Positions 1 to 64,000 of a DNA stretch of 64,000 bases are shown one piece after another; position 1 is the first letter of the stretch; each line of letters opens with the position of its first letter. This DNA is from Liolophura sinensis. Lineage: Eukaryota; Mollusca; Polyplacophora; Chitonida; Chitonidae. The notes beneath the pieces were generated by a model that saw only the letters and a list, made by a program, of their open reading frames with translations, had not been told where the DNA came from and searched no databases. A program made the translations under genes and the position numbers. The stretch lies in NCBI RefSeq assembly GCF_032854445.1, contig NC_088300.1, forward strand, positions 76,003,966 to 76,067,965, written 5' to 3'.

Positions 1-695
1 ACATTGAGGAATACCGTAATCTTATCAACGAGTGCATGTATAAGTACGATTTATCAAAACTATAACCTTTGGCCCCAAATAATAACATTATGCTGAAAAG
101 ACAAATGGTTACGGCCTTGCAGCCGGTACATTATACATGGCATAACGAGTGGATTGTTGGTGAGGGTATACATACTGTGGAGCAGACTAAAGGGCCTACC
201 TGTATTAGGGCGCAGGGTCAGCCGATCCATACTGCGGCCGTGAGTGACACGGTCTCCGGTCACCTCCCTCCGCGCCCGACGTTCCTCTCTGCGCCAACAT
301 GCCCACCCCACAATTGGACGGCGATTTTACTTCGCAATTTGGCTCGAGTTAAACCGGATAAAGAAAAATCGAATCTGGGCGGTTCCAGGAGGGGGAAAAA
401 AAACAAAACCCCAGCAGGGATGTATTGATGAACGTTGATGCATCGGTTATTTTATTTAAGCTATTGAGCATGGAAATTGGCGGACACACCTATCTGTACC
501 TCTCTTAGGACGTGCACTATGACATTATCCCATCTATTACTAAGCCAACCCGGGGAGCAGTAACACAGTTAATCTTAACACGTCTGAGAACAAAATTACA
601 TGGGACAATGGATATCGGGTACGATTACAGATCATACGATTTCGCGTTAAGTGTTAGTAACTTCAGATTTTGGATTGTCCTTCTAATGAGCTTAC
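1..695. other. No confident feature
   Basis: A GC-richer stretch at about 200-420 carries overlapping short open frames (69-428 on the plus strand is the longest) with low-complexity Pro/Arg/Lys-rich products. No splice structure or family signal was found. Confidence 0.3.
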
Positions 696-872
696 AATCA
701 GACCAAGTTCTTATGAACGACACGCCTTGATTAGGTAGAACTCCACCTGCTATTGAAGTCAGATCATGAAATCCCTGCACAAACGGTGGAGTTATAGGAT
801 AAATTCCCAGATCCATCTGGATCACTTGCACGTTCATTTTTGTTTTAACAAATCGAGAGAAAAACATCATAA
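696..872 (-). CDS. Candidate internal exon of an unidentified gene
   Basis: 177 bases open between acceptor AAGTCTTCAG|TTATG and donor TGATT|GTAAGC, starting and ending in the same phase (1-1), a pattern common in extracellular modules. It encodes segments such as MNVQVIQMDLGIYPITPPF and GGVLPNQGVSFIRTWSD. The family is not recognised. It could follow exon 5285-5445, since the junction would make an intact Val codon. Confidence 0.4.
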
Positions 873-2470
873 CTGAAGACTTATTTCAATAATTTACCAA
901 AATAATGTGTTTCCTTGACACGGAAATAAAAGAAATTTAATAGGAAATTCAAGCAAAAATAATGCAAATATATGGAGAAGCATATAGACATATATAGACA
1001 TAGAATTTCAAACTGTTTTATGCAGAAATTAATACAATTGTTATCCAAATGGCAAATTCTTTTTACAACTAAACTGACTGTCGTGCTGAAAAGTTGAAAA
1101 TCTGTAAGTTTTGTAATTCCAATTTCTTGATACAGCTCCATACGGCAACGTCGTAACGTGAGAAAAGTTAGAATACATCGCTTCACGCGAAGTTTTGTGA
1201 AAGTGAGCGCAGGTGGACAAGTCTAAGTGTTAGTATTTGTGCATTGCGTGATCCACATACTGTAACACCGCTCTGCAGACGACGCCGCAAAACGCGCAGC
1301 TGGAGGACACTCAGTAACGGGTTTAACGGGAAAATTTCCCGAGCACTAGAAACTGAAGGAGTTTTTGATGAGCAAATTGTAAATTAGCTCCATTAAGGCT
1401 GAAGACTCAATCACGGAGCAAACTAAGCAGTAGAAAACGTTGATGAGCACTTAAGTTCAGGAAATAAATACCCAGAACACAGCGAATTGCTGGGTAGGAT
1501 AATTACTGTTTTCAGTAAATGATGCGGCCACCTTTCACCTGTAGCTTGAAGTGGTTTTTCTGAATGGTGGTACGGTAAACCGTTACTGCTCACCAACACG
1601 TCTCCCGTTCAGAACATTTTACCCTGGTAAACGAAGAGGTCTGTCTATAATAAATCGCTCCAAGATCATTAGAATAGAAATAGGTCCAGAATTAGATGCC
1701 CATCAACACGTGGTTTACAGACTGACTGGGCTATATCGGTCTCACCATCTCGGTTTTCAGCAGACCTTAGTTAAACTGGAGCGTTACAGCACACAGATAC
1801 GGTCTGGTTTTTGTGAGACTACGATATCGTAGCGCTGTTATAACACAGAGAACGGCTACAGTAGACCATTTCATTTCTGGTCAGAAAACCATGCGCATGT
1901 GTGGGTTTCTTGAACTTAATTTTGTCACACAACATGTACATTCTGCATTGTGCACGCTTTTACAAGTTTTAAAAATAACAGGTCTACATATGCAAACCTA
2001 TACGCGCACGCAAACGTCAAAGAACACGAACCAAAAAACAGCCGGGTTTGATATTTCTGATTGACCTCAGTAGAGTGGAGTTCCGCTAATGACTCGGGCG
2101 GGGATCTTTGATACCTTCATTTTAATACTATTTCGGGCTGAAGTTTTAGTATTTTGGGAGAATAAGCGGGCCTAGCATATAGCATTGTGATCATTTAGGC
2201 TGTTGTCTACATCACACATTGCCTCGAGAGAGATAAACCTCTGGTAGAAACTAGTGAAGACAGTTGTTGACATTTCATGAATCTGCATAATATATCTGCA
2301 CGCTTTAATGTTTGATTTCTATATTCCAACATAAAGGTTTTATTTCTTGATTATTTGTTTGCGAAGAATTGCGTTTCTTACCAGTAGTCCACATTTATCG
2401 TTTTTTTATAAGAAAGTTGGAATTCTGGCTAAAAATAGCTGCAAAACGTCCTTTACTGTTTTTGTCACAA
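873..2470. other. Anonymous sequence
   Basis: Open frames at 1551-1832 and 1813-2064 (plus) and 881-1186 (minus) have no supporting context. Nothing else is seen. Confidence 0.3.
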
Positions 2471-2479
2471 GAGACTGAG

Positions 2480-3090
2480 CGTGCTTGAAGGAATGAGATC
2501 ATAACTTTTGGTTCCGACAAGAGGCAGACCGTGAGTAAAGGAATGGGGTCATGACCTCTGGTTCCGGCACGAGGCCAAAAGTGCCTAAAGGAATGAGCTC
2601 ATGACCTCTGGTTCCGACCAGATGCCCGTTTGACAAAGCCGTCGCACCACTACGCTAAGCACATTTACCATGGTGATGTATCTCTACACTATATGTTGTC
2701 ATGGAAAATACGCCAGGCGCAATTTGCGACTGCTTCGTGAAAAGGCCTACAAAGGCAGAGAGTGCATAAAGGAATGACATCATGACCTCTGGTTCCGGCA
2801 ATATGCAGAAAGTGTGTAGAGGAATGACGTCATGACATCTGGTTCCGGCAGGAGGTAGAACGTGTGTAAAGCCATGAAGCCAAGACCTCTGGCTCCTCCA
2901 AGAGGCAAAGCGTGCGTAAAGCCATGAGGCCAAGACCTCTGGCTCCGAAGAGAGGCAGAAAGTGCGTAAAGCACGTGCGTAAAGGAATGAGGTTCTCTGC
3001 TTTCGGCAAAAGGTAAAGCGCGTAGTGGCATGAGGTCACGGCCTGTGGCTCCGGCAAGAGACAGAAAGTGCGTAAAGGCATGAGTTTTCC
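2480..3090. repeat. About 50-bp minisatellite with internal palindrome
   Basis: Diverged units of about 48-50 bp carry GCGTAAAGGAATGAGGTCAT, GACCTCTGGTTCC and GGCAAGAGGCAGAAAG. There are about three units at 2480-2630, then 115 bases of unrelated sequence, then about six or seven units at 2755-3085. GAGGTCATGACCTC inside the unit is a palindrome. Overlapping minus-strand open frames here are repeat artefacts. Confidence 0.85.
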
Positions 3091-5284
3091 ATGAGTTTTT
3101 GGCAAAATTACACGTTTGCTGTTGCATATCGAAATCCATTCCCAGGGCTGCATGCCGTTATTTTCTTCCTCCGATAGTTGCATGTTGTCCCATATGTTAT
3201 AGGCATGGACATTCATTCCTAGTTACTATTAAGGGATAAAATGCCACAGTTAACGGATTGGCACAGCTGATGGTGAAATTCATGGTGTCAGAAGTCAGTA
3301 TTACATTAGATTAGACCATTTTTTAACGTCTTTCAAATTATTGATCTCATTCCACTGCGCTTAAAATATGACAGCATATCAATTATTTTGTGAAGGGGAA
3401 ATTACCACGCAACAACGTTAGTGCGTGAATTGCTTGTGTTAGGGTGGGACGAGCAAACCGCCACCGTTAAAGACTCCCTCGTTACAATTGGGAGACAAGG
3501 TAATGATTCATCAACTCAGCTGAGACACACGAGACATTAATGTCGCCTCAATCCGTGAACGAAACGCGGGTACATTGCCGAAAATATGTCATCTAAGCTT
3601 TGGTTTAGTTTGGTTTATCAAAAAAGTTATGTTTAATTGCTGCACGACCAACTATACATGATGTAGCATGTAATTTCTGCAACTGAGGTAACTAACGTCA
3701 AGTGGAGCCAGTGGGCCAAGTGAGCCATTGTTTGTAAATCTCCTGAAATATGTGGTAAAAGTATATTTTGGATAATAAAGGACATAAAACTTTACATGTG
3801 TGTCCATCATGTGGACATATTTCCCTGATAATTTCAGTTATGGTTTAATTCTTAGGCTGAAGAAGAGATCAAATAGAAAACCAAACCGTTACAAACATTC
3901 CAAGAAGTTTACCATTCCTAAATCACTTTTGTCTTTTGCAGCCTTGATGTCCATGATGTATTGATGTTTCAAACGTATCAAAACATGCGAATATTGCTGT
4001 GGCTGAAAACAAATATGACAAATTCCGACTAGATTAAGGTCGAGAGTAAACAATGGAAGTGGAACATTACAGTCTTCCGGTGTTGTTGGTAGCAATACAA
4101 AGAGATACGTGCTGGCTATCTGACTCACCGGAGCAAAATCCGATTTCTTCATAACATGACAAGACGCATCTTCCCGAATGTTAGGTCTGGAACCACGGTA
4201 CCATTGAAGACAGCACGACGCGAGGAACCCGGACACAAAAACACATTCAGTTTGAATAACGCTGTCATGATGTAGTCGCCTTGGTTATGTCAATATGACG
4301 TCATCGATATGGACCCAGCAAGTCGCTCGAATCGTTTCCGATCTCCAGAATTAATACATAGCACACATTGTAAGAATTCACAGTAAACAACCATTCAACT
4401 GCTCTTCCATTCCCCTGTCGGTGACAATGCTGACGGGTTACACTGTTTGTTCTTCATTTCACTTCGTTCTAAGGTTGTTGGCAGTAACTGAATGCACAGT
4501 GCTTCATTATCTATGGTAGTTTTAACTGTCTTGGCTTTGGAATGAAATAATATTCAGTTTAATGCATTTAATAGACAACAAACTTATGGCCAGAAAGAAT
4601 TTGATGATGAGTAAGGAAATTAGAAGTTGAAAGTTGGCTGTGGTGAGACAGATATGGACGAGCCGATGGTTTGCCTTAATCCTGAACAAGGTTAATACTT
4701 TATGTGCATATGGGCATTTTCTCAGAATTAATGCTCATTGCCATCACTTAAGTTGCATGTCATTTGGAATTATATATAACTGTATCCTAATCGAGAAAAG
4801 CCCACTTCATGCTTCTTATCATAATGTCCACTCATCACGTATGGTGTATGTTTGGACTTCCGAGGTCATGTGGATATGAGCTAACCTACTACTGTCTAGC
4901 CCTCTAGTGATAATGTCGTAATCATTGACTGACACAAGTTTACGTTTGTCTACACTGCTGTCTGTCGAGCTATTCTGAGAGGATTTACTGTATAGAGTGT
5001 GTCGAAACAGTTGGTTAATCCGTGTCTACACAGGCATTATCAGATACGGAATGGGGTCATAACGATCCCCTGACCAGAGCCGTCTGTCTCGGCTGTAGAG
5101 AGTGATTCCCTGGGAGTCAATGGTTTGACCAGCCTAAAGCACAGAGACAGGCAGAAATCTTGTCCTTATATTCGAGCACCTGCTGTTTGTATTCCTGGAG
5201 GTGCTGTCCAACTGGATGAATCCATCCTCCCGCAAAGAAGAGGTTTAAATTCTGGACATTTTTTCAAAGGAATATTCCACCTAC
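3091..5284. other. Anonymous sequence with a CRE palindrome
   Basis: A perfect TGACGTCA lies at 4296-4303. Just downstream on the minus strand an open frame ends in a good donor (GCTCCG|GTGAGT), but no consistent acceptor or phase partner was found. Otherwise nothing is seen. Confidence 0.3.
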
Positions 5285-5445
5285 CTTGTTTTCGATGGAG
5301 TACCGCCAACCGATCCATGCTCCCTTGTAAAGTGTGCCGTACATTGATTAATTCACCTCTAAAGTCGCCCAAGCTGCACCATTTATCATTTAAGTCGCTG
5401 TGTCCAAATCGCTTGTAATTTTTTTCAGTCTCCAATCTGACCCGA
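5285..5445 (-). CDS. Candidate internal exon of an unidentified gene
   Basis: The reading is open between a good acceptor (CCGCTTTTAG|TCGG) and a good donor (AACAAG|GTAGGT): one base, 53 codons and one base. The composition is protein-like, with KRFGHSDLNDKWCSLGDF and a segment ending MDRLAVLHRKQ. The family is not recognised. Its final phase matches the candidate exon at 696-872, which lies downstream on the same strand. Confidence 0.45.
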
Positions 5446-8400
5446 CTAAAAGCGGATATGAGAAAATCGAAGAAGGTCAAAGTTTCCTGGATCTAAGGAA
5501 CTAGCATTGGTAATGAAATGAAAAACTTTCTTGAAAAATTGATGCATACGTATCGTTTCTTTGCATTAGACAAGTACACCGCTCATTCTTTAATGACAGA
5601 TTGAGAAGTAAATTTCCACATCAACTTGACCATTGAAAGTTTTTGATACATTTGACATAACACGCTATCTAACGTTTTAAAACTTTTTCAGTAACCAAAA
5701 ACGCCTCAGTTACGCCTTGTGAACAGGAATATCGTGAACTGATACGCTATCACACACAAATAGGATCTTTGAAGTACGCAGAGGCGCCACAAAAAATTGG
5801 CTCATAGACAAATATGGACAAAGCTAATTTGCGCCTGGTTATTTATTGCATCAGCAAACACATGCTGGGATTTGGAACTAACCTGATTCTCTATTAGGTA
5901 TACAAAATAAGTAGCGACCGTCTAAAAAATTGGGTCACACCGACAGTCAGCAATTACATAAATTGATTCTGTCTGAATATAACTTCATCGTACAGTTCCG
6001 GATATATCGCCTCGTCTGGAAGACTGCTTAGCAATCTGTACAATCCGATTTGTTGTATTGATTCTGGCTACTGTTATGTAGCACGTTACCAATTCTTTGA
6101 CATATGAACTCGATCGATACGGAAAAAGAAACTGATATTAAACTTTTACCATCCGAAAAATGCTCGCAATACAATTTGCTGTCACTAGATGGCTAAAGGA
6201 TTCCCAAGTTTTTGCTCTTTGACTTGTTCGTGACAAGATCTAGCTGGCAACATACACACGTTCCTTTATACGTGTGGAAACAAGCATGGTATACAATTTC
6301 AGTAAAAAAACATCAAAAACAATATAAAGACATACAAGGCTTGATGGTCCAAATATTGACAAAAAATCAGATTTCTAAAAATTCTGATGTGATGGTACCT
6401 ATACCTAACTTGAGAAAAATTCACGTTCAAAACGGAGCTGGACGCACTAGCGAGGATTTAGGTTAGTGGTTTAAGCTGAAGCTGTCATTATCCCTCGCTC
6501 AACAGTACCAAATATCTCATTTCCACATTTTGACACAAAGAAATTCGGAATTGTATAAACCTAGATAATACAAATAACAAGGTAAACATCAATGAATTCC
6601 CATGAAGTCTATCAGAGAACAGTTAAACAAGTCCGAAATCCGGGAACTTCAGCAATTCCTGAACAAACGTATGCACACACTTTGTATATATCGACATACA
6701 GGAATTCAATTTGAATGCCCTTGAATATACAGATCAAAAAGTTTGTGAAAGGGTTACGTAGTATGCATGGACAGACCACAGGAGTACAAGGGTATTTTTG
6801 TACCATTTTATCGCAAAAAGGTTTTTGCCCAGAATCGAACTTCTCATCAAAGATGTCGCAGATTTGGAGTGATCAGTAAATCGTTTCCATCAAATCAATG
6901 AGGCTAGTCTGGGATAGGACGTGTCTGAGGAGTGAGGGGTTTAACTGAAGTCCTATTGAAATGGTCGAGTCAATACACTGCTGGGTGTCCGGATGACCTG
7001 TGCGAAATCCAATATCTCCTGGCCAAGACCCTACGAATATAGTTGACAGACAGTAGTTTACTTAAACACTATTATCTTCAGTCTGTGATGCACTTAGTCA
7101 CTGGAGATCGTGGATCAAATGGCCGTTACAGCTTCCACCATGCAGATCACAATTTTGGTGAAAGCCTTTACCTACAATACGGAATCCGACAAAATAAAAT
7201 AAAGCTCCAGTTTATGTCTTATCTTCAACAGAGCCAACTCTAGGAGTATAGCGGCATATAGGTTTGTCCTTGTGAGTCAAAAAAAGTATACACATTAGAC
7301 ATATTCTAACCTCCAGATCGACCCCGCGTATTCAGTGATGTCCCAGGACCATCCCTCCTTGCGTTAACTACCAAGGAAGCAGAGATACCATAAATATATC
7401 ATGGTCAGGACCCTGATCAAAAATTACCCAACTGCTCATTCACAGAGGATGGACGCGGTGACACCCAAGCCGCCCTACAACAGTCAGACTTATTAATGAC
7501 ACTAGAAGAACTTAACGATACTGTGTAGCCTAAAGATGCCGATTCCGTGCAGATAAACTAGCGCCAACGACTTAGTAATGAGCAGGATATTCGGCTGTGC
7601 CACGTTGTATAAACCATTGTGTGTTGTAGTACCGTAAGCTCATGTACGGACGACAACCCGCGTAAAAGCAGGCCTTCTGTGTTGTAAAGGAGACAACACC
7701 TAGGGGGGTACATCTTCTTTGTATTCGCATAAAAATTGTCAACCATAGTGGACGTTCCACGTTGATAATCACAACATTAATTTGCAACACAACCTGTCAA
7801 CATTCTCCACCAAATAACTAAGAGATTATATAAAGTAATAAATTTGGATGGTGTCATATAAAGAAAAGCAGTCAACAGGTTTCAATGATGCTGAAACGAT
7901 GTTCGAGATGTCTCAGGCGTGTCAATTTTAATCATTGTCCAAATTTTGTTCACCACGTTAATTTATAGGTTGTCGTTAATCAAACATATATACCAGTTGC
8001 TTGTAACTGTTCATATATCCGAGACGAATTTATTCAACACGACGCATATCTACTATGCCGTGTTAAGTGGAATGTTTGATCTATAGGCGCCATAGCAAAG
8101 ATATGCCAATCTTTAACAATATTGGATACTCCAGTCAAAAATCGCAAGTCCAATTAACAAAACAAAGTTCAACACAAACCTACATGGAATTAAGAAAGTA
8201 TATAAAGTAAGACAACAGATTATTTTGCCATTAATGAAAATACGCATCTCAGTTGCGCCTTGATGGCCAGTTATGGAAACTTCGTTCATATTTATATCTT
8301 GTCCCCACATGAGAATTATTGTGAAACTTGTCTTGCGATTTTTGACTAGGACGTTCTTCATGAGAACCAGTGTCGCATGTTATGCCGGATGTCATTCACT

Positions 8401-10060
8401 TTGAGATATGCAAAGTTCCCCATTTGATTTTTTCTTCTTCTATTGACTAAAGACACTATTATAGTTGTCGGCCAGAAAACGTTACATTTAATAATGCAAC
8501 CCACCCCAAACAATCTGTCTAAGATTTCCTTAAACACGGAACCTTCCAGTCAACAGTCAGTCTTCATATAGATACATATGTTGATTATCGTCAGCTTATG
8601 AACTAGAATAGCACACGATTTGGATACGGCTTTAATCCATTCGCCTAGAACAGTCTTCGCATCTTTCCATCATCATTCAAAACTGTTGACTGCTTTTCTT
8701 TGTATGATTTCATCCTAATTTCGTACTTTATATACTTTAGTTCTTTGGTGGTACGTGATAAAGACGGTTTTTGTAATTTGGCCTTCGATTATTGACTGGG
8801 AATGTCCATTTTGGTTGACGGGTATACATAGATTCAAAAGTAGAAGTCCAAACTAAATGCAAATGTGTAGATAAGCCCAGACGTTTGCCGATACGATCAT
8901 GAATCAAATGTTATTTTAATTCCAGAGCTTGATTGCTGATATAGACAGACCGAGATTGGATTCTCGTTTACAAAGCGACTCTTTGGCCCGAGTACAGTGT
9001 AAGTGCCAGCTCCACCCTTTTGTCCGGTCTCGCCCTCTCATCCAAACTAGTCAATGTTTTCATAGCATCCGAAGAGCCTTGTCTATATGGTTAAACACTT
9101 GAACTGCTTAGTTTTGTGATGTGCTATCACAAATCCATACCCTCATTCGCCCTTTCGGATGAGAAGTTTGGTCACCAACAGTTTAATACGATCGCCCGGG
9201 TTTAGGTTTCATTAGGAAACTTATCAGTATTGCCATTTTCAGAATGGTCCATTTGACCCACAACTCAACTTAACCGCATGAGTGTGTATTGATAGTATAA
9301 TTTCAAAATCTTATATTGATAGGCGCATTGTTATACTTCCGTCTCGAACTATATTACATTTGAATGCCTATCACGTCGTTGTAATATGCCAAGGGAGACA
9401 AGTGCGTTAACGGTTTGATCAAATAAAGAGAGGAACAATACACAGATCACAATAATAGTATTAAACGGTTCTCATTGTCCGTAGGGTCTTAATGACAAAA
9501 GGCGGTCCAAGGCGCTCGTGGGGCCGTTTGCGTAGTAATGTTATCGTGCGTTCTTTGAAGTCTTAAAGGCCAAAGTGCCGTGGTCAAAGCCTAAAAAAAG
9601 TCATTGATATGGTGCACCTCAATAATAGTGTCGGTCATGTGTTCCTAGTTCAATAGTTGGGTCAACAAATACTACACTCAAAAAATAATCTGTTAATTTT
9701 AAAAGTCTTTTGTCTGAGTGATGCTAGAATGATGATATATATAACACACATCTATTCATTCAGCATAAAGATTCTATTAGACTAACAGGATATTATGTTG
9801 AATATGACAGAATATTATGTGATAATAACAGAACACATTCTAACATCACTCGGACAACACACTTTCCGTTAAAATTAATTTTTGAGTGTACATCCAACCA
9901 GGTAACACTTCCTCGGTCATATATATGTATACCACAAACAAGGCATTTGGGTGTGTAGGAGATATCTGAGATATTTATTGACAAACCGACAATGATACAT
10001 GTATCCCCTCACCATGTTATGGACAACAATAACAACAACAACAGTCAGTTTGCTGGCACA
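5446..10060. other. Anonymous AT-rich intergenic or intronic sequence
   Basis: No exon with two convincing splice sites, no RNA gene and no clear repeat was seen. Short open frames (for example 6212-6466, 7043-7243, 7572-7790, 8113-8361) look random. Confidence 0.4.
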
Positions 10061-10068
10061 GTCACTGC

Positions 10069-10139
10069 TAACCAGTATTCACTAACTAGTATTCACTAAC
10101 CAGTATTCACTCACCAGTATTCACTAACCAGTATTCACT
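10069..10139. repeat. 14-bp tandem repeat
   Basis: Five near-identical copies of CAGTATTCACTAAC (variants ACTAG and ACTCAC). Confidence 0.9.
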
Positions 10140-10790
10140 TTGCTTTTGCTGAGATTTAAACATCATCACGCATAATTTTGTTGCATCCTTAATAACATGC
10201 AGTTCACTTATGGGACGTATGGACACATCTCTATATTTCCATTAACTGCTCTATTAATAATCAATACCTATGTGCTGACAAAGTAGTGATGAAAACTGGC
10301 CATGTATGTGTATATGTGAATTCGAGGCAGTTTTCAAAATGACCGAAAATCGGATGAGTACTTATGAAAATTCCATCATTCCTATGTCACTACAAAATAC
10401 AGTAAGAGTTGTGCATGTCTTTAGTTGAATCACAGCACTGGAAGAAAGTCTGTTATGGCTGATTACCGCCATCAACTGGTGGCAATTTGCATAGTGGCAG
10501 TCATTGCATCGTGGGTTATCCTTTTGGTGTTTACCTGTCTGAAGATTCTGTTTGACTAATTCTGTTGAATAATGTTGGACTAAATCAAGACTGGTTTGTG
10601 AACAAGCCATTTCATGTGACTTAAGTTGATCAATCATCACGCAACAATACCACCATAAAGATTGTTAGAAGTCAATAATGAGACCCTGAAGTACCAGGAC
10701 GTCATAATTACTAGTATAAAAACTCATCTCAGGAGGGTTTAATACAGCTTCGTTTCACAGACTAAGAGAAATAACAACTTAATGCCAACT

Positions 10791-11210
10791 TTCTATGTGA
10801 TAGCCATTTGAAACTAGTCAGTACCAATATTAACATGTTTATGAAAAATGTGCTGTTTTCTAGAATTATAAAGGCACTAAATATCCATAAGCCAGTCTTT
10901 GTGCACTATTACTGGACGCATAAAAACTCTTTTTATGTGATAGCCATTTGAAACTAGTCAGTACCAATATTAACATGTTTATGAAAAATGTGCTGTTTTC
11001 TAGAATTATAAAGGCACTAAATATCCATAAGACAGTCTTTGTGCACTATTACTGGACGCATAAAAACTCTTTTTATGTGATAGCCATTTGAAACTAGTCA
11101 GTACCAATATTAACATGTTTATGAAAAATGTGCTGTTTTCTAGAATTATAAAGGCACTAAATATCCATAAGCCAGTCTTTGTGCACTATTACTGGACGCA
11201 TAAAAACTCT
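10791..11210. repeat. Three tandem copies of a 140-bp unit
   Basis: The unit begins TATGTGATAGCCATTTGAAA and ends ACGCATAAAAACTC. The three copies differ at only a few bases (for example GCCAGTC versus GACAGTC in the middle copy), so the duplication is recent or homogenised. No coding potential was seen. Confidence 0.95.
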
Positions 11211-12500
11211 CTCTCGTCTATTTGTACATCAACGATCTTAAACGTAGAGAATGCTTCTCTGATTTAGATTTCATTGTCATTCGGCAAACACGCCGTTACA
11301 TTTTATACACTTCAATAAGTGTACTAGATAATGTTTGTGCATCATAAGTTATGACATTTGCCTAAATTCACTGTTTACCGTTTATTCACTGTTTAAGATT
11401 TTTTTGTTTTTATTTATAGGCCATAAATAACCAATTATCAGGTTGACTTTTGAATATTTTGGCTGATACACACAAATAAGCCAAATCACGCTATGCAACA
11501 TAGCAAATTGCATCCGAGGTAGATTATTATTATTTGGGTATATTTATTAAACAAACTAAAACCTCACACCGTAAAAACGAGAAATGTGTACCTGATAAAG
11601 GAAAGCAACTGTTCAAATATTTCGATATTCCCACAAGGAGGGTTTCTGCTGTTTTTTTTATAAGAACAAATCATGTTATACACTCAAGTGACAGTGCTTC
11701 CAATACCCAACTGATTTTTAAAATTATGTACAGTAGGTGGAGTAGTTTCGATAAGATCTGTGAAATGACTCGGTTCACAAATTCTTATAAATACGCAGGC
11801 TTAAAGGTCTCAAATATTGGTTTACAGGGTTACAAACAAGCGACAAAATCAACATTAACAATTCAGAATCCCGTAACAAAGTCCCCTATATTTTATAATA
11901 CATTGTAAATATCGCAACTGCTTGGAAAATCAAATTTGTAAATCATGTTATGATTAAAAACTGCACATAAGCCTTATTAAGACTTGATTTGCGTGAACTA
12001 AGGAAATTGAATTATGATTTTTTACTTATTTTTTTGAACAAAATGACACACTAGAGAGATTTTAGTCCATGCAGTATACCCACAGTGACAGGTAAGTGGG
12101 CTAGAACGGTTACACTAATGGAAGGCTAAGACAAGAGGCTAACAATATGCTAATCGTTCTCTGGAAAAGTTGAGGTAACTAGTAACAATACCACACGTAA
12201 CTGACCAGCAGTTAGACGTGGTGAAAACAAGTGATGGAGACTAACAATACAGATATAGCTTCTACCACACATTACAGCCTAACGGCACTTAAAGTATTCA
12301 AATACAGTATAAATAACACCTCTACATTTATGTATATATGTATTTATGATTACGAAACGCTTCTCAAGAAAACATAATTGATGTGTTGTAGTTGTTGTTC
12401 GGAAAGACTGACGTACTTAATTAGCCACAGCAGAAATTTCATTTTTCGTTTTCAGACACATTATACTGTCTAGAATATTCTCAGTATCACTTCCTGCTCA
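11211..12500. other. Anonymous AT-rich sequence
   Basis: The 124-codon open frame at 11534-11908 is AT-driven, with no family signal or splice support. Nothing else is seen. Confidence 0.35.
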
Positions 12501-12502
12501 TC

Positions 12503-12600
12503 AATGATTCTGCCCCTATTCACTGATTCTGCCCCTATTCACTGATTCTGCCCCTATTCACTGATTCAACCCCTATTCACTGATTCAACCCCTATTTATC
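12503..12600. repeat. 19-bp tandem repeat
   Basis: Five copies of CACTGATTCTGCCCCTATT; the last two carry CAACC in place of TGCCC. Confidence 0.9.
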
Positions 12601-13260
12601 ACAGTCAACATTCACAAGTTAGTACCAATTCTAACGCGTCTTAAAACATCTGAAGTAGCACTAGATTACCTTTGATTTAGTTTATAATCAGATCTGAATC
12701 AGCGTACATATAGATCTTAACTATATAGAAACAGTCCAGCGCTATTCCTGTAACAGTGGCCTAATCACTTAACCTAATATAAATATACATGTACCGGTAT
12801 TCTAACTATCATAGACAGAATATGAGAACTGTTAATTTAATGGCAAAATAGAGATATTACCCCTTCACACAAGTCAAATAACCTATAGGCATAACAAAGC
12901 CAGTTCATGAACTGAAGCTGAACGGTATAGCCATGATATGACAAAATATTATCATCAGGGAGATAAATACATGTGCCTTATGCAGCGACCAGTTAAAAGG
13001 AAAAAATAATAATAATAAAACATGTATGCAAAGGTAGATGATAAATAAAACAGGTGACAAAATCCTTAATACATAAAAAGTAGATGACAATAATTTAGAT
13101 AAAACAGATTAAAGGCAATGGTAAATTGTATTGTTGTTAATTAGCCACTAATTAAAGTAATTAAACATCACGGACATATGAAATGGAAGTCACAAGAAAG
13201 TCTTGAAAGATATTGGCCGAAAGTCCCACACTAATCTGAATTCAAATTGCCGGATATATA

Positions 13261-13330
13261 CATTTAGAGATATTTATTTATTTGTTTGATTGGTGTTTTA
13301 CCCCGTACTCAAGAATATTCATTTAGAGAT
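13261..13330 (-). mobile_element. 5'-truncated SINE tail with target-site duplication
   Basis: 13271-13319 is the reverse complement of the 3' end of the SINE at 20361 (TTGAGTACGGGGTAAAACACC, then an AAATAAAT tail). CATTTAGAGA(TA) flanks both sides (13261-13270 and 13320-13329), so this 49-base stub is a full insertion event cut short at its 5' end. In RASEF orientation it supplies the first AATAAA after the stop codon, about 255 bases downstream. Confidence 0.85.
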
Positions 13331-13533
13331 AATCTTTGGAAATTTAACAATGGCTTATGTATATGAGTGTAATGTGATGGTTTATAAATGAAATACAACG
13401 TCATTATATTTTACAAAAATAAATAACTTAAACAACGAAGTTTGATCTGAGGAAGACTAGTAATAAAAGGAACATGGCATAATATGTTTACACTGTTTTG
13501 GGAGTTATTTCCCTTGTCAAATACTCTTCTGCA

Positions 13534-13627
13534 TTAGTTACAACAGCCACTCTTTTTCTGGTTACGCATGGATTCCAGTTGCATACCAACGGATTTCACT
13601 TCAATATCCTCGTTCGTTCGAAGAAGC
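13534..13627 (-). CDS. RASEF: RASEF-like last coding exon with prenylation cysteines
   Basis: One base, 30 codons and TAA. The end SGCCN carries the adjacent cysteines that Rab geranylgeranyl transferase modifies in many Rabs. The acceptor is TTGTCTTACAG|GCTT. In the gene's orientation, the first AATAAA downstream of the stop is in the SINE remnant at 13271-13319. Confidence 0.93.
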
Positions 13628-16600
13628 CTGTAAGACAAAAGGTAACACTCTTTTACACTTTGACCCGCATAATTATGAAGACTAACGTCATATTCCCCAG
13701 GTCCACGTTTCACAAAACATCCTGGTTCAGTAAATTGCTTTAACTGTCGGTTGTATTTTGCTGAAGTCCAACATGGAGTATTTCTCCACAAACACTTCAT
13801 AGGTATAAATTTAAATTGCATACGGAAGCACTTTTGCTTCAGCAAAAGAACTTAATAAGTTTCGCGAAACCGGACCCTGGTATCTTTCCCCACAATCAAA
13901 TAATCTTATATAACCAAGTTTTGAACTGACTTCTGGGAAGAACTAATGTGTTCATTTGCGTAAGCCGATTTCTTTTCTGGTACCCGATGTAGTAATATTC
14001 ACTTTAATTTGTAGGAGATAACAATGTTGGTTTTTTTTTGCATGAAACCCATGTTTCACAAAATTCTGTTTTATGTATCTTTTACGCCTATAGTACGCCT
14101 GGATACCAATGTCTTCAACGCCCTCAGCACTATGCAAACGACGACACGAGCATCGTCGACTGCAAATTGTCACAAACGCTCTATAAGCAGTGAGAGAGGC
14201 ATGTATATGTAGGTCGTAAATGTATATTACGTGTGTTAAGAGCACAGCAGTGAAGACAGTGTGGTATACGAAGTTCTTGAGTTGTACAAAGTGTATACAT
14301 ACCTGGCCAGCTCCAACACAGCCTCGTGTATGTTGTCTCCAGACTTGGCGCTCGTCTCGATGAACAGAGCGTCAAATTCCTGCAACAAAAACGTGTTCAA
14401 ATTACTTCTTAATTGTCTTGCAGTAACAAAATCTATATAGCAATAATAAAGCAGAAAAATGTTGTAACATATTTTCTTTTTATAAATGGGCCAAGTCGTT
14501 CCACGAAGGCAAAGAAACTAGATTTGCATAAACATATCCCGGTAGATGCAGTAACCAATTTTAGACCAAGACGTTAGTCATATCCTCAGTCGAGATGATT
14601 GTAAATAAATTCACGCCCGAACTATTCAGTGAAATTAGAAATCCTTTTTTCCTGACAAAACCTTAAGCCACAAGAGATAACCCACCCGAGCCAATCGGAC
14701 ACCATCTTCAAAGCGAACCGTTCGCCGACCTTGGTTTTCCATATCTTCACGTAGGTCAGTCTTGTTGCCGCACAGCATCATTGGAATCTTTTTCTGGGCG
14801 CCATCCTGGATTTAAGTGCAATATTGTATTATGTTAGCTATCATAGCAGTACTCGCACTCCAGTACGCACACAATAATCTGTACAAGGCGTTTCGGACCT
14901 GTGCACGTATGCGTAATTTTTTACGGGTAACTTAACGTTTAATGTTTGACATGTACAATATCAAAGCCATCTACTTCACAAATCAAAGCCAGGAAGATCC
15001 GGACTTGCATTCATTTTAAATGTTTTAACGACTGGAAATTGTGTTAGGGTCAAATTTGCTGAACAAACCTCTATGGCCTCTATCCATTCCCTGACATTCA
15101 GGAAGGAGCGTTCGTAAGTACAGTCGTACAACAACAGGACGCCGTCAGCACGACGGAAGTATGACTTAGCAATACTCCGAAACCTGAACAAAGAGAAATG
15201 GAAGAAAAAAATGTTGTAACTTTTGCGACGATGTTATCCAAAGTTTAATGTCTCGTTTTCATGCAGGAATCACACTTAAACATGTATGTTCTTAGATGCA
15301 GGGTATCATTGCCACTATCATCAGTCAAAAGAACCTGATACAGGTATTCCCCCAGTCTGCAGGTCTTCTTCTATAACGATTGTCTGTTTCATGTTTACTG
15401 TCACGAACTTGCCTCATATCAAATATGTCTTACCTCTCCTGCCCTGCTGTGTCCCAGAGCTGTAGAGCCACAGTCCTTCCGTCCACTTCAATGATCTTTG
15501 TCTGGAAGTCTACGCCTAAAGAGATGAAAAACAGAAATCTTTACTGCTATTAGAGCCCAGTTAGTTTTGTCAAGCAGCATTCGCCAGCCATGACCTCTTC
15601 CCCGGGTCATTATTTACCGCACTAATACACCGAGCCGACCAGCAGTGGAAGCCTAGGCCTCCTACTCGGCTTATTCCGTCATTCTGGATATCAAGATTAT
15701 ACCAAATTGAAAACGTTAAGACTGACCATACTTTACCCGGCATTCCGGTTACAAAATGTGTCAATGTAATGCCCTTACTGAATACTGAAAGCGCAGTCTG
15801 AAAAGTTGACTTGTTACAATTACCTACACATCCATTTACGGCTGCAGATTTTAGTAGCCAAATGTCACATGTCACGAAATACCCAAATCTGTACATATGC
15901 CGTTTGCTGATACCTACCCAGAGTGGAGCTGATGTTATTGACGAATTTCCCTTTGCAAAGCCTCATAATGAAGCTGGATTTGCCGACAGCGGCGTCCCCT
16001 GCCAAAACCACTTTGTACATGCGCTCTGGATCACGGTTTGGCGTAGGCGGAATCTAACAAAACAGAGCATCGATATTTGTGCAAAACATATTAAAAATAA
16101 TGTTTTATCCCACGATAAAATATGAGAAACAGATGATGCACAGTTTTGTATATCAGTTTGTTTTACACCCAGAATGTATTTGAACAGAGGTTTGCCTAAC
16201 CTCTAATTTGCCTGTCCCCAATTTGAATGAAATGTCTCCTTAAACTGTACAGAACTGGGATACGATATTGCTACACGTATGGCTTAGTTTTGAAGTGAAA
16301 AAGATATCCTTGCGAAAAATATTATTAATTTCTTGACCAATTCTTACAACACCACACTGGTTCAGGAGTACAGCAGAGCTACCATACAGGGAGTGGACTT
16401 ACGTCATCTTTGGGTAACAGTGGCAGTTGTCTGCGGACGGCAAGGCTCCCCGACCCTCTGCTGGCTGAAGAACCAGGCCTCATGGGGATCGGTGATTCTG
16501 TCCCTGTGTCCATCTCGTCCTGAACAACACAACATAGTTTTACTTAAGCATGGTTGAATACCTCACAGGGAGTATAACTAGAGTTTATTGCATGGTTGAA

Positions 16601-19600
16601 TACCACAAAGGAATATCACTTAAGTTTATTGCATGGTTGAATACCACAAAGGAATATCACTTAAGTTTGTTGCATGGTTGAATACCACAAAGGAATATCA
16701 CTTAAGTTTGTTGCATGGTTGAATACCACAAAGGAATATCACTTAAGTTTGTTGCATGGTTGAATACCACAAAGGAATATCACTTAAGTTTGTTGCATGG
16801 TTGAATACCACAGAGGAATATCACTTAAGTTTGTTGCATGGTTGAATACCACAGAGGAATATCACTTAAGTTTATTGCATAGTTCAAAACTACAGAGGAA
16901 TATCACTTAAGTTTGTTGCATGGTTGAATACCACAAAGGAATGTCAGTTAAGTTTGTTGCATGGTTGAATACCACAAAGGAATATCATTTAAGTTTCTTG
17001 CAAGGTTGAATACCACAAAGGAATATCACTTAAGTCTGTTGCATGGTTGAATACCACAAAGGAATATCACTTAAGTTTGTTGCATGGTTGAATACCACAG
17101 AGGAATATCACTTAAGTTTACTGCATGGTTGAATACCACAAAGGAATATCACTTAAGTTTGTTGCATGGTTGAATACCACAGAGGCATATCACTTAAGTT
17201 TACTGCATGGTTGAATGCCACAGAGGAATATCACTTAAGTTTACTGCATGGTTGAATACGACAAAGCAGTAAAGTTAAAATTGTAGCGCTAAACAGCTCC
17301 AACCCTTAATATGGCGGCCTATCACAAGGGAGTTTATATAGTTTTGGAAGAATCTATCAGAAAATGAAAACTATGCCTGTAACTCCAGTACCATTACATT
17401 GCGATTCATGCTATCAGTGCCTAACTGCCAAAATTATTATTTACAAATACCGATAAATATATAAATTTCAATTTAGAATGTTAGAACATAAACAAAACTT
17501 GTTTATAATTTAATCATTTCTTTCTTGAGGACCCTCCGCTCTTTGCTTGGCGACCTCCAAACGTTACAAAAGCGCACATAAATATACATACAATATATTG
17601 CTTCACTTTTTTTTTTAATTCACAGTAAGCTGTTGCAACTAGATCGCCATCCAGAAATTTAGCATTGAGCATTCTAAGCAAATATACATGTAAATAGACA
17701 TATGTGTCCAAGGTTGGACTGCCAACAGTATATTATGGTCGTTTTTGTGCAAATGAACCATATTTAATATTTTATTCAATATCACAACCATGCTGACAAT
17801 TTTGTGAGATTTTCATAATATAGATGATTCTCAAAGAAGCAGTGGCCTGACTTCCTGAATCCCTGTCTTTGTTATTGGATACAATTTCATCTTAAAGATG
17901 TATTGAAGAAATGTGACTGTATTAGATTTCCTGTCTGAGGTAACTTACCTCACTGTCGGAAGCTGACAATGCCTTCAGTCGTTTGGGTCTACGTCTTCTT
18001 CTTTTATCACCCTCATAGCTCAAACATTCGGACTCTGTGTCAAGTTCATTGAAATCACGCATCGTTGAATGTCCGCTATCTGAATGCGGAGGAAAGTGGG
18101 TTTCACAGCATGCGGTAAAAAGAGGAAAGCTTAAGCAACCCTGTTATTACAGAACCTCAGCTAAGCATAGCTTATTGCGAGTTAAAACCGGCTTTGTGTT
18201 AGAAGATAAAGTATGCTGTTAAAAGCTATTTCATTTTGTTACAGAGTTTCTCGTCCTTTACAAATATTGTGGTTATTAAGACAAAAGCTCAGAACGACCT
18301 TCTTCCAAGAGACGTGAATCGATGTAATGACATTTTATGAAGAGTGTTATTCTGGTCTACCATAGCAATGCACATTCGCATCAAGTCAATCAGAAAAGTT
18401 TCAGTTGAAAGGCCACAGTGTCAACATGCACGCAACACTTGTCCATACCCAAGTAAACACACATACATACAGGATTACGGTAGACAACGAGTTTACGGTG
18501 TAAATGAAGCTCAACCGAGTATCAGCTGGGATAAGCATCTGCATTTGCTATGCTTGTTTTGTTAGTATGTGCCATGTCTAATATTTTTCTTGTGGGTATC
18601 TTGTAACCGTACATTTATGTAAGGAACTTGTTGGAGAAAGTGGTTTAAATTGTGAGAAAGACGGAGTCGTTCTCTATCACAAACACAGAATCACCAGTCT
18701 CACGGGTTTATGTTTGCTGTTTCAGACATGTTAACCGTGTTGTATTAGTATGCAAATTAGCCTTCCACTGTTAATCTAAATTAGAGATGTTTATAAAAGA
18801 CACGCAGACTCAAAGAGTATGACCGTCAGGCACGTGAAATACGTGATCGTGAAAGCATTTGGGTCAGATCTGACAGACCATGCACAGTTGTACGCCAGTA
18901 AGACGGTGGGCTGGAGCTCCGAATCTGCTCATTGAAGCTAGCTCACTTACAGTAGACAGTTCTTCATGTATTATATTATAATACCATGAATGTTAACCAT
19001 TATGATGTTCACACATTTATTCCCAGTATCCAATTTAAAGAAGTTCACTGCGAAAAATGTTAAAAGGAATGATTGCAGCACTTTAAGGCTTCGTACCCAG
19101 ATCCCCCATGCTGTCTACGTCACAACTCTCCTGTGTCAAGAATCTCCTGGAACTCCCGCTCTCGTTCAGACGACTCTCCGTCATGCTGAACTCTTCTGCC
19201 AAGGAGGAAGTTAAGCTACATTCTTGTCTGAAATGCAATCAGCATGTCTTTCAATTTGGGGCTTTGAGTTTTGCGATGAAAAATAGCCCAGTAAGATTAT
19301 CCAACATGGATTTAATTTTTGTAACGGTTTCAGTGTAAAAAGAAGACATCCGTGAATGAAAGTGGTTTCAGTAACTTACAACAAAGTTTTACGATAACAA
19401 AATGTTTCACAAGTGACAGCTAGGCTTGAAGTTAAATTCGGTCATTTACACAAACCTACCTTCCGATTGGACTATCCAAATAACTAGACAGAACTGATCC
19501 TTGTTTACAGAGTTGTCCATGATCGGTCGAGTCATTTCCGGCTGACTGTGTGGCATAACCAAAAAATACATGTAAGACGAAATAAATGTGACTTGTTCAT

Positions 19601-20134
19601 AAAGACTTACAGGTTTGTGAGAACTTGCTACATTAAAACAAGTGATTGGGTGCCCTGTGGAGTCAAATCTTTGACGATTGTTTGAAGACAGAAGTGAAGG
19701 TATTGTCCGATCGAAGTACAAATGTCATCGATAACAGGAGGAAGCTGACTTACACTGCCGGATAGATTCCTTTTGTGCAGAATTCGAGTCTGTTCTAAAG
19801 CTGCCCTTAAATCGTCATTGGTATCGTGAAGTTTTTTGTTTGCATCGCTGAAACAAAACACGAAGTTCGCCTTTAAATATCAGTCATGAGTATAGCTATA
19901 GAAATAGCAATACTTGTAGGGTCGCTGTATAGCACTCTATTGGCGTTTAGTTAAAAGAGTTGTGAATACTCTCTAGAATAAGTTAAAATTTGACTTTTTG
20001 CCATTTTCCACAGGTAGTAACAATAGTTATTACACACGGACTAGGGCTAATGTTCTATATCCAATAGCTCCGTATCACTCGGGTAAATGACATGTACAAT
20101 GGGTATGCGAACGCGAATACTGCGCCAGTCTAAA

Positions 20135-20210
<76 letters not shown>

Positions 20211-23200
20211 TTCAATTTATAATCAGCGTGCTATAGTATTCGTTAAGAATTGAAAATGTGTGATACAGTTCAGCCCTTTTGTACGAGTACAACTAAGCAT
20301 CCTTTATACCGTGTTTCATTTGACATGAATATTTACTACATCAGTACTTAATTACATGTAGGGGCCTCCGTGGCTCAGTTGGTTAGCGCGCTAGGGCAGC
20401 GTGATGACCCAGGAGTCTCTCACCAATGCGGTCGGTGTGAGTTCAAGTCCAGCTCATGCTGGCTTCCTCTCCGGCCGTACGTGGGAAAGTCTGGGGGCAA
20501 CCTGCGGATGGTCGTGGGTTTCCCCCGGGCTGTGCCCGGTTTCCTCCCACCATAATGCTGGCCGCCGTCGTATAAGTGAAATATTCTTGAGTACGGCGTA
20601 AAACGCCAATCAAATAAATAATTACATGTATGTTATACATGCACGAAATATAACCCTTTAATTAAGACAAAACACGTCATGTGGGTCCAGAAACAAAACA
20701 AGTAAGTTAGTACACGGGGATGTGGGGAGGGGTCATAACTAGGCTTAACTCGACAGCTGCCTCCTTCAACAAACAGGTGAGTCACGGTTTTACTTCGCGG
20801 AGTGGGCACACGTGGCGCTTGTGGAAATCAATCAATCTGCTTGAATGAAGTATATATATACAGAGAGAGAGAATGCGAGAGAGACTACAAAGCTACGTAC
20901 TGCAACATATGGAGTTGTCGAGTGAGGTTGTCCTGTTCCCTGATATAATCCGTCACCGTGTCTTTCTCACTGAAAAATAAAATATATAATACCTGTAATT
21001 AGTCAAGCTAATGTTATAAGCGTCAAAACTTTTAATTTATGTTCACCACTAATTTTGTATGGTTAACTGTTCATTTCTAAACCATATATCTGATGAACTG
21101 TTCACTTCTATGATCTGTGTGTGGTTTGGTGTTCATCTATTTAGCGTGCATGATTTAGCGTTCGTTTTTATCTCGTGTTTAGATAAGTCTATATACGTGC
21201 ATGTGACCCTGTTCAGATCTAAAACATATTTGTTGTTACCCGTTCATTTCTATGCCTGGACGTGGTTTAGTGTTTATGTCGGATGTGGTTGAGTGTATAT
21301 TTCAAAGCTGTGTGGTGTGTAGTGTTTATTTCTATGCTGTGTGCGGTTTAGTCCTCAAATTTATATGCGATTCCTTGTAGTTGGTGGCACTTTATTTACT
21401 TGAATCGACTGTCCCACCTGAGGAGGTACGTACTACGTACGAGGTCAACTGCACTCTGTGATTTTAATTTTGATATAATGAGATAGCTGATCGCCATCTA
21501 TAAGATAAATGCTTTTCATAACAACAGTACGGTACATACAATTTCAGCTGATATCGAATACCTCTTTACATTTACTGACAGTAGCTCTTTTTTCTGTACA
21601 CAGTAAATCTGTGTTTATTTTATTCGTTTATCATTGCATTTTTGTAGTTCTCGCAGACGCGTATGTGAAAGATGAGCATGTGTTGATTACATACCTGTGC
21701 CAAGAAGTATTAAATACCCTAATACGATATAATAGAACAATACCGGAGTTAACCCCGTTGTTGTCGATCCTGTTTTAAGTCAATCAGGAACCAACTGATG
21801 TTTATGCTATGTTCTGTTAACGTATCCGTGTATTTTGTAATATTCCAATGTATCCCAGTGCACTACATGTTATGCCAACATATCCCGTTGCGTTGTTTTA
21901 ATGTGAATGTATGTTAAATGTGATGACAACACAGCATTTTGAGTAATTCTAGACCAGTCACGTCTAATAAATTGCAATTAACATCACTGCATTTTACCTA
22001 ATTCTCCTTAAACCATGTGGTGCTAGGGGGCGTATAATTTGCTACCATTTATGCATTTACATGAACAGTCAGTATAAAACCCTGACTGAGGTAAATGGAC
22101 AAGAGGCCATATTTCCACAGGTTACGTGTGACCATTTGCCAGCTATCATATTGTCGCCTGTGCTCTGGTTTTTCTGCCTATGTGGCAGGTGTTAATTATT
22201 CTGCATTATGATAGCATATCTCATATATTATGCCTGCGTATCTCAGTGTATTATGTTATTCTACCGTTTCACATTGCACTATGTTATGCCAGCAGCCAAC
22301 ATCAGTTTTATTCTTGGCTTTATATTGACTGCTGACGTTGACTTACATCTGAAGTTCGTGACACTTGTCTTTGTATTCTTGTCTCATGGTGGCCAGCTCA
22401 CTGCGCGCCAGGGCGAGGCTCGTCTGAGCGTCTGTCAGGGAGCTCTTCATATGTCTGTTCTCGTGGTACAGCTCCTCGAGACGAGACTTCAGCTCGCTCA
22501 GTTGACCGTCGCTCATCCTGTCACGGTTCACCATTGTCTCCAGCTGGTGACAGAGAGAACAGAAGTTTTAAGCATTGCGTTATTCCTCATTTTGTACCAA
22601 TGCGTGTCAGAATAGACTCGAATTCAGTCTCATTTCAAGCCGGCGTCACAAAGGCATCCCACTTTCTTCATGATACCGGTATTCAAATGAAGGCCAGCAG
22701 TACGCCTACTCATAACATGATATTCATATTGAAATCTATAGCCATGAAAAGCTCTGTTAAATCTTATGAAACATCTCCAATGCGACATGCTTATAATGAG
22801 GGAATATTTACTTCGTGATGTAAATACCAGTCAAATAATAAATGTTTGAATATGAAACTGTGTATAAATAGGTGAATAACGTTACCAGCAATGACTGATG
22901 CATTCTGTCTTCCATGAAACTCCTTGCACGCCACATCGTCTACACTTATCCCGCATGTCCATCAGCACAACGACGAACACTTATTTACACTTATCCCGCA
23001 TATCCATCAGTACAGTGCAGGTATATTTCAACTTACCGACTGTAACTTCTTTAAATTCTCGTGGAGCATGTTAATTTCACTCTCGAACCTGGTCTTCATC
23101 TCAATTTTCTCTTGTTCAGCATCACGCAACATCTGCGGAAAATCCAACAAACATTCTTATTACAAAATGCATCCTTAGATCGTAAGCCCTAAGACACGAT

Positions 23201-26200
23201 CCAGTTCATTAATTCGAAGATACCAAAGATTGCAGGATCGTTAAGCGAAAGCAATACATGAAACGCCAAGTGTTCGAGCCGCCTCGGCCTTTTGAATTAT
23301 CGACAAATTGTGAGACTACACATAGATAGTTAAACTGTCATTCAGTTACATGATCCATAATATGTCTTTTCTTATTACTTTGGTGAAGATAGACTTTAAG
23401 GTTGCGTGCAAATGTTTATTTGGTTGACATGTACTAGTATGGATTTTAAAGAAACGTCAATTGCTGATTGCCTGTTGTGGCGTTTTGTGTTTCGGCAAGC
23501 CTTTAATTCTGATGCTTGTAGTTTCTGTGTGCATCATTATAGTAAACAGATGCATACAGCCCAATGTAGCGTAGATTTGGTATTCTCAAACAGGTGACAT
23601 TTATCTCATCATTGCCGAAGAAATGCTGTTGTTGTTATAACCATTTCTGTATCAATTTTTTTTGCTATTATGAGGATGACAACCAAGAAACAAAGGTATA
23701 CATCTGCGAAGATAGCTGTAGCGTACATGTTCATTCATGTGTCGTATTTGACTGTTATAGTATAATAATGTCTGCGCTCCATTCTGACTATAAAGGTGTT
23801 CTGATCCTGTGCGTATAACCGTTGATAGGGCCATATCTAGCTACTACTACAGGTTAGCACGAACTTCGTCAGAAATGTCAACACTCTGGGCAATATTTAA
23901 CTTAAGGGAGTGAACCAATTTAACCAAGGGTAAAAGATGATAAGTAGTTATCAAAATTACTCGAAATCAATCAACTTTCGGACATAATCAGTCAACCTGT
24001 GTCAAAACTTGTTGCAATTATATAGGGCTGTTGTCAAATCCAGGTCAAAAGTACTGGAGACAGTAATTGTTTCACGAAGTTCCGAGACATGAAAACGCAC
24101 GAACTGCTGACTGGGTGTCGTGCTTATCTAACGTTAATCGCATGGTTGTGTTGACACAACGAGACTCTCTACTGGTGGGTGTAGTCCGAAGTTGATGTTG
24201 GACCAAAGTCAAAGCACGTTGTCAGTTCGCAAGCTGTCGGTGTTATGTAAGGATTTAAATGAATTCAGACTTATAATGAGACCTCGTAAACAACAAGGAC
24301 AAAAAAAACTCTACAGAAGTGCGTCGCTCTTAGTCGAAGCTACAGTATAAAATTGGTTTCTAAACACGTATGTGTTCGTAGGCAAACAAATAGTAAGTTC
24401 TATTTATTGATCGACGATAACCTTTTATCCCATCCCCTTTTGTTCGTTTCAAATAACGCGCCACCCATAAGCCAGCTGGAAAAACAGTAAAGCTATAGAA
24501 ATGACCATATACCTTTCACCAGCTAACTACCAACTGTACAATAACGTCCGACGGAGAATTTATGCTTGACTACTCAAAACATCAACTATAGCATATCTAA
24601 CTTTATATCTAACGCCATGTTTATATAGCCTCCGTTGCTGAGTGTTATCATGAATGCACAAGAAAAGCAAATCTGCATGAATACAACAGAAATTGTTTTC
24701 TGAGCAGAAACAAAGTGGGTGCACAGAGATTTATTATGAACACTGTAATTTACAATTAAAGCATCCGTAGATTTTCATGCAGTACAGAATAAATGAAAGC
24801 AAGAATTATGTTCATTATCCTGTTCGTTGATTTAAATTGCTGGCATTTAAAATCAGTGTTGGAAATCATTTAATGTTCAAATGCACTTATTAACTGACTC
24901 GTTGTTGAAAGAGAAATCTAGTTAGTTATAGAAATCAAAAGAGTTCTTTCCGCACAGTCTAGTTGCCTAAAATGCGCGCAATGTGCAAGTGTTCGGTTGC
25001 TTGAGGCGAATATTGCTATATGTCAAACTGTCACCTCTTTCCTAACCCGGGATTCGATCTTCTGGACCTGATTTTCCGTCTCTTCCTCCATCTGACGCAT
25101 AAGACGCTCATGTTGCTCCTTCTCTCTGAGGAATAGAGAAGAAAGACGATATTTCTGAGTTGCAATAAATACAGAGATCAGGGTTTTCACCCTGAAACAA
25201 TCCCGTGGATCAGACTTAACGTAACTTTCTGTGTTTCTTGTTTAAGCAAACACTTTGTTGTTGGCTGAGCAACTCTAGTTGTATATAGTGTTACCTTAGT
25301 TTTTTCAAGAAACACTCCAGGCTGGACTTGGGCAAAAAAAAAATACGGACTTACAATCAATCTACTAAACTTAGGCAGTTTCGTGAAACCGGGTCCCGCT
25401 CAACTGTGGGTAATTGAGACTTACACACGAATCACATACAAAACGAAATATAAGTACTGACCTATGCTTCCGGACCGATCCCACGACGCCATATTTAACT
25501 TGAGTCAACAAGAACAATATAATGCGTAGCACATGACCCAAGATGTTGAAACTGCGACAGCTTTGTTTCAGATTAAGTGAACACTTGCATGACGTCCAAT
25601 TTCAACATCCAAAGGCCACAAACATGCGCTAAAATCAGATTCAAGGTTAATACAATCGGCCCAGTTCTGGATATTGTTTAACGCAGATCTATGGAATAAC
25701 TCATGAAAAAAATTGAACGCTGCTTAAAAAGGATCGGATCGGCAGGAAATCATCAAATGTAACAGAGTATAATTTTGGAAACAGATGTATTAGTAGGATT
25801 TAAGTGTAAAGAAGATGGGGCTTGTGATTCATGACATTAAAACGTTCAAATAGTATGAACGGTGTATAAGAAGAACGCACCTCTTGAAGGACTTCTCAAG
25901 CCGCTCATTCTCCTGCTGAATTTGTCTGACATCCTTCAGGACACCCAGCACGATGCTCTCGAAGTGCGGAAGGAGGTAAGGCGACTCTGACTCGTGGAGG
26001 TGCTGGTACAGCTCGCAGATCTGCTCCTGGCTGTTCACGGAACGGAAGCGGTTCAGATGACGTTAGAATACAGCTAACAGAAATGGCTAGAAAATTAAAC
26101 TATCTGGATACGAGATGGCAATAGCTAGCTAGAATGGCGATATTGGACAATTGTTATAGTAATTAGCTATCAAGGCATCTAGATACATGTAGAAAACATT

Positions 26201-27034
26201 GTCTTTCAGTATGCAGAGAAACAGTATGATGTTAATATACATGTACGTGTAGTTGATATGAATATAATTAGGACGAACAGCACAGAGAGAAAAACCAGAT
26301 CAGCCAAGACAGTGTGATAACTGGCAAATGGTCACAAGTAACCGGTGAAATACGGCCTTTCCTCAATTTACCTCGGCCATGGTTTTATTCATGCAAATGC
26401 ATAAATGGTAGTAAATTACACGCCCTCTAGCACCATGGCATAAGCAGAATTAGGTAAAAAAAATGCCCTGATGTTAATTGTAATTTATTAAACGCCAGTG
26501 GTCTAGAATTGCTCCATATACTGTGTTGTCATGACATTTAATATATACAATAGCATTAAAATAATGCAAAGGAAACGGGTGTCAGTACGTAATAGCGACG
26601 TAATTTCACCTTCTGCATGTACCGGTATATGACTCTTAAATTGTTATATTTGCGCTTTTATATAAAAATAAAGTTTATATTAATTATAATTTCGCAATCA
26701 ATTTTATAAACACGGATTTTAAATCTGACACAGAAGAGTGAATGAGTTGATAATTGCAAGTTGATAATTAAGAGTCTGTTATGTTTGCATAGAGAAAGCT
26801 TTTTGCATCATCAGGTTGTGTAAATTTTGAATGGTGTGTTATGAGTATGTTACGTGACAGGGTTTTTTACGTAACAGATTTTTTGCACGGGTATTTAATT
26901 TCATAACACGTATTTCATCAGAAGATTTCCAATTCCAAGCTTTTTAATACACAGACTTTCTTCCATCTTCTATTAATACATGTCCGCTTCTTTACCGGAT
27001 GAAAATCATGAAGTGAAAAAAGGTGTATATTTAC

Positions 27035-27108
<74 letters not shown>

Positions 27109-30100
27109 GATTAAATGTTAGCGTTGATGATTCCTTTGTGTGGGGATTTAATGCGAAGTTTCAGAGTGGAAATCTGCGGAACAAAAGCTTCCGCATTGTT
27201 TGCATACTTTGGCTGCTATCCAGCTCAATAACTTTACATTGCAAGACACGCGAACAGGGATTACTGCAAGCAGCTCCCGACAGCTTAGTGATAGTCGATA
27301 CACTTCATGGGTTATCTCGGTCGATTTCTGGTTTGACTGAAAATACATCTCACTCATTCTTGGTTCCTACCAATTCATATTGACTTATGTTAGACATCAG
27401 CCATGTGCTCAGTGGACACCAAACCGACGCCGTATAAACATATACTGCTCATTAGTGTTTTTACAGACGAGTGATTTAATATACAGTGGTTTGTCACACA
27501 AAGGCCATTAAAAATCAGTTTCGTTACATTATACGTGGGGGAAATAGGAATCCCGATGAACAATGTTTCATTTATTACACTTAAATGTGAATACGAACGA
27601 GGTATTCATTGGAAATTAAATATGTATTAACTTAATTAAGTTAAATTTTTGAGAACAAAATAGGAAAATAACACAAAAACGTGTTCTGAGTTCATCACGA
27701 GATGAAAAATGCCTCTGAATTTATAAAGAAATTCCGCGTATCCGTTTAGTGTAAATTGTAATTTGAAGTTTCTTTGACTATAGTCTTAAATGGAAAATTC
27801 AGTGTACATCACACTGGGATGTGAGGCATCTGAGATGTGTTTGATTAGGAAGTGGTATGTTAACTACTGTATGTCGGGTTGCCGTCCAGCTATGTATCTC
27901 CACCCGGTCACTATGGCTGCCATCTCTGACTTCAGGCTTTAGTCTTCCTGAGCGGAGTGTGTTCCGTGTGATAACATCTGCATTTGATAGATATACATCA
28001 GTGAATTCCTATAGGGTATGAAATGAGGCCAAACCCAAAAACACGTCGCACATCTTCTGCATAGTGACAACTTTTTTGTTCAAATCCACATGGGGCTGTC
28101 CGTGGGTGTGTGCCAGTGGGTGTGTGCCAGTGTCGTCTGTTGATCTAATTCACCTTGAAAAACGAGTAACAGTATTTCACAAATGCAGGCCTAGGTTTTG
28201 CTCGCGGCAGTTGAACTTAACTGATGTTTTTTTCACAAGTGTGTACATGTGCAGTCCTATTTCATGGTGTGTTGGCAGCTATGGAGAGCGAGATTTACTA
28301 AAAACAACTTTCATTGTAAAGTGGTCTGATGAGAGTGCAGGCCATCTAGATGGTATGTAGTATGTAGCCATCTGAACGGGTGCGTATCTGCGTGTCCTCA
28401 GGCCTCATTTGACACAAATGGACGGATGCGTACTCTGTAACCTGCTAAGTATACAAACCTTATTTCAAAACATAAATGAGTGTCTATCAAAATAGTAAGA
28501 ATTCTCGAAATACATGTATAACAAACCTAGTTTTGGAAAGTTGCTGAATCTGTGCTCTAATACTGACTGGAATGACGGAATTTGCTCCCCGTTTAGTCTT
28601 TGACTCTTTCACCGAAGCTGTTTCTTCATTGTTCTTGTTTGTCTCAACACTTTTGGTAACCATACTGTCAAAATCCCGTAAGGAGACAAATCCTTCATTG
28701 TTTTTATCAAGAGACTCAAAAACAATGTCCGCCTCATCGAGAGTCAGGTTCAAGTCCACTGAGTGGTCCATGATGCTGTTACGTGTCAAGTAACCATTCT
28801 TCTCAGGGTCACAAATTTCAAACAGATGCTGAACCTTTTCTCTATCCCAAGCGGACTCCATTTCGCCCGCGTTCTAAGCCACATACAACGATTAGTGTGG
28901 GCAGATTTGTAATTACGTGTACCCTCTGTACACTATGCAATAGTCAGAGGATACTACTGAAACTTTTTGTAACAACAGCCCATGTATCGTTTAGATATAC
29001 ATTTTATCCTGAAATTCACACCAATGTCAAGAGACCTTGGTGAATGTAATCCCATTCCGATCCACGGATCAGGTTACTGATAACTTTGATAAAGGTCCAA
29101 TTAAGCAGTTGTCAGTCAGATTTATTAAGACAGCTTCTTGGCATGAAATTCGATGACAAAAGGTAAAACTATACGCCCAAATGATTCCAACAGAATTCCG
29201 TCGCTTTGGATGTACTAGACCTCAACTAAACAATTTACCAGGAACACATTAATTGGTAATCAGTAATTAGACCGCCAGATTGTTATCCGGTTCGAACTAC
29301 AGTGTCCAAACGGCTTGTCTTGAAATGTAGATCATATTAGATTCCTCGGTGCTGTTGATGTTCTTGTGAAAGAGTTTCTTCACCCCGTTGCTGTTGTTGT
29401 TGTTGTTATCGAGTAAGGTTACTCCTATAGAACCTATCTCAGTCCGTTACCACAGCATGGGCTGTGTTATGTCCACGGTAACACTGTAACCAGCCTGAGT
29501 GGAGAACTGGCAGTATCCTTTTTAAATGGCCTTCTGGTGTAAAGGCCCTCAGTGCAAAATGTCCGACTGACATGTACATCCCAACAAACTTAAGATTAGT
29601 CCGGCGGTACAGGTAAACTGTTAATTTAAATTCTCCAGTCAACTTAAGCGCATGTTGTTCAAACACCAGAAGTCAGCATATGTGTGGAAACTGTGCAGTT
29701 AAATAGGTCGCTAGCACACGACGGTCACTTAACACTTACACCTGAGTGTCGTGCGGGAGTCCATATCTGGGTGGGAAACACATGTTATGTTCACTGACCA
29801 TTCCTCCAGGAGGGTTATCCCGCTGAGGCCCTACCAAGCTGACCATTACACGACCACTTGACAGCCAGGACTTGACCACTGAACTGACCACTGTCCTCCA
29901 ACTATGTCACACCTGTGGATTCCCTTTGTATGTCAGTGCCGTCGTCCTTAATCACAAGCCGCTCTCACCTTCGATGATGCTGCATGGGTACCTGTTGAAC
30001 CATGACTACGTGCTTTCTCCACGTGCTTCTCAAGATCTCTTCTCAAGTTCCATATGCATACACACCACATACATATCAGGGTAATGTCACATGCATCTAA

Positions 30101-30690
30101 ATGATTTCTCAGCAGAAATTCACTAGACTTGTCAGCTTTCATGGACTTAAAACTCACTGAGCCTAGTAAAGCCGGGCGAACTACTGGTGCATAAACGAAT
30201 ACTGCACATACATGTATCTAAAGCTCAAGCCTGCAAGTAGTTGTTCAACCGTCTCGCTTGTTTGCCTGGCTGAATAAAGGTGATTCGCTTCGGTAGAGGT
30301 CTATTATTAAATCAGATTTACTTGTAGGCTTTGGTAACAATTTCACTGAAGACCTGGATTTTATACATACCGATAGATTCGATCATTAAGCTATCTCGAT
30401 GTCAGATAACAATCAAACCACTGTTGTTATAGATTAAGAGGGTTGTAGTCCTAATGGTCTTTAATGCAAATTTATGCCGCTTAATAGACGTTTCTGTTAT
30501 GATTTGAACGAATCAGAAAGACTCTCCAAGTGTTTGATGGTCCGTAAATATATTACATGTAATAACGGCTACTAGTAATTTCTAGTTTATCTCCATCGAG
30601 CATAAATCAACTTGAACATTGGAAATACATGCATTTATCTAAAATCAGCCTTAAAATGGGCATATGTGACGTTAATGATATAATTAAAGC

Positions 30691-30753
<63 letters not shown>

Positions 30754-33393
30754 CAAAGAGATCTTTAACTTTAATACCTGTACCCCCTTAGGCAGTATAT
30801 TATTACCCTGTAGCTTTGTCTGAGTGGTAAATCCCAGTTTTAAGATGAAATTGGCAAAACCGATGGCATAAAACCTTGTTCAGACGAGATCTCCAGATTC
30901 TCGAAGTTAAATAGACAGAAAGTTATCATGTACATGAAATTGGTGTCAATTCAAAATTCGTTGCCACAAGATGACAACGTGCGCATGCGCGATGGCGCTG
31001 TATTAAATCAGTAGTAAGTGCAAGACGTTTATACTAAGCAATGTTGCATGTTTGTAAAAGACCTGATTTTAGACCATACTAACCGTAACGTGAATGCAGC
31101 AATAAAGGAATAACTGAATGCAGTAGTAATGGCATAAATAATATTATAATTTTAATCTGTCGTAATCGGATTTTGGGATCTCATTGGTTATAAATGGAAT
31201 ACTATCTTCTACTGGAAGTTGTCTAGAGCAAGACCGTTGAGGTCACGGGTTCAAGGTCAGCTAGCTCGGCCATTGCTTTACGTCAGGATGTCACAAAAAC
31301 TTAATTGTGAACGGCGTCGAACATCAAATAAATTAGTTAATGATGGTAAGCTTGGAAAAAATTAAAGACAGGTAGATGTAGACACGTATTTAGATACATA
31401 TATGGCTTAGCACAAAACATCTAATCGCCGTAACAGCGGTATTGTATATCTGTACAATCTGCTGTCTCCATGGACTATATTCATATGTCTTGGGGTATGG
31501 CATGTGCTTTGGGTGTTGTCTAACTTTGCACTTTATTCTTACTCGTCTAATTTATAAATGAAGGCCTGTTACCGGAAACCTCTTCAGATCCCCCGCTAGC
31601 CCACCATAAACTCTACACACCCCGTGCATGTGACGAGAGAAAATGGCATGTTTTAACACATCTCGGTTATGTAGGCTAAAAAGTACGAAGGATAAATTTT
31701 ATGTCAAAACTGGCTTTAATCCACGTAACAGAAATAAAATAGCTTGCAATCAGGTCCGTGACTAGCTCATAGTCATCACCTGTTACCTTGAGCTTGAAAT
31801 CATCACGGTCATTGATATACATATACACTAGTTGTTTTTTTTACGTAAATATTCCGCGCCATCTGTCGTCCCACACATGAGTGATTTATAAGGCAGACCC
31901 GCACAACATGACTCAGCAATACTATTTATCCTGGGAATCAAATCCTTGTCACAACAAGCGCTTTCTGATCCCAGGGTATTCTATTTGTTCATAAAATCAT
32001 CAATGTGTTCTCTCCACCACACCTAAAGACCTTACTGACTAAAAGAAATAACAGCCAAACAAAATGCCTTCAGTCTTAGAAATAAAAGATCACTTTCGAT
32101 TATTTAAAAGCCGAATTCAGCTTTTCTGTTCTTCCTTCTTTCCCAAGACAACCAAAGAATGGAATTCTTTGGAATTGCCTGTTCATATCAAAAACTCATT
32201 TACAGAATTTACATTTACAGAATAACACGAAGGCCTACTTAAATGCACAACGTTTGTAACCATTGTCACGCTGTCGCAGCATGAGAGTTTCCGTGGAACT
32301 CAAATCGATACGTCCTTGTAACAATGCATGGCCTATGTTTGAATTTGCATGAGAATCCAGCTGGGATCAAGTTACTGAATGATCCAATCATTCGTATGAA
32401 AAAAGTATTTTAATACTTCACTTGTGTTCGAGTAAATAAAGAATCAATATTATAAAACCTGAGATCTATTTTTACAATGAAATTAACTTTTGAATAGAAG
32501 GTATCATTTCACACCACTACCATGATGAAGACTGCATGGATTAGTGTTTGGCGTGTGGTAACTTGCAAGACTACAGGCAAGATGAACTCTGCTTAGCCTC
32601 AGCGTATCGATCTCATAGTGACGTCACACATTAAGCAACCGCGCAGCTGTCACAATGTTGTACTGTCACCGGCTACTGTCTAATATACAGTGACAGAAGT
32701 TTATCGTTTATACACCAGTAAGGCCAAAGGACTGGAATGCGATCCATTGTTCCCTTAAGCTTTGTGCACCTTTATATACACACTTGATGTTAAATAATGC
32801 TTCCTACTGAGCATTAGCCTTGTCAATCCGCTCAAGCAAGCAGGGACTGAGGCAAAGTCAAGGTCAGAAGAAAGACGACCATGAAGGAACTATTATATTA
32901 TGTTGTTTTCTTTGTTTGATCTTTCAGAGTTCGAGCTGCTCTTACAACATAGGCCTAAAGTTGCGGGTTTTATGTTCAATCCATTTTTTTAAGATCATTT
33001 TAAAACCCTTACTTACATGAGATGGAACTATACATGTACACTTTACAATCTCTTTAATAATTGCACAGTGTATTGCTTTTTACAAACTTAATTATCGAAT
33101 TCAGATTTATAAACTTAAATGGATTTAGATGATTGTTGCAGCTTAAAGGGCAAAGGTCAACGCTGGGTCAAGAATCCGGCAAAGTGGGTTACTATTCCGC
33201 TCTAAGGTTGTGTTTTATGTCATATAAAAAGGCAGCTGGCCAGTACATCACTCTGATAAAACCAGTAGATAAAATGTTTCTGTGGCGCAGATAAGCCTTT
33301 ATATCAGACAGTATCAGACTAACCTAGCACATAGGATCGATGTCAGCGTTAGGCCTACAAGTGAAAGTGAAATGTTCGTATAAACTATATATA

Positions 33394-33427
<34 letters not shown>

Positions 33428-34235
33428 TTCATTAAATTCAACTGTCAATCAATACATTTGCTTTTATTTATTAAAATTTATTCCTTGATCATTATAATTC
33501 TTATTTCTTCCCAATTCTTATACACCTGTTTATGAATATTCCACATGGTATTAACTGTATTCAGATTTCTGGAAAAATTCCTGGCTCATTTTAATCAGCC
33601 TACTATGAATATTCCGATATTATTTGCTGTATTTAAATTTCTTTTACAATTCAATTTTCAGAAAAGTAGCAAATTGAATTTGACGCTGTATGTTGTCTTC
33701 TGTCATCAAAATGTCTCTGTGCACATATAACTAACACTGCTGCACCGTTTAATTATTTTAAATGATAATTGCATTTAACTCATACGACTATCTTATAGTG
33801 CGACCATCCAAACCATGAGTAAGCTTCGTTTCCATTTTGTAGGTAAAACAATGATTACAAAATTCTTACAAAAACTTACCAGGAAAGTGATTTCAAGCCA
33901 TCATGGAGACTACCAACGAATTCCTCATCCGGTCCACCTCCGCCGCCATCGCCATTGTCATCTGACTTCTGACTGGCCAATCTCTGGCGACGCTTGGCAC
34001 GACTGATACTCAGCAAGGAGCTGCTAATGTCACGGAACCCCCGAGCGAACTCTTCAACGCTGATCTTACCGTCAGCATCCTTGTCCAGTTCACGGAACAC
34101 CTCCGTCAGTTCATCACTGGACAAATCCGTACATACCTTGGCCAACTCCGACTTGTCGAGGTACCCAGAGCCGTCTAGATCACACGCTTTGAACAACTGT
34201 CTCAAGTTGGTGTCCACTGACGGCCGTCGTTCCAT
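13534..34235 (-). CDS. RASEF: RASEF/Rab45-like EF-hand, coiled-coil, Rab GTPase (spliced)
   Basis: This large atypical Rab GTPase combines calcium-binding EF-hands, a self-associating coiled coil and a C-terminal Rab domain; the family is tied to membrane traffic. Coding exons, in transcription order: 33880-34235 (or alternative 28527-28861), 25881-26030, 25035-25125, 23037-23132, 22347-22543, 20901-20969, 19754-19847, 19460-19545, 19097-19185, 17949-18079, 16403-16519, 15918-16053, 15434-15515, 15069-15183, 14686-14805, 14303-14379, 13534-13627. Every junction has GT/AG and matching phase, giving about 699 aa, close to the roughly 740 aa of the vertebrate protein. Visible motifs: EF-hand loops at residues 19-30 and 51-62, coiled coil about 150-350, P-loop GDAAVGKS 511-518, WDTAGQE 558-564, NKTD 617-620, ETSAK 651-655, C-terminal GCCN. 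The exon 9/10 junction is the only ambiguous one. Confidence 0.95.
14303..14379 (-). CDS. RASEF: RASEF-like Rab domain exon: ETSAK box
   Basis: 25 codons plus two bases. [20 protein letters not shown] contains the G5 box (651-655). The acceptor is GTTGCAG|GAAT and the donor GCCAG|GTATGT. It joins the last exon through an Arg codon. Confidence 0.96.
14686..14805 (-). CDS. RASEF: RASEF-like Rab domain exon: guanine specificity (NKTD)
   Basis: 40 codons, phase 0. [14 protein letters not shown] contains the G4 box NKxD (617-620). The acceptor is AATCCAG|GATG and the donor GCTCGG|GTGGGT. Confidence 0.96.
15069..15183 (-). CDS. RASEF: RASEF-like Rab domain exon
   Basis: One base plus 38 codons. 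It encodes [20 protein letters not shown] followed by a segment ending [10 protein letters not shown], the Rab-family F4 signature region. The acceptor is TTGTTCAG|GTTT and the donor ATAGAG|GTTTGT. Confidence 0.97.
15434..15515 (-). CDS. RASEF: RASEF-like Rab domain exon: switch II
   Basis: Two bases, 26 codons and two bases. It encodes [12 protein letters not shown] and [10 protein letters not shown], the G3 box (558-564). Gln563 is the residue normally needed for GTP hydrolysis and is intact. The acceptor is TCTTTAG|GCG and the donor GAGAG|GTAAGA. Confidence 0.97.
15918..16053 (-). CDS. RASEF: RASEF-like Rab domain exon: P-loop
   Basis: 45 codons plus one base. It carries [20 protein letters not shown]: the Walker A/G1 loop (GDAAVGKS, residues 511-518) and the switch I Thr in STLG. 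The acceptor is TTGTTAG|ATTCC and the donor CTGG|GTAGGT. Confidence 0.97.
16403..16519 (-). CDS. RASEF: RASEF-like linker exon before the Rab domain
   Basis: 39 codons, phase 0 at both ends. It is Pro/Ser/Gly-rich and probably disordered. The acceptor is TTGTTCAG|GACG and the donor GATGAC|GTAAGT. A 41-bp minisatellite begins about 30 bases upstream of the exon, in the preceding intron. Confidence 0.9.
16549..17271. repeat. 41-bp minisatellite in a RASEF-like intron
   Basis: About 17 copies of a 41-bp unit (GCATGGTTGAATACCACAAA, GGAATATCACTTAAGTTTGTT). Copies differ by a few bases. The array begins about 30 bases from exon 16403-16519, close to its acceptor. Confidence 0.95.
17949..18079 (-). 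CDS. RASEF: RASEF-like linker exon with acidic and basic stretches
   Basis: Two bases plus 43 codons. The sequence begins [18 protein letters not shown], which resembles the DSGLSTLRD-type segment before the Rab domain in vertebrate RASEF, followed by a five-arginine run that could be a nuclear or membrane-contact signal. The acceptor is CGCATTCAG|AT and the donor AGTGAG|GTAAGT. Confidence 0.92.
19097..19185 (-). CDS. RASEF: RASEF-like linker exon (acceptor choice ambiguous)
   Basis: The preferred reading starts after TTCAG at 19185: one base, 29 codons ([15 protein letters not shown] and a segment rich in Asp/Ser) and one base. The donor is CTGG|GTACGA. A stronger-looking acceptor lies 10 bases upstream (CTTGGCAG|AAGAG, exon starting at 19195); it fits only the alternative frame of the previous exon. 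The downstream frame is certain because it joins the next exon as Asp. Confidence 0.8.
19460..19545 (-). CDS. RASEF: RASEF-like linker exon (frame partly ambiguous)
   Basis: 28 codons plus two bases in the preferred reading, which is polar and Ser-rich ([19 protein letters not shown]). The acceptor is CACACAG|TCAGCC and the donor GGAAG|GTAGGT. An acceptor four bases further in (GTCAG|CCGG) would give another frame that is also open, but it encodes an unlikely hydrophobic run. The preferred frame continues into the next exon only if that exon starts at 19185. Confidence 0.75.
19754..19847 (-). CDS. RASEF: RASEF-like exon, end of coiled coil
   Basis: One base plus 31 codons. It includes [19 protein letters not shown], which resembles the conserved NRKLHDSND segment of vertebrate RASEF, followed by a Ser-rich end. 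The acceptor is GTTTCAG|CGATG and the donor GGCAGT|GTAAGT (phase 0). Confidence 0.93.
20135..20208. repeat. (TA)n microsatellite
   Basis: About 37 TA dinucleotides without interruption, in a RASEF-like intron. Confidence 0.98.
20349..20630 (+). mobile_element. Full-length tRNA-derived SINE with 12-bp target-site duplication
   Basis: The body is 20361-20618. The head has a pol III A box (TGGCTCAGTTGG) and B box (GAGTTCAAGTCC). A central unit (CGTACGTGGGAAAGTCTG) follows, then the mollusc-type tail TTGAGTACGGCGTAAAACGCC and CAAATAAATAA. TAATTACATGTA occurs at 20349-20360 and again at 20619-20630, so the insertion is young and complete. It lies in a RASEF-like intron, antisense to the gene. Confidence 0.95.
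20901..20969 (-). CDS. RASEF: RASEF-like coiled-coil exon
   Basis: One base, 22 codons and two bases; it encodes [20 protein letters not shown] and a little more. The acceptor is TTTTTCAG|TGAG and the donor TTGCA|GTACGT. Phases match both neighbours. Confidence 0.92.
22347..22543 (-). CDS. RASEF: RASEF-like coiled-coil exon
   Basis: 65 codons plus two bases. The acceptor is GTCACCAG|CTGGAG and the donor CAGAT|GTAAGT. It encodes a long heptad helix including [19 protein letters not shown] and [15 protein letters not shown]. It is the longest coiled-coil exon of the gene. Confidence 0.94.
23037..23132 (-). CDS. RASEF: RASEF-like coiled-coil exon
   Basis: Exactly 32 codons, phase 0 at both ends, with acceptor TCCGCAG|ATG and donor CAGTCG|GTAAGT. 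The product is a charged amphipathic helix ([20 protein letters not shown]). Confidence 0.92.
25035..25125 (-). CDS. RASEF: RASEF-like coiled-coil exon
   Basis: One base plus 30 codons, very rich in Glu, Gln, Arg and Lys (for example [16 protein letters not shown]), as expected of a coiled coil. The acceptor is CCTCAG|AGAG and the donor AAAGAG|GTGACA. It ends in phase 0, matching the next exon. Confidence 0.92.
25881..26030 (-). CDS. RASEF: RASEF-like common exon, start of coiled coil
   Basis: This is the exon shared by both isoforms: one base, 49 codons and two bases. It encodes a segment with a [16 protein letters not shown] motif that leads into a charged heptad-rich helix ([11 protein letters not shown]). 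The acceptor is GTGAACAG|CC and the donor AAGAG|GTGCGT. It corresponds to the segment after the EF-hands in vertebrate RASEF. Confidence 0.92.
26040..28520. other. RASEF-like intron, no further exon found
   Basis: Contains a (TA)n tract and anonymous AT-rich DNA. Open frames at 27138-27383 and 27148-27357 overlap on opposite strands and lack usable splice sites. Confidence 0.5.
27037..27106. repeat. (TA)n microsatellite
   Basis: About 35 uninterrupted TA units in a RASEF-like intron. Confidence 0.98.
28527..28861 (-). CDS. RASEF: RASEF-like alternative first coding exon B: second, divergent EF-hand pair
   Basis: The exon encodes 111 codons plus two bases, starting at an ATG with A at -3 and G at +4. 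An in-frame TAG sits just upstream, inside a good acceptor (GGCTTAG|AACGCG), so a noncoding 5' exon probably splices here. The EF loops are [12 protein letters not shown] (18-29; position 12 is Ser, so calcium binding is doubtful) and [12 protein letters not shown] (52-63; Asp at position 12). The donor is ACTAG|GTTTGT, leaving AG, which joins exon 25881-26030 to make Ser. Splicing exon A into this exon would create TGA at the junction, so the two exons look mutually exclusive. The EF pattern recalls the CRACR2A/EFCAB4 relatives of RASEF; that is inference. Confidence 0.85.
30691..30750. repeat. (TA)n microsatellite
   Basis: About 30 TA units in a RASEF-like intron. Confidence 0.98.
30980..30991. 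promoter_or_regulatory. NRF1-type site upstream of RASEF-like exon B
   Basis: TGCGCATGCGCG matches the NRF1 consensus and is followed directly by ATGGCG. It lies about 2.1 kb upstream of exon B in gene orientation. It could mark a promoter and a noncoding first exon for isoform B; no other evidence was found. Confidence 0.3.
31215..31335 (+). mobile_element. Probable degraded SINE
   Basis: A B-box-like GGTCACGGGTTCAAGGTC is followed by a tail GAACGGCGTCGAACATC and AAATAAATTA. It resembles but differs from the SINE at 20361. No clear target-site duplication was seen. Confidence 0.5.
33388..33426. repeat. (TA)n(TC)n microsatellite
   Basis: A short TA run passes into a run of TC dinucleotides. 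Confidence 0.95.
33880..34235 (-). CDS. RASEF: RASEF-like alternative first coding exon A: canonical EF-hand pair
   Basis: The exon encodes 118 codons plus two bases. Two canonical EF-hand loops are visible: [12 protein letters not shown] (residues 19-30) and [12 protein letters not shown] (51-62), each with acidic residues at positions 1 and 3, Gly at 6 and Glu at 12. A Ser/Arg-rich stretch and a run of glycines follow. The start ATG has G at -3 and G at +4, and an in-frame TGA lies 12 bases upstream. The donor is CCTG|GTAAGT. The exon leaves TG, which joins the first base of exon 25881-26030 to make Cys119. A possible acceptor about 20 bases upstream of the ATG suggests a 5' UTR intron. Confidence 0.93.
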
Positions 34236-34299
34236 TACAAGACTTCAGTTCTCGCTGAAGAGTATTCTATGGTTTCTTCAACTTTCTTGGTGAGCGTTT

Positions 34300-36240
34300 A
34301 CAGAAGAGCGTAGCTTTGCAATAATTTCCTTATCTCTCGTTTAGCGGTGGTCCAAAGGGCGTCTGTTAGGTTCCACTGGATGTCAAATTCATCCTGGCAA
34401 AAGATCTGAAGAAATCAAACAAAAAGAATTTGAGACCAAATAATGTGAATATTATTCAAACACTTGTGTAGACAAGTTAAGCTTTAGTGGAAGTTTCTAC
34501 TTTTGAGGTAACAATTTAATTCTAATTCTTACTTTAAACACTAAAATAGCGCATTAAAACGAATACACTGAATTCAAAAAGTTACCAACAATCAACTCAA
34601 AATTTGTAAAAGACAAAGTGAAGATAAGAACATATATTTAATCACAAATATGGAATAACTGACTGACATATTCTTTAGTTCATTGTTTCATTGATTGGGT
34701 GGTAATTTTTTCTTCCTTTCACTCGCAAATTATTTACAGGTAACCTATTTAGCTTAACGGATAGTTTATTCTGGTGGCTGTTCTCTTTCGGTCGGCAACA
34801 TCTGGAGAAACCGATGCGCAAGCGCATAGTAATAAATGGTGTAGCTCGCCTATCTGGTTTTATAGCTTTGCTGTGAAGATATACAAATATGTCTTTGTGT
34901 CTTTGTGAATATACATAACTTTGATCATAAGCTAGCCTGACGAAAATCGTCATACTTCGCAGTTGTCAGATGTTTTAAAGAATATGTCATAATCCTTTCT
35001 TTGATTGATCTCGTTCGTAAGCATTAAGTTGTGTAGGTTAATAACAAAGAGTATCGATTCTAGTTTGAAGCTGAATAACCAACATCGCTAATCGATACGG
35101 ATTCTAAAAGCGCATTGCGCGCCTGCATATACATAGCAGCCATATCATAATTCATCTCATACAATGAAATGAACAGCAGGTATTGATTTTCTAAGAAGTT
35201 TTGCCCAGCTAGACTTAAATGCTGAAAACAAGCTTGCGGAGGTTCTGTTAACGTTTACTGACCAGTAAAGCCAGTTAGGATGTCAACATGAATACTGCAT
35301 TAATCACTCAAGGCATGTAGGAATTTACTTCGATAACAACGTAAACCAGGAGATTTGGACCAAAACCATTTGGTGATTTTAGGAATTTTTGACAAGCGTC
35401 GAATGATAATGTAAACAAACATGTCTTGAATCGGATTGTCTTGTATTCTTTTCTTTCACCCGGGTATTATGTTTACTTACTATACACCTTGTTGATAAGC
35501 AACAAATTCCCAAATGGAGTAAAGAGTAAATCTGTGCATGGTAAAATGACTTCATAAAGAAGATCTTGCCTAGGGTAGATGGTAAACTAGTTGCTTACAA
35601 TGTGAGGTCAGCATTGCTTTGTGTCATGCCCCACCACGAACTTTTTACATGTTATTTTCTGATTGTAAGTAAATATATACCTTCCTGCGTACAGAGAGGG
35701 AGCCAGCATCAGCTGGACTTAAACTGACAACGACCGCATTGGTGAGAGGCTATTGGGTCATTGCGCCAGGCTGGGTTGTAAATAAAAGCCCGTGAATAAA
35801 GATACCGGTTATATACTTTGGTCACCTTTGGGAACGAAAGGCATTGCTAAATTTGTTAACAGACGATTCTTCGTTTGGCAAATAGACAGATTTCAAAGAA
35901 CTTCTCACTGATGCCCTCTACTTAAGCCTAAAATGGAAGGACTTATCCCTGTGAGAATGTCACAAGGGTTTGCACTCAAATAGGAAACATCATATACCGT
36001 GTATCACACAGGTCGAAATTTTTTTTCTTGGGTATCTGTTTTGTACATTATTTTTTTCTCATATTCAAGGTCTCATTTAGTAGGAATCTGGAGCATATGC
36101 TCTCTTGTACAAGATAACGCACGCTTCATGAATCGAGTATTTGTGAGGGTTGAGTACTGTATACGGCCATGAAAACATCAGAGCTCGTCCATCGTTGTGC
36201 AGTGCAGAATAATGACCCAAAGTGAGCAGTGGTCGTTACG
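34300..36240. other. Upstream flank of RASEF-like gene
   Basis: No exon or clear promoter box was recognised. The 5' UTR of isoform A must begin somewhere here. Confidence 0.35.
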
Positions 36241-36259
36241 TTCAGTCTCTATTAATCAC

Positions 36260-37090
36260 AAGAAATACTTCTGGTTACATGTTTGTTTACTGAGGAACTG
36301 AGCGTTACATATTTGTTTGCTGAGTTGCTAAACGTAACACGTTTGTTTGTGGAGTTGCTGGTGAGGGGATTAGCGTGACACGTTTGTTTGGTGAGGGGCT
36401 GAGCGTTACACGTTTATTTGCTGAGAGACTGGGCGTTACATGTTTGTTTTCTGAGGTACTGAGCGTTATATGTTTGTTTGCTGATGTGCTGAGCGTTACA
36501 TGTTTGTTTCCTGAGGTGGTGACCGTTATATATTTGTGGGTACAATTGTTGAACCTTACATGTTTGTTTGCTGAGGAGCTGAGCATTACATGTTTGTTTG
36601 CTGATGGGATGTTCGTTTATTGTGCTACAGAACGCTGTACATTCTTGATGAGCTGCAGAGCCCTACACATTTGTTTGCTGAGGAGCTGAGTGCTAGAAGT
36701 TTGTTGGTTGAGTTGTTGAGCGCTACACATTTGTTAGCTGAGGAGCTGACCGCTAGAAGTTTGTTGGTTGAGTTGTCGAGCGCTACACATTTGTTTGTTG
36801 AGATGCTGAGCGCTGCACGTTTGTTTGCTGAGATGCTTAGCGCCACACGTTTGTTTGTTGAGATGGTGATCGGTACACGTTTGTTTGTTGAGATGGTGAT
36901 CGTTACACGTTTGTTTGTTGAGATGGTGATCGCTACACATTTGCTTGTTGAGATGGTGATCGATATACATTTGTTTGTTGAGACGGTGATCGCTACACGT
37001 TTGCTGAGATGGTGATCGCTACACGTTTGTTTGTTGAAATGGTGATCGCTACACATTGTATGATGAGATGCTTAGCACTACATTATTGTT
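36260..37090. repeat. 30-bp minisatellite upstream of RASEF-like gene
   Basis: About 28 diverged copies of a 30-bp unit such as GATCGCTACACGTTTGTTTG, TTGAGATGGT. The unit length is a multiple of three and has no stop in several frames, so long open frames appear on both strands; they are not genes. Confidence 0.95.
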
Positions 37091-37099
37091 TGCTGAGTT

Positions 37100-38900
37100 G
37101 TGGTGGTAGATCCTGAAATCTGGTGACAACTTATCATTACGTTCAAATCTAAGGTGAGAGACAAGATCAAAGGTTAAAGGTGAATCGGTGCCAAATGAAC
37201 TTCAGGCAGATCCGTAGTTTATCTATAAAGGGAAAATGTCTGTACTATGCCTAAAGTTCTGAAAACAGTGAAAGTACAATTTGGAGAATTCTCGTGCGCA
37301 TGCGTATTAGGCAGCGATGATGTCAAAAATGTATACTGGACTACATATAAAGAATGTTCTTCAGATGTAAGTTTCTGTAGCATGTATACGTATCCATATC
37401 TGCTGGCTGTAATGGACACATCCGGGTTATGTGACACTTGTCAGCGCTTTCAACACCATGTTTTTAGAACTATTTTGTAGATATCAGAATTTAATTTAAA
37501 ATGTCAGAAGAGATAAATTTTCTGTTCTGATACCCCAGAAATTTGCCATGAGAAAACTTTTGACTTATCTGGGATTAACGCCTAAAATATCAACAATGTT
37601 TCCCGGGTATTAATAACTGGGGTTTTCTTCACGTTCTCTTACACGCTGATAGTCTTTTTACTACCCAAGCTCGTGCTAATTGGTATATACATTATGTTAT
37701 GGGATTGGGCTTGTTCTGAGTGCTGAGTACTGACCCACCCCTTACCCACGAGATTCGGCCTTAGAGGCAGTTGAAGAGTTTTGGTGGTGTGTGAGACTTA
37801 TTCATATTTATCGATCTTCAAAAAAAAAACGCTTATGCTGCGGCTTTAGGTCAGAAGGTTTGTCAGGTACCTGGGGACAGGCGATGGTTTACTCTTTAGG
37901 TTGACCACCGGGGTTTTAATTCATAGCTTTAAACGCGAACGAAGAGAATAAATAGCCAATCAATGTTAAAGTATTTTCTAACGCTAAGTGAATGATATAG
38001 TTAGGGGGTTTTTGTTTGTGTGTGCGTGTGTTGGGGTGGGGTGGGGGTGGGGGTATTGGAATTCAAGTGGTATGTAATCATGAGAAACCACCATCATGAA
38101 TCTAGGGAATGAAATGATGGTAGTTTTGAAAGCACCATGATGGATGTACGCACGCGCACAAAACTAGACATCCACAGTAAGAACCAGCATCCATCGTGAA
38201 AATCCATCATGGCGCTACACAAACATACTTGTTTTCTGGGTCATTTTGCAACAGTTGGTTTTCTGGTGATCAGTGTTGATAGCCTACCTACATAAGTACA
38301 TGTGAACATAGCCATTACAGTGGGCCTTAAATATTTTATGGATATTAATTGTTACAGTGGAAATTAATTTATCCGAAGTATTGGACACACAGTTTTATTT
38401 CATTCCATTATAACTTGAATTCCCTTTAAAAATTATTTAATGCATGATTTCCAATTAACGGACTGATTATAGCAACAATAATGGCGACCATGCCACACGT
38501 ATAATTTTGAATTTACACTGCTTTTTCAGTTTTACTCTAGAAATGCATACGAAAAGGCGAATTGTATCAAAAATTTTGTTGTCATGCAGTGTAGTAATAT
38601 ATAGACATATTTAGTGTGATTTGTCTAAAAGTAACCTTCGCTATTAATCAAACGCCTAAAGACTTAGCTGAACATTTCGTTTATTGTTGATTCGACCAAA
38701 GTACTGGCTTTCACGACTGTCTTAACGCTAGCTGAAGGCTTCCTCTGCCAATATGTTATCCCTTCATGATTGTGTGCAATACTTAAACTGAAGGCCCGAA
38801 TGTTATCGGAGATCAATATTTATTGCAGTACGGCGGAACGGATATTGTATGCTGTGGTATCTTTCCATGACATCGCTCGGTCACCTGTTGAGGTCTACGG
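37100..38900. other. Anonymous sequence with scattered imperfect inverted repeats
   Basis: Around 38080-38215, CATCATGA and its complement recur (for example CACCATCATGAATC and GAAATGATGGTAG), suggesting a small degraded hairpin element. An NRF1-like TGCGCATGCGTA lies at about 37297. Nothing else is seen. Confidence 0.3.
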
Positions 38901-38906
38901 CTTATT

Positions 38907-39218
38907 ACAGGTGTATCGATTGGTCAGGCTGTTGTATCTGACCCCAACATACTTGTACGGCCGCCTACGAGTCCTCATGTCCTGTACATGGACGCGAGAC
39001 TGTGTCCGCCTACAGGTGAACGCCAAGACGCCTGTCAGCCGTCATTGGATGAACACGTTCTGTATCTATTTTTGAAGAACATCTTCTCCACAGACAAATC
39101 TAGTGGAAACATTTTGCCTATCCGATCCGTGATGCCTCAAAAACAACCCGGCGAGAGCAGTATTGACCTAACCGGTTGTATTGGGAACGATGGGATGATT
39201 TGCTCGCGTGCTGCTTAA
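38907..39218 (+). pseudogene. Possible coding remnant or terminal exon
   Basis: After a TTATTACAG acceptor-like site, one frame stays open to TAA at 39216-39218. It includes a Pro/Arg-rich stretch (ILVRPPTSPHVLYMDARLCP) and a polar end. No partner exon, start or family was found, so it may be a relic or chance. Confidence 0.2.
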
Positions 39219-42200
39219 TCATCTCGGTAAATCAGACATAATACACTATATAGTATCGAATAAGCAAGCCAAACGTGGCGTCAAGCAATCCGGTAATGAA
39301 ACAGCGAAAGAGTTTCTATTACACCAACAAGACTTAATAATCTGGATGTAAGTTACGTCTGATGAGCTTTGTGTTCTCCGCCCTTCAACTTTTTACATAT
39401 AGTGAGCAGGAAAAGGCTTTGCGCATGTCATGCCGCGGTGAAATTCGCATTAAAAACAAAAAACGTGTGATAATTCTGTACTCTTCGGTAATATTACACT
39501 GTTCTGCTGCCAGATTATCTCATGCAGGCCAGGTTACGTAAATCGGACGATGTTCTATGAGATGCTATACAATAATTTGTCCTCTTCCATGAGAAATCGG
39601 GTAGTGAACCGTGGGAAGATATTGAATGGTTCGGGTTTTACGACATGGCTGTATTTCAGAAATGCGCTGAAGAAATCCTGTTTTTAATTCCACGACTTAG
39701 TTCATAGTTTTGAGAGAACGAAGATGTTTTCTGCATGGTGACACTCTTTTTCCCAACATCCATCGATCTGCATTTTGTAATTTATTATCCAATGCCATAT
39801 ATTGGTGAGAGACTCATTGCACATTTATTACATCAAAACAACTGAAAGAGGTAGCTACGACTAACTTATATAGGTAAAACAGGTGAAAAGAAAACATGTT
39901 GCTATGAAAATATGTCGTTAGTGTTAAGATTACGAGTGTCAAACGAATTCAACAATTAAAATCATACTGTTGATAAAATACTTTAAACTTACATACAATA
40001 TTTATGTGAACGCTTCATTGAACCTAGTGTCTAACATTACTGGTGCATATGAAAATTGAAACTGGAACATGTGCAAGTGTTGTCAAGTGCAGACCTATAT
40101 AAACATAAAAAATTGTGTCAGTGTTCAGTGATACAGTTCTGATCTTAAATGGATAATTTTACATTGATTATCTGCTGATCAGATTGAAGCTATTTTTCCA
40201 GGAAATACAGAAGCTAGTTCACAGTCTCATTCACCTTCAACACACTTGTCTGTCTTGAACAGCCACGTTGTTTGCTCCAATCTGTTTGATCTCCTTTATC
40301 TCAACACATAAAGTCAATTGATTTAGCCAAAAATTTGCTTTTCCTTATAAAAAGGGTCAAAGGCCTAATTGTTCTTTTTCGCACCAGCAAAAGTTGTTAT
40401 AACCTGAAAAAGATTAAGGTCTCTCCAAACGGTTTTCATTGAACGGATTATTTTGTATTGTTTGAAGACCGACGTGGGTGTGTTTCATATTTAAAATTTT
40501 TTGTTTCGAAAAGTATTTGGGTCAGTCCTTCGATTTTACATAGCCGACTCGTGTGCTGGTGTATTTAACCAAGGCTTTTCTGTTTGTGGTTTGTACCATT
40601 GAGATTATGGTGACAAGTGGACACCTGTTTAATTTCCATCTATATATACAGATAACACGTCATATACACGACCAGACGCTCATTGTGCGGACGATTGGTA
40701 TTAGTAAGGGTAATCTGTATATATTACGGAAGTAACATATGCCATAATTACACAGCCGTATTCTCTTACAAAAAACTTGATTATAATCCATAAAGACACA
40801 GCTAAATGCTCCTTTACAAATCTTTATTTACCCACCACAAAGGATCTGCTGCAGATCATGCAGTTGTACATTTACGTACATTATCTTTCAGCTAGCTTTG
40901 GTGATTTATAAGAAGCAATGTTGGCTAAGAGTCGTCGTCTCAACTACAGTCATCCATTACTGCTATATTTCCATTTTTTCGCTGCAGTGGTGCACGCTTT
41001 TTGCACAATGACACAATTGCACCGTCTCCGAAAAAAGCGTTTGTCCACAAAGGTTCAAACCCAAGGAGCAATATGTTTTTGCTAGACGCAGTATTTGATA
41101 ATGTTACCGAGAGCTGTAGAAGCCACAGTTTTGGAACAACACCCTGGTAGAAACAAGACTTTAAAGAAGTGCAGTGCAACAGTGTAAATGCAACTGTTTA
41201 GAAACTACAACATTACTTAAACAGGGAGCTAGCAGGAACATTCCAGAATCATCATCAGCACAAACATCATTTCTCTTTCGAACATTTCTTCGGGGAAAAA
41301 ACACGTCATTTTACTCTTTTAATCCGTTAACACTTTCTTAATTACATGGAAAGAGTGTGAAATTCAGACTAACATTTGCACAATAACGCGCAAGGCTTCC
41401 TGAAAAGCGGTGGCGGCCTAGCGTGAATAATTAAACCTCTTTTTTTTTCTCAATTTCAGCTGTTCACCCTATAAATACAGTGCCTTGAGCGTGAATTATT
41501 GTCACCATTCCCACCACCGTGGCTCTAGGCCTATACAATGTCACCATTACCAGCATCACCACCCCCAGTAATATGGACATAGAAAACTTACTGAAAATTC
41601 ACCGACAACACAAACGCTTTTGTAAAATGAGTATTTGTCTGGCACAGGTAAAAATCCCAAGTTTCGCTAAGGTACATCCGGCAAAGACTGGCGTGTTCTC
41701 TGAGAATGACGCCTTCAGTTTCCCCGCACCTCGGTGTCTGACGTCCCACGTACGCTGGCCTCGTGCAATCCTGGTCGAGGCGAGCTTTCTACCTTATCGA
41801 TTTTCTTTATCTCACGTGATAATATGTATTTAGGTCGCACATATGTTCATCTCTACACGAAGGCCTGGCAAAGGTATTCAGTTCCCAAGCGCAAACTGCC
41901 AGGATGATATCATTATGGTTCATAAATGCATAATTTTGTGTTCTGTTTAGATTCTCTCCAGATTCCAATATTGTGATGCATGCATCGTTTTACACATTTC
42001 AGTTACTAGTTAATAATTTTATAATTTTATACGCCACGAGAAATGTGGCAGAAGTTCAGAATTGGTGATCGAAAATCAATAAATATCCCCTAATGAATGT
42101 ATACCTATGACCAACTGTCACATTACAGGCATATAAAATAAAGAATAATATGTATGTAGGAAGCCTACCAGATTTTAAGTTTGTTTTAGTTTTTTTTAGT

Positions 42201-42660
42201 TTTGAAGTGCAAGGCAACATGTTTATCAGTTTGGGTAGGCATCAGGACAGCCTTTACACTTTATGCGCTTCGTTCCATTATGAAACACTGTAGCATGTTG
42301 TTTAAACAAGAACATTGACGACAGTGATTTAACCAATGAAAATCGTAGGAATTGATACCGCCATGCTCCATGCCTTCTTAAGGATCGATATTACCACAAA
42401 ACGCGACGAGATTTTAGAGTGCCTATAACGGTTGATGTCCAGTGTGTTTTGTTTTTGCAAGATTAATGTTGTCAGTAAGAATGTTACATGATCAGTGGTA
42501 TCAGGCAGAACGGTACACCGCTTATGTTTAAAATAGATACCGGCGCTCTCGATTTTCACATTGCGCGATTTTGCTTACTTCTTCGCAATATCTCAGTTAA
42601 GATGTATGTTTGTAAACCTTATGTGGGATACCTTATATACATTTGGCGTAGTTTTATTTT
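39219..42660. other. Anonymous intergenic sequence
   Basis: No supported gene or repeat. Open frames such as 41519-41833 and 40940-41179 have no context. Confidence 0.4.
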
Positions 42661-42689
42661 TTTTTTTCAATAATCTACGGAACTACCAG

Positions 42690-42985
42690 GTAACATTGAT
42701 AATATACCGTTCTCTCTGAAAACATTGATAATGAAGATTGTACTGAAAAAAAATTGATCATGTATATATCGTTCTGCCTGCAAAGATTGATCATGTAGAT
42801 ATCGTTCTGCCTGCAAAGATTGATCATGTATATATCGTTCTGCCTGCAAAGATTGATCATGTAGATATCGTTCTGCCTGCAAAGATTGATCATGAACCGT
42901 TCTGCGCGCATGAAAAAATAATAGTTTACCGGTCTGCCTTGAAAACATTAATTGTGTACCGCTTCTGGTTGAAATTAGGACAATA
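42690..42985 (-). repeat. 33-bp minisatellite, minus-orientation arm
   Basis: Units read on the minus strand as CAGGCAGAACGATATACATG, ATCAATCTTTG. The four central copies are 33 bp and nearly identical; flanking units are more diverged. They are the same family as the array at 43195-43880 but in the opposite orientation. Confidence 0.85.
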
Positions 42986-43194
42986 AACAATAAGATCGTA
43001 ATAATTTCTTCAGCATGTCGTGTACCATTTGGGCTATCAAGAATTCCAGATTAAAAGTTGACATACAGAATTACCAATCACGTCAGAACAAAATGGTTCC
43101 GGTTGTTAAGGTGTGCTTCCACCTTTCTCCTGAGATAACTAAGAGTATGTTATGTGTTGTCTTTCTTTAATGTTTCAGACGGAATGAGGTACAG

Positions 43195-43880
43195 GATTAA
43201 TATTTTCAAGCACGGCGGTATATGATCAGTGTTTGCAGGCAGAACGATACATGATCAACTTTTTTCAGTAGAATGGCAAATTGTTAATGTTTTTAGGCAG
43301 AACAATACAGTTTTAATGTTATATGCACAACAGTACACTATTAATGTTTTCAGGCCGAAGGGTACATGGTCAATGTTTTCAGGCGGAATGGCACTTTTTT
43401 CATGTTTTCATACAGGGCGGTACTCGACCAATTTTTTTCCGACAGAATGGTTCATAAATTAATAATGTTTGTAGGCAGAGCAGGACATTATTAATGTATT
43501 CAGACAGAAAGATACATGATCCATGTTTTCAGTAAGAACGGGACATTAATTAATGTTTTCAGACAAGGCGGTACATTATTAAAATTTTCAAGTAAGCAGA
43601 ACCGTGCGTGATGAATTTTTTCAGGCAGAATGGTAAATTATTAATGCTGCAGACAGAATGGTACACGGTGAATGTTTTGAGGCAGAACGGTACACAGCTA
43701 ATGTTTTCAGACAGATCGGTACACGGCTAATGTTTGTAGACAGAACGGTTCACGGCTAATGTTTTCAGGGAGAAGGGAACACGGCTAATGTTTTCAGGCA
43801 GAACGATACACGGTTAATATTTTCAGGCAGAACGATACACGGTAAATGTTTTCAGACACAACGGTACATACTAAACATTT
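43195..43880 (+). repeat. About 30-bp minisatellite, plus-orientation arm
   Basis: About 20 diverged units such as AATGTTTTCAGGCAGAACGG, TACACGGCT. With 42690-42985 it forms a large imperfect inverted repeat around about 200 bases of single-copy DNA. Confidence 0.85.
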
Positions 43881-43889
43881 TCAGGTACT

Positions 43890-45005
43890 ACGTACGGTGT
43901 ATATTTTACCCTACAAGTACTGTTTGTAGGGTATTGTCCACACCAGGATATCGATAAAAAACTGTTATCAAACCCTTGCTCTCCCGGACATAGGCCTGTA
44001 TAGACATAGCGCGGCGTATACTAACTAGCCGTATATGCGGGTCACTGAATGTTCCAACGGCTTTCCAAATTGATATGGTGGTTTATCTAAACTATATAAA
44101 GTTTGGGTTTTTTAGGCCTATATTCAGAACATGTATGGAAAATGTCGGACCTGTTCCATTTTCTGACAGGCCTACATTCACGTTGCTCTATCAATAGGCC
44201 TCCGAGGTTTGCAAAATAGGCTCTCAACAAACTGAAAAGAGAAATAAAAAATTTTTTATCCAATACTCCCTAAGATACATGGTGTAAAAAAAAATACTCA
44301 GAAGTTTCCTTGCACTGGGTGATAGCTATATATGCCGTATATCTCTACAAGGGACAGTGGTATTAACTCGGATTTTACCTTGCATGGGGCTATAATCATG
44401 CCTATGCCGAATCTCTGCGACGGACAACTATATAAACTGGGAATTTACCTTGCGCTCTTGTTTCAACTCGGACTGGAAGAATTTTTTGAGCAGAAAAATA
44501 AATTGCGACCAGATTGTATGGATGTAAGCCTACATGTAGATATATATAGGCTATAGTCCAAAGTGAAGTGTTTATTATATGCCTCGGTGCTATAACACCA
44601 AGCTATCTATAGCCCGGGCGTGGTCAACAAACCAGTCTTAGAGCATGAAAGTCCAGGTGTAACTCATACACCTGTTGCCCCATGTATGAGGTAAGTTGAC
44701 ACACCCCGAGGGACAAGTTGATTCAGGCTGTACAGAAAAGTGCAAGCTTTGCGTGATAGCCCGAACGTGTACTACGCCTACCAAGCGATCATATGATCTA
44801 TATTTTTGAGTTTAAACTGACAATTTTACAACATAAATAGTAAATTCCCTTTGATCAATGAAGTCCTGTAACCTATTAAACTGTGAAAGTTGAACCTAGC
44901 AATAGGTACGTCACGATATACGTAATACGTTCCAGCATCTCGCGAGGCCGTGTGTGTTTTCCGGAACTCGGGGATACTTATGTAAAAACAGTCCTACGCA
45001 TAAAA
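43890..45005. other. Anonymous sequence
   Basis: An imperfect duplication of about 85 bases occurs around 44310-44460 (TTTACCTTGC recurs). No gene was seen. Confidence 0.35.
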
Positions 45006-45010
45006 ATTCC

Positions 45011-45257
45011 TATTTATTTATTTGGTTGGTGTTTTACGCAGTATTCAAGAATATTTCACTTATAAGACCATGGTCAGTATTATGGGGGGAGGAAACCTGG
45101 CAGAGCCATGGGGAAACCCACGACCATCCGCAGATTGTTGGAAGACTTTCCCACGTACGTCCGCAGAGGAAGCCAGCGTGAGCTATACTTGAACTCACAG
45201 CTCTTCGGCTGTTGCGCCGCGCTAGCGTGCTAACCCTGTCGGCCACGGAGGCCCCCT
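45011..45257 (-). mobile_element. Full-length tRNA-derived SINE
   Basis: Reverse complement of the family at 20361: GGGGGCCTCCGTGGCCGACA head, B box GAGTTCAAGTA, central GTACGTGGGAAAGTC and tail AATATTCTTGAATACTGCG ending in AAATAAATA. Flanks share only TAAAA(A)TT, so the target-site duplication is eroded. Confidence 0.9.
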
Positions 45258-45259
45258 AA

Positions 45260-47160
45260 AATTATTCAAAAGTAATTAAAAGGTATGACTGTATAAGTAA
45301 AGTGTAGTCTATAGTTTTTATTGTACAAGCATTATACTCCAATCATCTGAACACCGTACTGATTTAAATCTGTTACACTCTGTCACGGTGCGGTGCATAA
45401 AACAATATATACAGAGAATCATTCCGCACAATCAGTATTTACAGCTGTTTGGAAGTACAATTACATTGGTAATTCCCCAAGTTGAAAATGTGCGGGATTA
45501 AAACATGTTATTTGTTGTTTTCACCAGAAAACACACTGCATATATGTAGGTGGTGTCAATAAGCCCCTATACCTAGCCTACTTGCCTGGTGCGTGACACA
45601 TGAAATACGATAAACTGGCTGTAGTATCAATACTGTAGTCCTCTAACAGACGTCATATTCCACCGGCACGAGATTTACAGCGGTAGCCTACCAAATGTAG
45701 ACGTAGAGTCGGACATTGCGTAGAACGGTATTTTTCTAGTACAGAACTAAATATATGTCTGCACACACCAAGTCTGCCCGCTCTTCACACGGTATGTACA
45801 TGTGAACCTAGCTCTAAGATCGGTTGGCCATATTCCTACTTGGCTTCCACATTAACCACTGCCAACGCTGTACGCCATAAAAAGATGTGTCCCGTGATCT
45901 TAAAGTCATTCTGAATTCATATCACCTCATTATGTGGGAATAATAAAGACCATAACACCACAAAGAAAACAACTGTAACCGACGCATCCACTCGGACGGC
46001 ATCAGAACTTCGCAAGTCGCCATTTTTAAAGCACGTGTCTCGATTGCTCTTCCCAAAATTAAGATCATCTGTTTTCTCAACATAATTGATTATACTTCAT
46101 TTCTGTTCATTATTAACACACATATTAAAGTTAACACTCCCACACAATTTGTCAATCAGCCTTTATACGGTGTACATATCATTGGTTTCAATCAAATCAT
46201 TCCATGGGTTTATCTTCTTCCGGAAGATGCAGAGTGCGACCGACTCTATTTGAAAATGGCGGTCAGTGAAGTTTGGCTTGTTGCCGATGTAACAGATACA
46301 TTTATGTTATTTGTGAAATTTCCATCTTTCTCTCCAATGCATGAGGCACAATGACGAGTAGCCGGAAGAATCGTGTCATGGGTTTGTCGGCTGCGTTTAT
46401 TGCCATGGGCATAGGCCTACTCCTGTATCAATGAAACCGTCTCACCGTGAGACCAGTTTCTCTCTTTCGCCTTTGGCGCGGCCGTTTTGCCCAGGTCACG
46501 TACCTTAAGACGGTCACGTTATTTCTACACGCCCGCTGATTGGCTACATTCACTCAACTTGACTCAAGTTGCTGATAAAAAATACACATGCACATTTCCG
46601 ATTCAACGAAGTTGGATGGTGTTGAATGTTGTTGAAGGGAATCGAAGAACCAGTCCAGGCCACTCAACACGACTCAACTTATCGACTCAACTAGAAGTTG
46701 ACTCTTGCTGAATCAACAAAAGTTGTGTGATGTTAGATATAGTCATCAGACGGGGCTTTAGACTCAGTATCAGGAGAAGACAAAGCTCTTAATATAATCA
46801 AAATACCCATATCTGAGTTGATGTAACCTTCAATGGGGGTTTACATATACCTGTTATTATAAGATAGAGGTGTTTTTACGATAATTATACAGAAGACGAT
46901 TACAAATCAACGGTATATATACATCCCTGTTGTATGTATGGATGTAAATGTGATTAAGGTTTAACGTCGTAGTTAACAATGTTTCGGTCATATGACGACA
47001 AGCGGTCATTAGGTGTGTGTACAAATACTGTGTCTTCTTGAGGCAGGGCGAGTCCATTCCGCTACAGAGTGCTGCTCCACTACATAGATGATATGTGCCT
47101 TTGAAACTACCACCTTGGACAAGAAATAGGTAGATTTTCCTGTCTTCGAATGTTATTTGT
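45260..47160. other. Anonymous sequence with a MITE-like segment
   Basis: 46550-46735 is rich in GTTGAGTC/GACTCAAC words in both orientations (CAACTTGACTCAAGTTG is a palindrome), as in short non-autonomous DNA elements. Its ends and class are not resolved. Confidence 0.35.
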
Positions 47161-47184
47161 GATCGCTTGGTGACAATAAGCGGT

Positions 47185-47345
47185 CAACCACGCCCGTGCC
47201 AGGATCAAACCCGGGTTGGGTCATAACAAAGACTTGCAAAACGGTACTTCCTTGCCTCGTTTGGCGCTCAGCAGAGAGGTTAGAGCACGGAAACCGGTTG
47301 GCCCGGTGTCCGTATAATGTGACTGGGTGGGGAGTCATGTCTGGT
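47185..47345 (-). mobile_element. Probable second-family SINE or dispersed repeat
   Basis: On the minus strand it holds a B-box-like GGGTTTGATCCTGGC; on the plus strand GGTTAGAGCACGGAAACCGG and CCGTATAATGTGACTGGG recall a dispersed element I associate with mollusc genomes. No target-site duplication was identified. It lies about 0.5 kb upstream of TMEM30. Confidence 0.45.
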
Positions 47346-47699
47346 ATATATTTAAATACATATAATATATATTTAAAACTACCGTACCAACAAGCGATAT
47401 TCAAGCACCACGGATACTGCGTGAGAGCGACGTGATTACGTAACAACCATGTAACAGATTGCGGAAAGGCCCGCCTATGACATCAGCAACGCTTTGACAG
47501 GATTATACTCAACATGGATGAAATGACATCGGAATATGTTAAATCAACCGTTTTCCTGCCATGCATGTCAGCAAAGTGGGCGTAGTCTAACCAGTGAGTT
47601 TTAAGTAGGAATGCAGTGGTAGATGGTTAAAATAAATGATAAATGCCCATGACTGCAAAGCTTGGGTAAAGTGATGGACCTTCCCGCAATCTGTTACAT

Positions 47700-47840
47700 C
47701 TACTAACGAATTCCTGTGAATCTCGCGAGATTTCCATGGAACTCAAATAGACCAACCTTTATGTGTATGGTGATAACATTTTATCCTAGGGTAATATTCC
47801 GGGTGGTACGTCATTTTTGTTCAGGCTGAAAGATGGCGAC
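47700..47840 (+). promoter_or_regulatory. TMEM30 core promoter motifs (TCTCGCGAGA; YY1-like start)
   Basis: The palindrome TCTCGCGAGA lies at 47721-47730, about 100 bases before the ATG. This exact ten-mer is a known core element of many TATA-less housekeeping promoters. A CRE-like half site TACGTCA lies at about 47808-47814. The start codon sits in AAGATGGCGAC (47830-47840), one base from the YY1 consensus often found at the 5' ends of genes. No TATA box is apparent. Confidence 0.6.
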
Positions 47841-47893
47841 AACTACTCCAGGAAGTGCGACAGATGAGAAATCTAAAAGCAAGAAACCTAGAG
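47833..47893 (+). CDS. TMEM30A: TMEM30 exon 1, cytosolic N-terminus
   Basis: 20 codons plus one base, starting at an ATG embedded in AAGATGGCGAC. It encodes a Thr/Ser/Lys-rich cytosolic tail ([20 protein letters not shown]). The donor is AGAG|GTAATA. Confidence 0.9.
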
Positions 47894-50800
47894 GTAATAT
47901 TCATGTCTAGTGTTTATTTAATGTGTTTATGAATGTATTGTCTGTGTTTGTGACATTCTGTAATGGCAGTCTATGGGATTCTGGTCATGTTTAGCCTTGT
48001 GGTTTAGTGACAAATATCGATGTTGTTGTTGTCGTTGTCGTCTTGACATAATGTGGATATATAATTTATGGTGGCATGTGTGTTAGTGACTTTGGCTTCA
48101 GGCTTGGTCTAGTGTATTCACCGTAAACTACTTTACTCTTTTACAACAGTTAAAATTGTTTGTTCTACCGGTAAGCCCTACAAAAAAAAAAGCCCATGTC
48201 ATGGTAGTGGTCTGCTTTTGCTAGCCCAAGACCTCGGTGTAAGGATGGCATATACATACTGATACGCAGGGACTGCTGGTCACCTGTTGGCTTACAAAGA
48301 GCTACCACTTCGTTGAATTTCCATGCATGGAAAATATTGCAAAAATATGCAAAATATTTACACACTTTTTGCCACAATCGCTACTTGCTTTTACATCACC
48401 ATTCTCCTGTAAATCTTAGCCGAAGTGGAAAATAGGCTCATATTTAGCTAGTTGCCATGCGCTGCCATGTTTTCAAAATCTGAGTCAGCAAGGCGCGCAT
48501 GCGCAGCAGCGGTTGACCTGTCTGTGAAATTTAAAATGGAAATGGATGAGGAAGATAACCCCTCTTTTCTACTGCAAACTTACTTTGACAGTTCACACAA
48601 ACTGTGGGGTCTGTCATTCTGCTCCAAGTAATTGCAAATTCGCGCCTCTACAGTAACATGCTTTTCTGTATGTCAAAACTAACATCCAGCTGACCAAAAC
48701 ATAGAGACGTGGTGAAAGGTTAACCACACATGTGCAGGGAGGAACAACCCGATTTATTAATAAATTAAAGGCTACAGAATGTGAAAAATATTGGCAGAGG
48801 AATAGAGAATGTCTTGGTGAAAATAATTTATTGGATTTTTGTGGGGTTAATTCATGTATTGGCTCATTTTACACAGATTTTTGTTGCCCTCCTTAAATAC
48901 CAATATTCCAACCTGGAAGACTCCTCGACTGTGATCTACGCCTAACCTCATATTAAAAGATCACAGCTGAGATCCTTGGCTACGGTTTTGTGTGGTGAAT
49001 GATGATTCTGACATCTAGAAGGAGTGTGCTAGTTTAAAATTCTGACATTCATCGCAACACCAAGTCCATTGCCACCTCTCAACAAACATGGCCAAACTCC
49101 CATCTCCTTCCCACTCATGGCAATCTATCTCACCTCCTCTGCTCTTTACAGTGGAATCTTTAATACAGTCCTCTGAATTTGCAATCTTCACGAATTAAAC
49201 TAATTAACTCGCTGCATTGTGGTCACATTGACTTCTAGAACTTTGGTGGTACCGAGTTTCTTGCCATCGACAGCTACTTTGAGGTGTCACATGACCTACT
49301 TCTGGGTTTGAAATGCAACTGAGTTTTAGTATTGGACTCCTTGAAAAAACTATTACATTCCCATCAATGTCTACAAGAACAACTTCAGCCTTCTTAATTC
49401 AACCCAAAAAGGGATAAAGAAGAACTTGTATTTTTAGTGCAGGTAACTTCAGGTGCCGTAAGAGCAGACTTCTTTGAGATCGGTGTCATTGAGTTGGAAA
49501 TGTGCAGCGATTTTTTCGAGAGGCAGCGAGGGAATTTTAAAATAGCACACTGAGTTCATCTAGGTGAATTAGGGTCTTGTTAGATAAATTTATCTTGCTA
49601 AATAAATGGCCAGAGTTTTGAAACAACGTGTTGGCTCCATCCAGATTCTCTAGGCTTACATCATTTACTTAATGCTGTTTAATGTTCAGGGGATTATTTT
49701 GTACATATAGATGGGTCATAGAAGACCTGTATTTTAAAATCTGTCAAGCTAATCATGTACTCATTCTGTTTAACTTCTACACAAAACCCTAGGTCAGGAC
49801 CTGACCAGTGACCAGAGATGTATAAATGAAATATTTTTGAGTGTGATAGTAAGAGAAGGTCATCATTGTTTTCCACTTTTTTTTTCAGAGACGAGATTTA
49901 AGCAGCAGAAGTTACCTGCCTGGCAGCCTATCCTCACAGCCAGTACAGTCCTGCCTGCCTTCTTTGCCATTGGAATAGCCTTCATTCCATTAGGAGTAGC
50001 TTTACTGGTTACCTCAAACAATGTAAGCAGACTTATGGTGCTGTTCACTCCTAAGCATACCGCCTGACTAAAAGAACGTTTCGTGTGCACTAACAAGGCA
50101 TCCGTGGCTGAGTGGTTTGCATGTTAGCACAGCACAATGACTCAGAAGCCCCTCACCAATATGATCACTTCCACTCCAGTTGTACGTGGGAAGCTCTGCC
50201 AGCAGCCTGCAGATGGTTATGTGTTTCCTCTGGGACCTGCTCAGTTTCACCCCACCATAATGCCGGTCACTTTTGAGTTAGACGTAAAAGACCAATCAAA
50301 TAAATAAATGTTTTATTTATAAAACAAGTGTTTATGAAATAAATGTCTACTAGCCCCTGACTAGTGAGCTTGTGGGTTAAACTGGTTTAGCTCAGGCTCC
50401 AGGTATCAGAAATTTGTAATGTTTTAAATTTGGGGTGTCCATAAAGCATAACCTGGTAGCCCAGTGTGTTGACCAGGACTAGCTAGGTTCTTACCAGTCA
50501 GATGTACATGTATGTTGTACATGTTTTTATTTAGATTTCTTCAGAGTTTAGGCAGTAACAATGAAAGTTTTAAGTGACCAAACCACTAGTGCATGACAAA
50601 AACTCTTCCTTGCCTCATATTCAGAACATTTAAATATACTTCATAAAAAAAATTGGATAAAATTACAATAGTCCTTGTAAAGTGAATGAGAATTTATTTT
50701 AAGATACTCAAATACAGCAAAAAAAATAAATCAAATATTTTTTTTGCATTTTTTCTTTTAGATAAAAGAAGTGACTGCTGATTACACATTCTGCAAAGAG

Positions 50801-53800
50801 AAAGGAACCAATGTTTCCTGTGCTGACGTGTTAAAAAGCTTTAATAAAACTGGAGCTTCTTGTACCTGTGAAGTGTCTATTGAGTTAACTGAGGACTTTC
50901 AGGTAAGTTGTACGGGGTATGATGTTCTGACAGCAGTTTCACATAGCAATCGCATGTTAAGATCATGGATGAGGCTCCTGACCAAGAAAATCTGCATGTT
51001 CTGCAGCTGATGTCATTATGATCACTTTGATCATAAATTTCAGGAGGAAATGTAAACAACAGTGTTCCATTAACAAACCTAATACATGTGATAAATGTGT
51101 ATTAGAAGTTTTGATATATTCCATAGAAATGTTAACCTGATGGAGAAGTGTGAATTTCTTGACACTATAAAAGCAGTTCCAACATTCTTCACCATGTTTC
51201 ATTTCCACATGTTTATATATATATATGTGCTGTTCTTACAACAGGGTGATGTTTACATGTACTATGGCCTGTCAAACTTCTACCAGAACCACCGTAGATA
51301 TGTGCGCTCCCGAGATGATAGTCAACTGAAGGGAGATGTGATAGACCCTGGCAACTTGAACACAGACTGTGAACCCTTCAAAACGACCTCCTCAAATTCC
51401 TCTGAAGTCAAGGGTTATGCCCCTTGTGGAGCCATTGCCAACAGCATGTTCAACGGTCAGCACAGCAGTAGTAACAGCTTCATGTCTGATATTTAGTTTA
51501 TTGTATCAATGTTTAGTATGCCTCAGATGAGGCATCTTGAAAATTCTTTAAAAATCCACTGTTGTGTGGCTTGACCATTAAGCAGTCAATAGCACTCATA
51601 CAGTTGTTACTTGTCATACACCAGTAGTTTACAGATAATTTCCTTCCACCAAAATGTTGGTCCCTGCCATATAAGTAAAATATTCTTTAGTATGAAGTAG
51701 AACACCAATCCAATAAATAAATGAATCAAATCTAAGGTTGTTAGACTACCACTAGTACATATTACAAAGAATGAGGTTATAATGTTCTGGTTATTGTTGT
51801 GTTTTTGTTTATGTGACAGATACTTTTACCATCACATACAAAAGGGAACAGGGAGATATACTAGTAGGCCTGAAGTCAACGGGTATTGCCTGGGTGTCTG
51901 ATAAAGAAGTGAAGTTCAAGAATCCTCCAGGTAAATTATATGTTATTGCCTGACAAGGCCAGGTGTACAACACCCGCTCGTCCTGACTCAACTGTGGCCT
52001 CCCATTAGGGGTTTGTCAGTTACCTGCCGGGTTGCAGTGTAAGCAACCTCCTGTCACATGCAAAAATAAATATTGCCAGCACCCACTAAAGTTTGTTGAA
52101 GATTTAATTGAAACTTTTTTTAATATTGACAATTATTTGTTACATGTTTGACATTCAGCATAAATACATAAACACTCATGAATCTGCAAGTTTTACAGGC
52201 ATCCCTGGAGAAGGGTAAAAAACACAGTGCAGAGATTGATTGCTATACTTGTGGTAGCAAATCCCTTAAAGAAACATTCATAGACTTCCCAGGTCAACTA
52301 TCAGAGGGGAAAAGGGCAGTTTACCTTAATTCATTTGTCTAAAAACTACAACCATTATCTATATAACAAATGAAAGAATGAAAGACCAGATTTTTCAGCA
52401 TGATATTTTACAGTATTTCATCCTTGCACATGGATATTTATTTGCCACAGACACTATTGTAGATACCTTATTTGTCACAGACGCTATTGTAGATACCTTA
52501 TTTGCCACAGGCGCTATTGTAGATACCTTATTTGAAACAGACGCTATTGTAGATACCTTATTTGTCACAAACACTATTGTAGTAACCTTATTTGTCACAG
52601 ACACTATTGTAGACACCCTATTTGTCCCAGACACTATTGTAGATACCTTATTTGTCACAGACATTATTGTAGATACCTTACTTGTCACAGACACTATTGT
52701 AGACACCCTATTTGTCACAGACACTATTGTAGATACCTTATTTGCCACAATGTTATTGTAGATACCTTATTTGCCAGACACTATTGTAGACACCCTGTTT
52801 GTCCCAGACACTATTGTAGATATCTTATTTGTCACAGACACTATTGTAGATACCTTATTTGTCACAGATGCTATTGTAGATACCTTATTTGTCAGACACT
52901 ATTGTAGATACCGTATTTGTCACAGACACTATTGTAGATACCTTATTTGTCACAGACACTATTGTAGATACCTTATTTGCCACAGACGCTATTGTAGATA
53001 CCTTATTTGAAACAGACGCTAATGTAGATACCTTATTTGTCACAGATGCTATTGTAGATACCTTATTTGCCACAGGCGCTATTGTAGATACCTTATTTGC
53101 CACAGACACTATTGTAGATACCTTATTTGCCACAGACGCTATTGTAGATACCTTATTTGAAACAGACGCTAATGTAGATACCTTATTTGTCACAGATGCT
53201 ATTGTAGATACCTTATTTGCCACAGGCGCTATTGTAGATACCTTATTTGCCACAGACGCTATTGTAGATACCTTATTTGTCACAGACACTATTGTAGATA
53301 CCCTATTTGTCACAGACACTATTGTTGATACCTTATTTGTCACAGACACTATTGTAGATACCTTACTTGTCACAGACACTATTGTAGATACCTTATTTGT
53401 CCCAGACACTATTGTAGATACCTATTTGTCACAGACACTATTGTAGTAACCTTATTTGCCTCAGACGCTATTGTATATACCTTATTTGCCAGACACTATT
53501 GTAGACACCCTGTTTGTCCCAGACACTATTGTAGATATCTTATTTGTCACAGACACTATTGTAGATACCTTATTTGTCCCAGACACTATTGTAGATACCT
53601 TATTTGTCACAGACACTATTGTAGATACCTTATTTGTCACAGACACTATTGTAGATACCTATTTGTCACAGACACTATTGTAGTAACCTTATTTGTCACA
53701 GACGCTGTTGTATATACCTTATTTGCCAGACACTATTGTAGACACCCTATTTGTCCCAGACACTATTGTAGATATCTTATTTGTCACAGATGCTATTGTA

Positions 53801-56800
53801 GATACCTTATTTGTCACAGACACTATTGTAGATACCTAATTTGTCACAGACACTAGTGTAGATACCTTATTCAACACGTACATTAAACAAGGAAAGCTCC
53901 TGAAACTCACAGTTTGTAACAGACAGTTCCAAGATGTGCATGATATATTCAGTTTGAGCAACAAATGTTTTTTTACTGGTACTGGCAATTTCTTTTTATT
54001 TTAGCATGTTACATTGAGCATGCAAAGCTTCTAAAACTCACAGATTTTGAAGTGCACACTTTCAAAATGAGAGTGTTATCTTTAGTAGTATCCAAAATCA
54101 TTTATTTCTTATCTTTACTGATGCTTGCCAATTTCTTATCTCTTTAGCATGTCATTCTAATATTTGGTGCATTTCTATGTGGGCCAGGGAAGTTCCTCAA
54201 ACTCTTAGTTTTGTAGTAGAGTAGTAGACTTTGGTGTTTGTGTATACACCTAGTCATGTTTTCCTGCAAGATATGTTCATCTGCTTCCAAAAAAAAACAG
54301 TGCCCATTAACGACAAACTCTGAATGCTTGTTTCCTAGCAGCCATGTTACCTAGAAAGTAGCCCTCATGTGGAAACAGTTAATGTCTTTCAGGGGCATGT
54401 AGTGGTTTTATTTGAAATTGATGGTATTTCTTTCCTCAGAATCCTCCAAAACCATGTACACAAAGCCTCAGTACTGGCAGAAAGTCAGAAGATAAAATTG
54501 ATGGTATTTCTTTCCTCAGAATCCTCCAAAACCATGTACACAAAGCCTCAGTACTGGCAGAAAGTCAGAAGATAAAATTGATGGTATTTCTTTCCTCAGA
54601 ATCCTCCAAAACCATGTACACAAAGCCTCAGTACTGGCAGAAAGTCAGAAGATAAAATTGATGGTATTTCTTTCCTCAAAATCCTCCAGAAGCATGTACA
54701 CAAAGCCTCAGTACTGGCAGAAAGTCAGAAGATAAAATTGATGGTATTTCTTTCGTCAGAATCCTCCAGAAGCATGTACACAAAGCCTCAGTACTGGCAG
54801 AAAGTCAGAAGATAAAATTGATGGTATTTCTTTCGTCAGAATCCTCCAGAAGCATGTACACAAAGCCTCAGTACTGGCAGAAAGTCAGAAGATAAAATTG
54901 ATGGTATTTCTTTCGTCAGAATCCTCCAGAAGCATGTACACAAAGCCTCAGTACTGGCAGAAAGTCAGAAGATAAAATTGATGGTATTTCTTTCCTCAGA
55001 ATCCTCCAGAAGCATGTACACAAAGCCTCAGTACTGGCAGAAAGACGTTTGGCATCTGAATGGTAACTCATCCACAAACAACGGCTATGAGAATGAGGAT
55101 CTGATCGTGTGGATGAGAACCGCCGCCCTGCCCACCTTCCGCAAACTTCACCGCATTGTGGACAGGAACTCTGACACTAACTTCAGCAAAGGCCTGCCTA
55201 AAGGCCAGTACCTGGTAGAAGTCAAGTACAGTATCCTTGATCACAAGAAAATACATTACAGTAACTCGTCAACTGAAGCCCCGAAACTGGCCAATCCAAC
55301 CAACGTGGTTTTGTCTCCAAAATCAGCTTAAAAGCATGCATAATTACACTGAAAATTGCTATTTCAAAGGTTGAGGAATTAGGGTACCACATTCCAACGC
55401 ATTACTCATGCAAGACCCTTGAGATTTGTATATATGAAGCCTGTAGTACTGATGCTAAAGCTACTAAGGTTTTGAGCTGTGTCGATGATGAACATTGAGA
55501 TTTGATTATACACATCTTCCTGCATCATGATCTGCATCATGACCTTTGACTGGAAATTGGTGGCTTTCCTCTCTGTCTACATGTTGGGCCTTGGTGATGC
55601 TTCTGTTGCCATTGGCACTGTCATAATTTCCACTAGTATCGTGTACATACCTGTATGTCAAACATGGGAAGGCAACTTGCCAAAAGCAGGTACTATACTA
55701 CAGGCACTCTGCTTTCTGCCACCCATAACACTAAAAGTGAAAAAGTCCGCAGTTTGTAATTAAACTACAATCAAGAATAAATGTACGTTGTGATAAATAG
55801 CGTCTTTAGTCAACCAGCAATCAGTATATATTGGCTTTCTATTTTCAATGAATCACATGATAGTTTATACCCCATCAAGCAGGAGTTGTGAATTCCTTGA
55901 CCTTTGCCCCCAGACTACCCTGTTATAGATTTTGAAGGTAAGAAAAGAATTGTGCTGACAACCACGTCATGGATGGGAGGAAAAAATCCATTCCTGGGAA
56001 TAGCATACCTGGTTGTTGGATCTCTCTGCATTGTCCTTGGAGTTGTCTTCTTGATCATTCATGTAAAAGTGGGAAAAAAGTAAGTTACTGATATGGGACA
56101 AGTATTTGTATGACTATCACCCAGATGTTAATAGTGTGGCAATCATCCAGATAACCACCAAGATCATTGTGTAGCAATCACCCAGATCATTGTGTAGCAA
56201 TCACCCAGATCATTGTGTAGCAATCACCCAGATGAATGTGTGGCAATCACCCAAATCATTGTGTAGTAATCACCCAGATCATTGTGTAGCAATCACCCAG
56301 ATGAATGTGTAGCAACCACCCAGATCATTGTGTAGCAATCACCCAGATCATTGTGTAGCAATCACCCAAATCATTGTGTAGTAATCACCCAGATCATTGT
56401 GTAGCAATCACCCAGATGAATGTGTGGCAACCACCCAGATCATTGTGTAGCAATCACCCAGATCATTGTGTAGCAATCACCCAGATGAATGTGTAGCAAC
56501 CACCCAGATCATTGCGTAGCAATCACTCAGATCATTGTGTAGCAATCACCAGATCATTGTGTGGCAATCACCCAAATCATTGTGTAGTTATCACCCAGAT
56601 CATTGTGTAGCAATCACCCAGATGAATGTGTAGCAACCACCCAGATCATTGTGTAGCAACCACCCAGATCATTGTGTAGCAATCACCCAGATCATTGTGT
56701 AGCAATCACCCAGATCATTGTGTAGCACCTCACCCAGATCATTGTGTAGCAATCACCCAGATCATTGTGTAGCAATCACCCAGATGAATGTGTAGCAACC

Positions 56801-58440
56801 ACCCAGATCATTGTGTAGCAATTACCCAGATCATTATGTAGCAATCACCCAGATAAATGTGTGGCAATCACCCAAATCATTGTGTAGTAATCACCCAGAT
56901 CATTGTGTAGCAATCACCCAGATGAATGTGTAGCAACCACCCAGATCATTGTGTAGCAATCACCCAGATGAATGTGTGGCAATCACCCAGATGAATGTGT
57001 AGCAACCACCCAGACCATTGTGTAGCAATCATCCAGATAAATGTGTGGCAACCACCCAGATCATTGTGTAGCAATCACTCAGATCATTATGTAGCAATCA
57101 CCCAGATAAATGTGTGGCAATCACCCAAATCATTGTGTAGCAATCACCCAAATCATTGTGTAGTAATACCCAGATCATTGTGTAGTAATCACCCAGATCA
57201 TTGTGTAGTAATCACCCAGATAAATGTGTAGCATCCTCCCAAATCATTGTGTGGTAATCACGCAGATAATTGTGTAGCAACCACCCAGATACATACATGT
57301 GTGGTGATCACTCAGATCATTGTAACCGGCCTGGATAGCACAATTCATAGGGCGTATGCTTCGGGAGCGGTAGATCCAGGATTCCTTCGTCGTCATATGA
57401 CTGAAAATCGTTGAGTACGACATTAAACCCCAAGCACTCACTTGCACGCACTCAGATCATTGTGTAGCTGTCACCCAGATAGGTGCAGTTGGGTAGCGAT
57501 CACACGGATAGTTGTTTAGTCCCCCAGCTAATTGTGCAGGAATCACCCAGCTAATTGTGCAGGAATCACCCAGCTCATTGTACAGGGATCACCCAGCTCA
57601 TTATACAGGGATCTCCCAGCTAATTGCACAAGCATCACCCATCTGATTGTATAAGGATCACCCAGATAATTGTACAGGAATCACCCAGCTGATTGTGCAA
57701 GGATCACCCAGCTGATTGTACAAGGATCACCCAAATAATTATACAAGGATCACCCAGCTGATTGTACAAGGATCACCCAGCTAATTGTGCAAGGATCACC
57801 CAGCTGATTGTACAAGGATCACCCAAATAATTATACAAGGATCACCCAGCTGATTGTACAAGGATCACCCAGCTAATTGTACTGGGATCACCTGGCTTAT
57901 TGTACAGGGATCACCCATCTAATGGTGTAGATATCACCCAGCTGATTGTACAGGGATCACCTATCCAGTGGTGTAGATATCACCCAGCTGATTGCGCAGG
58001 GATCACACAGATAACTGTGTAGCAATCTGTTCTCTTGCCTGATTATATGTACAGGCTAATAATGCCTATCAAACTGGACCAGAGTCCTTTGCCGAGGCTA
58101 AAATTGTGATCTGGTGTTTTGACTACATTGATTTATCCTTATAAACAGCTTAACTGTTTTTGCCCTTTTTTAATGATGCACATGTTTTTTATTCACTGTT
58201 TTTGTGCTATGTTTTTGATATGAGCAACCTTACAATTAAAGTCATGGAATATGTTGAGTTTGAGTTATCAGCGTACCCTCTGTTCTGTTTTATGTGGGAG
58301 TGATATCCTCTTGTATGGGTTTTATCGTCTAAGTGTCCAAACAAAATATTTAATGTATGTATTGTCTCTGTAAATTAGATGTGATTTTTGTTTACAGAAC
58401 AGAAGATATGATCAACATTACAAACAGGACAGCATATTGA
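47833..58440 (+). CDS. TMEM30A: TMEM30/CDC50 flippase beta subunit (spliced)
   Basis: CDC50 proteins pair with P4-ATPases and are needed for their exit from the ER and for flipping aminophospholipids across the membrane. Coding exons: 47833-47893, 49889-50022, 50762-50902, 51245-51455, 51820-51930, 55000-55230, 55914-56079, 58398-58440. All have GT/AG and matching phase, giving 365 aa (human TMEM30A is about 361). The first membrane helix is at about residues 34-60 and the second at about 321-346, with a large extracytoplasmic loop between them. The loop has N-glycosylation sites at N82, N93, N163 and N242 and conserved cysteines. Family signatures seen are [34 protein letters not shown] and [14 protein letters not shown]. 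The vertebrate A/B paralogue assignment is not resolved here. Introns 5 and 7 carry large tandem arrays. Confidence 0.97.
47894..49888 (+). other. TMEM30 intron 1
   Basis: Two kilobases with one NRF1-type site and no other supported feature. Confidence 0.7.
48494..48505. promoter_or_regulatory. NRF1-type site in TMEM30 intron 1
   Basis: CGCGCATGCGCA is a perfect match to YGCGCAYGCGCR, about 0.6 kb inside intron 1. It may be a downstream regulatory site. The motif alone does not show function. Confidence 0.4.
49889..50022 (+). CDS. TMEM30A: TMEM30 exon 2, first membrane helix
   Basis: Two bases plus 44 codons. It has the CDC50 entry motif [13 protein letters not shown], then a hydrophobic helix rich in Ala, Phe, Ile and Leu. 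The acceptor is TTTTTCAG|AGACG and the donor AACAAT|GTAAGC. The next intron carries a diverged SINE. Confidence 0.97.
50097..50310 (+). mobile_element. Diverged tRNA-derived SINE in TMEM30 intron 2
   Basis: GGCATCCGTGGCTGAGTGG head, GTACGTGGGAAGCTCTGCC core, CCACCATAATGCCGG and the tail CCAATCAAATAAATAAATG. It is clearly related to the copy at 20361 but much older. The intron splices around it. Confidence 0.85.
50762..50902 (+). CDS. TMEM30A: TMEM30 exon 3, extracytoplasmic loop
   Basis: 47 codons, phase 0. It contains four cysteines and two N-glycosylation sequons (NVS at 82, NKT at 93). The acceptor is TTTTAG|ATAAAAG and the donor TTTCAG|GTAAGT. Confidence 0.95.
51245..51455 (+). CDS. TMEM30A: TMEM30 exon 4, extracytoplasmic loop core
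   Basis: 70 codons plus one base. [20 protein letters not shown] and a following segment with [14 protein letters not shown] are highly typical of CDC50 proteins. A sequon lies at N163. The acceptor is CAACAG|GGTG and the donor AACG|GTCAGC, somewhat weak. Confidence 0.97.
51820..51930 (+). CDS. TMEM30A: TMEM30 exon 5
   Basis: Two bases, 36 codons and one base. It includes [16 protein letters not shown], the family's conserved pre-cleft segment. The acceptor is GTGACAG|AT and the donor CCAG|GTAAAT. The following intron (51931-54999) holds a 30-bp array and an 80-bp array. Confidence 0.96.
52440..53870. repeat. 30-bp minisatellite in TMEM30 intron 5
   Basis: About 47 copies of a 30-bp unit (TTATTTGTCACAGACACTAT, TGTAGATACC). 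Higher-order patterns are visible: a block with GCCACAGACGC, GAAACAGACGC and GTCACAGATGC variants is repeated. Long open frames on both strands (up to about 185 codons) are artefacts of the 30-bp period. Confidence 0.97.
54421..55044 (+). repeat. 80-bp tandem array: serially duplicated splice acceptor of TMEM30 exon 6
   Basis: Eight copies start at 54421, 54501, 54581, 54661, 54741, 54821, 54901 and 54981. Each holds the intron's 3' end (GGTATTTCTTTCCTCAG) and the first roughly 44 bases of exon 6, then GTCAGAAGATAAAATTG. Only the last copy continues into the true exon. Copies 1-3 are alike, copy 4 has lost the AG (CTCAAA), copies 5-7 have CGTCAG. Using an upstream copy would hit an in-frame TAA within about 55 bases. 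Confidence 0.97.
55000..55230 (+). CDS. TMEM30A: TMEM30 exon 6
   Basis: Two bases, 76 codons and one base. It includes [19 protein letters not shown], the most conserved CDC50 block, and sequon N242. The acceptor TTTCCTCAG|AATCC is the last of eight tandem copies. The donor TACA|GTATCC is weak at +4 to +6, but the phase and the KYNYPV junction confirm it. Confidence 0.97.
55231..55913 (+). other. TMEM30 intron 6
   Basis: Contains no recognised repeat. An open frame at 55527-55763 is not supported by splicing. Confidence 0.6.
55914..56079 (+). CDS. TMEM30A: TMEM30 exon 7, second membrane helix
   Basis: Two bases, 54 codons and two bases. It contains [20 protein letters not shown] and continues as a hydrophobic helix. 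The acceptor is GCCCCCAG|AC and the donor AAAAAA|GTAAGT. A 23-bp minisatellite starts about 30 bases after the donor. Confidence 0.97.
56112..57320. repeat. 23-bp minisatellite in TMEM30 intron 7, first block
   Basis: About 50 copies of AGATCATTGTGTAGCAATCACCC with variants (AGATGAATG, AACCACCC). It begins about 30 bases after the exon 7 donor. Confidence 0.97.
57325..57442 (+). mobile_element. SINE fragment of a second family inside the minisatellite
   Basis: CGGCCTGGATAGCACAATTC (tRNA-like head) is followed by AGATCCAGGATTCC (B-box-like) and the tail TTGAGTACGACATTAAACCCC and AAGCACTCACTT. It splits the 23-bp array into two blocks with different unit variants. Confidence 0.75.
57445..58025. 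repeat. 23-bp minisatellite in TMEM30 intron 7, second block
   Basis: About 25 copies of a related unit, CAGCTGATTGTACAAGGATCACC. The unit sequence differs consistently from the first block, so the two blocks have evolved apart. Confidence 0.95.
58398..58440 (+). CDS. TMEM30A: TMEM30 exon 8, cytosolic C-terminus
   Basis: One base plus 13 codons and TGA. The end [12 protein letters not shown] resembles the short cytosolic tail of the family (ADITI-type end in vertebrates). The acceptor is GTTTACAG|AACAG. Confidence 0.85.
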
Positions 58441-59217
58441 CAACCAGCCGAGTCCCCGGACAATACGACAGATGATATTCCCGTCTGAGTAGTCTCCCTT
58501 GGTAGTACTCTTGACAGTCTGCACGTCTCCTGTGACTCATGCCACCCACAATCCCTATACTGTATTAGTCTGTCCACCTGAACTGTGATAGGTACAATGT
58601 GTGTGAGACTTTTCCAGCTCAAGCCTGTCCTTGTGCTTTCATATTGTATGTATATTTTTTTTATCTCTTTATTTATGCCTGTCACATTTTTTTTTTTTTT
58701 TTGCAACTTAATATGTAAATTAGAATCTTTGCCTCATTAAGTGTGTGGAAAATATATTTATGTATATTAATATTTTTATGTTTGTGACAAAGAAACTCTC
58801 GAAAGCTTTCTGAAGGATTAGATGGATTTTATAAAGTGTGTGTATGAATGGATGTCAGAAGGAAATATGCCAGTGGTAAATGTTCTGTTTGTCATTTACT
58901 TTACCATCCTTCCTAAACCATGTGATACCATAGCATACCTTGTATACACTGGCATACCTTATATACATTGGCATACAATTGCATACATTGTAGACCATGA
59001 TTCTTACTGTGGAAAATTCTCCATCAAATCATAGCTGATGTATTCACATATCTCCATTTATGCATTTTTGACTGCACACTGCACTGTTCATCCTGTAAGT
59101 TGTAAATGTGTTTTATACATGTATCAAAATATAAAATTATTATTCAATGTGAGATGTATATGTGTATATCAGATGATGTTATAAAACTATATCAAACTAT
59201 TTAAACAAAGGAATAAA
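58441..59217 (+). other. TMEM30 3' UTR with candidate poly(A) signal
   Basis: AT-rich sequence follows the stop without another gene. AATAAA at 59212-59217 is the best candidate signal; a second AATAAA at 59790-59795 could end a longer transcript. The true end cannot be read from sequence alone. Confidence 0.5.
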
Positions 59218-59219
59218 AC

Positions 59220-60250
59220 ATTTCTTGTTGTTGTCAGTAGGAGTGAGCATTTGTCATGTGGGTACATTCAGCTCAGAAGCTTCCTGTGTGCATTTCCACT
59301 TCCTCAAAATATGCACACCGCGTGCAACTCTTCAGTCTTAGCAGGCTTACCATTATATAGACCATTTGATTTAGCTACATAAGATGTTTGTGGAATACAA
59401 CTGCTATATGTGGAGGAGTACCTGTGTGAGGCAGATCACACACAGCAGGTGTTTGGGATATCCCCAACACAGGAAAGGTTCTATACATGTATGTTTCAAG
59501 CACGGACCATTTCTTGTGGTTGAATCACCACCCTTCAACCTCACCAATGTTATTTTGGAAAAATCATGAAAACTGTTCATGTGAAAATCTACTGTAAAAC
59601 ACACCTGCTGAATAGGTTGCATTAATGCATTCAACTGTCTTGGCACTTTCTTTTGTATTGATACTATATAGCATCAGGCTTTGTCTATTTTTATTCATGC
59701 CCTTAGCCATGTACGTGGTTAATGTTGATTATGAATAGAGGTATAATGAAGCAGAATCATGTGAATCGTGCATTCATCTAAGAAGTGTAAATAAAGAGTT
59801 GGATACAACTGACAAGTCCCGGAACTTTGACATTCTTCTGCTTGTTAGCTTTCCAAGTGGCTACCTACTACACTGAACGCCCCTCAACAGCATATGAGTT
59901 CATCCAGTGATTAGTGAGTAACCTATGGATTTACAGTAGCCCCTTTCTTTATACTGGGCGAGTGGAGTATTATAGCCATGGGGGCAACCAGTGGTAAACC
60001 ATGTGTCCCACCATGTTGAATAAGTTCTTTTTAAATGATGTCTGCCGTGCAAAACAGATGTCTTCTGTGGCTCACCCGCACACGCAACATCCCAAGTACA
60101 TTCCACTCAGTAATGGCAACCAACTGGAACTGGTAGCAGCTATAGAATTATTTCACATCTGTACGTCACACAAGGGAAAATTTGTCAACGACATGCCAAA
60201 GGGCACTCCGGTTTCCTCCACCCAAAAAATGACCATCTCATAAATGAAAA
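59220..60250. other. Region between TMEM30 and the next minisatellite
   Basis: No gene was seen beyond a second AATAAA at 59790. Open frames at 59384-59569 and 60001-60243 lack support. Confidence 0.4.
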
Positions 60251-60257
60251 ATTCTTT

Positions 60258-61990
60258 GTGCTACAGCTGGAGGACATGGCCAATACTACAGTTGGGGGAC
60301 ATGGCCTCTGTACTACAGCTGGACGACATGGCCTCTGTACTACAGCTGGACGACATGGCCAATACTACAGTTGGGGGACATGGCCTCTGTACTACAGCTG
60401 GACGACATGGCCAATACTACAGTTGGGGGACATGGCCTCTGTGCTACAGCTGGACGACATGGCCAATACCACAGCTGAAGGACGTGGCCTCTGTACTACA
60501 GCTGGACGACATGGCCAATACTACAGTTGGGGGACGTGGCCTCTGTACTACAGCTGGAGGACAGGGCCAATACTACAGTTGGGGGACATGGCCTCTGTAC
60601 TACAGCTGGACGACATGGCCAATACCACAGCTGAAGGACGTGGCCTCTGTACTACAGCTGGACGACATGGCCAATACCACAGCTGAAGGACGTGGCCTCT
60701 GTACTACAGCTGGACAACATGGCCAATACTACAGTTGGGGGACATGGCCAATACTACAGTTGGGGGACATGGCCAATACTACAGTTGGGGGACATGGCCA
60801 ATACTACAGTTGGGGGACATGGGGGACATGGCCAATACTACAGTTGGGGGACATGGCCAATACTACAGTTGGGGGACATGGCCAATACTACAGTTGGGGG
60901 ACATGGCCTCTGTACTACAGCTGGACGACATGGCCAATACTACAGTTGGGGGACATGGCCTCTGTACTACAGCTGGACGACATGGCCAATACTACAGCTG
61001 GGGGACATGGCCTCTGTACTACAGCTGGACGACATGGCCAATACTACAGTTGGGGGACATGGCCTCTGTACTACAGCTGGACGACATGGCCTCTGTACTA
61101 CAGCTGGACGACATGGCCAATACTACAGTTGGGGGACATGGCCTCTGTACTACAGCTGGACGACATGGCCAATACTACAGTTGGGGGACATGGCCTCTGT
61201 ACTACAGCTGGACGACATGGCCTCTGTACTACAGCTGGACGACATGGCCTCTGTACTACAGCTGGACGACATGGCCTCTGTACTACAGCTGGATGTCATG
61301 GACCATGTACTAAAGCTGGAGGACATGGCCTCTGTACTACAGGTGGTGGACATGGCCAATACCACAGCTGGAGGACATGACCTCTGTACTACAGCTGGAG
61401 GACATGGCCCATGTCCCACAACTGGAGGGCATGGCCTCTACTACAGCTGGAGGACATGGCCAATGTACTACAGTTGGAGGACATGGCCAATACTCCAGCT
61501 GGAGGACATGGCCTCTGCATTACAGCTGGAGGACATGGCTAATACTACAGCTGGAGGACAAGGCCAATACTACAGCTGGAGGACAAGGCCAATGTACTAT
61601 AGCTGGAGGACATGGAAAATACCACAGCTGAAGGACATGGCCTCTGCACTACGGCTGGAGGACATGACTAATACTACAGCTTGAGGACATGGCCATTGTA
61701 CTACAGTTGGAGGACATGGTCAATACTACAGTTGGCGGACATGGCCTCTGCATTACAGCTGGAGGACATGGCTAATACTACAGCCGGAGGACAAGGCCAA
61801 TGCACTACAGTGGGAGGACATGGAAAATACCACAGCTGAAGGACGTGGCCTCTGCACTACAGCTGGAGCACATGGCTAATACTACAGCTGGAGGACATGG
61901 CCACTGTACTACAGCTGGAGGACATGGCCAATACTACAGCCGGAGGACATGGCCAAATTACTACAGCTGGAGGACAGGGCCAATACTACA
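60258..61990. repeat. 25/27-bp minisatellite
   Basis: About 65 copies of two interleaved units: a 27-bp type (CTACAGCTGGACGACATGGC, CTCTGTA) and a 25-bp type (CTACAGTTGGGGGACATGGC, CAATA). The right third uses a GGAGGACATGG variant. All three plus-strand frames stay open for hundreds of codons because the unit lacks stops in each. I do not call a gene here. Confidence 0.95.
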
Positions 61991-62211
61991 GCATTCCTCC
62001 CCTTTTGGCACCATTAAAAGACAATGAATGAACAAAGGCAAAACTTTCTGAAAAACATGGAGTTTAATGTCAACTGTTAAGTCTCAAACAAGAAAACATA
62101 ATTAAATGCAAACAGCTGCACACTTATGAATACAAAATATGCACACTCTGCAAGCATCTCCTAAACAGAGAACAATGAACGCTATGCTACATTGGAAGGC
62201 ACAGGTTTGTA

Positions 62212-63714
62212 CTAAACTTGATCATTTGATAAATGCACTTCGGAGTTCTTAGTTCTCTCTTCCTCTCTCTTATTAGCCTGCCAATACACACAGCGTGTCT
62301 TTGTGGAAGTTGAGTACATCCCGGGAGTATTTTTCACAGCAATGAGCATGGCTCCATACTTTACTTTGATGACCTAAACATCTGACATCACGTCTTGGTG
62401 AAAAGTGAATGCAAAATATAAAAGATTTGTACAAAGTGAGTTCTTACAAATGCGCTTGTGACTAACCTTACATTACACTGATCTTCAATGGTGTTCAACA
62501 ACGAAGCAGTGTAAACTAATGGTAACTTGTACAGCAATGTCCACCACACCACATACCAGTGATGCTGCCATACACTAATGTACACAACACACCCTATGGT
62601 ACACTCTGCTTTCTGCTGAAGAGTATGACACACAACAGAATCTGACACAAACAGGGTTAACATCATACATTCCCCTGGGTGAAACTGTACTGATCTAACA
62701 TCCATGGCAGAATCTGATTACTTAACACCTGAGCTGGCCACATCAATGAACAATAACAAGTGATGATACGTTTATGGGGATCTAATATCACAATGCAAAG
62801 TAACCCCAACATACCTAAAATGTGAGCTTCATCAACAACGCAAAACTGATGTCTGTTAAGAAATGCATGGTAAATTTGCATGGTAAAACACTTGCTTTAA
62901 AATGATTATAATCAACTTAAGAAGAAGACCTATTGCAGTAACTATAAATACTACATGATGACATTCTTAGGCAATGTAATTGCCCATTAAACCACTTGAT
63001 AATTAAACCACTTGGGGGATCAACAAGGTGATCCCCCAAGGTAGCAGTGATTGTCGGAATAATACACCTACAAATCTACACATGTTGTTACATTCAAACG
63101 TATACACCATGTTCAGATTGAACACAATTCCTGCGTATCACAGTGGTTACGTTGCAGGTCATCTGCAGAACAAAATATCTAAAAAAGTTGCCACTAAAAA
63201 ACTGAGTAGAGTATCATGTAATTAAGAAATTACCAAAAGTGGCTGAAGAAAAGAAAGCAATGTATTACCAGAGTAGCCATCTGCCACTTCCATAGAGAAA
63301 GATGAAGTAACTTTTAAATGCATAAAACATCTTCCTATTTACATGTTATGCACTACTCTGCATCAACAACAGTATTTCATAAAACCGTATCATTTTTCAA
63401 ATCCTTTGAAAATACTGAAAATAAAAACAAAAATGCAGATCCAATAACAATCACTGGATCATATAACATAAATTATTGGAAAATTTAAGTTTATTAAACT
63501 CTGACATCAAAGTCATAGTTTTACCCTTCTTTGTAACTATCTGATATAACACATGAATTTGATCTTAAATTTCATTTGTTCTTTGTTCTCTGGAATGAAC
63601 AAAGATTGCATTTGTGTAATACTGACATAAATCCTACAATACGATGTAAACTGAACCCAACTTGTGTCCAGGACTCTCCTGAGGTTTGATTTCTTCAGAG
63701 CCTGCTCCTATGTT
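62212..63714 (-). CDS. Unidentified gene, 3' part (four spliced exons)
   Basis: Four minus-strand exons chain in phase: 63662-63714, 62815-62852, 62472-62515 and 62212-62373 (stop TAG at 62212-62214). The joined product is about 100 aa and ends with a Lys/Glu-rich tail (NKREEERTKNSEVH). Segments seen in order are GAGSEEIKPQESPGH, HQFCVVDEAHIL, YTASLLNTIEDQCN and VIKVKYGAMLIAVKNTPGMY. Splice donors include GTATGT and GTAAGG; the first donor (GTTGGG) is weak. The 5' part lies beyond the window. I do not recognise the family. The DEAH tetrapeptide is not enough to call a helicase, because the chain stops about 70 residues later. An ATTAAA signal (62063-62068 on the minus strand) lies about 145 bases past the stop. 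Confidence 0.6.
62853..63661 (-). other. Intron of the unidentified right-edge gene
   Basis: AT-rich, without recognised repeats or exons. Confidence 0.4.
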
Positions 63715-64000
63715 CTGGACACGATCAACGCGTTTCAGATAAAAACGTCAAGACAAATGATACAAGGACTGTATGTAAATCCAGATCTCCACAGTAGTGT
63801 TACCTACATGTACCTTCAAATGTTCTTCCATGAATGATCAAACAACTGCATGTACATGAAGACAGGATAATCTCACACACAAAAATGTATATTACATAAT
63901 TCCTTTTGATGACATGACTCCCTGTCTGTCCAAGCTATATTTACAGACAACTGAAATACGCATATTATGTGACAGCAATACAGAGATTTGGATGAAGACT
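63715..64000 (-). other. Right edge, probably intronic
   Basis: No further exon of the minus-strand gene was recognised before the window ends. Confidence 0.35.

Follow-up and report, generated by a model that had tools for sequence, protein, structure and literature searches.

Two alternative EF-hand heads in a RASEF/Rab45-type gene and a proposed calcium switch in dynein coupling

The minus strand of the window (the whole 64-kb stretch of DNA that was analysed) carries a gene that, judged by its sequence, is of the RASEF/Rab45 type and appears to possess two alternative first coding exons, A and B, either of which would place its own EF-hand head on one shared body of probable coiled coil and Rab domain. 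In this family the EF-hand pair serves as a binding module for the dynein LIC, and we therefore propose that the choice of head sets the coupling of the Rab membrane to dynein, which would be calcium-dependent with head A and constitutive with head B. We put the probability of this overall explanation, two heads together with a switch between calcium-responsive and calcium-independent dynein-LIC coupling, at roughly 0.7; that both heads act through the dynein LIC is an argument from analogy towards which we lean. Large Rab GTPases are calcium sensor, dynein adaptor coil and membrane switch combined in a single polypeptide. If a single gene makes both kinds, the same Rab cargo could be transported in a calcium-gated or a constitutive fashion, chosen by promoter or splicing, and, if true, this would provide a testable account of how RASEF and CRACR2A came by their differing heads.

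Gene structure and the choice of first coding exon

Joined by script, the exons yield an open frame with either head: a set of 17 exons encodes a predicted product of 713 aa with head A and of 706 aa with head B, and translation stops at 13534. Exon A (33880–34235, on the minus strand like all exons described here) begins with an ATG and encodes a RASEF-like EF-hand pair with two canonical 12-residue loops, followed by a linker; it comprises 118 codons plus 2 nt, ends in phase 2 and passes into the intron as TG/gtaagt. Exon B (28527–28861) begins with an alternative ATG and encodes a CRACR2A-like EF-hand pair in which position 12 is Ser in the first loop and Asp in the second, with Glu in neither, again followed by a linker; its 111 codons plus 2 nt end in phase 2 at AG/gtttgt. 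The leftover bases combine with the first base at 26030 to give Cys (A) or Ser (B), and QEQICELYQ follows in both products. Read on the minus strand, both exons confirm the first-pass annotation in their coordinates, reading frames, leftover bases and the residues of their loops, and the sequence supports its description of alternative first coding exons for two EF-hand pairs with differing predicted calcium binding.

Sixteen exons are common to both products and their C-terminal part constitutes the Rab domain. Exon 2, the first common exon (25881–26030), begins the linker and probable coiled-coil region; its acceptor is the top-scoring AG between 25990 and 28530 under a model whose training set included this acceptor itself. 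The joined reading frame continues through exons 3–10 (17949–25125), which encode a probable coiled coil and a Ser/Arg-rich linker and comprise exons 3–6 at 25125–25035, 23132–23037, 22543–22347 and 20969–20901, and exons 7–10 at 19847–19754, 19545–19460, 19227–19097 and 18079–17949. Residues 67–336 match SMC models weakly (E 0.004). Exons 11–17 (13534–16519) encode a further linker, the Rab GTPase domain and a C-terminal GCCN; exons 11–14 are located at 16519–16403, 16053–15918, 15515–15434 and 15183–15069, and exons 15–17 at 14805–14686, 14379–14303 and 13627–13534, where the last ends in the stop codon. The reading frame closes with KKSGCCN, and thus with a C-terminal Cys pair of the kind expected for prenylation. 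Human RASEF also has a C-terminal Cys pair.

A search of the PDB with the Rab domain returned human RASEF (2p5s) at 234 bits (9.8e-69) and SEC4 as the next protein at 148 bits; this ranking refers to the best 60 of 553 matches, which do not include a Rab domain of CRACR2A. The Pfam Ras model matches at 1.1e-52. The RASEF-type Rab domain and the RASEF-like head A together bear out the earlier proposal of a Rab45-like GTPase gene. Human RASEF/Rab45 has the same order of EF-hand pair, middle region and Rab domain; it is described with one EF-hand domain, whereas the gene here has a second, alternative one. The intron just ahead of exon 11 harbours a 41-bp repeat (16548–17266, 17.5 copies, 93% matches).

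The first-pass annotation had also claimed that joining A to B creates a stop codon at the junction. We reproduced this by way of a candidate 3′ splice site 12 nt ahead of the ATG of B (cttag/AAC, 28873–28874, minus strand): splicing of A to B at 28873 yields an immediate TGA, and by arithmetic the resulting B of 347 nt additionally puts exon 2 out of frame. A protein containing the whole of A and the whole of B was ruled out at the annotated sites by this TGA and frameshift. When the annotated donor of A is kept, four acceptors leave A, B and exon 2 open (28562, 28649, 28664 and 28775), and all four lie at or past the last base of the first loop of B. When any internal GT of A is allowed, 228 donor/acceptor pairs stay open; two of the best 12 leave the EF-hand pair of B whole (34137 with 28873, and 34070 with 28839) and both cut the pair of A. 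Among the joins examined, open readings through A and B need a truncated A or a truncated B. Exon A contains a cryptic donor-like AAG/GTATGT at 34137 (minus strand) that scores 8.7 bits, above the 7.1 bits of the annotated donor, and that would, if used, truncate head A right after its first loop; a second cryptic donor inside A, at 34070, scores 7.2 bits.

The same two proteins could be produced from one promoter if A and B were chosen by mutually exclusive splicing from a shared upstream leader. There are acceptor-like sites upstream of both exons, namely a candidate 3′ splice site in the 5′ leader of exon A (ttcttcag/ATC, 34405–34406, minus strand, 9.5 bits) and, upstream of the ATG of B, the sites at 28925 (6.3 bits) and 28873 (2.7 bits), and therefore both could be spliced from leader exons. 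Exons A and B share phase 2, and their joint inclusion via 28873 breaks the frame as it would in mutually exclusive exons, for which a TGA and frameshift upon double inclusion are common. The acceptor at 28873 is, however, weak, and A and B lie 5 kb apart; we regard a shared leader as possible, at rather less than an even chance, and the alternative promoters proposed in the first-pass annotation as the other candidate mechanism. The CpG observed/expected ratio, 0.92 around A and 0.73 around B, provides no promoter mark.

Kinship of the two heads

Head A is RASEF-like by sequence: the best of its seven comparisons is with the EF hands of RASEF (2pmy), with 27 of 59 residues identical including EFARGF (z 24.4). 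Head B obtains its highest score with CRACR2A (18/56 identical, z 19.5, ungapped), compared to 14/55 (z 15.2) with 2pmy and 19/55 (z 14) with head A. The heads of RASEF and CRACR2A are themselves identical at 21 of 51 positions (z 15.3), and by identity head B is no nearer to CRACR2A than RASEF is. Head A is short of two residues between its hands, and head B and CRACR2A align without gaps.

Among the five PDB matches of head B that are shown as alignments, no other single stretch comes near that of the CRACR2A EF-hand pair (6psd), which extends ungapped over 58 residues (3.2e-6); CML18 outranks it solely because two weak stretches are added up, and from the third entry on the whole-sequence E-values are 2.4e-4 or worse. 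A fold search with head B gave 722 matches, of which the best five are chains of the CRACR2A–LIC1 complex; their E-values are weak (2.5e-3 to 6.4e-3, and no match reached 0.001 or lower), and the underlying model was built from a two-row alignment with a mean pLDDT of 67.7, near 80 across the EF region. The model of head A, with a mean pLDDT of 58.1, is too weak to weigh; its Foldseek list is headed by calmodulin-like proteins and includes RASEF 2pmy at ranks 25 and 42, with the highest identity (44%) of the best 50. A phmmer search with head A produced calmodulins, calcium-dependent kinases and fusions as the best 60 of 496 matches, and 2pmy is not among these; with a profile of A and B combined, calmodulin-type proteins lead, 2pmy stands 15th and 6psd is not among the best 60 of 470 matches.

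Maximum-likelihood trees group head B with CRACR2A with bootstrap values of 83 (eight sequences) and 88 (four heads), values that rest, like the topology tests, on about 60 sites. A and B as sisters gave the worst tree tried, with AU p values of 0.067 for four heads and three trees, 0.084 for the same heads without the loops and 0.046 for eight sequences and five trees. This result and the ungapped alignment with CRACR2A both speak against head B being a fast-evolving tandem duplicate of A, in which case its likeness to CRACR2A would be due to long-branch attraction or convergence. Such a duplication nevertheless draws support from the small number of sites and from the tests that are less discriminating: SH tests keep A and B together (p 0.104 for four heads, 0.124 for eight sequences), and AU tests also keep B with RASEF (p 0.175 and 0.158) and, for the eight sequences, B with the calmodulin-type outgroup (p 0.28). 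We consider a tandem duplicate a tentative explanation whose odds stay below even. Judged by sequence and model, head B is likely to be nearer to the head of CRACR2A/Rab46 than to that of RASEF and is probably not a recent copy of head A; the Rab domain of the gene, unlike this CRACR2A-like affinity, is of the RASEF type.

A bolder scenario holds that a single gene keeps ancient heads of both the RASEF type and the CRACR2A type as alternative first exons, that humans carry the two on separate genes after paralogues may have split them, and that the isoforms make dynein coupling calcium-gated or constitutive; we think it unlikely. A tree of C. elegans and human sequences already divides RASEF-type from Rab44-type genes (bootstrap 93 and 82; PMC3504004), which argues against a simple vertebrate-only split of the heads. 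Klopper et al. count Rab44 and Rab45 among the metazoan duplicates of Rab8, and placed them by BLAST similarity, their position in the tree being hard to establish (PMC3425129).

Exon B as a coding exon

Several features indicate that exon B is, with high probability, a coding exon of the RASEF/Rab45-type gene. Both heads match Pfam EF-hand_7 above the gathering score (A at 1.2e-15, B at 2.4e-8); exon B scores 34.7 bits against a cut-off of 30, and 31.9 bits inside the whole protein. An EF-pair profile, built in part from A and B themselves, was compared with the 2216 six-frame ORFs of the window and retrieved A and B as its sole matches, the next E-value being 0.14. With the common exons as training set and the introns of this gene as background, the codon score of B is 0.13 per codon in frame, versus 0.48 for A, and it is negative in the other two frames of B; GC3 is 0.45 in B versus 0.58 in A. 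The in-frame coding score of B is above that of all 1306 overlapping intron windows, and is equalled or exceeded by 3 of 259 overlapping stop-free windows, all three of which overlap tandem repeats at 36.6–37.1 kb. The coding signal of exon B is thus real but modest. A chance ORF was considered and ruled out by the Pfam match, the coding score and the EF-pair profile search.

The donor of exon B is the best GT in 28440–28861, at 6.4 bits under a model with 15 training donors. It does not have the consensus A at +3 and resembles the donor of exon 14, and its score leans on that one training donor. The region from 13 to 36 kb contains 1392 GTs, of which 41 equal or exceed the donor of B and 29 reach the 7.1 bits of the donor of A. 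Three ATGs occur in the 150 nt ahead of B and none ahead of A.

Exon B might instead be a small gene of its own inside the intron, or encode a short EF-hand-only product that ends within it. Its frame runs 13 more codons into the intron before a stop, AATAAA/ATTAAA signals are present downstream, the first at 27576, and a short human CRACR2A that lacks the Rab domain has been reported (PMC8303950). The 10 minus-strand ORFs tested (five between 25.9 and 28.0 kb, three between 29.4 and 30.9 kb and two upstream of A), however, gave no Pfam match above cut-off, and splicing to exon 2 accords both with the in-phase donor of B and with the likeness of head and body to one family, which makes an independent or short product improbable. 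Still less probable is that B is an unused remnant of an old EF-hand exon, decayed or non-coding: its lower codon score and lost calcium ligands would suit a remnant, but exon B retains 111 open codons, a match to the EF-pair profile and an in-phase donor even though it has diverged from A and RASEF by about 70%, an unlikely outcome without selection. We infer instead that B is transcribed as an alternative first coding exon and that both proteins are produced.

Calcium, dynein and comparable exon pairs

Wang et al. in 2019 reportedly described CRACR2A as a calcium-activated adaptor. The EF-hand pair of CRACR2A binds a helix of dynein LIC1 solely with calcium, which is bound in the second loop alone, the first hand binding none (PMC7655957). 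The first loop of CRACR2A/Rab46 (6psd) is non-canonical, as is that of head B; its second loop is canonical and binds calcium, with Glu at position 12, whereas the second loop of head B ends in Asp. According to the structural work on 6psd, Glu alone is allowed at position 12, ‘not even D’ (PMC7655957). The position-12 rule predicts that both sites of head A bind calcium and that neither site of head B does. With no Glu at this position in either loop, head B should be calcium-blind or offer at most a weak Mg/Ca site; we consider it probable that head B is devoid of normal calcium binding. The key calcium residues are kept in both hands of Rab45 (PMC7655957).

Among human proteins, LIC1 binding is documented in a calcium-dependent mode for CRACR2A and in a calcium-free mode for others (PMC7655957). 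FIP3 and NIN, which have lost the ligands, bind LIC1 without calcium (PMC7655957), and dynein binding by KASH5, whose loops are degenerate, is independent of calcium (PMC10071310). Replacement of F58 of CRACR2A by Asp abolishes LIC1 binding (PMC7655957); in our alignments, counted from D97, the counterpart of F58 is Leu13 in head B and Leu14 in head A, and a hydrophobic residue is therefore kept in both heads. Since sequence cannot yet predict which EF-hand pairs bind LIC1 (PMC7655957), binding of the LIC by either head is put forward here as a conjecture.

Pairs of exons that alternate between calcium-sensitive and calcium-insensitive forms are known from other proteins. Exons 19a and 19b of alpha-actinin-1 are alternative EF-hand exons that give calcium-binding and calcium-insensitive forms from one gene; they are internal, encode part of the first hand, and are both included in a brain form (PMC4435478). 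The gene described here differs in that whole heads would be exchanged as first coding exons with separate ATGs, and in that the product is a Rab GTPase. The mutually exclusive exons 4a and 4b of OGDH specify calcium-insensitive and calcium-sensitive isoforms; these exons lie internally in an enzyme-subunit gene with a short intron between them, and concern a DADLD calcium motif, not an N-terminal EF-hand pair (PMC7969005). Among the isoforms described for large Rabs, the short CRACR2A is without the Rab domain and C. elegans 4R79.2b without the EF-hand domain, and a 2021 review states that none had been reported for rsef-1, the C. elegans orthologue of RASEF (PMC8303950). For mouse Rab44, a longer and a shorter form have been described (PMC8016136). 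The abstracts and passages of open-licence papers that were searched do not mention an additional, alternative EF-hand head for RASEF, CRACR2A or Rab44. Alternative EF-hand heads in a large Rab hence appear to be new, whereas calcium-on/off exon pairs as such are already known from alpha-actinin-1 and OGDH.

Relatives of head B and the common body were sought, as possible contaminating animal DNA, in bacterial and archaeal contigs, where the 70 and 14 pattern matches of two scans included none confirmed by tblastn, and relatives of head B in viral contigs, where none of six pattern matches was confirmed in the same way. Rfam produced no match at the gathering score in the window.

Elsewhere in the window, exons of a CDC50/TMEM30-type gene are located on the plus strand at 51095–51496 and 55901–56083 (Pfam CDC50, 6.8e-28 and 1.3e-22), and two tandem arrays lie between them, one of 30 bp in 48 copies at 52438–53871 and one of 80 bp in 7.9 copies at 54415–55044. 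Long minisatellites occupy 56156–57323 (23 bp, 51 copies) and 60261–61992 (52 bp, 33 copies), the latter of which yields long stop-free frames such as one of 378 aa at 60244–61380. Two stop-free frames at 20443–20661 (minus strand) and 45004–45192 (plus strand) are similar by eye, both containing QEYFTY and GNPRPSA, and are probably copies of one dispersed repeat.
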